A DNA stretch of 64,000 nt from Chiridota heheva. Its lineage: Eukaryota > Echinodermata > Holothuroidea > Apodida > Chiridotidae. Under the pieces are notes generated by a model. The model did no database searches, was not told the DNA's origin, and saw only the letters and a list, made by a program, of their open reading frames with translations. Each line of letters begins with the position of its first letter. Position 1 is the stretch's first letter. A program made the translations under genes and the position numbers. Below are positions 1 through 64,000 of the stretch, piece after piece. The stretch covers positions 400,001 to 464,000 of the forward strand of contig JAIGNY010001241.1 of the NCBI GenBank assembly GCA_020152595.1, given 5' to 3'.

Positions 1-35
1 TCCACATGAATCATCTACATTTTTTTTGTTTACTT

Positions 36-337
36 TAAAGGATTAGTTCAATGGTCCATTTTCATTTTCATGAATCATCTACAGTTTTTAAAAGAAAAGT
101 TTACTCAAAGTCTTTATGCATTTTAAAGAAAGTTTATTTCATTTTTGTACTATTTAAATTATTTTTCTTCAAACTTTCTTCAGGTGGCCTTCCTAGATTC
201 AGTTTTACTACTTTTGTAACCTATCCCATGGCCCCAATATCTCCTAATGGATTTTTGAATGCTTTCTTCACCATTTTGTTTCATATGAAGTCCTCTTTAT
301 CTAAGATAGACTTGCATGACCCCTGAACTGATCCTTT
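36..337. repeat. MITE family 1, deleted copy
   Basis: Begins TTTAAAGGATTAGTTCA and ends GAACTGATCCTTTG, the two termini of the commonest foldback repeat in this window. The left arm is cut short and most of the centre is missing. The retained right arm (about 200-337) has the family's signature words CACCATTTTGTTT and GAAGTCCTCTTT. The open frame across it (51-326) is chance. Confidence 0.75.
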
Positions 338-551
338 GATAATAGCTTTACCTTCTTTTGATGCTGTTTATAGTTCCCCAATACAAGGACGCAGATACAT
401 TTGAATTCCTCTCTAATTTATTTTTGAAATTCCCCAATTCATACTACATATTTGAAGGTCCCTCTATCAATTACCGTGAAATTTTCAGCCCAAATCAGGC
501 TTTATATGATTAGGAAAGTTGTGATGACCTTTTTTCTCTTTCTTCATTTAA

Positions 552-1087
552 TCCTTTAGTCAGTGGTCAAGCATGTGCATCTTATATGAAAGAGGACTTC
601 AAAAGAAACAAAATGCTGAAGAAAGCATTCAAAAATCTTATTTCGTTAAGGAGATATTTAAGTTTAGTGTAGAAGCGACTGAAATCAGACTAGTTGTGAT
701 GTAACAGCCTCAGATTCCTTAAAAGTCTTTATCCATTCTATCATATTTTGTCCTGCGATTTTGTAGCTTAAAAACCATGGGATATGTCAAAAAAGTAGTA
801 AAACTGAATCTAGGAAGGATATTTATAATATATTAAAATTATAAATAATTTAAAGTGAAAAAATCAATATGTTTTCTCTAAAATACATAAAGATTTTAAG
901 GAATCTGAGGCTGTGACATCACAACTAGTCTGATTTCAGTCATTTCTGCAGAAATGATACCAAACTTTAAATTTGAATATCTCCTGAACAAAATAAGATT
1001 TTGCAATGCTTTCTTCACCATTCTCTTTCTTTTGAAGTCCTCTTTCACATAAGATGAACATGCTTGACCACTGAAGTAATCCTTTAA
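552..1087. repeat. MITE family 1, near-full-length foldback copy
   Basis: A palindromic element of about 540 bp. The left arm (CAGTGGTCAAGCATG, then GAAAGAGGACTTCAAAAG) recurs as its reverse complement at the right end (CTTTTGAAGTCCTC, CATGCTTGACCACTG, AATCCTTTAA). Arms are close to 200 bp. The centre holds GATATGTCAAAAAAGTAGTAA and a short AT-rich spacer. It has no coding capacity, as expected of a non-autonomous DNA transposon. Flanks read TTTA/TTAA. Confidence 0.85.
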
Positions 1088-1149
1088 AACTTTTAAGGCA
1101 TCAGGAGTTGCTCTCGAACTGTATAGAAATTTCCCTAATCCCATACTAC

Positions 1150-1515
1150 TTGAAGTTGTTGGGTTGGGTGGTGCTCACCATCATTTGGAGGGGACGTAAA
1201 GCCATCATTCCCGATGGTGGGAGTCTAGTACATGATACAGGAAAAAAGTAGCTCAGTCAGCTGAGTGTACAACAAAGATCCTGAAGGTGCCAGGTTTTAG
1301 TTCAACTGCGATTTAACCAGCAAATTTTGCCACAGATATGCAGAACGATATACGCTGACATCAAGCGCAGAGGTTTGTCTTCTGTATCATACCTTCTCCC
1401 CCACCCGACCTTTGGGAAAAGCGGCCAATGGTTGGGTGGTGTTCACCGTGCTTCGGAGGGGACATAAAGCCGTCAGTCCTGATGGTAGGAGTTTCACCAC
1501 CTGTCTGGTTCTCTG
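1150..1515 (+). repeat. SINE-like composite with tRNA-like middle
   Basis: Two related blocks, near 1160-1232 and 1432-1502, share GGTTGGGTGGTG.TCACC, GGAGGGGAC.TAAAGCC and CCTGATGGT-type words. Between them, TAGCTCAGTCAGCTGAG (about 1250) resembles a Pol III A box and AGTTCAACTGC (about 1308) a weak B box. A tRNA-derived SINE fits, but no cloverleaf or exact ends were established. Confidence 0.5.
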
Positions 1516-1793
1516 AACACTTCTCAAAAAGAGCAGGGTGTTAACTCGATGTTCATCCACTTTCCATCCTGGTCAGGTACACACTGAAAACATGTCATCG
1601 TGACTCATGAGTGCTTTACCTGAAATATGCCCATAAGTAAAATACAAATAAATTTAAAAAAAGAAGCAAGAAAAAAAGAAATACAAATGTATGTAGACGA
1701 AAAAACTAAATTTATAAAACTATATAACCTCTTCACACTAATTGGAGCCTTACCAACAAACTTGGAAGGTTTGCTCAAAATAATACCAACTCG

Positions 1794-2099
1794 AGGATTA
1801 GTTCAGGGGTCAAGCAAGTCTATCTTATATGAAAGAGGACAAAATACCAAGAAAGCATTCAAAAATCTTATTTTGTTAAGGAGATATCCAAATTTAAAGT
1901 TTTGAATCATTCATGTAGAAACGACTGAAAACAGGCTACTTGTGACATCACAGCTTCTGATTCCTTAAAGTCTTTATGTGAGGGTAGGCTTAATGATAAT
2001 TTATCACCTGAAGAAAGTTTTGAGGTAAAATAATTCAAAAAGTCCTCTTTCATATAAGATAAACTTGCTTGACCACTGAACTAGTCCTTTAAAATAATA
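1794..2099. repeat. MITE family 1, internally deleted copy
   Basis: The left arm GAGGATTAGTTCAGGGGTCAA is followed by the family interior to about 1975. A deletion then leads to the right arm, which ends CCACTGAACTAGTCCTTTAAA. The two arms face each other as inverted repeats. Confidence 0.75.
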
Positions 2100-2908
2100 T
2101 ATTAGGGTATCACCCTAACCCAGTTGGAAAAGTCACAGTGACGTGGGCAGGCAGTTTTTATATTTTACCCAAGCCAATTTATTTCGGGCAATTTGTAGCG
2201 TTCCGAATCAGGTCAACCACATCAGGCGTGATAAATATTCAAAACTATCGGAAGCAATCGTTCATATTTCAGTGAAAAGTAAAGAGAAAGTACGGACCCT
2301 GAATGACTGATCTGGGATTCTCTCAAAACTGATACGTGCGAGGGTAATAAGCTAATGATATATTTTAAAGGGGCCTAAACTTTATAATATCTTACTATTG
2401 TATAGCATGAATACTTACATGCACTAATATGCATCAATTCCCTCTTCAGAATGTAGAAATGTCTCAGTGAAAAAAAAAATGCAAACAAGCTAAAAAAGAC
2501 TAAATGTTCATTGGACTTTCTGGAACAATGACATTGAACACTCCCTTGAACACTAGTATAGGTACATACGCCACATAATACCAGCAAAACTATTTTATTT
2601 TCCACCTCAATTGCAACACCAACTTTCCTGACAAATCACAAATTAAAAATAATGTCCAATCCAATAAGACATCCATTATAACCCGTTCCAAATGAATTCA
2701 TAACTTCAATCTGAGTAAAATCCTAAAGTACTGTACACTGAAATTACACAACTACTTAATCCTGTTCATATCAAAAAACAACTTCACCACATCATTACAC
2801 CTATTCAATAGCCTCCAGCGAAAAAAAAATATTGCTATACCTAAAGTCTGTACCCGATTATATGAGCTGGGAGCATGTCATTCGTCAGTCAACTGAGCCA
2901 ACTTCATA
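2100..2908. other. Unassigned DNA, possible 3' UTR with poly(A) signal
   Basis: No repeat family recognised. If the minus-strand exon at 2909-3022 is terminal, this stretch would hold its 3' UTR. A minus-strand AATAAA lies near 2591-2596 (plus TTTATT), about 315 bases past the stop codon. The remainder (2100-2560) shows nothing I can name. Confidence 0.3.
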
Positions 2909-3022
2909 TCACATCTGACCTTCTTTCAACATTGTAACTCCCTGATCAGGCATGGTACACACTCTATGTACAACATCACCTGTTAAACCTCTGGCTACCT
3001 CAAGCAAAATTAAATTTGATAG
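2909..3022 (-). CDS. Candidate terminal coding exon, unknown protein
   Basis: Read on the minus strand, a good 3' splice site (pyrimidine-rich CTGTCTTTTCAG) ends at 3023. The next 114 bases are open in phase 0 for 37 codons and end in TGA at 2909-2911. The peptide starts LSNLILLEVARGLTG and ends MPDQGVTMLKEGQM; its composition looks like real protein rather than AT-rich noise. A possible AATAAA lies about 315 bases downstream. I do not recognise the family. Other minus-strand exon candidates lie at 23.0, 38.2 and 54.2 kb, so this could be the last exon of a large gene, but phase continuity to a specific upstream exon is not established. A 37-codon open frame alone is not significant; the splice site, stop and poly(A) arrangement raise the call. 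Confidence 0.4.
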   Translation of the reverse strand, partial: LSNLILLEVARGLTGDVVHRVCTMPDQGVTMLKEGQM

Positions 3023-3365
3023 CTGAAAAGACAGAATCTGTAAAAGCATGCAGGGGTTTTTGGAGAAGGAAACTGGCTTGTTTAAACAATATTTATTTCA
3101 TAAAAGGTCAGATATATCAGGGAACAGCTCCCTAGACATAATGATAAGGGTTCTGTTCCAATATCATATTTTTACTAACAACTAAATCTTAGCCGGATGA
3201 GATTGAATTATAGTGTTTTTCTTTCTTTTTTTCTGACTGACAATGGCATATATTTTCATGAAGCTCGCTCAATTATAGTGTTGTTATTATTTTCAGACTA
3301 AGGATTGATAAAAATATTTTCATTAAGCTCGCTCATAAACGATGATACATCACTATATATCTATT

Positions 3366-4020
3366 CAGGGCTGCAATGTGTCTCATGATCAGCAAGGAGT
3401 GGGGAGGGGAAGGGGATAGGATGGGAGGGGGAGGGAATGGAAGGGGAGGTGATGGAAGGGGAGGGGATGGGAGGGGAATGGAATGGGAGGGAGGGGATAG
3501 AAGGGAGGGGAGGGGAGGGGAATGGGATGGGAGGGGAATGGGATGGGAGGGGATGGGAAGGGAGGGGTGGGTAGCGGCAAACGTATCATTGAATGAAACA
3601 TTACGTCAGGGCTGCGATGTGTCTCATGATCAGCAAGGAGTGGGGAGAGGAGAGGGGGTGGGGTTGGGAAGGAAAACACATGAAAAAGGTCATGGATATG
3701 ATTCAAGGAGAATGCAGCAGCCCAGTAGTTAGGTACATGTCTCATCAAGGAATTGCCACATATAGAAACGTTTGCGGCAAAACGTCTCATTAAATGAAAC
3801 ATTATATCAGGGCTGCAATGTGTCTCACGATCACCAAGGAGTAGAAAGAAGAAGGGAGGGGGAGGGGGGATGGGAGGGATGGGAGGGAAAACTCATGAAA
3901 AAGGTCATGGATATGATTGAAGGGGAATGCAGCAGCCCAGTGGTTAAGTACGCGTCTCATCAGGGAGTTGCCACACATGGAAACGTTTTCGGCAAAATGT
4001 CACATTAAATGAAACACTAC
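3366..4020 (+). repeat. Purine-rich tandem repeat, three units of about 0.2 kb
   Basis: Units start at about 3366, 3606 and 3808 with CAGGGCTGC.ATGTGTCTCA. Each continues through an agg/gga purine tract and then (units 2-3) CATGAAAAAGGTCATGGATATG, GCAGCAGCCCAGT and ATGAAACATTA. The first unit's tract (3400-3570) is almost pure G/A, built from GGGGA, GGGAT and GGAAT words. Frames read through it on both strands are compositional artefacts. Confidence 0.8.
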
Positions 4021-5479
4021 GTCATCATGTTAATGACATCATTTGACAATTCTTGTAAACAAGAAAGCGCCTGGTATGTTCCTTTATCGCATGAGTGTTA
4101 CAATGTTACCAAACTTTTTTGCTCAAATTTGTGGGCCAAGGGGTACAGACAAAAAAATGGTACTCATTAATGAAACAGTAACTTCTATAATGGCCCATTG
4201 AGAATAAGAATTTTTCTAAAAATGATTTGGTTGAAATAAAATCGCACTCACGCATACAGTTTAGTTTATACCATTTAATGGCTTTAGTTTTGGCTAGGCC
4301 TAGCCTTAACCTACCCTAGCTAAAACTTAAAGCATTCAGGATAGGCCTGATAATAACAAACTATATATACGAGTTTGGGAATTTAATATTATATGAAATT
4401 CGCGGGGGAATTTTTTAGGATGTTTAAATTATCACTAAGATTTTACAGAGATTTGACACTAGAATCGTATAAAAACTTTTTTTTTTTTTTTTCCCCCACA
4501 ATTTTACCACCCGGTTACATGAGCACATTTTAGGGCATCTGTCATGTCCGTAAGTAGATGATATAAGAAAAAAACAATATTCCGTAGCTAGCATCGCTAA
4601 TTTTAACAACCCAGTGTACACATAACAAATGTCCCATAGTAAATACATGTGAACAGTGGGTATGTGACTAATAACTAGTTATCATGAGTACTAGCCAACT
4701 AGATATTCCTCTGGATTTCATAATCATGCCTACATCACTTCCAGCTAAAATTTCAAACCAGGGCAAACCCGCCTTTATAGTCACATAGCCCTTTATAGTT
4801 CAACTCCATACCTCTTTTTTTAGAGTTTTAAGTTTAACTTTATGTTTAAGCCTTGGACTCTGCAGCCTAGGCCTAATGTTAAGGAATTAGCCTAGGCATA
4901 ACGTAGTGCCCTTGTACTTAATAGCCAGGCCAGGTGTAGGAAATATTTCACAAATTATTAAATACATACCTGAAACATTTCTGTCATCAAAAACTAACAT
5001 TTTTAAAAACAAGAATTTATCTTAGACAAGTACAAGTCATCAAAAAGAAATGTAGATTGCCACTTTTAACAAGTAAAACTGTTACAGCAACAGACACTCT
5101 GATATTGACAGTGCACATTTAGCGAATGCAGTCAATGCAACAGAAATAATGCAACATGCCAAAGCGTACAAAGGTCGGCTCCACCTTTCTCAATAATTTC
5201 TTTTAATCTCATTGATTTTTTTTATTCAAATAGCTCTTCTGATCGTTAACTATTACCCAATCAAGACAAATTTTATATCAATAGAAGGCGGAGTTATTAA
5301 TCTACAAGAAACAAATGGGGAACAAGATACCACACGAAACCTAAAGGCAGTAAATGTCATTATAGTGCAACGGCACGCCAACAAATGCATATGCAAGATG
5401 TATTCTCATTGAAAGGCAACAGCATTTTTGTCAAAAACAGCGCTTCTTCTGACTAAATAAAATATTATTTTCTTTTCAA

Positions 5480-5481
<2 letters not shown>
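4021..5481. other. No gene recognised
   Basis: AT-rich unique-looking sequence without a recognisable family. A 24-bp segment at 4966-4989 (minus strand) is bounded by TTAG and GTATGT, but it is too short to call. The plus frame at 5212-5412 has no supporting features. Confidence 0.3.

Positions 5482-5518
<37 letters not shown>
5482..5518 (+). repeat. Poly(T) tract
   Basis: An uninterrupted run of about 37 T, equivalent to poly(A) on the minus strand. It may be the tail of a minus-strand retroposon. The SINE-like unit at 5625 lies on its right, but the direct connection is unproved. Confidence 0.8.
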
Positions 5519-5522
<4 letters not shown>

Positions 5523-5624
5523 GAAATCACTGTAAATGTACTGGGGCACATACCAGTAGAAGCTTTCTCTTTAAAGTTATTGCATAAAACTTGAGGATTT
5601 CTGGGTTTTAAACTAGGAAACATG

Positions 5625-5935
5625 TGATGAGGCTCAGTGTACAGCTGAATGAGACAACGCTACCATATGTGCTCCCTGGTTCCATTCTACCTCTATGCTT
5701 TTACTCAAAAGGTACCGAGATCGAATCTCAACCGAAGTGCTGCGCTGTGTCCTTGAGCAAAACGCTTTATCCAATTAGCTCCAGTTCACTCAGATGTGAT
5801 ATGAGTACCAGTTTGGCGGGGGAGTTAACCTGTGATGGACTGGTGTCCCATCCAGGAGTCAAGTACTAGCTATCATCCACACCATAGAAACTGTTAAGCA
5901 TTGAGCTCTATAAAGCCTGGAGGCTTTAGGGGATT
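5625..5935 (+). repeat. SINE-like interspersed repeat
   Basis: Contains GAGATCGAATCTC (a B-box-like word), CTGCGCTGTGTCCTTGAGCAA and GGGGAGTTAACCTGTGATGG. The last two recur diverged at 23.8-23.9 kb, showing a dispersed family. No reliable A box or tail was found, so the SINE assignment is tentative. Confidence 0.5.
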
Positions 5936-6469
5936 TAACTTTTATGATCAAAGGGTTCTGCACTAATATTGCACATTTTTGACAACCAATTTCTCTAAAA
6001 CTTGGCAGAATGAAAATGAACTATACAGGATTTTTTTTTAATTTTTTTGCTGAAGAGGAATTAAAAAAATATTTCCATAGTCACATACAGTATAAATGAT
6101 GATATATCACTGTATCATTATCTCCAAGAGTTACAGATGAGAGGGGTGGAAGGGGACACACACATCAATTTTGGTTCAGGCAGGAAGTTTGAGCTTTTGC
6201 AGTGGGTTGAATTGTGCAACAAGGGCAAAATAGTAATAATGATGACCAGTTTGTTTGGCTTTTAGACAAATGGTAATAGCTGTAGATGCATTACTTGAGG
6301 AAATTAATTTTGGATGAGGGGGTAGAGGAATATGAGCATTTTGACCTTCCAACAAAATTATTGAAGGCCTAAAATGTGGAATACCAATTACTCACAAAAA
6401 ATAAATATAAGCTGTATGTTGATCAATTTTCAACCAATTTAGACAAAAAATATATGTACAGTACATGTT

Positions 6470-7765
6470 TTAAAAGATCTTAAAACAACCAGACATCACA
6501 AACGATACACATCTCCTCACCACTAAAAACATGCTTTTCAGCCTCTGTCATACCTGCCATCCTACCCTCTGTTCCACATATCATACCATGCTACTCCCTC
6601 CCTACAGGAAATCATACATGAAATCCAGACACCATTCCACAACATGACCCATATGCCACCACACCTGCAATCAAGATGACATCCCACCATATGCCTTGCC
6701 ACCCTGTCCTGTATACCATGCCACCCTGTCCCATATACCACGCCACCCTGTCCCACATGCCATCCCTCCCTGTCCCATATACCATGCCACCCTGTCCCAC
6801 ATCCCATCCCTCCTTGTACCATCCTAACCTGTCCCACATCCCATCCCTCCTTGTACCATCCTAACCTGTCCCACATGCCATCCTTCCATGTACCACATGC
6901 CATCCCACCCTGTCCTACATGTCATTACACTCTGTCCCCCATGCCATCCCACCTTGTCCCACATGCCATCCCAGCCTGTGATAAATGCCATGACACTACC
7001 TTATTTCACATGTCAACCCACCCTGTCCCACATGCTATCCCACCCTGTCCTATATGCCATGACATCCTGTCCCACATGCCATGGTATCATTCCACACACC
7101 ACCCTGTCCCACATGCCATCCCACCCTGTCCCACATTTCATCTCATCCCATTCCCCATGCCATCCCACCTTCATCCTAATTCCTACATCTACCAATCATT
7201 CTACCATTTTCCACCCAACATCCTTTCCTCTCACTCCCATTCCCTCACTTCTATCAACTCAACATGTCCCATTCACCTACCGTCCCCCTTCACCTGCCAT
7301 CCCCAGTTCATCTACAATCCTCCATTCACCTGCCATCCTCTATTCCCCAACATGCCCCATCACCATAACACCACCCTGTCCCACATACCATCCCACCCTG
7401 TCCCACATTTCATCTCATCCCATTTCCCATGCCATCCCACCACCCTGTCCCACATGCCATCCACCCTGTCCCACATTTCATCTCATCCCGTTCCCCATGC
7501 CATCCCACCTTCATCCTAATTCCTACATCTACCAATCATTCTACCATCTTCCACCCAACATTCTTTCCTTTCACTCCCATTCCCTCATATCCCATTCACC
7601 TACCGTCCCCCTTCACCTGCCATCCCCATTCACCTAACATCCCCATTCACCTACCATCATCCATTCACCTACTAGCCCAACCCACTTTTTGCCATCCACT
7701 TATCTACCAAATATACTCTTAACCAACTCATCATTCTAACCTTCACTATAACCTTAACTCTCCAT
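6470..7765 (+). mobile_element. Diverged third copy of the Helitron-like family, with 22-bp array
   Basis: 6510-6700 matches the left-centre of the elements at 17.3 and 31.9 kb (CATGACCCA.ATGCCA, then TCCAGATGACATCCCACCA-like words). About 6700-7150 is an array of a 22-bp unit (CATGCCATCCCACCCTGTCCCA and variants). The right flank resumes homology (CATCCTAATTCCT, CTACATCTACC). A block of about 150 bp is duplicated 340 bp apart (around 7125-7280 and 7465-7620). The termini are not visible. Overlapping frames with repeated HAIPPCPTC-type residues are translations of the repeat. Confidence 0.6.
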
Positions 7766-7924
7766 TGCACTACAGCCCCCTCCCCCAACTTAAATCTGAT
7801 GCTTCCAACAAAAACATGCTCAACTTTTTTCCCCTTATAAACCAGATAGAGTTGATCTTTCTACCAAATCAGAATACAAATTCAATACAGATTAATTTGC
7901 AGATTATTATAAGTCTATTACAGT

Positions 7925-8116
7925 ATGTCCACTCTATTCAAGCAAAGGCACATTGTTTTTTTGCTATTCATTCGCAGACACTTCATTATAAATTCCATTC
8001 AGTCGTCAGATCTATTATTCAAACTTTACTTTTTTCATCCCAGAACAAATTCTTTAAGTGCTGCTATTCAAGTCTGGAATGCATTTGTTCTCCTTTATGT
8101 AAAAATCTTATCATAA
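7925..8116 (+). pseudogene. Possible LINE ORF2 C-terminal scrap
   Basis: The plus frame contains RTNSLSAAIQVWNAF, resembling the SFFPRTIRLWNSLP-type C-terminal motif common in CR1/L2/Jockey-like LINE polymerases. Nothing else of the enzyme is recognisable and no 3' tail is defined. It may be coincidence. Confidence 0.25.
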
Positions 8117-8129
8117 AATACTTGGAATT

Positions 8130-9870
8130 CCTTTCCTAGGGCAGCAATCTTTTGTTCCCTGGCTGGACAGTTGAATGAGGCCAGACGGACAAACAGACAA
8201 ACGATAACGATGATACATGTATATCCCCTCTTCACCAACTTCGTTGACAAGGGGCTAAACAAGCCAATGCTACCTTTACTCATAACTGTAACACTAGGTT
8301 AAAGTAACTCTAGGCTACACACTCTCAAGAAAACTTATCTGCTTTTGGTTTATCAGAACCAGATGGCAAAATGCTTGAGGAAAACCTTGTGTGTCAATAA
8401 TTTGTAACATGTAAGACACCAGAAACACTTATATGAACCTTTGCGGTATTTCCACACCTCCTTCTGACTTGAAATCAAATCAAATTGTCAATTTCGTGAA
8501 AGACCTACCAACCTTTTTCCGAAATCTATAGATTAACCCAATTCTTAACAGATCAAGAAAACAGAAAATACACTCCCAGTAGATTAAATTCGATATTCTT
8601 TCAAAGCAGGTTGTGTCTTAATTTAAAAGTTATTGATAGTTACACACTTTCATTGGGTAGGCAGAACTTCTCTAGCGAGCTAGTGACAAAGGGTGATAAC
8701 ATTACTCAGTAAGTTTTTAGATCTATTGACTCAGTCCTATATATCGTGAAAATCCCAAAAAATCTTCTTAGAATCAGTTAAATTTAGGTTTGCAACAAAC
8801 TCATACTGCATTTTTTAATTGTGGGCAAAGCTTGCAAGAAAATTATGCAAATTTGTGGTATCATCATTTGTGTAGCTCTCCTTTTAATTAGTACATCCAT
8901 TTCCTATAAATCTTCTGTTACAATTATACTTATGGAAAGCAACTGACTTTGACAAAGATTATTTGTAATTAAACCACACCCACAATTCACAATTGATTCG
9001 CAAGTCCTTGAGTGAATTTAACTGGATCCTTAGAAGATTGCAATGCATCGAGTTATCTTTGAACGGGCTGAGTAATCCAAGTAATCCAACAGGGAGATTC
9101 AAGGTAAATATTGCTGATACTTTGGCTGGGAGCCAGGGGGCTGCCAAGGGCCCCAGATCATGGTCTAGGGACAAAAACCAGGTGGGGGGTCTGGGGGAAG
9201 AAGCTCCCAGCTGCAGAGAGATTTGGAGTTTCAAATTTAGGTTTTTAGACCAAGATTTTATATCAATGCAATCACAATAACCTTGACTAAAATCCGTTTT
9301 AGTCGGACAACCTCAAGTGCGTCCAATGGTGGGTGGGTCTATGCCTGTCCCATGGGGGTTGGGGGTAGGCAAGGCTGGAAATATACAACAACAAAAAAGG
9401 TCACTTACCAATCATTTAAATAACTTGGTGAGATTGAATTAAGTGTGGGGAGTACCACAGCATATTATAATATTTCTACTCACCACAATTTGTTTTGCTC
9501 TATGGCAAGCATGCGAGTGTTTTTTCCAACCCTGAGTCAGGGGGAAGGGGGGTTGGTTGGAAATTTTCCTCAGACCCTCCACTGGTGCCACCATTGAACA
9601 GGACTGACTTTTAAGTCTTCAGTTTATGAATTTGAAGAAAGCTAAAAATGCATAGAGTACAGGCTCTATACGCAAATTAAAAGGTAATACATTCCGCATT
9701 TATTAACAAAAATTGAACTTCGATCAGTCAGTCATAATAGCTCCTTAAGCGACCAAACATAAAGTGAAGACTTTTGTATTCAAAACATAAAGCTCTTGCT
9801 ATTTACCAATTTAACAACAAAACTTTGCAGGTGACCATAAACTTTTAATTATATGCAAAATTAATAATCA
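8130..9870. other. No gene recognised
   Basis: AT-rich with a GC-richer patch at 9120-9400. The plus frame from 8993 (CGCAAGTCCTTGAG onward) reaches AAG/GTAAATATTG at about 9103, a possible donor, but no acceptor, start codon or family supports an exon. Confidence 0.25.
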
Positions 9871-10004
9871 ATCGATCATTGATAAAGGGTAAAAATTATC
9901 ATAAAAAGTTTGCTGAAAGATACTTAGTAGGCAGAGTGTCACTTCAATATGTCGAAACAAATATAACTTCTTTCAACAGGGATAGGTTACTTTACAGAGG
10001 AATT

Positions 10005-10115
10005 TCATCACGTGACTCTAACTCCTCTGGAAGCCATTTTGCAAGGCAGCTGCAAGGCAGCTGCAAGGCAGCGGCGTCGTTGCGTTTCACGTGTCTGCAC
10101 ACGGCCCAGTCACAT
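10005..10115. promoter_or_regulatory. E-box cluster with small CpG-rich patch
   Basis: Two CACGTG E-boxes (TCACGTGA near 10010; TTCACGTGTC near 10088) flank three tandem copies of CAAGGCAGCTG and a GGCGTCGTTGCG patch in otherwise AT-rich DNA. GCCATTTTG (minus CAAAATGGC) is YY1-like. On the minus strand ATGGCTTCC opens a frame of only nine codons. Promoter function is inference. Confidence 0.3.
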
Positions 10116-10734
10116 CACAACAAAAATACTACATGCTAACCTACCAGTACCAGTGCAGCAAATTTTACTAATTGTAATTTTGTTCACTTCCGATTTTACT
10201 TCATATTTTTCTTCAGTTTGATATATTCACCAGGTATACGAAGAGTAACTTTTACGTTAACGCCAGCTGATTGTTCGTTATACTCAGACAAAGCCTACAT
10301 ATGGCCTAACCTGATATAAAGTGCTTGCTGCAAATCCTAGTGTGAACCGTATGTTGAAAGTCGTCGCGTTGTACACCAGAAACCCACTGTGAACGTCAAA
10401 CAACATCAGACGGAAATCAAGAAAATGTCTTTTTATTCCCCTGCACACATATATAGTGCAACCAATGCACAACAATATTCCAGCATAATTATCTTACAAA
10501 TATAATCTGATATAACATGCAAAGATGTGTAAGTCTAATTAAGTGTATAGCAGATGACAGTGTTTTTTCCCGAGAAAAAATGGTGATGTAAAACAAGATC
10601 ATGTGACCTCATGACCTCAGCTGTAACACCCTTATATCCCTACTTTTGATGTTTTTGTGGTAACTTGCATAGCAGTGTGTGTTCAGTTCATTCCATATTC
10701 CTTTGGGCCCACACAACAAGACAGGGGTCGAATT

Positions 10735-11415
10735 TGCCACTGTTCCACTGTTCGGAGACCAGTGCTTTTTATGCAGGAACAGTGAATTTTCAAAAGTCAC
10801 TGTTCCAGTGGAATTGTGTTATTTTTACAAGCATCAGTGATCAATAACTTGATTTCTAATGCAACAAAAAAAAAAAGGTCAAACAAGATTATCATAAAAA
10901 GAATTTCTTCCAGAAAGAAAAAAAGTTTCTCCCATCTTGCCTGCAATAGCCAGCACAATTAATAATATATACAACACACATACTGTATGCAAGGCTGCTT
11001 GCTGTATGCAACTGGAAGATACAACATGTACTGTACATATAACAAACAATAATTAATAACAAACATACATATTTCCACATATTGACCAATAAAGTAGTTG
11101 TAAATTCAGCCCATTTTGAAGAAAGGAATTTATCCTATTATCAGCAAAAGTTGGAACAGTGAAATCTGATCCAAAACAGTGTTATTTGAGAAAGTACTGG
11201 TCATGGAACAGTGGCAAAAAAAAACAAAGAATAAAAAAGTTAGAACAGTGAAATCTGACCCAAAACAGTGTTATTTAAGAAAGTACTGTTCGTGGAACAG
11301 TGGCAAAAAAAAAAAAAAAAAAAAAAAGGTGCAGCAGTGAAATCTGATCCTGGAACAGTGATATTTCAGAAAATACTGTTCGTGGAACAGTGGCAATTTT
11401 TTTTTAACTCAAACC
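10735..11415 (+). repeat. GAACAGTG interspersed/tandem repeat
   Basis: TGGAACAGTGGCAA and AACAGTGAAATCTGAT words recur at 11150-11400 in units of about 85-115 bp, separated by A-runs, and once at 10735-10800. 10875-11100 (GTCAAACAAGATTATC, AAAAGAATTTCTTC) matches 42880-43080, so the whole block is a dispersed family. Confidence 0.7.
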
Positions 11416-11940
11416 CTGCAAGAGACATAAATCTGTCAGCAAACAATACGTGATGAGTTGAGTTGGATTAATATAACAAGTGGGATTGAAAAGGCAGAAA
11501 ATATCAGGTGTATTTATTAGTTTGGACCAAGGGTAGACCAGCAATTAAAAACTATACAGTTACACTGGCTGGCCGTTTGTATAAGCATGGAGATACTATG
11601 ACATTGTTTAGCGTTCAACATCTCCACTGTTAAAGATCTTACAGTAGGTTCGTTATTATTTGAGAAATATTCAGCTGTTCTCAGTCGAAAGCTGAGAATG
11701 TCTGTTTTGCTTAGTCTAAGGAATTTTAAAATAACATGGGTCTAATTTTTGATACTCATGTTGACCATTGGAAAAGTATGAATGTATTCATCAGAAATAG
11801 TTCTGAATAATTTGAACATTCACATCAAAGGTTTTCAGTACCATCAAATGCAAGAAAAGTGTGTTTCAATATATTCTTAAAACTCAAGAAAAATACACCC
11901 TCACTGAGACTTTTTGGCCACCAGCTCCTTTAAATGTGAC

Positions 11941-12209
11941 TTACTGTATATTCCCAATAAATGCCCCAGTCAGTTCTTGTGTGCAAAGCAAGTTAACTCT
12001 CTTAAATGCATATTTTTCGGGCAGTTTTGCAGGTTTTAAACAAGTTTTGGCTGAAGCCTAGTCTTAAATCACCCTGTGTATTTAATATTACGATATTACT
12101 AATTAATTTATGTGTATTTTTATAATTGTCCCTGCACAAAAAATATATGGGGATGTTTATTAGAGGGGCAGTTATTACAGGGGGGGGTGTTTATTAAGGA
12201 ATATACAGT
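11941..12209. mobile_element. Small MITE with ACTGTATATTCC termini
   Basis: The left end ACTGTATATTCCCAATAAA is mirrored at the right as TTTATTAAGGAATATACAGT. GCCCC blocks lie just inside both arms. Length is about 270 bp with TA at both borders. Non-coding. Confidence 0.65.
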
Positions 12210-12285
12210 ATAATTATAAAGTTGCTGAAATAAACAAATTTAAGTTGATCTCATGCACAAAATGGTTCACAGACTTGAGCTGGAA

Positions 12286-12462
12286 GCATGCTTGCAACAA
12301 GCTAACAATTTTTAGCTTGTCGCAAGCATGCTGCATGCTTGTCGCAAGCCTGCTGCATGCTTGCCGCAAGCCTGATGCATGCTTGCCGCAAGCCTGATGC
12401 ATGCTTGCCGCATATTTGTCACAAGCTTGCTGCATGCTTGCCACATGCTTGTTTTTCTGTAA
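12286..12462. repeat. Hairpin followed by 22-bp CATGCTTGC array
   Basis: GCATGCTTGCAACAAGCTAA is followed after a six-base loop by its near-perfect complement TTAGCTTGTCGCAAGCATGC (12288-12333). Further copies of TGCCGCAAGCCTGATGCATGCT run to about 12460. The hairpin core recurs at 62163. Confidence 0.8.
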
Positions 12463-12579
12463 GGCTGGATATTACAATTCATTACAATTATGCAAAATGT
12501 GTGAAAACCACAATAAGAACAAAGTTTTGGGAAAGAAAACCACAGGAAATCAGACAGCATTTAAAATTAGCATAAGCCC

Positions 12580-12782
12580 ACTAGCCCAGGGCTAGTTGAT
12601 GTACAGGCCAGCACAAATTAGTAACTCAAGCCAGTGGGCTAGTTCAAAACTCAGACATTATTTCAGTTTGTATCAGAAGATAAAAGAAAACAGTATGGAC
12701 TTGTGAAAAGATAAGTCGGGCTAGTGAGACAAGGAAGCCCGACAGGCTAATGGTAAACAAATACTCATTTCAAACCCTGATA
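12580..12782 (+). repeat. Dispersed repeat, paralogous to 26165-26340
   Basis: GCCCACTAGCCCAGGGCTAG at the left and AATGGTAAACAAATACT.ATTTCAAACCCTG-like words at the right have diverged matches at 26165-26340 (GGGCTAGT, GATAAACAAATGCTAATTTC). Class unknown. Confidence 0.45.
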
Positions 12783-13476
12783 TCAGAAATTTAAAACTGC
12801 TCATATATAAATATTCTCGAAGAATTAACGATCAATATGCATAAATTCTGTATTCAACACCATCCAAGAGACATTTTGATTTTCAAAACACCTGTCCTCA
12901 ATTCATCTTAAATCAATCGAGATTGTCAAAGCCAAATCTTGATTTTATTGAAAAATTTAATATCATTAAAAAGGCACTTCTTGTACACGCTTCACTCAGA
13001 TAGAGGTTGTAAAAATACAGTTGATATAATTATCAATTTTCCACAAAGTATAATTGCCTAAAGAAACATGGCTTGTCCACGTATAATATTTCAGTTCACG
13101 AAAGCTGTTCTCAGAAAGGGAAACGTAACTGAAATGCTATGTCCATTAGCTGACGCATATAATTGATTTCCACCAAAATATTTTACTAGATGAATTATTT
13201 CAATTTAGCGGAAGTCCAAGAATGAATCAATATTGTTGAAAGATGTGGAAAAATTATACAGAAGACATGAATTATTCATTATGTCACACATTGCTCTGAC
13301 ACTTCAGTTGTTTACTCATTAACAGATAGGGAAGCATGACTAACGAGAACTATGACAAAGTTCATTGTGGTTGTTATGCAAGGCTATAATTTTAAAGTCA
13401 ATTGATCCAAGCTCATTTCATGCATACAACAGAATGTATATCATGAAAGCAAATTAACAAAGGGCTGAAAATATTA

Positions 13477-14065
13477 AAGGAACATTCACATGCATTTTAA
13501 TTTTTTCATAATATGATAGAGACAAATTTTAGAAAGAAAGTGGTGAAAAAACTATGTTACTATCTTATTTCATTCAGAAGTTACAAAAATTTTAAAGTAT
13601 TTTTAAATTTAGACAAAAGTGACTGATTGGCAACATCTGTGATGTCATAGAGACAATTGCAACAAAACGTCTTTTGTATTTCTTTAAAAATGATTTGGAT
13701 TTTTTTTTTGTATCATTGTAAATGTGATGCACATCAAGAAAAAAACAAAATGTTTTCTTGTAAATGATATTCCACCTTATCTCTATAATGAACCAAAAAT
13801 GCTGTTCGATAATGTAAAAAAAAGTGTAATTAAATTTATAAGAAATACATAGGAAATGTGCTGGAATTGCCTTGATGACATCACCAAGCTAAAGGACATA
13901 TACGGTACGAGGTGTTTTTAAGAACATTTTTCTACTCTTTAAATTGTTATAACTTCTAAATGGAATAAGATATTAACATTGTTTTTCCATTATTTTGTTT
14001 CTACAAATTTTCTCTACAATATATGAAAAAAATGAAAATCCATGGGAATATTTCTTTAAAGAACA
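13477..14065. repeat. MITE family 2, full foldback copy
   Basis: Left end ATTAAAGGAACATTCACATG and right end CCATGGGAATATTTCTTTAAA are inverted repeats extending inward through ATATGATAGAGA and AGAAAGTGGTGAAAAAACTA (right arm ATTGTTTTTCCATTATTTTG). The interior has CTGTGATGTCATAGAGACAAT. A second full copy lies at 45092-45680. Confidence 0.8.
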
Positions 14066-14394
14066 ATGATGCTTTTTGTGTAAAACCTTCAAGGTGCTAA
14101 CACATTTAATTTTACAGTCACACACTGACAGATTCTAGATGACTTTCTGGAGGGTGGTGCTGGGGGGGGGGGGGGAAGAGGGGTAGGTATGACACAAGAA
14201 GTACGTGATGCAGAAAAAGCTATAGTATAAGCAAATTACATAATTATAACCGCCCCCATCACCTTGTGCTGTGCTGTCCAGTAGGGCTCCTAAAAGAATT
14301 GGGTGAGGTCCAAGGGCAAGAGATATTTTAACTTGAAAAGCCATGACCTTTTGGGGAACATTGCCTCTGTTAACTCCTTGGTATGTTCTATTGC

Positions 14395-14520
14395 AAGTCT
14401 GTACAATACTGTATCTTCTTACTGGAATAAGATTTTGTAATGCTTTTTTCACCATTTTGTTTCTTTTAAATTCCTCTTTTATATAAGGTAAACTTGCTTG
14501 AGCACAGAACTAATTCTTTA
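14395..14520. repeat. MITE family 1, right-arm fragment
   Basis: Holds TAATGCTTTTTTCACCATTTTG through GAACTAATTCTTTAA, then abuts the left terminus of the next family-1 copy directly at 14521. Confidence 0.75.
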
Positions 14521-15805
14521 AAGGATTAGTTCAGGGGTCAAGCATGTCCATTTTACATAAAAGAGGACTTCAAAAGAAACAAAATAGGGAAAAAAGCATT
14601 CAAAAACCTTTTTTCGTTAAGGAGATAATTAAGTTTAAAGTTTGGTATCATTTGGGTAGAAATGACTGAAATCAGACTAGTTGTGATAATATAGCCTCAG
14701 ATTCCTCGGTCTTTATGTATTCTAACATATTCTGTTTGTTTGTTTGTTTGATGATGGCTTAACGGCACCACAACAACTCAGGTCAAATTGTGCCTGAGAG
14801 GTCAGATCATTCTAGAGGTAGGAAGTAAAGGAAACAGGGGGAGAATGAAAGAAATTTAAAGACAAAAGGTCAGAAAGTTGTGATTTTGAGGGGAGGTGCA
14901 TGGTTGAAACAAAAACAAAGTAGAGAGGGGGTGGAAGAGGAGAATTAAATATGGTCGTAGAGGGAGGCATGATGAAGGCAGGAGATAATTTTATGCGAAG
15001 GATTTTTCTGGAAGAACTCAGCAATTGAGTTGTAGGGAGCGAGGGAAGCTCTGGGAAGGTTGTACAGGGGGCAAGCAAGGAGAACGTGATGGATTGAGAG
15101 GGTGCAATGGCAATTGTTGCAGAGGGGTTGGGGGGAGCCAATAAGGAGGTGGGAGTGGGTGAGATGAGTGTGACCAATTCTAAGATGGGTATGAACGTTG
15201 TCAATACGAGAGAGGTTGTTGATGGTGGCTTTGATCGGAATTGTGGGCTGGATGACATGGAGTTTGTTATCAATTTGGGACTTCCATGAGGTTTGCCAGC
15301 GGTCCCAAACAAGGGAAGCGATAAGCTGTTTGATGTCAGAGAGGGTTTTGGGAAAAGGGGCAGGGAGGAGGGTGAGGGCAAGCTTAGCGGCTGCATCAGC
15401 CCTGTCATTACCCGGGATGCCAACATGGCTGGGTATCCAGAAGAAAAGTCCTGCAATTTTGCAGCCTAAAAACCATGGGATATGTCAAAAAAGTAGTCAA
15501 ACTGAATCTAGGAGGGCTGTTTATAATATACCACTTAAAGAAAGTTTGAGGAAAAACAATTTAAATGGTGAAAAAATTAAATAAACTTCCTTTAAAATAC
15601 ATTTACAATTGTTAAGAATGTGAGGATGCAGATGCCAACTTTCCATAGTAGACTTACTACACCAGTCATTCTACACAGATAAGACTTTAAACTTGAATAA
15701 CTCCATAACAGAATAATTTTTGAACGCTTTCTTTATCATGTTGTTTCTTTTTAAGTCCTTTTCATACATAAGGTAATCTTGCTTGATCACGACACTAATT
15801 TTTAT
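14521..15805. repeat. MITE family 1 copy split by a LINE
   Basis: The left half runs from AAAGGATTAGTTCAGGGGTC to about 14737 (CTAACATATT). The right half resumes at about 15451 (GTCCTGCAATTTTGCAGCC) and runs to about 15800. Joined, the two halves match unsplit copies of the family across the junction (CATATTTTGTCCTGC), so the LINE at 14738-15450 arrived later. Confidence 0.8.
14738..15450 (-). mobile_element. 5'-truncated LINE family 1 (RNase H and 3' UTR)
   Basis: The minus-strand element's 3' tail appears as (TTTG)n at 14738-14751, followed by the 3' UTR words GGCTTAACGGCACCACAACAA and AAATTGTGCCTGAGAGGTCAG. The minus frame at 14812-15456 is a frame-shifted version of the RNase H C-terminal region seen in the longer copies at 29 and 59 kb. 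The complement near 15405-15430 encodes the HVGIPGNDRADAAAK-type motif in another frame. Truncated at the RNase H domain; not functional. Confidence 0.8.
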
Positions 15806-16067
15806 TATAACAAGATTCTTGCTGGGTTTTTTCAGCAGCGCAGCCCTTCCCTTGATATCAATTATACATAATGGTAAAAATGCTCCATTTAACTAACAGT
15901 ATTATTTAGGCATATTGGCCAACATGTAGAAAATCCTTCATTAATGTCTGATTTTATAAGCAAGAGCTCATATTGAAGAATAACATATTTGAAAGGCCAC
16001 TTATCATTTCACATGGAGGTACAACACAATTCAACATTTCTGACTGCAAAATATTAACAAACATATT

Positions 16068-16231
16068 CAAGGCCATCTATCATGATTAAAATGTGGAGGC
16101 GTACATTTTATTTTAAAACGACTATGATTGGCTTATCAATTTAAGTACACATTAAACCATTGTGTTTCGACCAATCAAAACACAGGAATTCAAATATATT
16201 TACCCCGTGTCATAGAGACAATAACTGGCTT
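16068..16231. repeat. MITE family 3, short copy
   Basis: CAAGGCCATCTATC at the left and AATAACTGGCTTTAA at the right are inverted. The interior GTGTTTCGACCAATCAAAACA matches the copy at 38033-38200. Its right terminus abuts the left terminus of MITE family 2, sharing TTTAAA. Confidence 0.75.
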
Positions 16232-17245
16232 TAAAGGAATATTCCTGGCAATGTTTATTTTCATAAATATGATAGAGGATTAATAAAGAAACAAATTGGT
16301 GTAAAACCAATGTGGATATCCTCTTACACTTAAAGCTATAGCATTTCAAATATTTCACCAGTGTGTTGGAAAGTGACTTTGCAGTGTAAAATGTGATGTC
16401 ATAACTGCTGATCCAATACAATGTTTATGTATTTATTTGAAAATTAATTGGCAGTTTCTAAATTATTGGATGGTTTGGTTTGTTGATGTTTAACGGCGGT
16501 GACAACAGTCAGTCAAATGTGCCAAGAGGGTGCTAATAAATTATGGTGTAAGAGTTAAAATAGTGAGGAGATAGACGGTTTGTAAGGGAGATAAGAGGGG
16601 AAAAGCTGAATGTGGGAGAAAAATTTAGGTGAAAAGAAAGGGGTGTGTAAGGTTAGGTGTAAAAAGGGAGGGGGAGGAGATTATATGTGGCGGAAGAGGT
16701 TGTTGTTGCAGAGGAAGTTGATGATGTTTGAGAGGAAATTGAGAAAAGTAAGAAGAGAAGAGATCTAGAGTTGTAATGTAGGGGACAAGTTAAGAAAATA
16801 TGCTTGATGGAGAGATTGGTGTTGCATGTGGGGCAGAGAGGGGTAGAGGAGCTGGATAAGAGATGTGAGTGAGTGAGAGAGGGATGCCCGAGGTGGATGC
16901 AGGTGACAACAATGTCTTCCCTGTGGTTGCGACTGTGCAGAGGGGTGTTGGTCCCGACTTTGGATTTGAAGGTGTGAAGTTTGTTACTGGAAAATTATTG
17001 GAAACATTCTTTTGTTTAATTCTTGAGATGAGGTATAGCATGCACTTTGCAAAAATATGCTTTGCCTGTCTGCTCATGTATCTTACACTATAAATGAAAG
17101 AAATACATATTAGAAATACATAAAGAATTATCATGGATCCTGACACTGCAAGTTCACTTTTCAACACACTGGTGAAATCTTTGAAATGCAATAACTCCTA
17201 AACAGAATAAGATATCAATATGATTTTTTCACCACTTTGGTTTCT
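16232..17245. repeat. MITE family 2 copy split by a LINE
   Basis: The left arm TTAAAGGAATATTCCTGGCA continues to 16470 and resumes at about 16992 to end near CACCACTTTGGTTTCTTA. The interruption is a LINE with an 11-bp target duplication. The right terminus is lost into a 240-bp-family fragment. Confidence 0.75.
16471..16991 (-). mobile_element. 5'-truncated LINE family 2 insertion with target duplication
   Basis: AAATTATTGGA occurs at 16460-16470 and 16992-17002, bracketing the insertion. Next to the left duplication is TGGTTTGGTTTGTTGATG, the family's GGTTT-type 3' tail read from the plus strand, followed by TTTAACGGCGGTGACAACAG and CAAATGTGCCAAGAGGG. Only the 3' 520 bp is present. Confidence 0.85.
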
Positions 17246-17317
17246 TAACCACATAGCAATATTATCACAATTTTGGGTTCCCCATCTATGACTCTGCCTC
17301 CCGAGCGCATTTTCAAA
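17246..17317. repeat. 240-bp family fragment (left flank of Helitron-like copy 1)
   Basis: CAATATTATC, CTATGACTCTGCCTCCCGAG and GCGCATTTTCAAA match the GC-rich 240-bp family at 55.3-56.4 kb. It is continued at 21888 on the other side of the inserted element. Confidence 0.75.
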
Positions 17318-17716
17318 CTAGAACTGTCGGAAGGACAGTATGCTGCACTATTCAAAGCTAGTATTGAGAATGGGATGATAGAGAGGTACAGAAATAGGGT
17401 AGCAGGGGGAAAAGGATTTCAAATTACTTGAGCTTTGAAAGACGCACTTACATTTTCATTTCCACTACAAGCTTCAAAATATCTTTTAGTTTTCCCAGAT
17501 ATTTTGAGGCAAAAAAAGCTAAAAGTTACCTCACCCAATAGCTCAGAGAACATGTAAAACCTAGCAGTCTTTATAACTACAACACCTCTTTTAGTTCTAT
17601 CAATTGAATAACAAAGAAAGGAGAGGCCCTAACTTGCCAATGCCAATGAAAGAATGTCATTAAAACCACTTTCCAACCTGTACCCTCCCCAAGCCCCTAC
17701 ACATTTCCATAACTAC

Positions 17717-17724
17717 ATCCTGGG
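17717..17724 (+). repeat. 8-bp target duplication, hAT A left
   Basis: ATCCTGGG, repeated exactly at 18778-18785. Confidence 0.95.
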
Positions 17725-18777
17725 TAGAGCTGTGAACGTTTAGGGATTTTAGTAAACGTGTAAACGCCAAAAAAAGCGAGCGTGTATCGTGTACACGAGT
17801 TTAGTGCCGTAATTTTCGGAAATACACCAAAATTGCTCCAAAACTAAAGAGGCGAAGTTAAAAAATCGCGCAACTAGTATGGCAAAAGTACAGACTGCAT
17901 TGCCCAAATAGACGCTGAGTTTTGCTTTCCAAATCGTAAAAAGTTTACTTCTATAGTACAAATCATCATTTTTATGGAAAATATGCATGAAAATTCAGTT
18001 TAGAAAGAACAGATAACTTCCTTTCAATGTCATTTGAACTTAACATCGTGTAACTTGTTTGTCCTATTCGCTACGCCTTTCAAAGTTCTGTGAAAATCTT
18101 GCATACTGAGACCTATGATATACCTCGCGGTAAAACATTCCAAAACTACGCCACCACGATCAAGGAAGTTCTGAAATATTAGTCCTCTCGAAAAAATGGC
18201 CGCCTTCTTTGCGAAGCATGCAAAATTTCAGCTTTGTTAAAACCTTTTTCTGTTTATATATTATGCAATATTTTTTCTCTCTTGCAAAATTTACTTGATT
18301 CATCAGATAATATTTACATGTAAATGTACTGATTGTCACGATTCAAGTGTTTTTTGGTCGATGAAACGGGCCTTGATTGCGTGGGATTTAAAGCCTTATG
18401 GCCTAACGTTAGGCCTCTTGTTAGTTTCGCTGTTTACTGCTGCACATTTGCAGTGCATTTTACAAGTTAGATTACTCAGATTTCGGCGAAATCAAAGTGC
18501 ATAATATCCCCATTCATTGGTGATTACTGCGCATTTGTGATTCGCACATTTAAAAAAGATTATGCTAATCGGGTTTACAGTTTGTAAAAAATCATTGATT
18601 GGAATTTTGTTAGCCGAATGTGTGTGTGATTTGAATCATGAATATTGATTTTCAACGGCAAGACACTAGGCCTATAAAATAATGTATGAAAAACGATTAC
18701 TCGCAATGAAGTATTTAGTAAACGTTTACAAGATTTGCGAGCGTGTAGTGAGTACACGCTAAACGGTCACAGCTCTA
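17725..18777 (+). mobile_element. Non-autonomous hAT transposon, copy A
   Basis: 1053 bp. The left terminus TAGAGCTGTGAACGTTTA and the right terminus TAAACGGTCACAGCTCTA are inverted repeats, with subterminal CGAGCGTGTA/TACACG palindromes at both ends. A perfect 8-bp duplication (ATCCTGGG) flanks it. TIR type and duplication length are diagnostic of the hAT superfamily. The frames inside are short and show no transposase, zinc-finger or hATC dimerisation motif, so a transposase from elsewhere would have moved it. The pre-insertion site is preserved in Helitron-like copy 2 near 32350. Confidence 0.92.
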
Positions 18778-18785
18778 ATCCTGGG
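18778..18785 (+). repeat. 8-bp target duplication, hAT A right
   Basis: ATCCTGGG, exact partner of 17717-17724. Confidence 0.95.
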
Positions 18786-19156
18786 CTGTAATAAAACTTC
18801 TAGTTTAAAAAAATATGTGTGTCAAGCATTGTCAAGCAGCGTGAAAATGTACAATAACATTAAAGCAAAATTATGCGAAACAATATTGCTTAACGTATGA
18901 CAAACTAGACATTGGAAACGATTCAAATTCCCTCACCGTTAATAATGCTTAAGTCAGACTGTCCCACATTCCATCCCAACGTGTCCCAAATGTCATCCCA
19001 CTTCAATACTCCATACAATCACACCTGAAAACCAGATACTGTATGTTATTCCATTACTTGCATGACCCACATGCCATCACAACTGAAATCCAGATGACAT
19101 CCCACCACATGCCATTCTGCCTTGCCCCACATGTCGATCCACCCTGTTTCACATAC

Positions 19157-19164
19157 CTACCCAA
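19157..19164 (+). repeat. 8-bp target duplication, hAT B left
   Basis: CTACCCAA, repeated exactly at 20216-20223. Confidence 0.95.
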
Positions 19165-20215
19165 TAGAGCTGTGACCGTTTAGCGTGTACTCGCTACACG
19201 CTCGCAAATCTTGTAAACGTTTACTAAATACTTCATTGCGAGTAATCGTTTTTCATACATTATTTTATAGGCCTAGTGTCTTGCCGTTGAAAATCAATAT
19301 TCATGATTCAAATCACACACACATTCGGCTGACAAAATTCCAATCAATGATTTTTTACAAACTGTAAACTCGATTAGCATAATCTTTTTTAAATGTGCGA
19401 ATCACAAATGCGCGGTAATCACCAATGAATGGGGATATTATGCACTTTGATTTCGCCGAAATCTGAGTAATCTAACTTGTAAAATGCACTGCAAATGTGC
19501 AGCAGTAAACAGCGAAACTAACAAGAGGCCTAACGTTAGGCCATAAGGCTTTAAATCCCACGCAATCAAGGCCCGTTTCATCGACCAAAAAACACTTGAA
19601 TCGTGACAATCAGTACATTTACATGTAAATATTATCTGATGAGTCAAGTAAATTTTGCAAGAAAGAAAAAATATTGCATAATAAATAAACAGAAAAAGGT
19701 CTTAACAAAGCTGAAATTCTGCATGCTTCGCAAAGAAGGCGGCCATTTTTTCGAGAGGACTAATATTTCAGAACTTCCTAGTGGTGGTGGCGTAGTTTTG
19801 AAATGTTTTACGGCGAGGTATATCATAGGCCTCAGTATGAAAGATTTTCACAGAACTTTGAAAGCCGTAGCGAATAGGACAAACAAGTTACGCGATGTTG
19901 AGTTTAAATGACATTGAAAGAAAGTTATTTGTTCTATCTAAACTGAATTTCCATGCATATTTTCCATAAAAATGATGATTTGTACTGTAGAAGTACACTT
20001 TTTACGATTTTGAAAGCATAACTCAGCGTCTATTTGGGCATTGCAGCCAGTACTTTTGCCATACTAGTTGCGCGATTTTTTTACTTCGCCTTGTAGTTTT
20101 GGAATAATTATGGTGTATTTTTGAAAATTACGGTACTAAACTCGTGTACACGATACACGCTCGCTTTTTTTGGCGTGTACACGTTTACTAAAATCCCTAA
20201 ACGTTCACAGCTCTA
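19165..20215 (-). mobile_element. Non-autonomous hAT transposon, copy B (inverted)
   Basis: 1051 bp, the same element as copy A in reverse orientation and nearly identical to it by eye. It begins TAGAGCTGTGACCGTTTAGC, ends AAACGTTCACAGCTCTA, and has an 8-bp duplication CTACCCAA. It sits at the start of the 22-bp minisatellite of Helitron-like copy 1. Different target duplications show two separate insertions rather than an inverted duplication of the locus. Non-coding. Confidence 0.92.
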
Positions 20216-20223
20216 CTACCCAA
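20216..20223 (+). repeat. 8-bp target duplication, hAT B right
   Basis: CTACCCAA, exact partner of 19157-19164. Confidence 0.95.
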
Positions 20224-20590
20224 CCTGTTCCACATGCCAACCCACCCTGTTTCACATACCAATCCACCCTGTTCCACAGATGCCAACCCACCCTCTTCCA
20301 CATGCCAACCCACCCTGTTCCACATGCCTGCCCACCCAGTTCCACATGCCAACCCACCCTGTTCCACATGCCAAGCCACCCTGTTCCACATGCCAACCCA
20401 CCCTGTTCCACATGCCAAGCCACCCTGTTCCACATGCCAACCCACCCTGTTCCACATGCCAACCCATCCTGTTCCACATGCCAACCCACCCTGTTCTACA
20501 AGCCACTCCACCCTGTCTAACATGCCAACACATCCTGACCAACATCACACCGCACCCTGCCCTACATACAATTCCACCCTGTCCCACATG
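20224..20590 (+). repeat. 22-bp minisatellite in Helitron-like copy 1
   Basis: About 15 units of CAACCCACCCTGTTCCACATGC and variants. 22 is not a multiple of three and the unit lacks stops on most readings, which explains the open frames on both strands. Confidence 0.9.
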
Positions 20591-21059
20591 ACCTCATCCT
20601 AATTCCTTCAGCTACATTATCATCATGTCATCTTCTACCCCACATTCTGCTTATTGCTTATATTACCCAAACCCATAATTTAACATTCTTTAGAAGCAAG
20701 GAAACTGTCATTTGCTTCTTTATTCATGGCAAGACAAACATTTTGATTGCTATTTATGTCAGGAATGTCAATATCATAACAAAAATAGAAATGTGAAGTT
20801 AGTATTAGTCATAAGTTATATTTTTGATCTCACACAATACCTCACCATTGAGTGTGAACAATGCTCTTCAAATATACTGTATGATCATTTTTTTAATTTT
20901 TTTAAATTCATCATACCCATTTTAATTCAAGAGATACCACGTAAATGAATGTTTTCATTGCTATACAGATTGGCTAATTATTACGCTCACACAATCCCCC
21001 AACCAAGCTTAATTGAACAGTACCAATGCCCCCTACCACTGAACCAAGTACCAAGTGAT

Positions 21060-21840
21060 TACCTCAGGTTACATATTTTGTATGCAAGTCCATTGTTATG
21101 CAAATAACCTACTTAATATGCACACTACACCTCACCATTGAGTGTAGCCAATGCTCTTCACATATATGATCATTTGTGTAAGCAAATTTCCTACTCCCAC
21201 TATGATTTTAGAAATATCATAGATGCAAATATTTTCATTGTTATACAAATAAGCTAATGAGTATGCACACACAACCCCAAATCAGGCTCATTTCAACAAT
21301 ACCCATGTTCTCTTTCCATGTAACAAGTACCAAGTTATTATCTAAGGTTAAATATTTTATGCAGTCTATTGTTATGCAAATAACATAATTACTATGCACA
21401 TTACACCTCAACATTAAGTGTAGACAATAATCTTCACATATATGATCATTTGTGTAAACAAAATCCCCACTCCCACTTTAATTTAAGAGATATCATGATA
21501 CAAACATTTGTATTGTTATGCAAATAAGCTAATTAGTATGCAAACACAACCTCCCAACCATGTTTACTTAAACAGTACCAATGTCCTCTACGCCTGTGCC
21601 AAGTAACATGAATGTACATCATTCATAACTTAAGTTATGAAAATTTTAACCAAAAACTTTAACCAGACAAATATTTTCATTGTTATGCAAATAAGCTAAT
21701 TGGTATGCACACACAACCCCCAATCATGTTAAGTTGAACAGTACCCATGCCCTCCACCCCTGTGCCAAGTCACATGAATGTACACCATTCATAACATATG
21801 TTATGAAAACTTTAACCAAAACTTTTACCGGACGCCGACG
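21060..21840 (+). repeat. Octamer-containing internal repeats, copy 1
   Basis: Units of about 145-170 bp each carry TTGTTATGCAAATAA followed by GCTAATTAGTATGCACAC or a variant, then an AACAGTACC.ATG block and CATTCATAACTTAAGTTATG. ATGCAAAT, the canonical POU octamer, occurs near 21094, 21374, 21519 and 21685. Confidence 0.8.
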
Positions 21841-21887
21841 CCTGAAGTAGAAGACCAGCTCTACTAGTCTTTGAATAGTCGATCTAA

Positions 21888-22535
21888 AAAGTGCTGATAG
21901 TGTAAGGGTTAATCAATCCGCGACAAGTAAGCCAACTCACAGAGGACCCTTCAATAATCGGCCCTTGGTTAACCCTTACTCTACCAAGTGGCAACATTAT
22001 CGCCGTTTTGGTTTCCTCATCTTTGACTCTGCCACCCAAGCGCATTTAAGAAAAAAAGCTGGTAGAGTGAGGGTGTAAATGAACCCGCGACAGTACACCA
22101 ACTCCAAAATATATGCAACATGATCCCGGTGGTGGCCCAGCGGGTAACTCAAGCGGAACGAGTCAGACCCTGCTATTTAAAAAACAGAAAAGACCCTTCA
22201 ATAATCAGCCCTTAATTAACCCTTACTCTACCACGTGGCGAAAATGTCGCCGTTTTGAGTTCCCATCTTTGACTCTGCCTCCCGAGCACATTTTCAAAAA
22301 AGTGCTGGTAGAATAAGGATTAATGTACCCGCGATAAGTGCACTAACTCCAAAATATATGCAGCATAATCCCGGTGGGTGGCCCAGTGGGTCACTAAAGC
22401 GGAATGAGCCAGTCTCTCTGCTTGAAAGACAGAGGACCCTTCAATAATCAGCCCTTGATTAACCATTGAGTTCCCCATCTTTGACTCCGCCTCCCGGGCG
22501 CATTTTCAAAAACGTGCCGGTAGAGTAAGGGTTAA
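21888..22535 (+). repeat. 240-bp family, three diverged units
   Basis: AGTGCTG.TAG.GTAAGGGTTAA, AACCCTTACTCTACCA, GACTCTGCCTCC and ACCCTTCAATAATC recur three times and align with the cleaner array at 55292-56366. The CpG-derived sites are partly decayed. Confidence 0.8.
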
Positions 22536-22596
22536 ATAGTCCTCTATCATATATATCAAAACGAAAATTCATGGGAATATTCCTTTAATAATGAAA
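22536..22596. repeat. MITE family 2 right-end fragment
   Basis: CCTCTATCATATATATCAAAA, then CATGGGAATATTCCTTTAA, is the family's terminal 55-60 bp. Confidence 0.7.
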
Positions 22597-22615
22597 AGCT
22601 CAATCATATTAATCT

Positions 22616-22718
22616 TCGTGCATCAGTCGTAACTTGGCATCAGTCGTAACTTGGCATCAGTCGTAACTTGGCATCAGTCGTAACTTGGCATCAGTCGTAA
22701 CTTGGCATCAGTCGTAAC
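22616..22718 (+). repeat. 17-bp minisatellite, six copies
   Basis: CATCAGTCGTAACTTGG repeats exactly in tandem; the last copy is degenerate (AACTCG). Confidence 0.95.
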
Positions 22719-23036
22719 TCGTAAAACCCACGTAATTTACAATATAATTCTACTGTGTTATATCTGGTTGTAGCAAAAGATTTTCCAATTATTTTAGACA
22801 TACAATCAAAACGTTTGACCAACTTGCTTTGAAAGAATTTCGAGAAAGACAACCTTACAGCATCACTTTTTGACGTATCTTTTCTATCTGATTAAAAATT
22901 TACACCTGCGTTGACCAAACATAAGATACTGCACGTGCCTGTGGGTACTTTGAAGGTTGTCGATCAAATGAAATTATTAACAGAATGGGGCAATTAGTAC
23001 CATTTTTGTAAAGTAATGAATTTGATGAAAACTTAC

Positions 23037-23075
23037 AAAAAGGAGAGATAATTTGGCTCGCTTTCTTGACATTTT
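23037..23075 (-). CDS. Candidate 39-bp internal exon, minus strand
   Basis: On the minus strand, TTGATTCTCAG ends at 23076 and GTAAGTTTTC starts at 23036, a good acceptor/donor pair around 39 bases. All three frames are open (for example NVKKASQIISPF or KMSRKRAKLSLLF), so the sequence does not choose a phase. Length is a multiple of three. Too short to recognise. Splice-site quality is the only support. Confidence 0.28.
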
Positions 23076-23105
23076 CTGAGAATCAATGCTCTTAATTGTA
23101 ATTAT

Positions 23106-23503
23106 GGTTTGGTTTGGTTTGTTGATGTTTAATGGCACTGTGACAGTCAGTCAAATGTGCCAAGAGGTGTTAAAAAATGAAGGTGTTAAAGTTAGGGCAG
23201 AGAGGAGATGGAGGATTGAAAGGGAGAAAAGGGGCAAAATAGGGTGAATTTGAGGGCAAAATTACAAATGTGTACGGTTAGGTGTAGAAGGGAAGGGAAA
23301 GGAATATCAGATATGGTGGAATAAGTTGTTGTTACAAAGGAAGTTGATAATGTTGGAGGAAGGATTGTTTTTTAATGAACTGAGATTGAGGTGGGTGAGG
23401 AGAGAAGAGACCTGGAGTTCAGGTATAAGCGACTGGTTAAGAGGGTACGCTTGATGGAGAGGTCGGTGTTGCAGCTGGGGCAGGGGAGCCGGAAAGCAGA
23501 TGG
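23106..23503 (-). mobile_element. 5'-truncated LINE family 2 insertion
   Basis: Left: GGTTTGGTTTGGTTTGTTGA tail and TTTAATGGCACTGTGACAG, then CAAATGTGCCAAGAGG. Flanks AATTGTAATTAT (23094-23105) and AATTGTAAATAT (23504-23515) form a 12-bp target duplication with one mismatch. About 400 bp of 3' sequence; no intact domain. Confidence 0.8.
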
Positions 23504-23764
23504 AATTGTAAATATCTTTGAAAAAGCCCTTGTGAATGGCTCAACACTTGCAATTGGAACCTTCAGCCCTAGGTACAAACTTATAATTTTGAGTCAAACT
23601 TGAAGATCGCTCTCGGTTGGAATCTTTACGAGCATTTACAAAAAGCCAGTTCATATGAGGCTCATGTAGGTTCACTGGAAGCACATATAGCTCACTGCAA
23701 GTTATTACCGGTTATTAAGAACAAGCAAAAGTGGGTCAGAAGTCATGCTCACAAGAGAAAGATA

Positions 23765-23980
23765 CCAGTTAGGTATGACCAGGGAGCTATTCCAACTCCC
23801 TGGAATGACTCCCATCATGAGCGCTGCAATGTGTCCTTGAGTAAGAAACTTCATTTACTCCAGTCTACTGACCTGTAAAATGAGCACTAGTTCTGCTGGG
23901 GAGTTAACCTGTGATGGGGCTCATGCCATATCCATGTGCTGTTATCCACTTACGCCAAAGGGAAAAGCGCAAACCTGAAT
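23765..23980 (+). repeat. SINE-like repeat, second copy
   Basis: GCTGCAATGTGTCCTTGAG, TGGGGAGTTAACCTGTGATGG and ATGAGCACTAGT match the unit at 5625-5935. Diverged. Confidence 0.5.
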
Positions 23981-24573
23981 GGGCCTACAAGCATTCGCTA
24001 ATGACGTACTCATACAAGCCAACATTGAGCTCAAATCATTTCAATTTTTGAATTTATATGTGTATCTCGTGTACAAATCCTTAATGTTAATTAAGCCGAA
24101 GAGTGATAAGGGCACAGTACCTGCCAGTTCAGAGGTCAATGATATGTCAGGGCACAGGTCAATGACCCACCGTTTTCAAGATCAATGACCTATCAATTCG
24201 AATACCAATGACCTAATAAATAAACATCACTCCAATATTCAAACCATCTAAAATTCTAACTTTCCTTAGGCCCACTGGCAACTCACTGTTCATACCATAC
24301 CAGTATATAGTTCACAAACTTCACATATCAAAGTGTGGCACACATTACATGGTCATAGATGGTATACCAATACCTAAATCATTATCTCACTGACATTTCT
24401 AGGACTTAACAGGAAAATGCCAATTTCCTTAAGGATTCAAAGACTGAATTTTAAAATACAGCAGTGCTTCCTAATGAATTGAAAAGGCCATTTGAATTCC
24501 CTTCACAAGGGCAACATGATCAAATTAGTGTGAATGTTTCAGATTTGATACTTGACAAATACCGTAAGTGTAA

Positions 24574-24899
24574 AGGCCGTGACACACCGAACGTGACGCG
24601 GTGAGCGATTTTTTAAACAAAATTGAATAAAACAAAAGAAAATAAACATTTTGAACTCTTGTTTTCATAGGTGGATCGCCATCGTATGGCTTCAGATGAT
24701 AACTGAAAATTGATTAAAGCGAATTTCTCAACAGTTTGAACAAAAAAGCATTTCTAGCAAATTTTCCAGTATCACCAGAAAGCCTCAATTATAAACTTTA
24801 TCGGGTGTGAGCAAAAAGTCAAAGCATCTTATAATATTTGTTTCCTGCATGATTATTTAAAATATCGCTCGCCGCGTCGCGTTCGGTGTGTTACGGCCT
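24574..24899. mobile_element. MITE with 36-bp GC-rich inverted repeats, Harbinger-like
   Basis: The arms AGGCCGTGACACACCGAACG and CGTTCGGTGTGTTACGGCCT continue inward as GACGCGGTGAGCGAT and ATCGCTCGCCGCGTCG. TAA flanks both sides (24571-24573 and 24900-24902), consistent with the 3-bp target duplication of PIF/Harbinger. The interior is AT-rich and non-coding. Its right border is shared with a family-1 MITE terminus. Confidence 0.8.
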
Positions 24900-25070
24900 T
24901 AAAGGATTAGATCTATGGTGAAGCGAGTCCATCTGACATGAAAGTAAACAAAATGGTGAAGAAACTAGCTAATTCAATTGATATCATTCTGCTAAGGAGA
25001 TATTCAAGTTTAAAGTTTTCTTTCATTTGTTTTTTAGCCACAAAATCTCAGGAGAAAATACAATAAAATA
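24900..25070. repeat. MITE family 1, fragment
   Basis: TAAAGGATTAGATCTATGGTG to AAGTTTAAAGTTTTC is a left arm, followed by unrelated ACAAAATCTCAGGAGAAAATA. Confidence 0.65.
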
Positions 25071-25073
25071 GTA

Positions 25074-25550
25074 AAGGATTAGTTCAGGGGTCAAACAAGT
25101 CTATCTTATATGAGAGAGGACTTCAAAGGAAACAAAATGTGAAGAAGGCATTCAGAAATCTTATTCCGTTAAGGAAATATTTAAGTTTTAAAGTTTGGTA
25201 TTATTTGTGTAGAAACAACTGAAATCAGACTAGTTGTGATGTCACAGCCTCAGATTCCTCAGTCTTTCTGTATTCTATCATATTTTGTCCAGCGATTTTG
25301 TGACTTAAAAACTATATGTCAGAGAAGTAGTAAAACTGAACCTAGGAAGGGTATTTATTATATACCATCTGAAAAAATTTCATAGAAAAATAATTCAGAT
25401 AGTAAAAAAGTTAAATAAATTTATCTTTAAAATGCATTAATTGTTAACAATGGGCATCATCTTTCCATAGTAGACTTACTACACCAGTCATTTCTACATA
25501 GATAAGACAAGAGTTTTAAACTTGAATATCTACTTAACTGAATAATAGGC
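25074..25550. repeat. MITE family 1, right-truncated copy
   Basis: GTAAAGGATTAGTTCAGGGG through the interior (GATGTCACAGCCTCAGATTC) to GAATATCTACTTAACTGAAT; the last 90 bp of the right arm is missing. Confidence 0.75.
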
Positions 25551-26164
25551 AAATATTGGTACACTAGAGCTGGCATTCATGCAGTCAATGCAATACACTG
25601 CACAAAACAAATTTCTGCACATGCAAACTAACTAATGACAAGATGGTGAACAAAAATTGCACCTACGGGCCCACTACAGGCTTTTTAAATCTGATTCCCG
25701 TTACACAGAAGGGTTAACAAACATAATCTTGTTTATTCCTTTTGCTAAAAACTCTAAAGATCCGGAGAAGTGCCATAAATGGACCAAAGCATGCGGCCAC
25801 ATGAATATCTGAAAGTCAATGTATTGGGCATGCATGACTATATGTGTACGTTTGTTTTCCCCACCTAGTTACTGCATTGCTATGCTGAGGGTGGCCTATT
25901 TCCTTGATAGGAGAGGTCAAGTGTGAGCTCGCATTGAGCATGCAGTGGGCTTAATGGGATATAAGGGAGATGAGCACAGGTTGTGTGAGACAAAAAAATA
26001 TACATAAAAATCTCTCACCCCTCTTTGAAGTCTCAGACAAAAATATATTAGGTTGGTTATTCCTTAACCATCCTACACTCAAAATTAAGCAATCTTAGTC
26101 CCTGTCCTAATGACACAAAATAACCTTCTTTCACCTCCATGCTTTCACTAGCACCATTTCCGCC

Positions 26165-26340
26165 ATTCAAGCCCATTGGGCTAGTCGTATAATCAAAAAA
26201 TTCCAGTATAATTATGTCAGACGTAAAGAAAAGGGCTTGTGGAAAGTTTAGTGGATTAAAAATAAGGTGAGGTGAGAAAGCCTAACAGACTCGTGATAAA
26301 CAAATGCTAATTTCGAGCCCTGGTTCAATCAACCCAACAA
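26165..26340 (+). repeat. Dispersed repeat, paralogous to 12580-12782
   Basis: GCCCATTGGGCTAGTCG and AACAAATGCTAATTTCGAG match the copy at 12.6 kb. Class unknown. Confidence 0.45.
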
Positions 26341-27466
26341 AGAAAAGGACATCGATACGCTATGTTGAAACAGCGTCTATGAAATGTTTCTTGTACCCTA
26401 GTAAGATGTGATGTACAGTACGGAATAGTAGACATGTTTACGCTTCACTTCAGAGCACCTCATTTAAATTCCCGGTAAGGCCTTTCGGTTTGAGAAGTAA
26501 TAGTCAGCATTACTTTCTCTACTGACCTTGAGAAAAGCTTCCCATATAACCTATAGACACACATTAGATATCATATAAAAAAGACATAAAAATAGAAATG
26601 CTAATAACCTAAGCATCTAATAACCTTCTGTTCATTGGAAACAAAATCAACATAAGAAAATAACAAGTGGACATTTAATATTTAGAGACACCTTAAAATC
26701 AATTTGTCATCTTGGATCAATGTTCAAGTTACATACCCCGATTGTATAATTTCATAATGTATGTACCACAAAATCTGTCATACTGCGGGTATGGTTTTTG
26801 GTTGATGGGCTGCATACCCATACCACTTTTAGTATGAAGTAACTTCCCCCTCACTCCACCCCGCACCATGGTTGCATATACAAGTCTATAAGCAACCTGC
26901 AGAATTTAGACAAGTTGCATCTCCCTGTGGGTGTAGCCAGTATTTGGGATTGGGAGGTCGTAAAAACAAAACAAAATTGCTAATGGCATGAAAAAAATCT
27001 GAAGTTTTGTCAAACTTTTAATGGCCATTAAACTGTTCGGAAGCTAAATTTTACTAACTTAGATCAAAACTAAGGTAGTATACTCAATATCTGGACCTTT
27101 TAGCATAATTTCTGGACTGTTAACAAATTTTCTGGACCTTTTGTGGAGATGGGGTTGGGGAGAAAGGGGGGGAGAGGGGGGGTCAAACAAACTGGTCATC
27201 CTCAATTGGCGGCATAAATACAAAAATGGATTATGAAATCCCCTGCAAAGGGATTATAAAAGAAGAAACATACTAACCCATTGAACGGTGATATTCCAGC
27301 CAAGTAAGGCCTGATTGGTGTAATACCAAATTAAATATCTACAAAATGTCCATTTTTGCCACGAAAGTCCTGTATTAGAATTACAGTTCGAAAGATCGAA
27401 ATAATTATATAATTTTCCACAAAATAAATAACAAATTCTTGCAAATTCTTTATAATTTTTTTCCAG
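26341..27466. other. No gene recognised
   Basis: AT-rich sequence with low-complexity GGGG patches near 27150-27180. No coding, repeat-family or RNA signal that I can support. Confidence 0.3.
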
Positions 27467-27540
27467 TGCTTCAGAACAAGGAAGAAAATCCTTCGAGGAT
27501 GAAAAGTCAGTTTTTGTCTTCTTCTAATGAGACAAATATA
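27467..27540 (+). CDS. Candidate 74-bp exon, plus strand
   Basis: TTTATAATTTTTTTCCAG precedes and GTAAGTATG follows a 74-bp segment, a strong acceptor and donor. Only one frame is open throughout (two bases then LQNKEENPSRMKSQ...), leaving phase 0 at the donor. It is on the opposite strand to the other exon candidates, so it would belong to another gene or be chance. No family recognised. Confidence 0.3.
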
Positions 27541-27887
27541 GTAAGTATGAAATTGTAGTCACGTGAAAAAACACCTTTTGCGGAGTGCCTTATTGCTGGG
27601 CAGGCAGGCAGATGAAATACGAGCATAAATATCTCTCTCCCACCTCCTATCAATAATCACAAAACCAAGCTCTGGGATTTCCACATGGGGCCTTTAGTAC
27701 CCAACACATGAGGTACAGTATACTACACAATCTACAAATTTATTATAAAATACAAATGTAGAGCCTGTTCTCACTCGAGAACAAACTCGAGATCAGATCC
27801 ACTGCAGGCGAATTCGCCGATTTTTTTACTGTAAGAATGCTCGTGCCGGATCTGATAGCAGTCAATTGATCTGATTCCTAGTCGAGA

Positions 27888-28440
27888 GTATTATTATTAT
27901 TATATACCATATACTTTAAGCGCTCATTTCAGAACAAAATATGCCAGCTCACAAGCACTTTACAATGGAAAACAAAAATAACATATACTTATACATAAAC
28001 TTATTCTTGTACTTATAAATAAACTTATACTTATACAAAAACATATACTTATAACAACAAAACAGGCAAAAACGGGCACTAAAAACAAAACATTACTAAT
28101 GAAAATATTGAGTGTATAAGTGAGTTTTAAGAGCCCTTTTGAAACCTGCAAGATTTTGGATTGAACAGATGGTCATGGGGAGTTTATTCCAGAGGTGTGG
28201 TGCAGCCCAGCAGAAAGATCTTTCCCCACTGGATGACAGTATACGAGGGACTTCAAAGTTCATGGTATCTTGAAAACTTAGTACACGCTTAGACCTGTAT
28301 AATGAAAGTATATCATTGACGTAGTTGGGTAATAAATGATGTAATGCCTTAAAAGTTAACAAATTAATTTTAAATTCTATCCATACTTTTATGGGAAGCC
28401 AGTGGAGGGTAGGATCATGATCCAGAGCAGCCAATCAGAT
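27888..28440 (-). mobile_element. L2/CR1-like LINE 3' fragment
   Basis: The minus frame at 28096-28434 (112 aa) reads LHWLPIKVWIEFKINLLTF, then ALHHLLPNYVNDILSLY, then WAAPHLWNKLP and FKRALKTHLY. This is the highly conserved C-terminal region of reverse transcriptases of the L2/CR1 group. About 200 bp of 3' UTR follows, ending in an ATT trinucleotide run at 27888-27903 that reads (AAT)n on the element strand, as expected for a LINE 3' tail. The frame begins mid-protein, so this is a 5'-truncated dead copy, although the part present is intact. Confidence 0.85.
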
Positions 28441-29137
28441 CCACCAATGAGATTCTCAAAAAATGTATGTCAATACAGATCATGTGACCTGCAATCACAT
28501 TAGTTACGCAATATCTTGTTCATTTTGCACAAAAAGTTAGCCTGACTGGTTATACTTCGCTGGTTTTTCAATGACCCATCTTTCAAATTGTGGTTCATTC
28601 ATTTCTAATAACTGATAAATTGAAACCTACACATGCTATTTTGAAAATTCAAAAACTATTGAACTCAGAATTGACTGTTCCTTTGGTTATGTGGTTGAAT
28701 AACAAGCCTTAAAACAAGCAAGCTATATTTTTGTCAGGATTATAGTCCTTGAAGTGAATATTTACACTGATGATACATTCATGACAATTGATTTGCAACA
28801 AACAAAATTTTGAATTACAAGATAGACAAAATTGAACTGTTTTTTTGTTTGTTTTAAAACAACCATTGCAGTTTCTACAACATTACATCAAATTCTGCTC
28901 ACACAGAAATGTTAGCAGGTAAAATTTGTATTCATCTTTTCTATTAATAAATCAAGACTAGAATAAACTGTAGTAAGAAACTCCAGATGACTAATTAGTG
29001 ATTATATACTGCCAGTAAAAATAAAAGTAACTTTTCAAGAGTTTCAATTTCAATAAGGTATTATATGAAAATAACTGCTTATCATAATACTAGATACTTC
29101 TTTGAAAAGTTTCAGTTCTTCTTTGTTAAATAATTTG
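28441..29137. other. No gene recognised
   Basis: AT-rich DNA between two minus-strand LINE fragments. No supported feature. Confidence 0.3.
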
Positions 29138-30948
29138 TTTGTTTGTTTGAGGGCTTAACGGCACCATGACAACGAAGGTTAAATTGTGCCTGAGAGGTCA
29201 GATCATTTTAGAGGTAGGAAGGAAAGAAAACAGGGGGGAATGAGAGAAAATCAGGAACAAAAGGTCAGAAAGCTGTGATTGAGAGGGGAGGTGCATGGTT
29301 GAAACAAAAACAAAGTAGAGAGGAGGTGGAAGAGGAGATTTAAATATAGTTGTAGAGGGCGGCATGATGAAGGAAGGGGATAATTTTATCCAGAGGACTT
29401 TTCTGGAAGAACTCAGCAATTGAGTTGTGGGGAGCAAGGGAAGTCCTGGGAAGGTTGTACAGGGGGCAAGCAAGGAGAACATGATGGATTGTGAGGGTGC
29501 GATGGCAGTTGTTGCAGAGGGGTTGGGGGAGCCAATAAGGAGGTGGGAGTGAGTGAGGTGGGTGTGACCAATTCTTAGACGGGTAATATGAACGTTGTCG
29601 ATACGAGAGAGGTAGTTGATGGTGGATTTGATTGGAATTGTGGGCTGGATGACATGTGAGTTTGTTATCAATTTAGGAGTTCCATGAGGTTTGCCAGCGG
29701 TCACGAACAAGAAAAGCGATAAGCGGTTTGATGTCAGAGAGGGTTTTGGGAAAAGGGGTAGGGATGAGGTTGAGGGCAAGCTTGGCTGCTGCATCAGCCC
29801 TGCTATTGCCAGGGATGCCAACATGGCTGAGTATCCAGAACAAAAGAACACTTTTCCTGCAGAGGGTGGGAGAAAGGAGTTTCCGGAGGAGGAGGTGGCA
29901 TGTGAGCTTATCCCATTTAAGGTTGAGTAAAGAGGTAAGAACCGCCTTTGAGTCGGAGAAAATGGCAAAGTGGCTGAGAAGAGAGTACTCAATCAAATTG
30001 AGAGCGAGAAGAATGGCCTTAGCCTCGGCTGAAAAGATGGATGAGTAGTCGGGAAGTCTGCTACTGAGGGTGATGTCTTGGATGACAGCAGCAGCAGCTG
30101 TCTTGTTGCCTTCCTTGGAGCCATCAGTATAGATGGAGGTGTAAGTTGAGAGTTGGTCTTTGATTTGGTTGTGGAGATTGATGAAGAAGTTATGGTGGGT
30201 TTGAGTTTTGTGATGAGTGGAGAGGTACCAGGTGGACAAAAGGGAGGGAGGTGGCCCAAGGAGGAAAAGTGGGCCGGGAGAAGGTGTTGAGAGTGGTGGG
30301 GTTAATGTCGAGACGGAAAAGGTCTGATTTAATGCGTAAGCTGAAGGAAGGGGATAGGATTTTAGTCCTATCAAAGAGGGTGGAGAAATTGGGGTACCTA
30401 ATGAGGTTGTAAACAGGGTTCTGGGTAATGGTGAGGACTCTAAAATCATAGGAGAGGCTAACCTTTCTACATCTAAGTTGAATGGGGGGTTCATTGGCTT
30501 TAACATGAAGGCTGGTGATTGGGGAGGTCCTGTAGGCACCTAGACAAAGCCTGAGCGCTTCATTTTGGATGGTGTTGATGTGGTTGAGGTATGAGTTGTG
30601 AGCGACACAGTTGACAATATTGCCATAGTCAAGCTTGGCATGAATGGTGAGCCTGAAAATTTTGAAAAGTATAGCGGTTCGCACCCAAAGTGGTGTTGGA
30701 GAGGAGTCGGAGGAGGTTGAGAGAGCTGTTGCATTTTACTTTCAGGTTAGTGATGTGTTGCTTGTAGATGAGCTTGGGGTCTAGAGTTAGACCCAGGAAT
30801 TTTGTGTGTTCAACTTTAGGGATGCGATTGTCATTGAGCACAAAGTTCGGGTTGAGGTGGAGGTTGTTTAAATGACAAAAAGTGCATGCAGACTGTCTTG
30901 TCTTTGGAGAATTTAAAACCGTTATTGTTGCTCCAGACTTGCAGTTGG
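29138..30948 (-). mobile_element. LINE family 1, 1.8-kb 5'-truncated copy with RNase H
   Basis: The minus-strand element ends in a tail seen as (TTTG)3 at 29138-29151, preceded by the family 3' UTR (GGCTTAACGGCACCATGACAA). Frames at 30190-30684 and 29673-30539 give the RT thumb/connection (LDYGNIVNCVAHNSYLNHIN) and RNase H: YTDGSKEGNK, FSAEAKAILLAL, FSDSKAVLTSL and SHVGIPGNSRADAAAK, so the acidic D-E-D-D residues are visible. Frameshifts separate the pieces, and the polymerase palm with YVDD is missing here (present at 59-61 kb). Domain order matches RNase H-bearing LINEs of the I/Jockey group. Homology with the 59-kb copy stops at about 30948, where the microsatellite starts. Confidence 0.88.
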
Positions 30949-30951
30949 TAA

Positions 30952-31463
30952 ACAGGCAAACAAACAAACAAACAAACACACAAACAAACACACACAAACA
31001 AACAAAACAAACACACAAACAAATAAATATACAAACAAATAAATACACAAACAAACACACACAAACAAACAAACACACACACAAATAAACAAACAAATAC
31101 ACAAACAAATAAACAAACAAACACACAAACAAATAAATATACAAACAAAAAAATACACAAACAAACACACACAAACAAATAAACAAACAGAATACACAAA
31201 CAAACAAACATACACACAAACAAACAATAAACAAACAAACACACAAACAAATAAATATAAAAACAAATAAATACACAAACAAACACACAAACACACACAC
31301 ACAAACAAAACCAAACAAACACAATAAACAAAAAACACACAAACAAATCAATATACAAACAAATAAATACACAAACACACAAACAAACACACACAAACAA
31401 ACAAATAAACAGAACACACAAACAAACAAATAAACAAACAAATACAGAAACAAACAAACAAAC
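30952..31463 (+). repeat. (CAAA/CACA)n microsatellite, about 510 bp
   Basis: Irregular alternation of CAAACAAA, CACACAAA and AAATAAAT. On the minus strand it reads as stop-free Phe-Val-Cys-Leu frames of up to 300 residues, which are artefacts. It starts exactly at the 5' truncation point of the adjacent LINE. Confidence 0.95.
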
Positions 31464-32534
31464 ATGAGACAATATTGCAGGAAATTACAAATGGTAAATA
31501 GAGCCCCTCTAGTAATGTAGATAATATGCACGGAACATTACAATATGAAAAATTACTTCTGGTTGGTTGAAAGTATATAAGGAACATAAGACGCATATTT
31601 TCAAAAATAGTTCAATTCCTTCTTTGGCCCTTTTGATTTCACATTTTCAACCAAAGATCTTATTTTTATTTTTTTTATAGTTTTTTTATTAAAACAAATT
31701 CAAGGGCAGGGGGAAGGGGGAGGGAGGGGCACATTTGGATGATAGCTCCGATGAAATATTACACTTCATCAACAGCACACCAGTTTTAGACGTTTATGGT
31801 TACCGATGTTACCATAAACATTATTAAAACATAGTAAGCTTCGTGTTTTTAGACCCTTTTGACTCCTTTTTCCTCCAAACACTTTTGATTAATTTTGAAT
31901 ATTTAGGTCAATACAGTACTAGCTAAATAACTAACTAGAACTGTCAGAAGGACAGTATGCTCGACTATTCAAAGCTAGAATAGAGAATGGGCTTATAGAG
32001 GGAAGTATATACAGAAATAGAGTAGCAGGGGCAGATGATTTCAAATTACTAGAGCTTTGAAAAATGCACTTACATTTTCATTTGCACTACAAGTTCAAAA
32101 TATCTTTAGAGTTTTCCCAGAAATTTTAAGACAAAAAAAACAACAAGGTTACCTCACCCTGTAACTCAGAAGACATGTAAAACCTAGCAGTCTTTATAAC
32201 TACAACACCTCTTTAACAACACCTTTTTTAGTTCTATCAATTTAATAACAAATAAAGCTAGGAGAGGCCCTGACTTGCAAATATCAATAAAAGAATGCCA
32301 TTCAACCCCCTTTCCATTTGTACCATCCCCCAGCCCCTACACATTATCAGAACTACATCCTGGAGTTGCAATACAACTTTCAATTTAAAAAAAATATGTT
32401 TGTCAAGCAAAGTCTAGCAGCATGAAAAATGTACAATAACATTAAAGCAAAATTATCGAACATTATTGCTTAACGTATGACAAACTAGACATTGGAAATG
32501 ATACAAATCCTCTCATCGCTATTAATGCATATTC

Positions 32535-34950
32535 CAGACTGTCCCACAATCCAGACTGTCCCACAATCCAGACTGTCCCACAATCCAGACTGTCCCACAA
32601 TCCAGACTGTCCCACATTCCAGACTGTCCCACATTCCAGACTGTCCCACATTCCAGACTGTCCCACATTCCAGACTGTCCCACATTCCAGACTGTCCCAC
32701 ATTCCAGACTGTCCCAGACTGTCCCACATTCCAGACTGTCCCACATTCCAGACTGTCCCACATTCCAGACTGTCCCACATTCCAGACTGTCCCACATTCC
32801 AGACTGTCCCACATTCCAGACTGTCCCACATTCCAGACTGTCCCACATTCCAGACTGTCCCACATTCCAGACTGTCCCACATTCCAGACTGTCCCACATT
32901 CCAGACTGTCCCACATTCCAGACTGTCCCACATTCCAGACTGTCCCACATTCCAGACTGTCCCACATTCCAGACTGTCCCACATTCCAGACTGTCCCACA
33001 TTCCAGACTGTCCCACATTCCAGACTGTCCCACATTCCAGACTGTCCCACATTCCAGACTGTCCCACATTCCAGACTGTCCCACATTCCAGACTGTCCCA
33101 CATTCCAGACTGTCCCACATTCCAGACTGTCCCACATTCCAGACTGTCCCACATTCCAGACTGTCCCACATTCCAGACTGTCCCACATTCCAGACTGTCC
33201 CACATTCCAGACTGTCCCACATTCCAGACTGTCCCACATTCCAGACTGTCCCACATTCCAGACTGTCCCACATTCCAGACTGTCCCACATTCCAGACTGT
33301 CCACATTCCAGATCCCACATTCCAGACTGTCCCACATTCCAGACTGTCCCACATTCCAGACTGTCCCACATTCCAGACTGTCCCACATTCCAGACTGTCC
33401 CACATTCCAGACTGTCCCACATTCCAGACTGTCCCACATTCCAGACTGTCCCACATTCCAGACTGTCCCACATTCCAGACTGTCCCACATTCCAGACTGT
33501 CCCACATTCCAGACTGTCCCACAATCCAGACTGTCCCACATTCCAGACTGTCCCACATTCCAGACTGTCCCACATTCCAGACTGTCCCACATTCCAGACT
33601 GTCCCACATTCCAGACTGTCCCACATTCCAGACTGTCCCACATTCCAGACTGTCCCACATTCCAGACTGTCCCACATTCCAGACTGTCCCACATTCCAGA
33701 CTGTCCCACATTCCAGACTGTCCCACATTCCAGACTGTCCCACATTCCAGACTGTCCCACATTCCAGACTGTCCCACATTCCAGACTGTCCCACATTCCA
33801 GACTGTCCCACATTCCAGACTGTCCCACATTCCAGACTGTCCCACATTCCAGACTGTCCCACATTCCAGACTGTCCCACATTCCAGACTGTCCCACATTC
33901 CAGACTGTCCCACATTCCAGACTGTCCCACATTCCAGACTGTCCCACATTCCAGACTGTCCCACATTCCAGACTGTCCCACATTCCAGACTGTCCCACAT
34001 TCCAGACTGTCCCACATTCCAGACTGTCCCACATTCCAGACTGTCCCACATTCCAGACTGTCCCACATTCCAGACTGTCCCACATTCCAGACTGTCCCAC
34101 ATTCCAGACTGTCCCACATTCCAGACTGTCCCACATTCCAGACTGTCCCATTCCATTCCAGACTGTCCCACATTCCAGACTGTCCCACATTCCAGACTGT
34201 CCCACATTCCAGACTGTCCCACATTCCAGACTGTCCCACATTCCAGACTGTCCCACATTCCAGACTGTCCCACATTCCAGACTGTCCCACATTCCAGACT
34301 GTCCCACATTCCAGACTGTCCCACATTCCAGACATTCCAGACTGTCCCACATTCCAGACTGTCCCACATTCCAGACTGTCCCACATTCCAGACTGTCCCA
34401 CATTCCAGACTGTCCCACATTCCAGACTGTCCCACATTCCAGACTGTCCCACATTCCAGACTGTCCCACATTCCAGACTGTCCCACATTCCAGACTGTCC
34501 CACATTCCAGACTGTCCCACATTCCAGACTGTCCCACATTCCAGACTGTCCCACATTCCAGACTGTCCCACATTCCAGACTGTCCCACATTCCAGACTGT
34601 CCCACATTCCAGACTGTCCCACATTCCAGACTGTCCCACATTCCAGACTGTCCCACATTCCAGACTGTCCCACATTCCAGACTGTCCCACATTCCAGACT
34701 GTCCCACATTCCAGACTGTCCCACATTCCAGACTGTCCCACATTCCAGACTGTCCCACATTCCAGACTGTCCCACATTCCAGACTGTCCCACATTCCAGA
34801 CTGTCCCACATTCCAGACTGTCCCACATTCCAGACTGTCCCACATTCCAGACTGTCCCACATTCCAGACTGTCCCACATTCCAGACTGTCCCACATTCCA
34901 GACTGTCCCACATTCCAGACTGTCCCACATTCCAGACTGTCCCACATTCC
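32535..34950 (+). repeat. 17-bp satellite-like array, about 142 units
   Basis: CAGACTGTCCCACATTC repeats over about 2.4 kb, nearly perfect. The first units read CACAATC, as does one internal unit near 33523. Truncated or fused units lie near 32710, 33300, 34150 and 34333. At the matching place copy 1 has a single GTCAGACTGTCCCACATTCC (about 18955). Because 17 is not divisible by three and the unit has no stop in any frame, open frames of more than 800 codons appear on both strands; they are not genes. Confidence 0.97.
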
Positions 34951-35099
34951 ATCCTAACCTGTCCCAAATGTCATCCCACGTCTATACTTCATGCAATCAC
35001 AACTGAAAACCAGATATTGTATGTCATTCCACCAATTGCATGACCCACATACCATCACAACTGAAATCCAGATGACATCCTACCACATGACATTCCCCC

Positions 35100-35240
35100 C
35101 TGCCCACATGTTGACCCACCCTGTTCCACATGCCAACCAACCCTGTTCCACATGCCAACCCACCCTGTTCCACATGCCTACCCATCCTGTTCCACATGCC
35201 AACCCACCCTGTTCTGCATGCCATTAAACCCTGTCTAACA
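35100..35240 (+). repeat. 22-bp minisatellite in Helitron-like copy 2
   Basis: About six units of CAACCCACCCTGTTCCACATGC, the same unit as at 20224-20590 but with fewer copies. Confidence 0.85.
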
Positions 35241-35819
35241 TGCCAATACATCTGACCAACATCCCACCGCACCCTGCCCTACATACAATTCCACCCTGTC
35301 CCACATGAAATCTCACCCTCATCCTAATTCCTTCAGCTACTTTATCATCATGTCATCTTCTATCCAACATTCTGCTTATTGTTTATATTTCCCAAACCCA
35401 TAATTTAACATTCTTTAGAAGCGAGGATACTTTTATTTGCTTCTTTATTCATGGCAAGACAAACATTTTGATTGCTATTCATGTCAGGCATGTCAATATC
35501 ATAACAAAACAAGAAATGTGAAGTTAGTAAGTCATAAGCCATATACTTTTGATCTCGAATCAAATATATTGCAGCAAATGCACACTATACCTCACCATTA
35601 AGTGTGAACAATGCTCTTCACATATACTATATGATCATTTGTTTAAGCAAAATCATCATACCCACTTTAATTCAAGATATACCACATATACAAATATTTC
35701 CATTGCTATACAAATAGGCTAACTATTATGCACACACAATCCTCAAACCATGCTCAACTGAACAGTACCATTGCCCTCTACCACTGAACAAAATAGCAAG
35801 TTATTATCTCAGGTTAAAT

Positions 35820-36640
35820 ATTTTGTATGCAAGTCTATTGTTATGCAAATAACCTACTTAATATGCACACTACACCTCAACATTGAGTGTAGACAATGCT
35901 CTTCACATATATGATCATTTGTGTAAAACAAAATCCCCACTCCCACTGTAAGTTAAGACATATCATAGATATGAATATTTTCATTGTTATGCAAATAAGC
36001 TAATTAGTATGTATACACAACCCCAAATCATGCTTATTTGAACAGTACCCATGTCCTCTACCACTGTGCCAAGTTACATGAATGTACATCATTCATAACT
36101 TAAGTTATGTGCTCATGAATCTTAAACATTTTCTACGAAAATCTATTGTTATGCAAATAATATAATTAATATGCACACAAGGCCTAATCATGCTCACTTG
36201 AACAGTCCCCCTATGCCAAGTTACATGAATGTACACCATTCATAACTTAAGTTATGAAAACTTTAACCAAAACTGTTAACCAAACTTTAACCTGACAAAT
36301 ATTTTCATTGTTATGCAAATAAGCTAATTATTATGCACACAACCCCCAATAATGCTCATTTGAACAGTACCCATGTCCTCTATCCCTGTGCCAAGTCACA
36401 TGAATGTACAACCATTAATAACTTATGAAAACTTTAACTAAAAACTTGAACCAAAACTTGAACCAAAACTTTAACCTGACAAATACTTTCATTGTTATGC
36501 AAATAAGCTAATTATCATGCACACACAACCCCCAATCATGCTCATTTGGTCAGTGGCCCATTTCCTCTACCCCTATAACAAGTCACATGAACGTACACCA
36601 TTCATAACTTACGTTAGGAAAACTTTTAACCAAAACTTTA
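35820..36640 (+). repeat. Octamer-containing internal repeats, copy 2
   Basis: Five occurrences of TTATGCAAATAA near 35843, 35988, 36142, 36311 and 36497, most followed by GCTAATTA, in units of about 145-186 bp matching copy 1. Confidence 0.8.
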
Positions 36641-36701
36641 CCGGACGCCGACGCCGAGGATAGTAGAATAGCCCTACTATCCTTCGAATAATTAGAGCTA
36701 A

Positions 36702-37300
36702 TAAACGAATCATGAACACAGGGGCGTCGCTAGACAATTTTTAATGGGGGGTGTGGCTATTAGTTTGCCGATAAACCTGCCAAAATGACGACATTATATG
36801 ACGTCACTCCAAGTCAACATGTTTTTGGTGAATATATGTTATTAATTTTGTGGCATTTTTTACGGAGCAATGGTGATGATATTTCATAGGCCCAAGTCGT
36901 TTGGATACTGTTTTATTTAAACAAAGTGATACCTTTTTGTTTTTAAACAATGAGTTTTTATTCTAAAATAACAGTTTAAATGTTGCGTGTCGATGAATGT
37001 TCCATTGCTCTTACCAGACATTAAGCAAGTCATCATAAATTAGCAAAGTACTTTTAAACCTATCTTTTTGTACAAAATGTCTTGAACTTTAAAGATATGA
37101 TTTCTCCTAACGCATAGGTCTCTGGGCCCACTTCGACAATAATTTCTGAAGGCTTATCCCTCAATTATGTCCTTTTCACAGCGGAGACGGAGCCAGAGAG
37201 AGAGACTTGCCCCCCTGAGATTTTTCCGATGATTTTTTTTTTACCTTGAGTTAATTCTTAGTCACAGTTTAAGTCAATTTTCAAGACAATTTAATAAATT
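36702..37300. other. No gene recognised
   Basis: AT-rich. CCTTTTCACAG near 37185 could serve as an acceptor, but no supported exon follows. Confidence 0.3.
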
Positions 37301-37309
37301 TTGAGAAAT

Positions 37310-37740
37310 GCCTTTCAATCTTTATGAAATTCCTTTCCATCTTTTGAAATTTCCTTCATTTTGTGTTATTTTTTTCAATTTTCGGTACATTTCCTTCATT
37401 TTGGGGCAATTTCTGTACAATATTTGGTCAATTTTTTTCAAATTTTTCAATTTAATTATTATAGGGCATTTTTCTATCCATTTTGGGTAAAATTTCTTCA
37501 ATTTTCAGTGAAATTCCTTCAATGTTTGGTATCTGTCTTTCAATTTTGGGCAATTTCCTTCATTTTCTCATGCAATTTTCTTTAATTTTTAGAAGATTTT
37601 CTTTATTTTGAGATAATTTTTATTCAATTTTCAGTCAATTATTGGTAAATTTTCTTCATTTTGGGGATTTTTAATCTAATTTTGGGTCAATTTTATGTAA
37701 ATTTTCTTCATTTTGGAGCAATTTTGTCGTTCAACTTTAA
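37310..37740 (+). repeat. Degenerate T-rich tandem repeat
   Basis: Variants of TTCAATTTT.GG.AATTTCCTTC repeat at roughly 25-35 bp intervals, with CCTTCATTTTG at several positions. Strongly diverged. Confidence 0.65.
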
Positions 37741-37852
37741 TGGGTGGAAGGTGTCGTGCCCCCTCCCCTCTAGCAATGCCCATGCATGAACATTTGATCT
37801 TTCACAGACACAGCATGGCCAATAACAAATTTCACTACGTAATGCAGCTTAC

Positions 37853-37913
37853 CTGGTTTTCTCCACCTTTTCTTCTTCAAGGTGTTTCTTTCTTAGCCAA
37901 TTAGAATTGGCCT
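37853..37913 (-). CDS. Candidate 61-bp exon, minus strand
   Basis: A strong donor CCAG/GTAAGC lies at the 37852/37853 border. Upstream on the minus strand a frame reads ANSNWLRKKHLEEEKVEKT, a charged, possibly helical peptide. The acceptor is weak: GTATAAG or, further in, GGCTAAG. With the first choice the exon is 61 bases, entering with two bases and leaving phase 2. It lies 270 bases downstream of the 38.2-kb candidate. Family unknown. Confidence 0.27.
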
Positions 37914-38032
37914 CTTATACTATACGGAGTACTAGTTCCAGGAATGCACAAATTAATCACAAAATAAAACAATCACAATATTAAAACTCAAAATCAATCA
38001 TAATTTCCCAGACGAATAAAAATCCAATTTCT

Positions 38033-38200
38033 TTAAAGGCCATCTGTCTTAATTAAAATGTGGCAGTGTACATTTTATTCCAAATGATTTCTGATTGGCC
38101 TATCAGCTTAAAGGCACATTGGATCATTGTATTTCGACCAATCAAAACAAACAAATTGAAATATATTACCTCCACGTTATGGACGATAACTGGCCTTTAA
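38033..38200. mobile_element. MITE family 3 copy inserted at an exon end
   Basis: TTAA/AGGCCATCTGTC at the left and AACTGGCCT/TTAA at the right. Inverted AGGCCA termini, about 160 bp between TTAA sites. The interior GTATTTCGACCAATCAAAACA matches 16068-16231. Read on the minus strand it supplies a stop codon (38177-38179) and an AATAAA (about 38074-38079) to the adjoining coding frame. Confidence 0.8.
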
Positions 38201-38301
38201 GGAAAGCAAATGCAGTTTCATCTCTGCTGCAAACTCATAATCATCAGACAGCAAATGAATTCCAATCTCTCTGATCATCCCACTCATGCGGTCATCACTC
38301 T
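38177..38301 (-). CDS. Candidate coding exon whose 3' end is MITE-derived
   Basis: On the minus strand, after TTTGATTATAG (weak pyrimidine tract) a 125-base frame reads SDDRMSGMIREIGIHLLSDD then YEFAAEMKLHLLSLKASYRP and stops. The native part has the look of a helical-repeat protein (alternating hydrophobic and acidic residues, few low-complexity codons), but I cannot name it. Two bases precede the first full codon, so it accepts a phase-1 donor; the exon at 54159-54212 leaves phase 1, and joining gives a Glu codon. The last seven codons (K-A-S-Y-R-P-stop) lie inside MITE family 3. No canonical donor is seen before the MITE, so either this is a terminal exon or splicing uses a poor site (A/GTTATC at about 38190). 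Confidence 0.45.
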
Positions 38302-38944
38302 CTATAATCAAATACCACACAATAAACTAACTGACCGATGCCTTCTCAAACCTTTGGGCGCCTTCCAAAAATAAGATCATGTATTGACACAGCCAGCAAT
38401 TGTAAATGAACACATAAAAAGTGGTTTCTCTTTAAGATGTACTGTACAACTGTTCAAATGAGCCTAGTCAAAAGTCCATTCTGAAATATTTTTGTCATCC
38501 ATGCTTTGAAGGTATTCAAACGGATTTGCTAGAGTAATTACAAGTAATGTGCATAATGCATAAGAATTTTATTTTTAACACTAGCTGTTAACCAGAGGGA
38601 GAAGTCCCACGTGGTTCTGGTGCTAACTTTGGATTAGAAGCAATTTTGTATTTTTAACGTACAGTATATCTTTAAATGTTGTGTTCTTACAAGTTTAGTT
38701 TATTCATCATACTGGAACATGTAATTTGTGTATATTATGTTTCTTGTTTAAGTGTCAAGGTTTTTGCTATAAGCCACAATCACAACAACCAATGCAAAAT
38801 TGTACTTGGCTCTGCCTGACATGAATAATGATGAAGTCAACAACTCAACATTCTATGGAATCCTGTATTATCATTGCTTTTATCAACAGCATCATACCAA
38901 GTTTATTTAAATCTGACATGGGTTTGTGGAAATATGAGCATAAA

Positions 38945-39260
38945 CAGAATTTCACAGTTAGTCCCGCCTTCTCATTAATATTCATGACAGCACCAAAAAC
39001 AATAGGGATTATCCACAGATTACAACACATCCACATACTAAGTATGACATAAATCCACCTTAATGATCTTAAGATAAGTTTACAAGCTTGCTAACAGAAT
39101 TTTACATTTAGCCCCGCCTACTAATTAATATTCATGACAGCGCACCAACAACAATAGGGATCATCTACAGACCACAACACATCCAAATACCAAGTATGAC
39201 ACAAATTCACCGCACGGTTCATAAGATATCGTGTTTACAAGCTTCTGTCACAGACATACA
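38945..39260 (+). repeat. Direct repeat of about 160 bp, two units
   Basis: CCCGCCT.CT.ATTAATATTCATGACAG, AACAATAGGGAT.ATC and CATCCA.ATAC.AAGTATGACA occur at about 38965 and 39110. Divergence is about 15% by eye. Ends in a short (CATA)n run. Confidence 0.75.
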
Positions 39261-39409
39261 TACATACAAATGCCAGCATGACTACATAGGTTTATCACAT
39301 TGGAACCAAAATATTGGGGCTCTCCAATCACGTAAAAACTACATAGTGGTAAAGTGGCACCATCTTCCATATATCTCCAGTGTACAGTAGCTGCTTGACT
39401 TCAACACAT

Positions 39410-40150
39410 GGGTGTAGGAGGGGAAAGGAGGTAATTTTAACACCCAGTAAAAGCACTGAACTGGGGAAGAGTGGAGGAAGATGGGGCAGGGGTAATTTTA
39501 ACATCCAGTAAAAAGACTGAATTGGAGAAGGGTGTAGGAATATGGAATGGTGGGTAATTTTAACACCTAGTGAAAACACTGAACTGGAGAAGGGTGTAGG
39601 AGGAAGGGACAGGGGTAATTCTAACACCCAGTAAAAATATTGACCTGTAAAGGGTGTAGGAGGGGACAAGGGTTATTTTGACACCCAGTAAGACATTGAC
39701 CTGAGGAAGAGTGCAGGAGGAAGGGAAAGGGGGTAACTTTAACACCCAGTAAAAACATTGAATTGGGGAAGGGTGTAGAGGGGACAGGAGGTAATTTTAA
39801 CACTGAGTAAAAACATTGAACTGTGGAAGGGTGTGGGAGGGGACAGGTGTTAATTTCAACACCCAACACCCAGTAAAACATTGAACTGGGGAAGGGTATA
39901 TGAAAGGGAATAGGGAAATTTGAATACCCAGTAAAAACACTGAACTGGGGAAGGTTGTAGGGTTTTAACACCCAGGGGAAATGGGTGTAGGAAGGGACAA
40001 TGGATAACTTTAACATTGACCAGTAAAACCATTGAATTGGGAGAAGGGTAATTTTAACACCCAGTAAAAACATTGAACTGGGAAGAGGAGGAAGATGAAC
40101 TGGGGTAATTTTAGCACCCAGTAAAATCATTAAAATCGGGAAGAGGTAAA
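39410..40150 (+). repeat. 60-bp minisatellite, about 12 units
   Basis: Unit core GGTAATTTTAACACCCAGTAA, then AACATTGAACTGGGGAAG and GGTGTAGGAGGGGACAG. Diverged, with several indels. Minus-strand frames (LLGVKITPVP-like) are repeat translations. Confidence 0.9.
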
Positions 40151-41014
40151 CATTTAAAGCAATGTTTTTGAAAATATGGAAGAAAAAACAGTAAGTGGAA
40201 GTGCCCAAAAATGTTTGTTCAAGATTGTATAGCAATTCTGATAGCTCATAAGTGTTCTAATAGAAGCCATTCTGCAAACTCATTAATTGTGCATTAGCCC
40301 ATCATTTCTGTCAGACACAGTTGCTATATTCTCAACCAAAGCAATTAAATATTTGTAATGTCTTTCAGCCAAAACTCTTTCACAAAGCTAATCAAAGTTA
40401 CAATTTTTTCAGGATATTTTGCCTCAGGATAAAAATAGAGATTACACTTCATATATATACTTCCCAGTGGGGATCTTCAGAAAAAATAAATTTTGTCAAC
40501 AGATAAATCTCCCATGGAATTTAACTTCTACTGGCCTTTGACCTGCAAAAACTGCTATACATTTGGTATGAGATACATTGTTTTATTTTTCAACAGATAT
40601 CAGTGTTTACAAAAATCTTTACAAAGGAATTGTAACTTGGGACAACCCAGGAAGAAATAACTGAGAATTATATTCCCAATGAGATCAGACAGACTTGAAA
40701 ACAAAGCTGATAAGATCAGTCTTATAGCTATAAGCTCAGTGGATCAGAGGCTGAACATGATGGAATGCATTTTACTTTATCATCTTAACTCAGACAAGAC
40801 ACTACTGCAATGTTTTTATAAATGGTGAACCAGGGATGCTAATGGCCTTTTGCTAGCCAAAAAATATGCAAATTTGGCATTTTTTATACCCTTTTAATAT
40901 GTATGTTTGTGTCATTTACCAGCCAAACAGGATTTGGCTGAAAGGTATATAAAAGAAAGAAATCTCAACAGTAAATGACATACATAACTTGGTTAAAATC
41001 ACCTTCAGTTGTTG
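40151..41014. other. No supported gene
   Basis: AT-rich. A plus-strand acceptor-like TTTTATTTTTCAACAG at 40596 is followed by 22 open codons and a stop. That is insufficient alone. Confidence 0.25.
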
Positions 41015-42715
41015 CTTATTAATGTTTAACAGCACCACAACACTCAGAGTCAAATGTGCCAAGAGGGTGTTAGCAAACCAAGGAGCAAGAGTTAGGATGG
41101 TATGAATAGTAAAGAAGCGAATAGAGGTAAGAAAAGGGAAGGAGGAATATGATGGTAGGATAGAAAAGGTAGGGAGTGTGGGTAAGGGTCAGATCAGGTG
41201 AAATAAGTTGCAATTGCAGAGGAAGGTGATGATGTCGGAGGAGGGAATGTTCTTGAAGAGATCAGAAATGGAAGTGGAGGAGGAGAGGAGAGGTCTGGAG
41301 TTCCAGAATAGGGGACAGGTTAAGAGGATATGCTTGATCGAGAGATCAGTGTTGCAAGTAGGGCAGAGAGGTGTAGGAGAGCTGGAAAAAAGGAAGGAGT
41401 GGGTGAGAAAGGAGTGACCGAGGCAGATGCGGGTGACAACAACGTCCTCCCTATGATTGTGACTGTGCAGAGGAGGGTTGGTCTTGACTTTGGGGTGATA
41501 GTGTGAAGTTTGTTACAGGTCTCAGGATTCCAGAAGTCTTGCCAGGTCTTCCTGAGGTAGCTGGAAATGGTAAAGTGGAAGTCAAGAAAGCGGAATAAGG
41601 ATAGGTGAAATGTGGTTCGACAGAGCATTGTTGGCGGCTCTGTCGGCCCTCACGTTGCCGGGATGCCGACATGGCTGGGGATCCAGAAAAAGATAATTTT
41701 CTTCCCTGAGGAAGAGAGAGCATGGAATTTGTTTTGGATTTGTAAGATGAGTGGATTAGACTGGACGGAGCATGTTGAGGATGCCAGTAAGAACTGTTTT
41801 TCGAGTCAGAGAAGATGAAGAAGCGGGGGCGGAAGGAGAGTTCTGCAAAGTTTAGAGCTATATGAGGATAGCCTTTGCTTCAGCAGAGTAGATGGAGGCT
41901 TCATCAGGTAACCTTGAAGAAAGTGTGAGGCCGGGACAAGTGGTGGCGGCTGTATCAGGTAACCTTGAAGAAAGTGTGAGGCCGGGACAAGTGGTGGCGG
42001 CTGTAAAGGAGCCTTCCCGAGTGGAGCCATCGGTGAAGAGGAAGGAGTAGTCATGGAAGTGTCTACTGAGTTGGCAGTATTTGGAGAGAAAGAAGGCTGG
42101 GTTGTGAACAGCTTTCCTATAGGAGAAAAGGCCAAGAAAAACTTGGGGAGGAGGAAGTGGGAGGGATAGTGTGCCTGGCTATTGAAAAAATGTTGATATT
42201 GGGGGAAATGATAATGCAATTGGATACAGAAAGGTGGGGGGATGCGTTTGTTGAGAGTGAAGAGGCCGTGAAGGAAGGAGAGCGAGTGGAGTGGAAACAT
42301 GAGTTCCATGGGTCAGTGAGGATACGAAGAGCGAAGGAGAGACCGGCCCTGGTACATCTGAGGTCAAAGGAGAGTTCGTTGGCCTCAACGTGAAAGACTG
42401 GTGATGGGTGATAGATAGGTGGGGGTGGCGCCAAGGCAGAGCCTAAGGCGGTGCTTTTGATGACCTCAATGTGCCTCAAGTAAAGTTTGCAAGCAGAGCC
42501 GTAGATGAAGTTGCCGTAGTCCAACCAGAGATATGTTATTTGGTCCAACTTAGATCTGAGAAGGGAGCGATATAAGGTGAGCAAAGTGAGACAATTGGCT
42601 CCCCAGTCTGTGCTAGAGAGGACCATCAGGAGATTAAGGGTTTTATAACAGTTGGTTTTGAGGCTGATATGTGAAAAAGTTTCATTGAGGACTATTTCAA
42701 TATGTGGCAATAGTG
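41015..42715 (-). pseudogene. Decayed LINE family 2, RT thumb and RNase H remnants
   Basis: Starts at the element 3' end (TGTTGCTTATTAATGTTTAAC, CAAATGTGCCAAGAGGG). On the minus strand the complement of 41630-41690 encodes HVGIPGNVRADRAA and that of 42020-42045 encodes FTDGSTREGS, both RNase H motifs, in different frames. 42117-42710 carries LDYGNFIYGSACKLYLRH, the RT thumb. Frameshifts separate all of these. An exact 51-bp tandem duplication (ATCAGGTAACCTTGAAGAAA...) occupies about 41904-42005 within the RNase H region. Longest copy of family 2 in the window; no YxDD motif retained. Confidence 0.8.
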
Positions 42716-42880
42716 GAAATAGTTCATCTGAACAGTACCCATGTCGTCTACCCCTGTGTTACGTGAATGTACACCATTCCTAACTTAAGTTATGATCTCA
42801 GGTTAAACATTTTGCACGAAAGTCTATCATTATGCAAATAACCTACATGCTACACCTCACCATTAGGTACACAAAGTGCA
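42716..42880 (+). repeat. Helitron-like family fragment (octamer repeat)
   Basis: GAACAGTACCCATGTCGTCTA, CATTCCTAACTTAAGTTATG and ATTATGCAAATAACCTACAT match one internal unit of the elements at 21 and 36 kb. Confidence 0.75.
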
Positions 42881-43215
42881 CGTTGTCAAACAAGATTATC
42901 CTAAAAAGAATTTCTTCAAGAAGGGAAATGCTTTTCCCTCATTGCCTGCAATTGCCAGCTCGATTTGTCATGAATACACATATGCAAGGCTGCTTCCACG
43001 TGTAACAGTACACGACTGGATGCTAAATTTATAACTGACATACATATTTGCACATGTTAAACAATCAACTTGATGTAAATTAAGCCCATTTGGAAGAAAG
43101 AAATTTGTCCTGGTTAATTGTTATCAGCAAAAAGATGGAACAGTGAAATTTGATCTGGAACAGTATTATTTTAGAAAGTACTGTATCATGGAACAGTGGC
43201 AACAAATTTAAATTT
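42880..43215 (+). repeat. GAACAGTG family, second copy
   Basis: GTCAAACAAGATTATCCTAAA, AAGAATTTCTTC, then GGAACAGTGAAATTTGATC and ATGGAACAGTGGCAA parallel 10875-11400. Confidence 0.75.
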
Positions 43216-43775
43216 CCACCCTAGCAGAGGGTGGCAAGGTGCCACCCTATTATTCCCTGCAAACAGTGGCAGGGTTCCACCCTATCAACCCTGCAGAGGG
43301 CAGCAGGGTGCCACCCAATCGACCCCTGCAGAGGGCGGCAGGGTGCCACCTTATCAACCCCTGCAGAGGGTGGGGTGACACACTATCAACCCCTGCAGAG
43401 GACAGTAGGGTGCCACACTATCAACCCCTTCAGAGGGTGGCAGGGTGACACACTATCAACACCTGCAGAGGACGGTAGGGTGCCACACTATCAACCCCTG
43501 CAGAGGGTGGCAGGGTGACACACTATCAAGACCTGCAGAGGACCGTAGGGTGCCACCCTATCAACCCCTGCAGAGGGTGGCAGGGTGACACACTATCAAC
43601 ACCTGCAGAGGGCGGCAGGGTGCTACCCTATCAACACCTGCAGAGCGCAGCAGGGTACCACACTACCAACCCTGCAGAGGGTGACAGGTGCCACCATATC
43701 AACCCTGCAGAGGGTGACAGGTGCCACCATATCAATCCCTGCAGAGGGTGGCAGGGTGCCACCCTTCTACAGAAG
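43216..43775 (+). repeat. 35-bp minisatellite, about 16 units
   Basis: CAGAGGGTGGCAGGGTG.CAC then CCTATCAACCCCTG. Nearly every unit contains CTGCAG. Two alternating subtypes (TGACACACTATCAACACC and TGCCACCCTATCAACCCC) suggest a dimeric higher-order unit. Frames through it are artefacts. Confidence 0.93.
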
Positions 43776-43779
43776 ACTT

Positions 43780-44000
43780 TCCTCACCAGTCATTTCTAAA
43801 CAAATGAGACTTAAATAAAACTTAAATACAGATCTTCTTACTGGGATAAGATACTGAAGTACTTAGTTTCTTCTGTATTCAGTTTATTTCAAAATCCTCT
43901 TTCATACAGATGAACTTTAGCATTGAACTAATCTTATTCAAGTATAAAGCTTGAACAGATTCATACAGAGATGACTGGAATCAGACTTGAAGTGATGCCA
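43780..44000. repeat. Degraded MITE family 1 pieces
   Basis: CAGTCATTTCTAAACAAATGA, ACTGGGATAAGATA, AAAATCCTCTTTCATACAGA and GATGACTGGAATCAGACTTG are diverged family-1 words in scrambled or deleted order. Confidence 0.5.
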
Positions 44001-44269
44001 CTGACTTACATTCATCAAAAGTCAGTGTGTATATCAATACCGTTTTTTTTAACAGTTTGGTGGTTTACAGGTTTAGTAACACCAATGAATTTTATGCTTC
44101 GGTGAAGGAGCATCAGATATCCTGCGTTGAACCTTCAAAACACATTTTTACCCACCTACGTGTCCTATTTTTCTGTGATATCTAACCACAATTACTAACA
44201 AAATTCCACACTTTTTTGTTCTTTTTTTTTTTAGACACAATAATAGAGTGAAATAAAATTATACTTGCT

Positions 44270-44591
44270 CTTTTTAAATAATCCCATGGTTTTTTGTAAA
44301 ATTGTATTTTAAAGGGCATACTTCTAGAGCAAATTTGGAACAAAAATCAGGTTGATATCATATTCCTTTCAGGAGATATGGATTTTTAAAGATTTCCCCA
44401 ATTACATTTTAAATTTTTGTACAGTATAATGAATTCGTGTTTGATGATGTCATTATTGTCATAGAGACAATTCCATTGCAAATGTTTATGTATTTCTTTG
44501 AACGTTAATTGGTTGTTTCTGTATGATTACAAATCATTTTCCAAAAGTTATTAAAGTAGGCATATTAGGCAATTATATATATATATATATT

Positions 44592-44663
<72 letters not shown>

Positions 44664-44940
44664 ACTTTTCATCAATTTATTTTTCTACCAGGTTTTACTA
44701 ATAAAAAAGGATAATACATTTTAATGAAATATATCAACTTTGTGGGAGAATGTGTTGTTGTGATGTCATACTGAGCCTGTTCCTATTTGTTTATAAGCAT
44801 TTTTTGTGAACATTAAAATTTGAATATCGGAAAAACATATCTAAATGATTTCTGCACTAAATTAGATTCTAAAAATTGTCTCTTTGTCATGAAAGTTTAC
44901 GAAAAAACATGGGAATATTCCTTTAAGCAAAAACATTACT
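44270..44940. repeat. MITE family 2, divergent copy with AT microsatellite
   Basis: GATGATGTCATTATTGTCATAGAGACAATTCC-like interior words and a right end CATGGGAATATTCCTTTAA at about 44935. The left end (TTTTAAAGGGCATACTTCTAGA) is diverged. An (AT)n run at 44574-44660 sits inside. Confidence 0.6.
44574..44660. repeat. (AT)n microsatellite
   Basis: About 85 bp of alternating AT with two short interruptions; self-complementary. Confidence 0.97.
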
Positions 44941-45091
44941 TCGTATCAGTTTTAATATCCCAAACTTTTTCTTGAGGAAAAAGTGGCAAAAAAAGAGGAA
45001 GGAGAATGAATAGGGGTGGGAGAAATGGGAGAAAATGCACTGGGAGGGGGAATCTTGCTGCCTATAGGCTATATCCCACTCTACCTTCAAT

Positions 45092-45680
45092 GCTTAAAAG
45101 AATATTCCCATGGGTTTTCATTTTTTTCATATATGATAGAGAAATTTTATAGAAACAAAGTGGTGACAAAACAAAGTTAATATCTTGTTCCATTCAGAAG
45201 TTACAAAATTTATTAATATTTTTGAATTTGGACAAAAGTGACTGATTGGCAATATCTGTGATGTCATAGAGAAAATTTCAAGAAAACATATTTTGTATTT
45301 CTTTAAAAATGATTTGGATTTTTTTTCTTTAATTGAAAATGTGATGTACATCAAGAAAAAAACAAAATATTTTCCTGTAAATTATATATTCCATCCTACT
45401 TCTATAATGAACCAAAAATGCTGTTTGATAATGTACAAAATGTGTGATTAAATTTACATAAAATACATAAGAACTGTGCTGGATTTGCCTTGATGACATC
45501 ACCAAGCTGAAGGACATATACTGCACAAGGTGTTTTTAAGAAGATTTTTCTACTCTTTAAATTGTTTTAACTTCTAAACGGAATAAGATATTTAACATAG
45601 TTTTTTCACCACTTTATTTCTGTAAATTTTCTCTATCATTTATGTAAAAATGAAAATCCATGGGAATATTCTTTTAATAC
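45092..45680. repeat. MITE family 2, full foldback copy
   Basis: Left TTAAAAGAATATTCCCATGG and right CCATGGGAATATTCTTTTAA are perfect inverted 20-mers. The arms continue (TTTTCATATATGATAGAGAA / TTCTCTATCATTTATG). Interior TGTGATGTCATAGAGAAAAT and GATGACATCACCAAGCT, as in 13477-14065. Confidence 0.88.
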
Positions 45681-45884
45681 ACCACATGTAGCTGGTGGCT
45701 GCTAAACCGTTACAATAACTGATGGGGCTATACACTTTTTTAAAGACAAATAAAAAATATTCCAAACACTAGGAAATCTACCATAAAATGCTGACATGAA
45801 GGTGTTGTCAAGTTGCAGCTGTTTCATGATCTATTTCTTGCCCTTAAGAGGTTTGAACAAGGGCCTGATTAAATTTAAGTGTTA

Positions 45885-45983
45885 GTTTAGTGGTCAAGCA
45901 AGTTCATCGAATATGAAAGAGGACTTTCTAAGACACAAAATGGCAATGAAGTTACTTTAATATTATATTCCATTCAGAATATA
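45885..45983. repeat. MITE family 1, left-arm fragment
   Basis: AGTGTTAGTTTAGTGGTCAAG, then GAAAGAGGACTTTC. It runs directly into the full copy at 45984. Confidence 0.65.
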
Positions 45984-46556
45984 TTTAAAGGATTAGTTCA
46001 GTGGTCACGCATGTTCATCTTATATAAAAAGGACTTCAAAAGAAACAAAATGGTGAAAAAAGGATTCAAAAATCGTATACCATTACGGAGATATTCATTT
46101 ATGGTATCATTTATGTAGAAACGACTGAAATCAGACTAGTTGTAATGGCACTGCTTTAGATTCCTCAAAGTCTTGATGTATTTTAAAGAAAGTTTGTTTC
46201 ATTTTTTACTATTTAAATTATTTTTCTTTTAACTTTCTTCAGGTGGTATATTATAAATACCCCAGATTCAGTTGTATTACTTTTTTGACATACATGTATC
46301 CCATGGTTTATATAAGCCACAAATTGCAGGACAAAATATGATAGAATACATAAAGACTTTGAAGAATCTGAGGCTATGACATCACAACTAGTCTTGATTT
46401 CATTTATTTCTATACAAATGATACCAAACTTTAAACTTGAATATCCCCTTAACGGAATAAGATTTTTGAATGTCTTTTCACTATTTGGTTTCTTTTAAAG
46501 TCCTCTTTTTAATAAGATGGACATGCTTGACCACTGAACTGATCCTTTAAAGTTTT
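45984..46556. repeat. MITE family 1, full foldback copy
   Basis: TTTAAAGGATTAGTTCAGTGG at the left and CACTGAACTGATCCTTTAAA at the right. Arms of about 190 bp include GTAGAAACGACTGAAATCAGA and its complement. TTAA at both borders. Best preserved copy for defining the family. Confidence 0.9.
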
Positions 46557-47059
46557 CAGTTGTTATCTGTAGAGATAACTGGCGTGTAAAGTCTAATGTA
46601 AAAGGCCGGTGCCCTCGTTATCACCTTCTCAACAATTTTAACTGTATTTAAAAGAAAATTAGTTGAACTGTGTTAATAATTAATGTTTAAGGTTTTTCTT
46701 ATTCAAATTCTTCGGGTGTTAATTTCTCGTTACTTTACCAGATTCTGTTTTGCCAGTTACCTAATGTATTCATAAGGTTTTCACATCTCAAAATCTCATG
46801 AAAAAATACAATAAAATACAATATGTCTGTCCTTAAATAGTGCAAATTTCATATGAGTCTGAAATAAAAGGGCAAATTGCTGAACCAAATAAATAGAAAT
46901 TAATTCAGGAATTTGATTTAGGAATAGAAATACTATTAATTAGTCCCAAGAGAGAAGATAAAATACTGCATAATTCCTTCATTTCCTGAGCAAGTCAACT
47001 GTTGTCATTTCTACAGTAATCAAAAGCATTAGCCACAGATGTCAAAAGAAGTTACAGAA

Positions 47060-48340
47060 TTCTTATGCTTTTGGGCTATGGTAAAATTCTGCTTTCATTT
47101 CTTATGCTTTTGGGCTATGGTAAAAATCTGCTTTTATTTCTTATGCTTCTAGGCTATGGTAAAATTCTGCCTTTATTTCTTATGCTTTTGGGCTATGGTA
47201 AAACTCTGCTTTCATTTCTTATGCTTTAGGGCTATGGTAAAATTCTGCTTTCATTTCTTATGCTTTTTGGTTTAGTAAAACTCTGCTTTCATTTCTTATG
47301 CTTTAGGGCTATGGTAAAATTCTGCTTTCATTTCTTATGCTTTTGGGCTATGGTAAAACTCTGCTTTCATTTCTTATGCTTTTGGGCTATGGTAAAAGTA
47401 TTGTTTTCATTTCTTATGCTTTTGGGCTATAGTAAAACTGCTTTCATTCATTATGCTTTTGGGCTATGGTAAAATTCTGCTTTCATTTCTTATGCTTCTG
47501 AGCTATGGTAAAAATCTGCTTTCATTTCTTATGCTTTTGGGCTATGGTAAACTTCTGCTTTTAATTCTTATGCTTTTGGGCTATGGTAAAATTCTGCTTT
47601 CATTTCTTATGCTTTTTGGCTATGGTAAAATTCTGCTTTCATTTCTTATGCTTTTGGGCTATGGTAAAATTATGTTTTCATTTCTTATGCTTTAGGGCTA
47701 TAGTAAAACTCTGCTTTCATTTCTTATGCTTTTGGGCTATGGTCAAATTCTGCTTTCATTTCTTATGCTTCTGGGCTATGGTAAAAATCTGCTTTCATTT
47801 CTTATGCTTTTGGGCTATGGTAAAACTCTGCTTTCATTTCTTATGCTTTTGGGCTATGGTAAAATTCTGCTTTCATTTCTTATGCTTTTGGGCTATGGTA
47901 AACTTCTGCTTTTATTTCTTATGCTTTTGAGCTATGGTGAAATTCTGCTTTATTTCTTATGCTTTTTGGCTATGGTAAAATTCTGCTTTCATTTCTTATG
48001 CTTTTGGGCTATGGTAAAATTATGTTTTCATTTCTTATGCTTTAAGGTGGGTTATAGTAAAACTCTGCTTTCATTTCTTATGCTTTTGAACTATGGTCAA
48101 ATTCTGCTTTCATTTCTTATGCTTCTGGGCTATGGTAAAAATCTGCTTTCATTTCTTATGCTTTTGGGCTATGGTAAAATTCTACTTTCATTTCTTATGC
48201 TTTTGGGCTATAGTAAAATTCTGCCTTCATTTCTTATGCTTTTGGGCTATGGTAAAATTCTGCTTTCATTGCTTATGCTTTTTGGCTATGGTAAAATTCT
48301 GCTTTCATTTCTTATGCTTTTGGCGTAGGGTAAAATTCTG
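47060..48340 (+). repeat. 39-bp tandem array, about 33 units
   Basis: Unit TTATGCTTTTGGGCTATGGTA plus AAATTCTGCTTTCATTTC. Since 39 is a multiple of three, stop-free frames such as MLLGYGKILLSFL repeats extend for 200 codons, with no other sign of being a gene. A variant string (ATTATGTTTTC, then GCTTTA, then AACTCTGC, then GGTCAAATTC) appears at about 47670 and again at 48018, a higher-order period of about 348 bp. Confidence 0.95.
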
Positions 48341-48343
48341 CTT

Positions 48344-48717
48344 TCATTTGTTGACTACAATGACTCCATAAGCAAATGTTCTTTTGTGATTTTCCAATAT
48401 TTCATCAATCAACTTTGCCGGAAACAAAAGTAGTGTGCCGTTCTTGCAACATGTTTCTGTCACTTCTGTGGCCTCAATTGAGGTATTGTGTTCAAGGTCA
48501 GGCTCCCCATATAGAACAGGAGATAAATCTACAGTACATTTACAGTATTTAGCAGATTTCAGATAACGTAAGATTATTTGAAGTGTTTATAATACCCGAG
48601 TGCAAAAATCTTACGTTATCTTGAAAATTTCAGATTGTTTTTGTCAAATATGAACGTGACTACAAAATAAATGTAAAACAGCATACTTTGAAGTCCATCA
48701 AAGATAGATTTCCCTGT
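48344..48717 (-). pseudogene. Disrupted coding segment, unknown protein
   Basis: On the minus strand, from a possible acceptor AGTCTTAG at 48718 the frame reads TGKSIFDGLQSMLFYIYFVV, is broken near 48626, and resumes at about 48555 with CTVDLSPVLYGEPDLEHNTS, then NGTLLLFPAKLIDEILENHK, ending RTFAYGVIVVNK and TGA at 48344-48346. The break is a 71-bp foldback insertion between direct repeats ATTTCAGAT. Ignoring the insert, the frame is continuous for 101 codons including the stop, which is unlikely by chance. Codon content looks like protein. Family not recognised. The 39-bp array begins right at the stop codon, so the original C-terminus or donor may have been overwritten. It may be an exon of the putative minus-strand gene, or a decayed gene. 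Confidence 0.5.
48556..48633. mobile_element. 71-bp foldback insertion in a coding frame
   Basis: AGATAACGTAAGATT (48561-48575) and AATCTTACGTTATCT (48607-48621) are perfect 15-bp inverted repeats with a 31-base loop. ATTTCAGAT flanks both sides (48556 and 48627). Resembles a tiny MITE or a hairpin insertion with a target duplication of 7-9 bp. Confidence 0.7.
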
Positions 48718-48772
48718 CTAAGACTATTGATTGTTTCATGGTCTTCACAATTCTACACAGTTGAATGTTTAC

Positions 48773-48850
48773 GGCGATTAAAATGAAACCTTTCTTCTTC
48801 AGGCAGATTGTCGGCAATAAAGTACTTTTTTGGAACAAACAATTTTAGAA
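48773..48850 (-). CDS. Candidate 78-bp exon or part of the same decayed gene
   Basis: Acceptor CATCAAGACTTCAG ends at 48851. A frame then reads LKLFVPKKYFIADNLPEEER and HFNR to a donor-like GTAAAC at 48772, phase 1 in and out. Past that site the same frame runs seven more codons to TAG, and beyond it NCEDHETINSLRQG continues in frame. This may therefore be a degenerate continuous coding sequence rather than a spliced exon. The intron to the next segment would be only 55 bp and phases do not match, which favours decay. Confidence 0.3.
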
Positions 48851-49400
48851 CTGAAGTCTTGATGATCAATGGACAGGTACAGTGACAACAACTTAAGCTT
48901 AATTAGAAGAATTTAAGCTATTAACCACGAAAATAGCAGAAACTTTCATCAAAATAGGTGAAAAATTGACCATTTTACAACAGTTTAAATTTTCAGGCCT
49001 TATTATACTGAATTAAACAAATCTTATTTAGATCTTGTGACATCCTGAATAGCCTTGTGTTAACTTATTGTTTTTCATAACGTTAGTAAAGCAAAATGGT
49101 CAAGAGGTTCCATATTTTATTCAGAAAGTGGAAGGAAATGGTTTTTTATCCAAAAAGTGGGGGGTAAAAGGCAGATCCCCCCCCCCCCTCCTCTTCCTTG
49201 GAAATACGGCCTTGCAGAGTGGACGATCACAATCTGACAAAAATGTCGAGACAGCTAACAAATTTTGATAACAGTGTGATGGGTAATGGGGGTAGATCTG
49301 CTCTAATTTGCCTGTCGCAGCTTCCCTAAATTCTATATGTAGACATAAAAGAATTCCTGGTCCATTTATAAAAAGAAATTCCTGGTAAAGCTGAAATAGT
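48851..49400. other. No supported gene
   Basis: AT-rich, with a C-run near 49178-49188. The minus frame at 49121-49450 has no recognisable motif and runs into the following array. Confidence 0.25.
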
Positions 49401-49404
49401 AACA

Positions 49405-51265
49405 TTCCAGGTGTATTGAAACAATGAATATCTAGGGAATATTGAAACAATGAATATTTAGAGAATATTAAAACAATGAATATCTAAAGAATATTGAAAC
49501 AATAACTATCTAAAGAATATTAAAACAATAAATATCTAGAGAATATTGAAACAATCAATATCTAGAGAATATTGAAACAATAAATATCTAGAGAATATTG
49601 AAACAATGAATATCTAGAGAAAATTGAAACAATGATTATCTAGAGAATATTGAAACAATGATTATCTAGAAAATATTAAAACAATGAATATCTAGAGAAT
49701 ATTAAAACAATGAATATCTAGAGAATATTAAAACAATGAATATCTAAAGAATATTGAAACAATAAATATCTAGAGAATATTGAAACAATGAATATCTAGA
49801 GAATATTGCAATCAATATCTAGAATATTGAAACAATCAATATCTAGATAATAGAAAACAATCAATATCTAGATAATATTGAAACAATGAATATCTAGAGA
49901 ATATTGAAACAATCAATATCTAGAGAATATTGAAACAATCAATTATCTAGAGAATATTGAAACAATCAATATCTGCAGAATATTGAAACAATGAATATCT
50001 AGAGAATATTGAAACAATGAATATCTAGAAGTATTGAAACAATGAATATCTAGAGAATATTGAAACAATCAATATCTGCAGAATATTGAAACAATGAATA
50101 TCTAGAGAATATTAAAACAATGAATATCTAGAGAATATTGAGACAATGAATATCTAGAGAATATTAAAACAATGAATATCTAGAGAATATTGAAACAATG
50201 AATATCTAGAGAATATTGAAACAATCAATATCTAGAGAATATTGAAACAATGAATATCTAGAGAATATTGAAACAATCAATATCTAGAGAATATTGAAAC
50301 AATCAATATCTAGATAATATTGAAACAATGAATATCTAGAGAATATTGAAACAATGAATATCTAGAGAATATTGAAACAATCAATATCTAGAGAATATTG
50401 AAACAATAAATATCTAGAGAATATTGAAACAATCAATATCTGCAGAATATTGAAACAATGAATATCTAGAGAATATTGAAACAATGAATATCTAGAGAGT
50501 ATTGAAACAATGAATATCTAGAGAATATTGAAACAATCAATATCTGCAGAATATTGAAACAATGAATATCTAGAGAATATTGAAACAATGAATATCTAGA
50601 GAATATTGAAACAATGATTATCTAGAGAATATTGAGACAATGAATATCTAGAGAATATTGAGACAATGTATATCTAGAGAATATTGAAACAATCAATATC
50701 TAGAGAATATTGAAACAATCAATATCTAGAGAATATTGAAACAATGAATATCTAGAGAATATTGAAACAATCAATATCTAGAGAATATTGAAACAATCAA
50801 TATCTGCAGAATATTGAAACAATGAATATCTAGAGAATATTGAAACAATGAATATCTAGAGAATATTGAAACAATCAATATCTGCAGAATATTGAAACAA
50901 TGAATATCTAGAGAAGTATTGAAACAATGAATATCTAGAGAATATTGAAACAATCAAACAATTGAATATCTAGAGAATATTGAAACAATGAATATCTAGA
51001 GAATATTGAGACAATGAATATCTAGAGAATATTGAAACAATAAATATATAAAACAATAAATAAGAATATTGAAACAATAAATATCTGCAGAATATTGAAA
51101 CAATGAATATCTAGAAATATTGAAACAATGAATATCTAGAGAATATTGAAAAATGAATATCTAGAGAATAGAAACAATAAATATCTAAAACAATGAATAT
51201 CTAGAGAATATTGAAACAATAAATATCTAGAGAACAATAAAACAATAAATTCTAGGGAATATTGA
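49405..51265 (+). repeat. 26-bp tandem array, about 70 units
   Basis: Unit GAATATTGAAACAATGAATATCTAGA (variants CAATCAATATC, ATATCTGCAG). The CTGCAG variant recurs at irregular intervals (near 49973, 50081, 50441, 50534, 50805, 50882, 51086), hinting at higher-order blocks. The array frays at both ends. AT-rich, about 1.86 kb. Confidence 0.96.
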
Positions 51266-51920
51266 AACAATCAGATTCTAAGAAATTATAAAACCATTAA
51301 AATTCCAGAACAACTACATCAATGGAATTCCAGTTCAGGTTTCCTAGAGTAAATTGAGAGTATGTTAAAACAATGAAAAACCAGGTCTTGTTGAGGAATG
51401 AAATCCCAAGCCTACTGAAACAACAAAATTCCAGTTCTATGCAAACTATCAAATTCAGATATATTAAAAAACAGAATTCCATGCATATCAAAACTAGTCA
51501 TTGGGCAACTCATTTTTATTTGTGAATCGTATTTTGCATCTCAGTTTTTATTATAGCTCATGGGATTATTACAAATTTCAGGCCCCTGGAAGTAGTTTCT
51601 CATGTACAAACTTTGATTCCACAATTTCCACATGAATTTAGGTACTGCAGATGTTTAAATCATGATATAGTTCAGATTCCAGAAAACGTGTTTCACAGGA
51701 GATGACCATGAAAAGGTTTGTCAACCAATCAAGCGAAAAGTAATTTGCATTAAAAAAAAAATTCCCGCAACCTGGGGCGATTAGCACCAAGTTCAATTCC
51801 GAAATATCTGCCACAAAGGTGAAGGATAAAAAATGGTAACAAAGCCATAAAGTTTTGGTTCTTTTTGTCATGCCATGTGCCAAATCCATACCAGAAGCTT
51901 CATGGGTAAATGATCAAGGT
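51266..51920. other. No supported gene
   Basis: AT-rich. The minus frame at 51638-51889 lacks motifs and splice support. Confidence 0.25.
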
Positions 51921-51924
51921 TATT

Positions 51925-52012
51925 AAAGGATTACAGGACATTTTGTTTCTCTTTAAGTCCTCTTTATATAAGATGGACATGCTTGACCACTGAACTAATC
52001 CTTTAAATTTGC
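51925..52012. repeat. MITE family 1, right-arm fragment
   Basis: GGACATTTTGTTTCTCTTTAA, AGTCCTCTTTATATAAGATG and ACCACTGAACTAATCCTTTAA. Confidence 0.75.
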
Positions 52013-52394
52013 TGGGTAGTACTTCTTCTTCCCAGTGCCAAAATGATTCCTCTTGTTTTCTTGTCAAAAGATGATGGCTGTAAATAATCAATGCTGTGAC
52101 GTCAGAGGAAGATTTGAGATCCCTCTACTTTTTTTTCTTCTTTTCAAATTGTTACAGATTTTGTTCATTTGTGTTGATGTAAGTTTGTCTGCACCTGGTT
52201 TGTTAATAAGTTGCAATAAACATTGCCATGAAATTTAATATAAATTTGTAAGACCTTACACACTTTGAACCAGACCTAGAACAAAAAAGTCACAGTTCTT
52301 ACAATCAGAACTGGAAAAAAATACGGTTCCGGCGGTTATAACCCTGGGAAAATCGGGAATTCGCAGCAAGAAAAAAAAATTAAAAGATTTCTTG

Positions 52395-52605
52395 AATGAA
52401 CAACAGTATATGTGGTAAATATGTGCTCTAAAAACCTCCCCCCACGTAATTGTGCAATGAAAAAACATTAAATTTGTAAAAGAGGGAAGTATATCAAAAT
52501 GTATTTACTACAATAATATTATTTCTGTCACGATTGTTCGTGGGAAGATTTTCGATACCTATAATCAGAACCGTGGGAAATATTATAATCAATTCCAACT
52601 CCGCT
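52395..52605 (+). repeat. Dispersed repeat, paralogous to 63025-63235
   Basis: GTAATTGTGCAATGAAAA, AAAAGAGGGAAGTATAT and AATATTATTTCTGTCACGAT match TGTAATTGTGCGATGAAAA, AAAGAGGGAAGCATAT and AATATTATTTCTCTCATGAT at 63.1 kb. Class unknown. Confidence 0.6.
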
Positions 52606-53387
52606 CAGCAATTATAAAAGACAATACACTAGATGCAACATTTTTTGATGCTTTGATATTTGAACAATGAGAATATTATTCCTTCATGCTGAACAGTAGT
52701 TTCTCTTTAAGCCAACCCACACCCAACAACTGAGTTTTTTTTCTGAAAACTCAAGTACGACAATTACCAACCCGACTTCCAGTTCAGTGTATTGTGTTTC
52801 CACTCAAAACAATGATTGTTTATCTGCCATTCCCATGCACAAACCAGCCAAGTAGCTCAAGGCTATTTGTGTATAAGATTACACTAAGCCAGAGCTAAAT
52901 AATCAAGGCACTTTTGTGATTGAAGTTACTTTACCCGTGTTAGGTGTCTTAGTGGAAGAAATTTGTTTTCAAACTGGTGATAAAATAGCTGTGTATCATA
53001 TACTTGGGGTGATGTGTGCATTAACTGTAAATGATTGACAGACCATTTCTCCTAAGGAAAGGTAATGCTTCAGTTAGTACTTTTGACACAAATTCTTTGG
53101 AACAGTCATACCACTGAAACTCAGGACATATTGTTTGTTTTCAATAACACAACCTATTTCAAAACAGTGGGCCAGTACCAAGACAGAATAAATAGTTGTA
53201 ATCAAAATTAAATATTTTCTTTATAATTTGTCTTCACACTATTAATCATTTCAGACACAATCTAAAAATGATTTAAAATATTCTGTTGGGTCTGTCAGGT
53301 TTTGGCAAATTAACAAGTAAGGATTGTTCAACTGAACTATATGTTTACATTTTAAAGGTATGTGGACAGGTAGCAACAGCATGCGCT
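52606..53387. other. No gene recognised
   Basis: AT-rich, no supported feature. Confidence 0.3.
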
Positions 53388-53962
53388 TTAAGGATTAGTT
53401 CAGTAAGCAAGTTCATCTTATATGAAAGAGCACTTCAATAGAAACACAATGGTGAAGAAAGCATTCCAAAATCTTATTCTGTTCAGGAGATTTTCAAGTT
53501 TAAAGTCTTATCTGGGTAGAAACAACTGGTGAAGTAAGTCCACTATGGAAGTATGGCATCTTCATCCTCACATTCCTAGCTATTGTAAATGTATTTTAAA
53601 GAAAATCTATTTCATTTTTTTAACTATTTGAATAATTTTCCCTCAAACTTAGTACAGGTGGTAAATTTTAATTACCCTAACAATTCTGTTTGACTACTAT
53701 CCTGACATATCCCATGGCTTTTAAGCCACAAAATTGCAGGACAAAAATATGATAGAATACATAAAGACTTTGAGGAATCTGAGGCAGTGACATCACAACT
53801 AGTCTAATTTTAGTCGTTTCTACACAAATGATACCAAACCTAAATATCTGCTTAACGAAAAAGACTTTTGAATGCTTTTTCCACCATTTTGTTTCTTTTG
53901 AAGTCTACTGTCATATGAGATGGACATCCTTGACCACTGAACTACTGTAATCCTTTAAAATA
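53388..53962. repeat. MITE family 1, full foldback copy
   Basis: TTTAAGGATTAGTTCAGTAAG at the left and GACCACTGAACTACTGTAATC then CTTTAA at the right. Interior CATATCCCATGGCTTTTAAG. Arms diverged but still inverted. Confidence 0.85.
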
Positions 53963-54158
53963 TATCTCCTCCTGTTCATATACCTTTAATACTAAGATTG
54001 GTAGTTGCCACACAGCTAGGGTATGATGCTACTCCTAGTAGGATGTTCCAAAAAAGGGGGGAAAAGATATAAATAATTACATGTTACCAAAAATTGACAT
54101 TCACCATGTTACAAATTTGGTCATAAAATGCATATAATATTTTAATCTTTAAACATAC

Positions 54159-54212
54159 CTGCTTCTAATTTCAGCTCAAGCTCATCTGGTGACTTCATTA
54201 AAGCTGTCACAA
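54159..54212 (-). CDS. Candidate 54-bp internal exon, unknown protein
   Basis: On the minus strand, CATCTCTTTCCTCAG ends at 54213 (long pyrimidine tract, CAG) and GTATGTTTAAAG begins at 54158. The 54 bases between read two bases, then VTALMKSPDELELKLEA, then one base, that is phase 1 in and out, with no stop. The peptide is acidic and helix-prone. Both splice sites are close to consensus, which makes this the best small-exon call here. It is phase-compatible with the 38.2-kb candidate 16 kb downstream. No family recognised; a chance match of good splice sites cannot be excluded. Confidence 0.5.
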
Positions 54213-54387
54213 CTGAGGAAAGAGATGAAAAACAAAATAGTAATTTATAAGTAACTCCATTAATCTCACTCTCAAAAAAGGGTATTTCTGAAAACGGGAC
54301 ACACAGGGGTGCATCAGGGTAGTAGTGGAAAGTGTGGGTTAATCCACCAGACTGATTTTGAGGCCAAATGAGCAGAATTAAGATTTT

Positions 54388-54717
54388 GTGGCATGCAATA
54401 ACACTGCCTGCGATATCTTATTATGGGACCCAAATGTCACATTCCCCACAGCCTTCAGAAACCATAGCTACATCAATCAGGGAACACAGCCTTGCCCCCT
54501 AATAATATGGAACAGAACTAAGTGCCCTCTCCTTCGGATATTCTGTACCAATGCAATATTGAATGAGATCAACAATTCGACATGGCCAATATTGCTGTCT
54601 AATGCACTTGTCACTTGTATGACTCACCCCTACTCCCCAGTCAAGGGTGAGTCATTGACATGTGAAATAGTGACTCATATGTGCGTCATTGTGCCAAATT
54701 GTCAGTCACCAAAGTGA
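54388..54717 (+). other. Open frame of 109 codons, coding status uncertain
   Basis: A frame starting MACNNTACDILLWDPNVTF, rich in Cys, Asn and Thr with several N-x-T/S sites, and without repeats until its 3' end. It shows no signal peptide, known domain, codon bias I can judge, or splice support. Its 3' third overlaps the GTGACTCA-rich stretch. Listed because it is unexplained; more likely chance than a gene. Confidence 0.15.
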
Positions 54718-54835
54718 CTCTGGGGTGGGTCAATTTACTTTAGACCTATTGACTTTGTACAGAGGTGATTGATTTGAGATAAGTCATTTCACACAAAAAT
54801 GTTAGTCACGTAAGTGACTGAGGGATGCGTCAATC
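54600..54835 (+). repeat. GTGACTCA-rich short inverted/direct repeats
   Basis: GTATGACTCACCCC, GGGTGAGTCATTGAC, GTGACTCATATG, CCAAAGTGACTCTGG and CACGTAAGTGACTGAGG recur in both orientations. Several contain TGACTCA or TGAGTCA, the AP-1 core. It could be a decayed inverted repeat. Confidence 0.5.
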
Positions 54836-55222
54836 TTACATGAAAGAGGACTTCAAAATCTACAAAATGGTGAAGAAAGCATTCAAAAATCTTATTCCAT
54901 TAAGGAGATATTTAAGATAAAGTTTGGTATCATTTGTGTAGAAATGACTGAAATCAGAAGAAAGTTTGAGGAAAAATAATTTAAATAGTGAAAAATTTAA
55001 ATAAACTTTTTTTAAATACATAAAGACTTTGAGGAATCTAAGGCTATGACATCACAACTAGTCTGATTTCAGTCGTTTCTACACAAATGATACCAAACTT
55101 TAAACTTAAATATCTCCTTAACGGATTAAGAATTTTAAACGCTTTCTTCACCATTTTGTTTCTTTTGGAGTCCTCTTTCACATAATATGTACTTGCTTGA
55201 CCACTGAACTAATCCTTTAATG
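54822..55222. repeat. MITE family 1, centrally deleted copy
   Basis: CATGAAAGAGGACTTCAAAAT through GAAATGACTGAAATCAGA, a jump to GAGGAAAAATAATTTAAATAG, then a complete right arm ending CCACTGAACTAATCCTTTAA. Confidence 0.8.
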
Positions 55223-55291
55223 TTGCTTTCACAAATCCATACAGTATGTATCAAAGAAAGGTGTTTCAGTTACAGTAGCAATACATCTTTA

Positions 55292-56366
55292 CCTTAACCC
55301 TTACTCTACCATGTGGCGATATTATCGCCGTTTTGGGTGCCCCGTCTTTGGCCCCGCCTCCCGAGCAAATTTTAAAAATAGTGCTGGTAGAGTAAGGGTT
55401 AATCAACCCGCGACATATGCGCCAACCCGAAAATATAGGCAGCATGATCGTGGGCGCCCAGCGGGTCCCGAGAGCAGAAGGGGCCCGACTTTTCTGCCTG
55501 GAAGACAGAGGACCCTTCAATAATCACGCCTTGATTAACCCTTACTCTACCACGGCGATATTATCGCGTTTTGGGTGCCCGTCTTTGGCCCCGCCTTCCG
55601 AGCGCATTTTTAAAATAGTGCTGGTAGAGTAAGGGTTAATCAACCCGCGACATATCGCCAACCCGAAAATATAGGCAGCATGATCGGTGGGCGGCCCAGC
55701 GGGTCCCGAAGAGCAGAAGGGGCCCGACTTTTCTGCCTGGAAGACAGAGGACCCTTCAATAATCACGCCTTGATTAACCCTTACTCTACCACGGCGATAT
55801 TATCGCGTTTTGGGTGCCCGTCTTTGGCCCCGCCTTCCGAGCGCATTTTTAAAATAGTGCTGGTAGAGTAAGGGTTAATCAACCCGCGACATATGCGCCA
55901 ACCCAAAAATATAGGCAGCATGATCCCGTGGGCGCCCAGCGGGTCCCGAGAGCAGAAGGGGCCCGACTTTTCTGCCTGGAAGACAGAGGACCCTTCAATA
56001 ATCACGCCTTGATTAACCCTTACTTACCACGCGGCGATATTATCGCCGCTTTGGGTGCCCCGTCTTTGGCCCCGCCTTCCGAGCGCATTTTAAAATAGTG
56101 CTGGTAGAGTAAGGGTTAATCAACCCGCGACATATGCGCCAACCCGAAAATATAGGCAGCATGATCCCGGTGGGCGGCCCAGCGGGTCCCGAGAGCAGAA
56201 GGGGCCCGACTTTTCTGCCTGGAAGACAGAGGACCCTTCAATAATCACGCCTTGATTAACCCTTACTCTACCACGCGGCGATATTATCGCCGTTTTGGGT
56301 GCCCCGTCTTTGGCCCCGCCTTCCGAGCGCATTTTTAAAATAGTGCTGGTAGAGTAAGGGTTAAAG
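55292..56366 (+). repeat. GC-rich 240-bp tandem array, about 4.5 units
   Basis: Unit starts (TTAACCCTTACTCTACCA) fall near 55294, 55536, 55775, 56014 and 56258. Each unit has an inner palindromic module of about 125 bp, from TAACCCTTACTCTACCA to TGGTAGAGTAAGGGTTA, holding GGCGATATTATCGCCG, and a linker with CAACCCGCGACATATGCGCC and GGCGGCCCAGCGGGTCCCGAG. GC and CpG content far exceed the flanks. Units are highly alike, so amplification looks recent; diverged units occur at 17.2 and 21.9-22.5 kb. Confidence 0.93.
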
Positions 56367-56459
56367 GACTATGGACATCTAGAGGCAACATTGGCTTAAA
56401 TGGTTTAAAATATGATCTAAACTATTAAAACAGCAAAATATTCCATACAAATTGGTTAA

Positions 56460-56690
56460 AAATTGACCAATTTACAGAAATTGACCAATTTACAGAAATT
56501 GACCAATTTACAGAAATTGAACCAATTTACAGAATTTGACCAATTTACAGAAATTGACCAATTTACAGAAATTGACCAATTTACAGAAATTGACCAATTT
56601 ACAGAAATTGACCAATTTACAGAAATTGACCAATTTACAGAAATTGACCAAATTTACAGAAATTGACCAATTTACAGCATTTTTAATATT
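56460..56690 (+). repeat. 18-bp minisatellite, about 13 units
   Basis: AAATTGACCAATTTACAG in tandem. Being a multiple of three it yields LTNLQK-type or FTEIDQ-type frames, which are artefacts. Confidence 0.96.
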
Positions 56691-57404
56691 TAGCTATTAT
56701 TGTGCAATAATGTGTGACATCAATGGGGAAAGGATCCTTCATTACCTTTTATAAAACCTTTTTGTTTTTTATTCCTCTGTCAATGTTGTCTGAATATAGA
56801 ATTGGAATTTGGGCAAAATTTGATGGAACTTTGTCACATCCCGAATCATCATGTATCTAAAAAAGACATTCTGAAATTCAAGTAGCTGAATTTGAAGAAC
56901 AGAATTTAAAGAATTACATAAAGATTTTGAGATGTGTTCCTCATAGTATATCACAAATTATGGACAAATTAAGAAATCATGAAACTTTTTTCAGTCATAA
57001 CTTGAAAACTAAATAAGCCTTTTACAAATTTTAACTACAGCATCAATGATGTAGTAAGTAGCTCAACATATATTTTGGGGTATTTACAAGCCTGTTTTGT
57101 TGGTGATCCCCCACCCCACACTTTTGACTTTCCTCCCACCCCCCCCTCACCCTCTTTCGGTAGGCAAATACCGCCTTTGATTTTGCAAATAGGGAGCCAG
57201 GATAAATGTTGACAATTACCCATCGGGCAATTAGGTAAAACCCGGGGTAAAAGGCTTCTTTAGAAATTGCTGCTTACAAATTAATTGGGAGCATTCCCCT
57301 CCCACACGGCCCTCAGTGTCAGTGCCCCTGGTAACATGTTTTAATTGTAACATGCTTTAATTGTGTTGAATAAATACTAAATGTATGTGACAACCTCTAT
57401 GTAT

Positions 57405-57820
57405 TATACTAGTTGTGATGTCATAGCCTCAGATTCCTCAATCTTTATGTATTCTATCATATTTTGTCCTGCAATTTTGTGGCTTAAAATCCATGAGATA
57501 TGTCAAAAAAGTAGTAAAACTGAATCTAGGAAGGGTATTTATAATATTCCACCTGAAGAACTTTGAGGAAAAATAATTTAAACAAAGAAAAATTCAAATA
57601 AACTTTCTTTAAAATACATAAAGACCTTGAGGAATCTGAAGCTATGACATCACAACTAATCTGATTTCAGTCATTTCTACAGAAATTATACCAAACTTTA
57701 AACTTGAATATCTCCTTAACGGAATAAGATTTTTGAATGCTTTTTACCATATTGTTTCTTTTGAAGTCCTCTTTCATGTAAGATGGAACATGCTTGACCA
57801 CTGAACTAATCCTTTAACTA
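57405..57820. repeat. MITE family 1, left-truncated copy
   Basis: Starts inside the left arm at ACTAGTTGTGATGTCATAGC, continues through CCATGAGATATGTCAAAAAAG, and ends CCACTGAACTAATCCTTTAA. Confidence 0.82.
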
Positions 57821-58785
57821 ATCCTTCAAGATCACCCATCGGCATGACCTAGTGATTTTATGCATTAGTTATTCAGTCTTTTATTATCTCCACATGAACA
57901 ATAAACATTTGTGAATAGGCCAAGTCATGTGTGTACTAGAGGACTCATGTGAATTTTGAAAGAATGCCTATATTCGGGCTCTTAACAACTCCCTAGGATA
58001 ACCTATTCAGGAAATTTATGAAAGCAGAGCTTTCTGATATTTGGTGGTATTTCCTGAGTCAATGTTATTATATACACTAATTCATTTGGATTGCACCAAG
58101 AGAAATCCAAGTGTTTGAAACAATTTTAGCGAATTTTGCAAAATGCAAAAATCTGGTTCTTGAAATTAAAGAGGCGATATCGTCATAACAGTATTTGAAC
58201 TCAAATTTTTTATTACATCAAAATATTGATCTATTGAAGGCAAAAATAGCAGTCACAGCAAAATATCCAAAAATGGGTTTTTTCTTTAGGATATGATAAA
58301 TTTTGACTTTTGCAAATCTTCTTTTTTTTCTCCAAACATATTTAGTATTATAATACTTAAATTTCACTTTCGCTTTCTGACAAAAAAGCATTGAAAAAAA
58401 AAACAAATAAACCTAATGCGCTGTGTATGCTCATGCTAGTGTCTGGCTGTACTGTGTGGTACAAACAGACAGAGGATCGGATCTTAAAATCCCCATTTTT
58501 ACCGTATTTTAAAGGGATGTTGAGCTAAAAACTATTATACTCAGATTTCCACGCTCATTCACGAATCTAAAATCTGCTAGATGTCCATAGTCGTTTAACA
58601 ACAAGTATTTATAAGCAAGAATAAAATGATACTTACAGTACTAAACATGCACATGCTAGATATTGTTTCCTTTAAGACAAAAATCTTGCATCTTTCAATC
58701 AAGAAGTAAGTCCTCAACGAAGACAATAATAAGAACCTTTCAAATATATTTATATCAATATATATTTTTTCCTGTATCCACTTTA
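57821..58785. other. No gene recognised; possible element end at about 58600
   Basis: AT-rich. CTAGATGTCCATAGTCGTTTA at about 58577-58598 is the complement of TTAAAGGACTATGGACATCTA at about 56360, suggesting a pair of inverted termini 2.2 kb apart. Confidence 0.3.
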
Positions 58786-59433
58786 TAAAGTCAGACTATA
58801 CTAAATGTTTCTGTTCCTCTGTAACACACTCAATATATACCCTGCCATGCTGTGCAGAATTTAAGTTACATGTAGCAACAATTTATAGACATTCCTAAAT
58901 GGGCAAAAATCAATATTTGTCTTTCTTCTTGGTAAGAGTCAATTGAGGGGAATATAATTATGAATTCGAGCAGGCGGTATGGTATAATGAACCTAATTTG
59001 CCGTTTATACTGACACCACAGGATCAGTTACAAATTGTATTGTACAATGAGGTTGATGAGTAATTTGACGCATAAATCAATTCTTTCTAGAATAAATGAA
59101 CAAAGAAAGACTTGCTGTACAGATGATGGATTCTCTAATGGTTTATTTCAAATGACGACAATTAGGCTCTCAAAAATCTTTATCTATCTTCAAATTTGCT
59201 CCAATTGCTTGCATACTGTATGTGAGATGGCAGTAGTAAATAATAACACACTAAACATGCATTTGTTATTGTGACACTAAATATAAAATCCTTTTCAGCA
59301 AATTTCTCAAATTCTGAGATCTTTTAATCCTTGTTTGAGGATGGTTCTCAAAGACGACAAAATTTACGCCCATCCTTACAAATATTTGTACGTATATATC
59401 CACGTTAAAGTCAGACCATAATGAACAATGTTT
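58786..59433 (+). repeat. 624-bp duplicated unit, first copy
   Basis: AATGTTTCTGTTCCTCTGTAA at 58803, AATCAATATTTGTC, GAGTCAATTGAGGGGAATA and TTCTTTCTAGAATAAATGAA recur in order from 61561 to about 62080. The first copy runs into the second without spacer, apart from the LINE inserted at 59434. Confidence 0.85.
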
Positions 59434-61560
59434 GTTTGTTTGATGAGGTCTTAACGGCACCACGACAACGAAGGTCAAATTGTGCCTGAGAGGTCAGATC
59501 ATTTTAGAGGTAGTAAGGAAAGAGACCAGGGGAAGAATGAGAGAAATTCAAGAACAAAAGCCAGAAAGCTGTGATCGAGAGAGGAGGTGCATGGGTAAAA
59601 CTAAAAACAGAGTAGAGAGGGGGTGGAAGAGGAGGATTAAATATGGTTGTAGAGGGATGCATGCTGAAGGAAGGAGACTATTTTATCTGGAGGATTTTTT
59701 TGGAAGAACTCAGCAATTGAGTTGTGGGGAGCGAGGAAGCTCTGGGAAGGTTGTACAGGGGGCAAGCAAGGAGAACGTGTTGGATTGTAAGGATGCAGTG
59801 GCAATTGTTACAGAGGGGTTGGGGAACCAATAAGGAGGTGGGAGTGAGTGAGGTGGGTGTGACCAATTCTAAGACGGGTAATATGAACGTTGTCGATACG
59901 AGAAAGGTTGTTGATGGTGGATTTGATCGGGATTGTGGGCTGGATAACATGGAGTTTGTTATCAATTTGGAAGTTCCATAAGGTTTGCCAGCGGTCACGA
60001 ACAAGAGAAGCGATAAGCGGTTTGATGTCAGAGAGGGTTTTGGGAAAAGGGGAAGGGAGGAGGTTAAGGGCAAGCTTAGCGGCTGTATCAGCCCTGTCAT
60101 TGCCAGGGATGCCAACATGGCTGGGTATCAGAAGAAAAGAACACTTTTCCTGCAGAGGGTGGGAGAAAAGAGTTTCGGAGGAGGAGGTGGCAGGTGAGGT
60201 TATCCCATTTAAGATTGAGTAATGAAGTAAGAACAGCCTTTGAGTCAGAGAAAATGGCAAAGTGACTAAGAGGAGAGTACTCAATAAAGTTGAGGGCGAG
60301 GAGAATGGCCTTAGCCTCGGCTGAAAAGATGGATGAGTGGTCAGGAAGTCTGCTACTGAGGGTGATGTCTTGGATGATGGCAGCAGCAGCTGTCTTGTTG
60401 CCTTCCTTGGAGCCATCAGTATAGATAGAGGTGTAATTTGAGAGTTGGTCTTTGATTTGGTTGTGAGATTGATGAAGAGATTAGGGTGAGTTTGAGTTTT
60501 GTTATAAGTGGAGAGGTCTAGGTGGACAGAAGGAAGGGGGTGGCCAAAGGCGGAAAAGTGGGCCAGGAATAGGTGCCGAGAGTGGCGGGGTTGATGCCAA
60601 GTTGAAAGAGGTCTGATTTAATGCGTAAGCTGAAGGGGGCGATAGGGTTTTAGTCCTATCAAAGAGGGAGGAGAAATTGGGGTACCTAATGAGGTTGTAA
60701 ACAGGGTTCTGAGTGTTGGTGAGGACTCTAAAAGCATAGGAGAGGCTAAGCTTTTTACATCTAAGTAGAAAGGGGGGTTCGTTGGCTTCAACATGAAGGC
60801 TAGTGATTGGGGAGGTCCTGTAGGCTCCTAGACAAAGCCTGAGGGCTTCATTTTGGATGGTGTTAATGTGGTTGAGGTATGAGTTGTGAGCGACACAGTA
60901 AACAATATTGCCATAGTCAAGCTTGGCACGAATGGTGAGCCTGAAAATTCTGAGGAGAGCATAGCGGTTCGCTCCCCAAGTAGTGTTGGAGAGCAGTCGG
61001 AGGAGGTTGAGGGAGCTATTGCATTTTAGTTTCAGGTTGGTGATGTGTGGCTTGTAGGTGAGCTTGGGGTCTAGAGTTAGACCAAGGAACTTTGTGTTTT
61101 CAACTTTAGGGATGCGATTCCCATTGAGCACAAAGTTCGGGTTGGGGTGGAGGTTGTTGAAATGACAAAAGTGCATGCAGACTGTCTTGTCTTTGGAGAA
61201 TCTAAAACCGTTATTGTTGCTCCAGACTTGCAGCTGATTGAGGCTGGTTTGAAGCCTATTTTCAACAATAGGAAAGCTAGGGAGGAGTAGAAGATGGTGA
61301 AGTCATCCACGTAGAGGGTACGTTTGATGCTGGGGCCAAGGTCATTCCCGATGTCATTAATGCTCAGGTTGAAGAGAGTGGGGAGAGGATGCTGCCTTGG
61401 GGGACGCCCTCTTCTTGGGGTACGGCTTGGAGAGGGTGTGGCCAATCGAACTTGGAACTGCCTGGGTGAGAGGAAGTTTTGAATAAAGATGGGGAGGTGG
61501 CCTCTGAGGCCAATGGTGTGAAGTTTCCGGGTAATGCCGTATTTCCAAGTAGTGACAAAT
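59434..61560 (-). mobile_element. LINE family 1, longest copy (RT palm, thumb, RNase H)
   Basis: Inserted in the second unit of a 624-bp duplication, with AATGTTT on both sides (59427-59433 and 61561-61567). The minus-strand tail (CAAA)n appears as TTTG repeats at the left border. Minus-strand frames give, in order: RT palm with LFNLSINDIGNDLGPSIKRT and catalytic YVDDF (about 61299-61313); a thumb region (frame 60502-61176, LDYGNIVYCVAHNSYLNHIN); RNase H with the YTDGS motif near the start of that domain; and HVGIPGNDRADTAAKL in frame 59808-60416. At least two frameshifts break the ORF and the N-terminal RT and endonuclease are missing. Typical of RNase H-containing I/Jockey-type LINEs. Dead copy. 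Confidence 0.9.
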
Positions 61561-61638
61561 AATGTTTCTGCTCCTCTGTAACACATTCAATATATGTATG
61601 CATCATGTATGTATGCATCATGTATGTATGTATGTATG

Positions 61639-61678
<40 letters not shown>

Positions 61679-62085
61679 ATGCCATGCAGCATTTAAATTG
61701 CCACAAATTTACAGCATTCCTAAACGGCAAAAATCAATATTTTTCATTCTTCTTTCGTCAAATTTGTAGGAGTCAATTGAGGGGAATGTATTATGAATTA
61801 GAACAGGCGGTATAATAAACCTAATTTGCCACTGACACCGCAGGATCAGTTACATATTGTATTGTGCAATGAGCTTGATAAGTAATTTGAAGCATAAATC
61901 AATTCTTTCTAGAATGAATAAATAAAAGAAAGACTTGCTGTACAGACATGGATGTTCTAATGATTTATTTCAAATGACGACAATTTAGGCTCCGAAAAAT
62001 CTCATATGTATCTTAAAATTTGCTTCAATTACTGCACTTGCATTATGAGATGGCAGTTTTTAAATGTCATAAATTTCTTTGAAAA
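61561..62085 (+). repeat. 624-bp duplicated unit, second copy
   Basis: Collinear with 58803-59265. It differs by a microsatellite expansion at 61596-61677 exactly where the first copy reads CAATATATACC, and by small indels. Confidence 0.85.
61596..61677 (+). repeat. (ATGT)n(AT)n microsatellite
   Basis: TGTATGCATCATGTATG pairs, then (ATGT)n and about 36 bp of (TA)n. Absent from the first copy of the duplication. Confidence 0.95.
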
Positions 62086-62159
62086 TGACTAGTGTGCAGT
62101 CTACAAATTTGTTAAAACATTCTAGAAGTGAAACCACCCATATAGAAATATTAGCTTGC

Positions 62160-62335
62160 AGCATGCTTGCGACAAGCTAACTATTTTTAGCTTGCACAAG
62201 CTACTTCAACTAGTATTTGGAACAAATTAGCTTGCGCAAGCTAGCAAAAACTATCTGCAAGCTTATGCAAGCTAACAAATATAAAATGCTAGCTTACACA
62301 TGCTAGTAAGCTAGTATTTGTTCTAAATACTACAA
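62160..62335. repeat. AGCTTGC palindromic repeats
   Basis: GCATGCTTGCGACAAGCTAAC, then TTTTTAGCTTGCACAAGCTA, and several AGCTTGCGCAAGCTAGC palindromes. Same motif as the hairpin at 12288. Confidence 0.75.
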
Positions 62336-62777
62336 TAGTGGACAAAACTTGTTAAAACACTTGGTGCAAATAGTGATGTTTTTCATGAAGCTAATTTTCT
62401 ATTATAAATCATTCCACATTTAGAAACCAGAAATGCTGGAAATTTTTCTGTTGCTTCTTCAATCTCTACTCTTCCAATTGCAATTAATAATTTTAGAATT
62501 TTAAGGACATTTTTATCATTTTATTGACGCCGCCAGTGTCCCCATTCCCTACCTCACTATATTAATTGTCCTCCCCTCCCCCCCCCCTCCATATTCAATC
62601 TTGGCCGTTGTTACTGTTTTTCTTGGAAATGACGTTAAGGAAGAAATAAATTCAACATTGAAAGGGGGGGAGGGGGTAGGGGTACAATTCTCGGAAAAAA
62701 ATATTTAAAGAAACATAACACTATAAGATATGTAGTTCTCAAAAAGCTGAAGTTCCAAAAGTTTTGTCCAAGATTGT

Positions 62778-62900
62778 AGCTTGCAGCGCACTTGCAGCGC
62801 GCTTGCAGCACGTCTGCAGCACGCCTGCAGCACGCTTACAGCATGCTTCCATAAGCTAAAAATTGAGCACGCTGGCAGCACGCTGGCAGCACGCTGGCTT
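62778..62900. repeat. GCAGCACGCTTGCAGC tandem words
   Basis: TTGCAGCGCGCTTGCAGCACG and CTGGCAGCACG repeats with 10-11 bp spacing; related to the preceding AGCTTGC block. Confidence 0.75.
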
Positions 62901-63024
62901 AAAGTTCTGTGAGGGTAAAGTCTAGAATTTTTTTACAACATTTTAGAAGTGGGACCAGGGGTGTAGCCAGACTTGGAAAAATCTACGCTTCCAGCAATTT
63001 AACCGTACCACGAGAAGAACAGCA

Positions 63025-63235
63025 ATTTCTTTTTAAAATTTTATTATTTTTTCATATTTTTTGTAATCCCGTGTAATTGTGCGATGAAAAGCACATTTAA
63101 TTGTGAAAGAGGGAAGCATATAAAGATGTATTTATTACATTAATATTATTTCTCTCATGATTTTTGTGGGAAGATTTTGACATCTTTATTTAGAACTATG
63201 AGAAATTTGATAATTAATTCCAACTCTGACCTGCT
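63025..63235 (+). repeat. Dispersed repeat, paralogous to 52395-52605
   Basis: Collinear words shared with the 52.4-kb copy; about 80% alike by eye. Confidence 0.6.
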
Positions 63236-63872
63236 AAAATACCCATAACTTTAAAAACTATCTGCACTCTTTTAAACTTAGCAATAACGATTCATTTTTC
63301 TTTTTAAAGTTTTGGCTTATTGTTGACCAATTGAGCCAATTTTCAAGGCATAATTGGCTGGCAAACTTTTGGAAAATCTCACAAGCCTGCTTGTGGGACT
63401 GGTGCATATTGTACATCAGTCCAAAAAAGTGGGCAGGAGATAATTGAATTTTTTTAACCTTACCTTAAAAAAAAAATGTTATGTAATAGGGGCTCACCAA
63501 ACAGTGAGGGGTATACACCCGTCTACACCTAATGATCTACACCCATGAGTGGGGCATCTTCTGCATGTAGCTATCATGACTTACATCCGAACAGTCAGCT
63601 ACAGTACACTGAATCCATAATAATCTGAAAGCTGACATTATGTTCATGACTGTGCTCATTCGTGTTCCTTATAAATTTTTGATAATATTTAGGAAAAAGT
63701 TGCATTTCTTGTAGTTTATGATCAACCAATAGTCCATCTATTATTTTTTTTCCCTTTCCAATGCCACGGTGATGAATTTATTCAAGTTTATGCGCTTCCT
63801 TTATTCCCAACTGACTTTCTTTCACCTCTAAACATTCTCCTATCTGTTTTCTATCAAGAAGTTCACAATTTT

Positions 63873-63998
63873 CTAATAATAATGTAATTTTCCACCAGTG
63901 AGTCGCTTCATACAATTAAAGTAGTGTTCCCCTGAGACAGCATTCAACGCCTCACAGCACAGCATGGTGTAAAAGACATAATACACCGCACCATGCCA
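63873..63998 (-). CDS. Partial open frame at the window edge, unknown
   Basis: The minus frame enters from beyond the right edge and reads WHGAVYYVFYTMLCCEALNA then VSGEHYFNCMKRLTGGKLHYY to TAG at 63873-63875. Residue composition looks protein-like (Cys, Trp, Tyr, His, Met in mixture). There is no clear donor; ACTG/GTGGAA near 63899 is poor. It could be an upstream exon of the putative minus-strand gene or chance: 41 open codons is not significant alone. Confidence 0.28.
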   Translation of the reverse strand, partial: WHGAVYYVFYTMLCCEALNAVSGEHYFNCMKRLTGGKLHYY

Positions 63999-64000
63999 GC

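Follow-up and report, generated by a model that had tools for sequence, protein, structure and literature searches.

Two copies of a probable non-autonomous Helentron family in Chiridota heheva, one of them with a nearly unique 17-bp minisatellite array

Two copies of one family in the window

The window, a stretch of 64,000 nucleotides of contig JAIGNY010001241.1 from the holothurian Chiridota heheva, contains two copies of one repeat family (Table 1). Copies 1 and 2 share their ends, the order of their parts and their internal repeats, and lie where a first-pass annotation of the same DNA had placed them. In a blastn comparison of the two, the left 406 bp are 82% and the right 1.5-1.6 kb 80% identical. 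After removal of the later additions (in copy 1 both hAT-type inserts together with one 8-bp duplicate each, in copy 2 the 17-bp array), copy 1 measures 2449 bp and copy 2 2347 bp, in keeping with the earlier estimate of about 2.35-2.45 kb, and the stripped copies are 85.3% identical (1880 of 2205 aligned columns). Apart from frames that run through the minisatellites, neither copy has a reading frame of 110 codons or more. The interior follows the order of satellite-like units of roughly 160-280 bp, a 22-bp minisatellite and a 17-bp edge unit.

The enlargement of copy 1 by two hAT insertions, proposed from the sequence at first sight, is borne out by exact 8-bp target duplications and short inverted ends in both inserts, features by which both would belong to the hAT class. 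The inserts are 96.1% identical and lie in opposite orientation, and their inverted ends agree at 18 of 19 places.

Table 1. Features of the two elements in the window (positions of the window; length 64,000 nucleotides)
Feature	Position	Strand	Remarks
Copy 1, probable non-autonomous Helentron (HINE)	17318..21887	-	canonical 5' end 21887, 3' end 17318
Copy 1, 3' palindrome	17323..17339	-	6-bp stem, 5-nt loop
Copy 1, 3' subterminal inverted repeat	17342..17357	-	diverged
Copy 1, first hAT-type insert	17725..18777		19-bp inverted ends; 8-bp target duplication ATCCTGGG at 17717-17724 and 18778-18785
Copy 1, second hAT-type insert	19165..20215		8-bp target duplication CTACCCAA at 19157-19164 and 20216-20223
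Copy 1, 22-bp minisatellite	20218..20590	-	about 17 units
Copy 1, satellite-like long tandem repeats	20948..21833	-	periods 276 and 166 bp
Copy 1, 5' subterminal inverted repeat	21869..21884	-	reverse complement GATCGACTATTCAAAG; adjoins the 5' hairpin
Copy 2, same probable HINE family	31935..36701	-	canonical 5' end 36701, 3' end 31935
Copy 2, 3' palindrome	31940..31956	-
Copy 2, 3' subterminal inverted repeat	31959..31974	-	GCTCGACTATTCAAAG; found at 5' ends elsewhere in the genome too
Copy 2, 17-bp array	32531..34951	-	about 141-143 units, 131 identical; nearly unique to this locus
Copy 2, 22-bp minisatellite	35114..35246	-
Copy 2, satellite-like long tandem repeats	36145..36611	-	184-bp period
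Copy 2, 5' hairpin	36658..36682	-	9-bp stem GGATAGTAG/CTACTATCC
Copy 2, 5' subterminal inverted repeat	36683..36698	-	diverged

Other repeats are present in the window. A minisatellite of related 22-bp units at 6559-7678 was considered as a third copy and rejected, as blastn matched only the minisatellite part (59-71% similar to that of the family) and the family ends are absent. A fragment at 42725-42870 resembles the long satellite-like repeat of the family, and retroelement pieces (an RNase H domain and, below the cut-off, a weak match to reverse transcriptase) lie on the minus strand at 29673-30539 and 60502-61302.

Structure and polarity of the ends

The assembly (1.1 Gb in 3744 contigs) was searched for both ends, and 30 left-end and 30 right-end loci were compared, taken from the 40 best-scoring matches among 2502 and 976 first-look candidates, respectively. 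Viewed on the minus strand, a typical 5' end is TTTTT-AGCTCGACTATTC-GAA-GAATAGTAGAGC and a typical 3' end is CTTTGAATAGTCGAGC-AT-ACTGTC-N5-GACAGT-TCTAG-TT. Both consensus ends carry GCTCGACTATTC[A/G]AAG, and the 16-bp repeat is nearly alike at the two ends; the exact 16-mer is present at 18 of the 30 left-end loci and 8 of the 30 right-end loci, with variants at the remaining ones. The repeat stands 1-3 nt from the 5' end, according to how the TT is assigned. At the 3' end its inverted copy is set back by 24 nt and directly precedes a palindrome (ACTGTC-N5-GACAGT) that is exact in 26 of 30 loci. The last five nucleotides of the 3' end vary among copies (TCTAG in 22 of 30).

At the 5' end the repeat takes part in a hairpin: in 31 copies, 95.6% of 341 pair cells form, compared with 21.7-53.4% for slid partners. 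Covariation in this hairpin is weak (two pairs changed on both sides, a number reached by 36 of 500 shuffles), and the 5'-end hairpin of copy 1 folds no better than shuffled sequences do (94 of 200). The offset inverted repeats that had been noticed at the ends were confirmed for copy 1, where the best 14-mer match between the 60-bp ends is 12/14 and none of 300 shuffles equalled it. In copy 2 the repeats are present as well (11/14), but 10 of 300 shuffles equal this match; the signal of copy 2 is modest alone, and it is therefore the family data that carry the case.

Target sites and the choice between element classes

The exact 25-bp 3' terminus occurs at least 319 times in the genome (backward control 0), and TT in the element orientation (AA on the other strand) adjoins 259 of these 319 termini. 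At the aligned loci, the two places flanking the 3' end each have T in 29 of 30 and TT jointly in 28 of 30, a count that includes copy 2 (L001) and both L013 and L021, two loci with a left flank in common. On the 5' side, where a group of ten members with a common right flank was reduced to one and the 30 loci thereby to 21, the three places nearest the end have T in 20, 21 and 19 of 21 loci.

Copy 1 is inserted in a unit of a 240-bp repeat family and reads TTTTCAAA / CTAG...CTAA / AAAGTGCTG, with three A on either side of CTAG...CTAA. Empty units of this family at six further loci show TTTTC-A6-GTG in 11 of 12 cases and A5 in one (the search query had been composed with A6); a run of A6 also stands in the window unit at 22286, and the runs of other window units are different. 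Comparison with paralogous empty sites, which had been suggested as a check on target duplication, thus concerns a single insertion, that of copy 1, and revealed no duplication beyond a possible TT. To this extent the claim that the unit rejoins cleanly holds, but a 2-bp AA duplication can be read equally well, because the A run masks the boundary and makes no duplication and a TT duplication indistinguishable. The published HINE data in the sections of PMC4067079 used here are similarly ambiguous on the number and side of the T. A search with the joined flanks of copy 2 found no empty site. The repeat that received copy 1 also forms tandem 239-bp units at 55294-56364 of the window, and its junction region has 865 first-look candidates in the genome.

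Together, the 5' repeat-hairpin, the 3' repeat before a palindrome and the oligo-T/TT target are the marks of Helentrons and HINEs, and we regard the two copies as minus-strand members of a non-autonomous Helentron family (Helitron2 group, HINE), with a probability of about 0.9. The first-pass annotation had likewise proposed a possibly Helitron2-like, non-autonomous, minisatellite-carrying family, and the ends do match published Helitron2/Helentron features. It had also taken CTAA for a Helitron 3' CTRR end. Since the family fits the reverse of that orientation, CTAA is the complement of the 5' terminus, and the true 3' end is the one formerly called left, with its palindrome and TT flank; the earlier interpretation is thus partly supported, with the kind of element right and the polarity wrong. 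The lesson is that the terminal direction should be settled before a Helitron-like end is called CTRR.

A canonical Helitron (Helitron1) in the plus orientation, with CTAA as CTRR and a hairpin nearby, is very unlikely. The plus-strand right end does consist of a hairpin followed by 18-19 nt ending in CTAA, but the opposite end has CTAGAAC instead of TC and the flank AA instead of A/T, so that of the canonical marks CTRR alone fits, at the wrong end, while 5'-TC and the A/T target are missing. The CTAGAAC end has, moreover, a second palindrome and subterminal repeat pair, and every feature fits the reverse orientation of the Helitron2 group. Also very unlikely is an origin as a MITE-like derivative of a DDE (TIR) transposon that duplicates 2 bp (TT/AA) of its target: the A/T runs would be compatible with such a duplication and there are inverted repeats near the ends, but these are placed asymmetrically, at 1-3 nt on one side and 24 nt on the other, each end has a palindrome or hairpin, and the last five nucleotides of the 3' end are variable. 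Copy-to-copy variation in the last nucleotides is unusual for DDE ends. No DDE element with the same termini was encountered, in an analysis aimed at Rep/helicase partners.

For the non-autonomous Helentron that we prefer, a Rep/helicase acting in trans would nick the 5' end, where the oligo-T lies beside the GCTCGACTATTC subterminal repeat, which may fold with the adjacent GAATAGTAGAGC. A single strand would be peeled off, halted at the 3' subterminal repeat and palindrome, and joined into an oligo-T target; as this joining would involve no staggered cut, no target duplication would be expected.

Distribution in the genome

The family is numerous in the genome. A 17-bp probe for the subterminal repeat, masked so as to leave out the left-end interior of the family, matched 303 places with at most one mismatch (backward control 0), and 46 of the 79 places with displayed letters are of the 5'-end type. 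For pairing, we used 168 5' ends (82 of 82 from one list, 46 of the 79 lettered probe places and 40 listed scored matches) and 147 3' ends (100 of the 319 exact termini, 19 more from 100 listed, and 28 of 40 listed matches); these lists are partial, and some coordinates were shifted to the terminus. Among the ends listed, 11 pairs in the expected orientation are 1.2-4.7 kb apart, copy 2 being the longest of them, and no wrong-strand pair lies within 20 kb. A pair at 19.3 kb is not real, as it joins the left end of copy 1 with the right end of copy 2. Three pairs have the 3' end ahead of the 5' end on the same strand, two of them about 210 bp and one 15.5 kb apart. At C281:66315-66522 and C763:119443-119658 (G000), a 3' end and, about 200 bp further on, a 5' end lie on the same strand; both places share one variant 5' hairpin, and the arrangement is either head-to-tail or a duplicated locus.

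Ten of the 30 right-end loci (L039, L040, L041, L044, L046, L050, L054, L056, L058 and L059) continue downstream into one and the same flank (AAATGACTGGTGTAATAAG...), which extends for up to 1.4 kb in some of them; they represent one copy that was amplified as part of a larger dispersed repeat. The sequence to the left of L013 and L021 is matched by a stretch 0.9-1.4 kb downstream of L054. With one flank shared by ten right-end loci and another by L013 and L021, the compared copies are not independent.

The 17-bp array of copy 2

The expansion of a 17-bp unit in copy 2, put at about 142 copies in the first-pass annotation, was confirmed by TRF (143.4 copies, 98% matches); we counted 138 exact units (CAGACTGTCCCACA[A/T]TC), or 141 when up to three edits are allowed. 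Of 128 exact dimers of this unit in the assembly, 127 are in copy 2 and one is at C1044:3427310. Among the 30 left-end loci, 22 have exactly one 17-bp unit according to the search applied, 7 have none, and only copy 2 has many; the zero counts of copy 1 are meaningless, as the 1651 bp examined after its 3' end are mostly hAT insert. The 17-bp unit lacks 5 bp of the 22-bp unit, to which it otherwise aligns with about three changes, and it looks like a shortened relative of the latter. At another locus (L030) we found 43 units of 22 bp, 88% alike, which reach the end of the examined stretch. Copy 2 has thus expanded the 17-bp unit and L030 the 22-bp unit, so that expansion is copy- and unit-specific in the copies seen.

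Local expansion of a single unit by slippage or unequal exchange is the most likely origin of the array. That it belongs to an older expanded subfamily or satellite is improbable: the one exact dimer at C1044 would agree with such an origin, and the assembly may have collapsed other arrays while arrays of diverged units escape an exact search, but nearly all exact dimers of the assembly lie within copy 2, the only one of the left-end loci with more than one unit. The lack of expanded relatives of copy 2 agrees, as far as one copy can suggest, with long arrays lowering mobility, an idea cited in the parts of PMC7492417 considered here; alternatively, the array may just have arisen after copy 2 was inserted. 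Tentatively, and with less than even odds, the minisatellite could seed copy-specific arrays, and a strongly expanded copy might leave no descendants, the expansion ending its mobility and founding a satellite locus. Most copies of the family have one 17-bp unit, yet this one holds 127 exact dimers, which makes it a concrete case of how rolling-circle elements may seed satellite DNA.

Rep and helicase relics

An autonomous Rep/helicase element with the ends of the family, which had been hoped for, was not found in the regions read, most relics having been read short of their ends. The PF14214 profile matched 11 places (10 with internal stops) and the PIF1 profile 7 (5 with internal stops). A Rep fragment (L076) has 19 matches on 13 contigs, and the relic, of Helentron type, has an OTU domain upstream of Helitron_like_N; OTU belongs to the Helentron gene set according to the sections of PMC4067079 used here. 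Two Rep-helicase relics (L078 and L079) are about 79% identical over 5.8 kb. The Rep, helicase and OTU relics of the genome are degraded. As partners, the 11 PF14214 loci with 1.5-kb flanks (L065-L075) were rejected, with only chance-like matches to both HINE ends, as were four longer regions (L076-L079), whose end matches are likewise chance-like (best E 0.012 across relics). On C1350, correctly oriented ends lie 12.8 kb apart (157075 and 169845), and the contig has no PF14214 or PIF1 match. The subterminal-repeat probe also revealed at least one further sequence class, CTGCAGGG[A/G/T]GAGTGCAC, at C69:659611, C163:27028 and C672:396055, which might be a partner or another HINE.

Comparison with known systems

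The kind of element is already known, and the peculiarity is the array of copy 2, nearly unique in the assembly. In the portions of PMC3627910 consulted, the asymmetric repeat of Helitron2 elements lies 0-2 bp from the 5' terminus, within a 5' hairpin, and at the 3' terminus 20-30 bp inward, directly before a hairpin; some examples (Chlamydomonas) insert after TTTT. The family shares with this group the asymmetric terminal inverted repeats, the hairpins and the oligo-T insertion; its 5' repeat is, depending on the TT assignment, 1 or 3 nt from the end, in contrast to 0-2 bp.

HINE/DINE-1 elements, as described in the same sections of PMC4067079, resemble the family in their subterminal inverted repeats, which lie close to the 5' terminus but further inward at the 3' terminus, in the palindrome close to the latter, in TT/oligo-T targets that show no clear modification, and in tandem repeats in some copies, high copy number and non-coding nature. 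Unlike them, the family has an interior made of a chain of three tandem-repeat types and no partner in the regions read, and the distance of its 3' repeat from the terminus is 24 nt, compared with about 38-60 bp in mite HINEs.

These sections of PMC4067079 and those of PMC7492417 describe HINEs that combine ends of this type with tandem repeats in the centre. Comparable in this respect are Cg_HINE (Crassostrea gigas) and Pearl, in which HINE ends flank arrays of satellite-like monomers. In the same parts of PMC7492417, these monomers are mostly 140-180 bp long and form thousands of dispersed arrays, the filter admitted repeats of 100-500 bp, and the longest array had 29.3 monomers. In C. heheva, by contrast, the long repeats give way to short minisatellites, and the 17-bp unit of one copy is present about 141 times.
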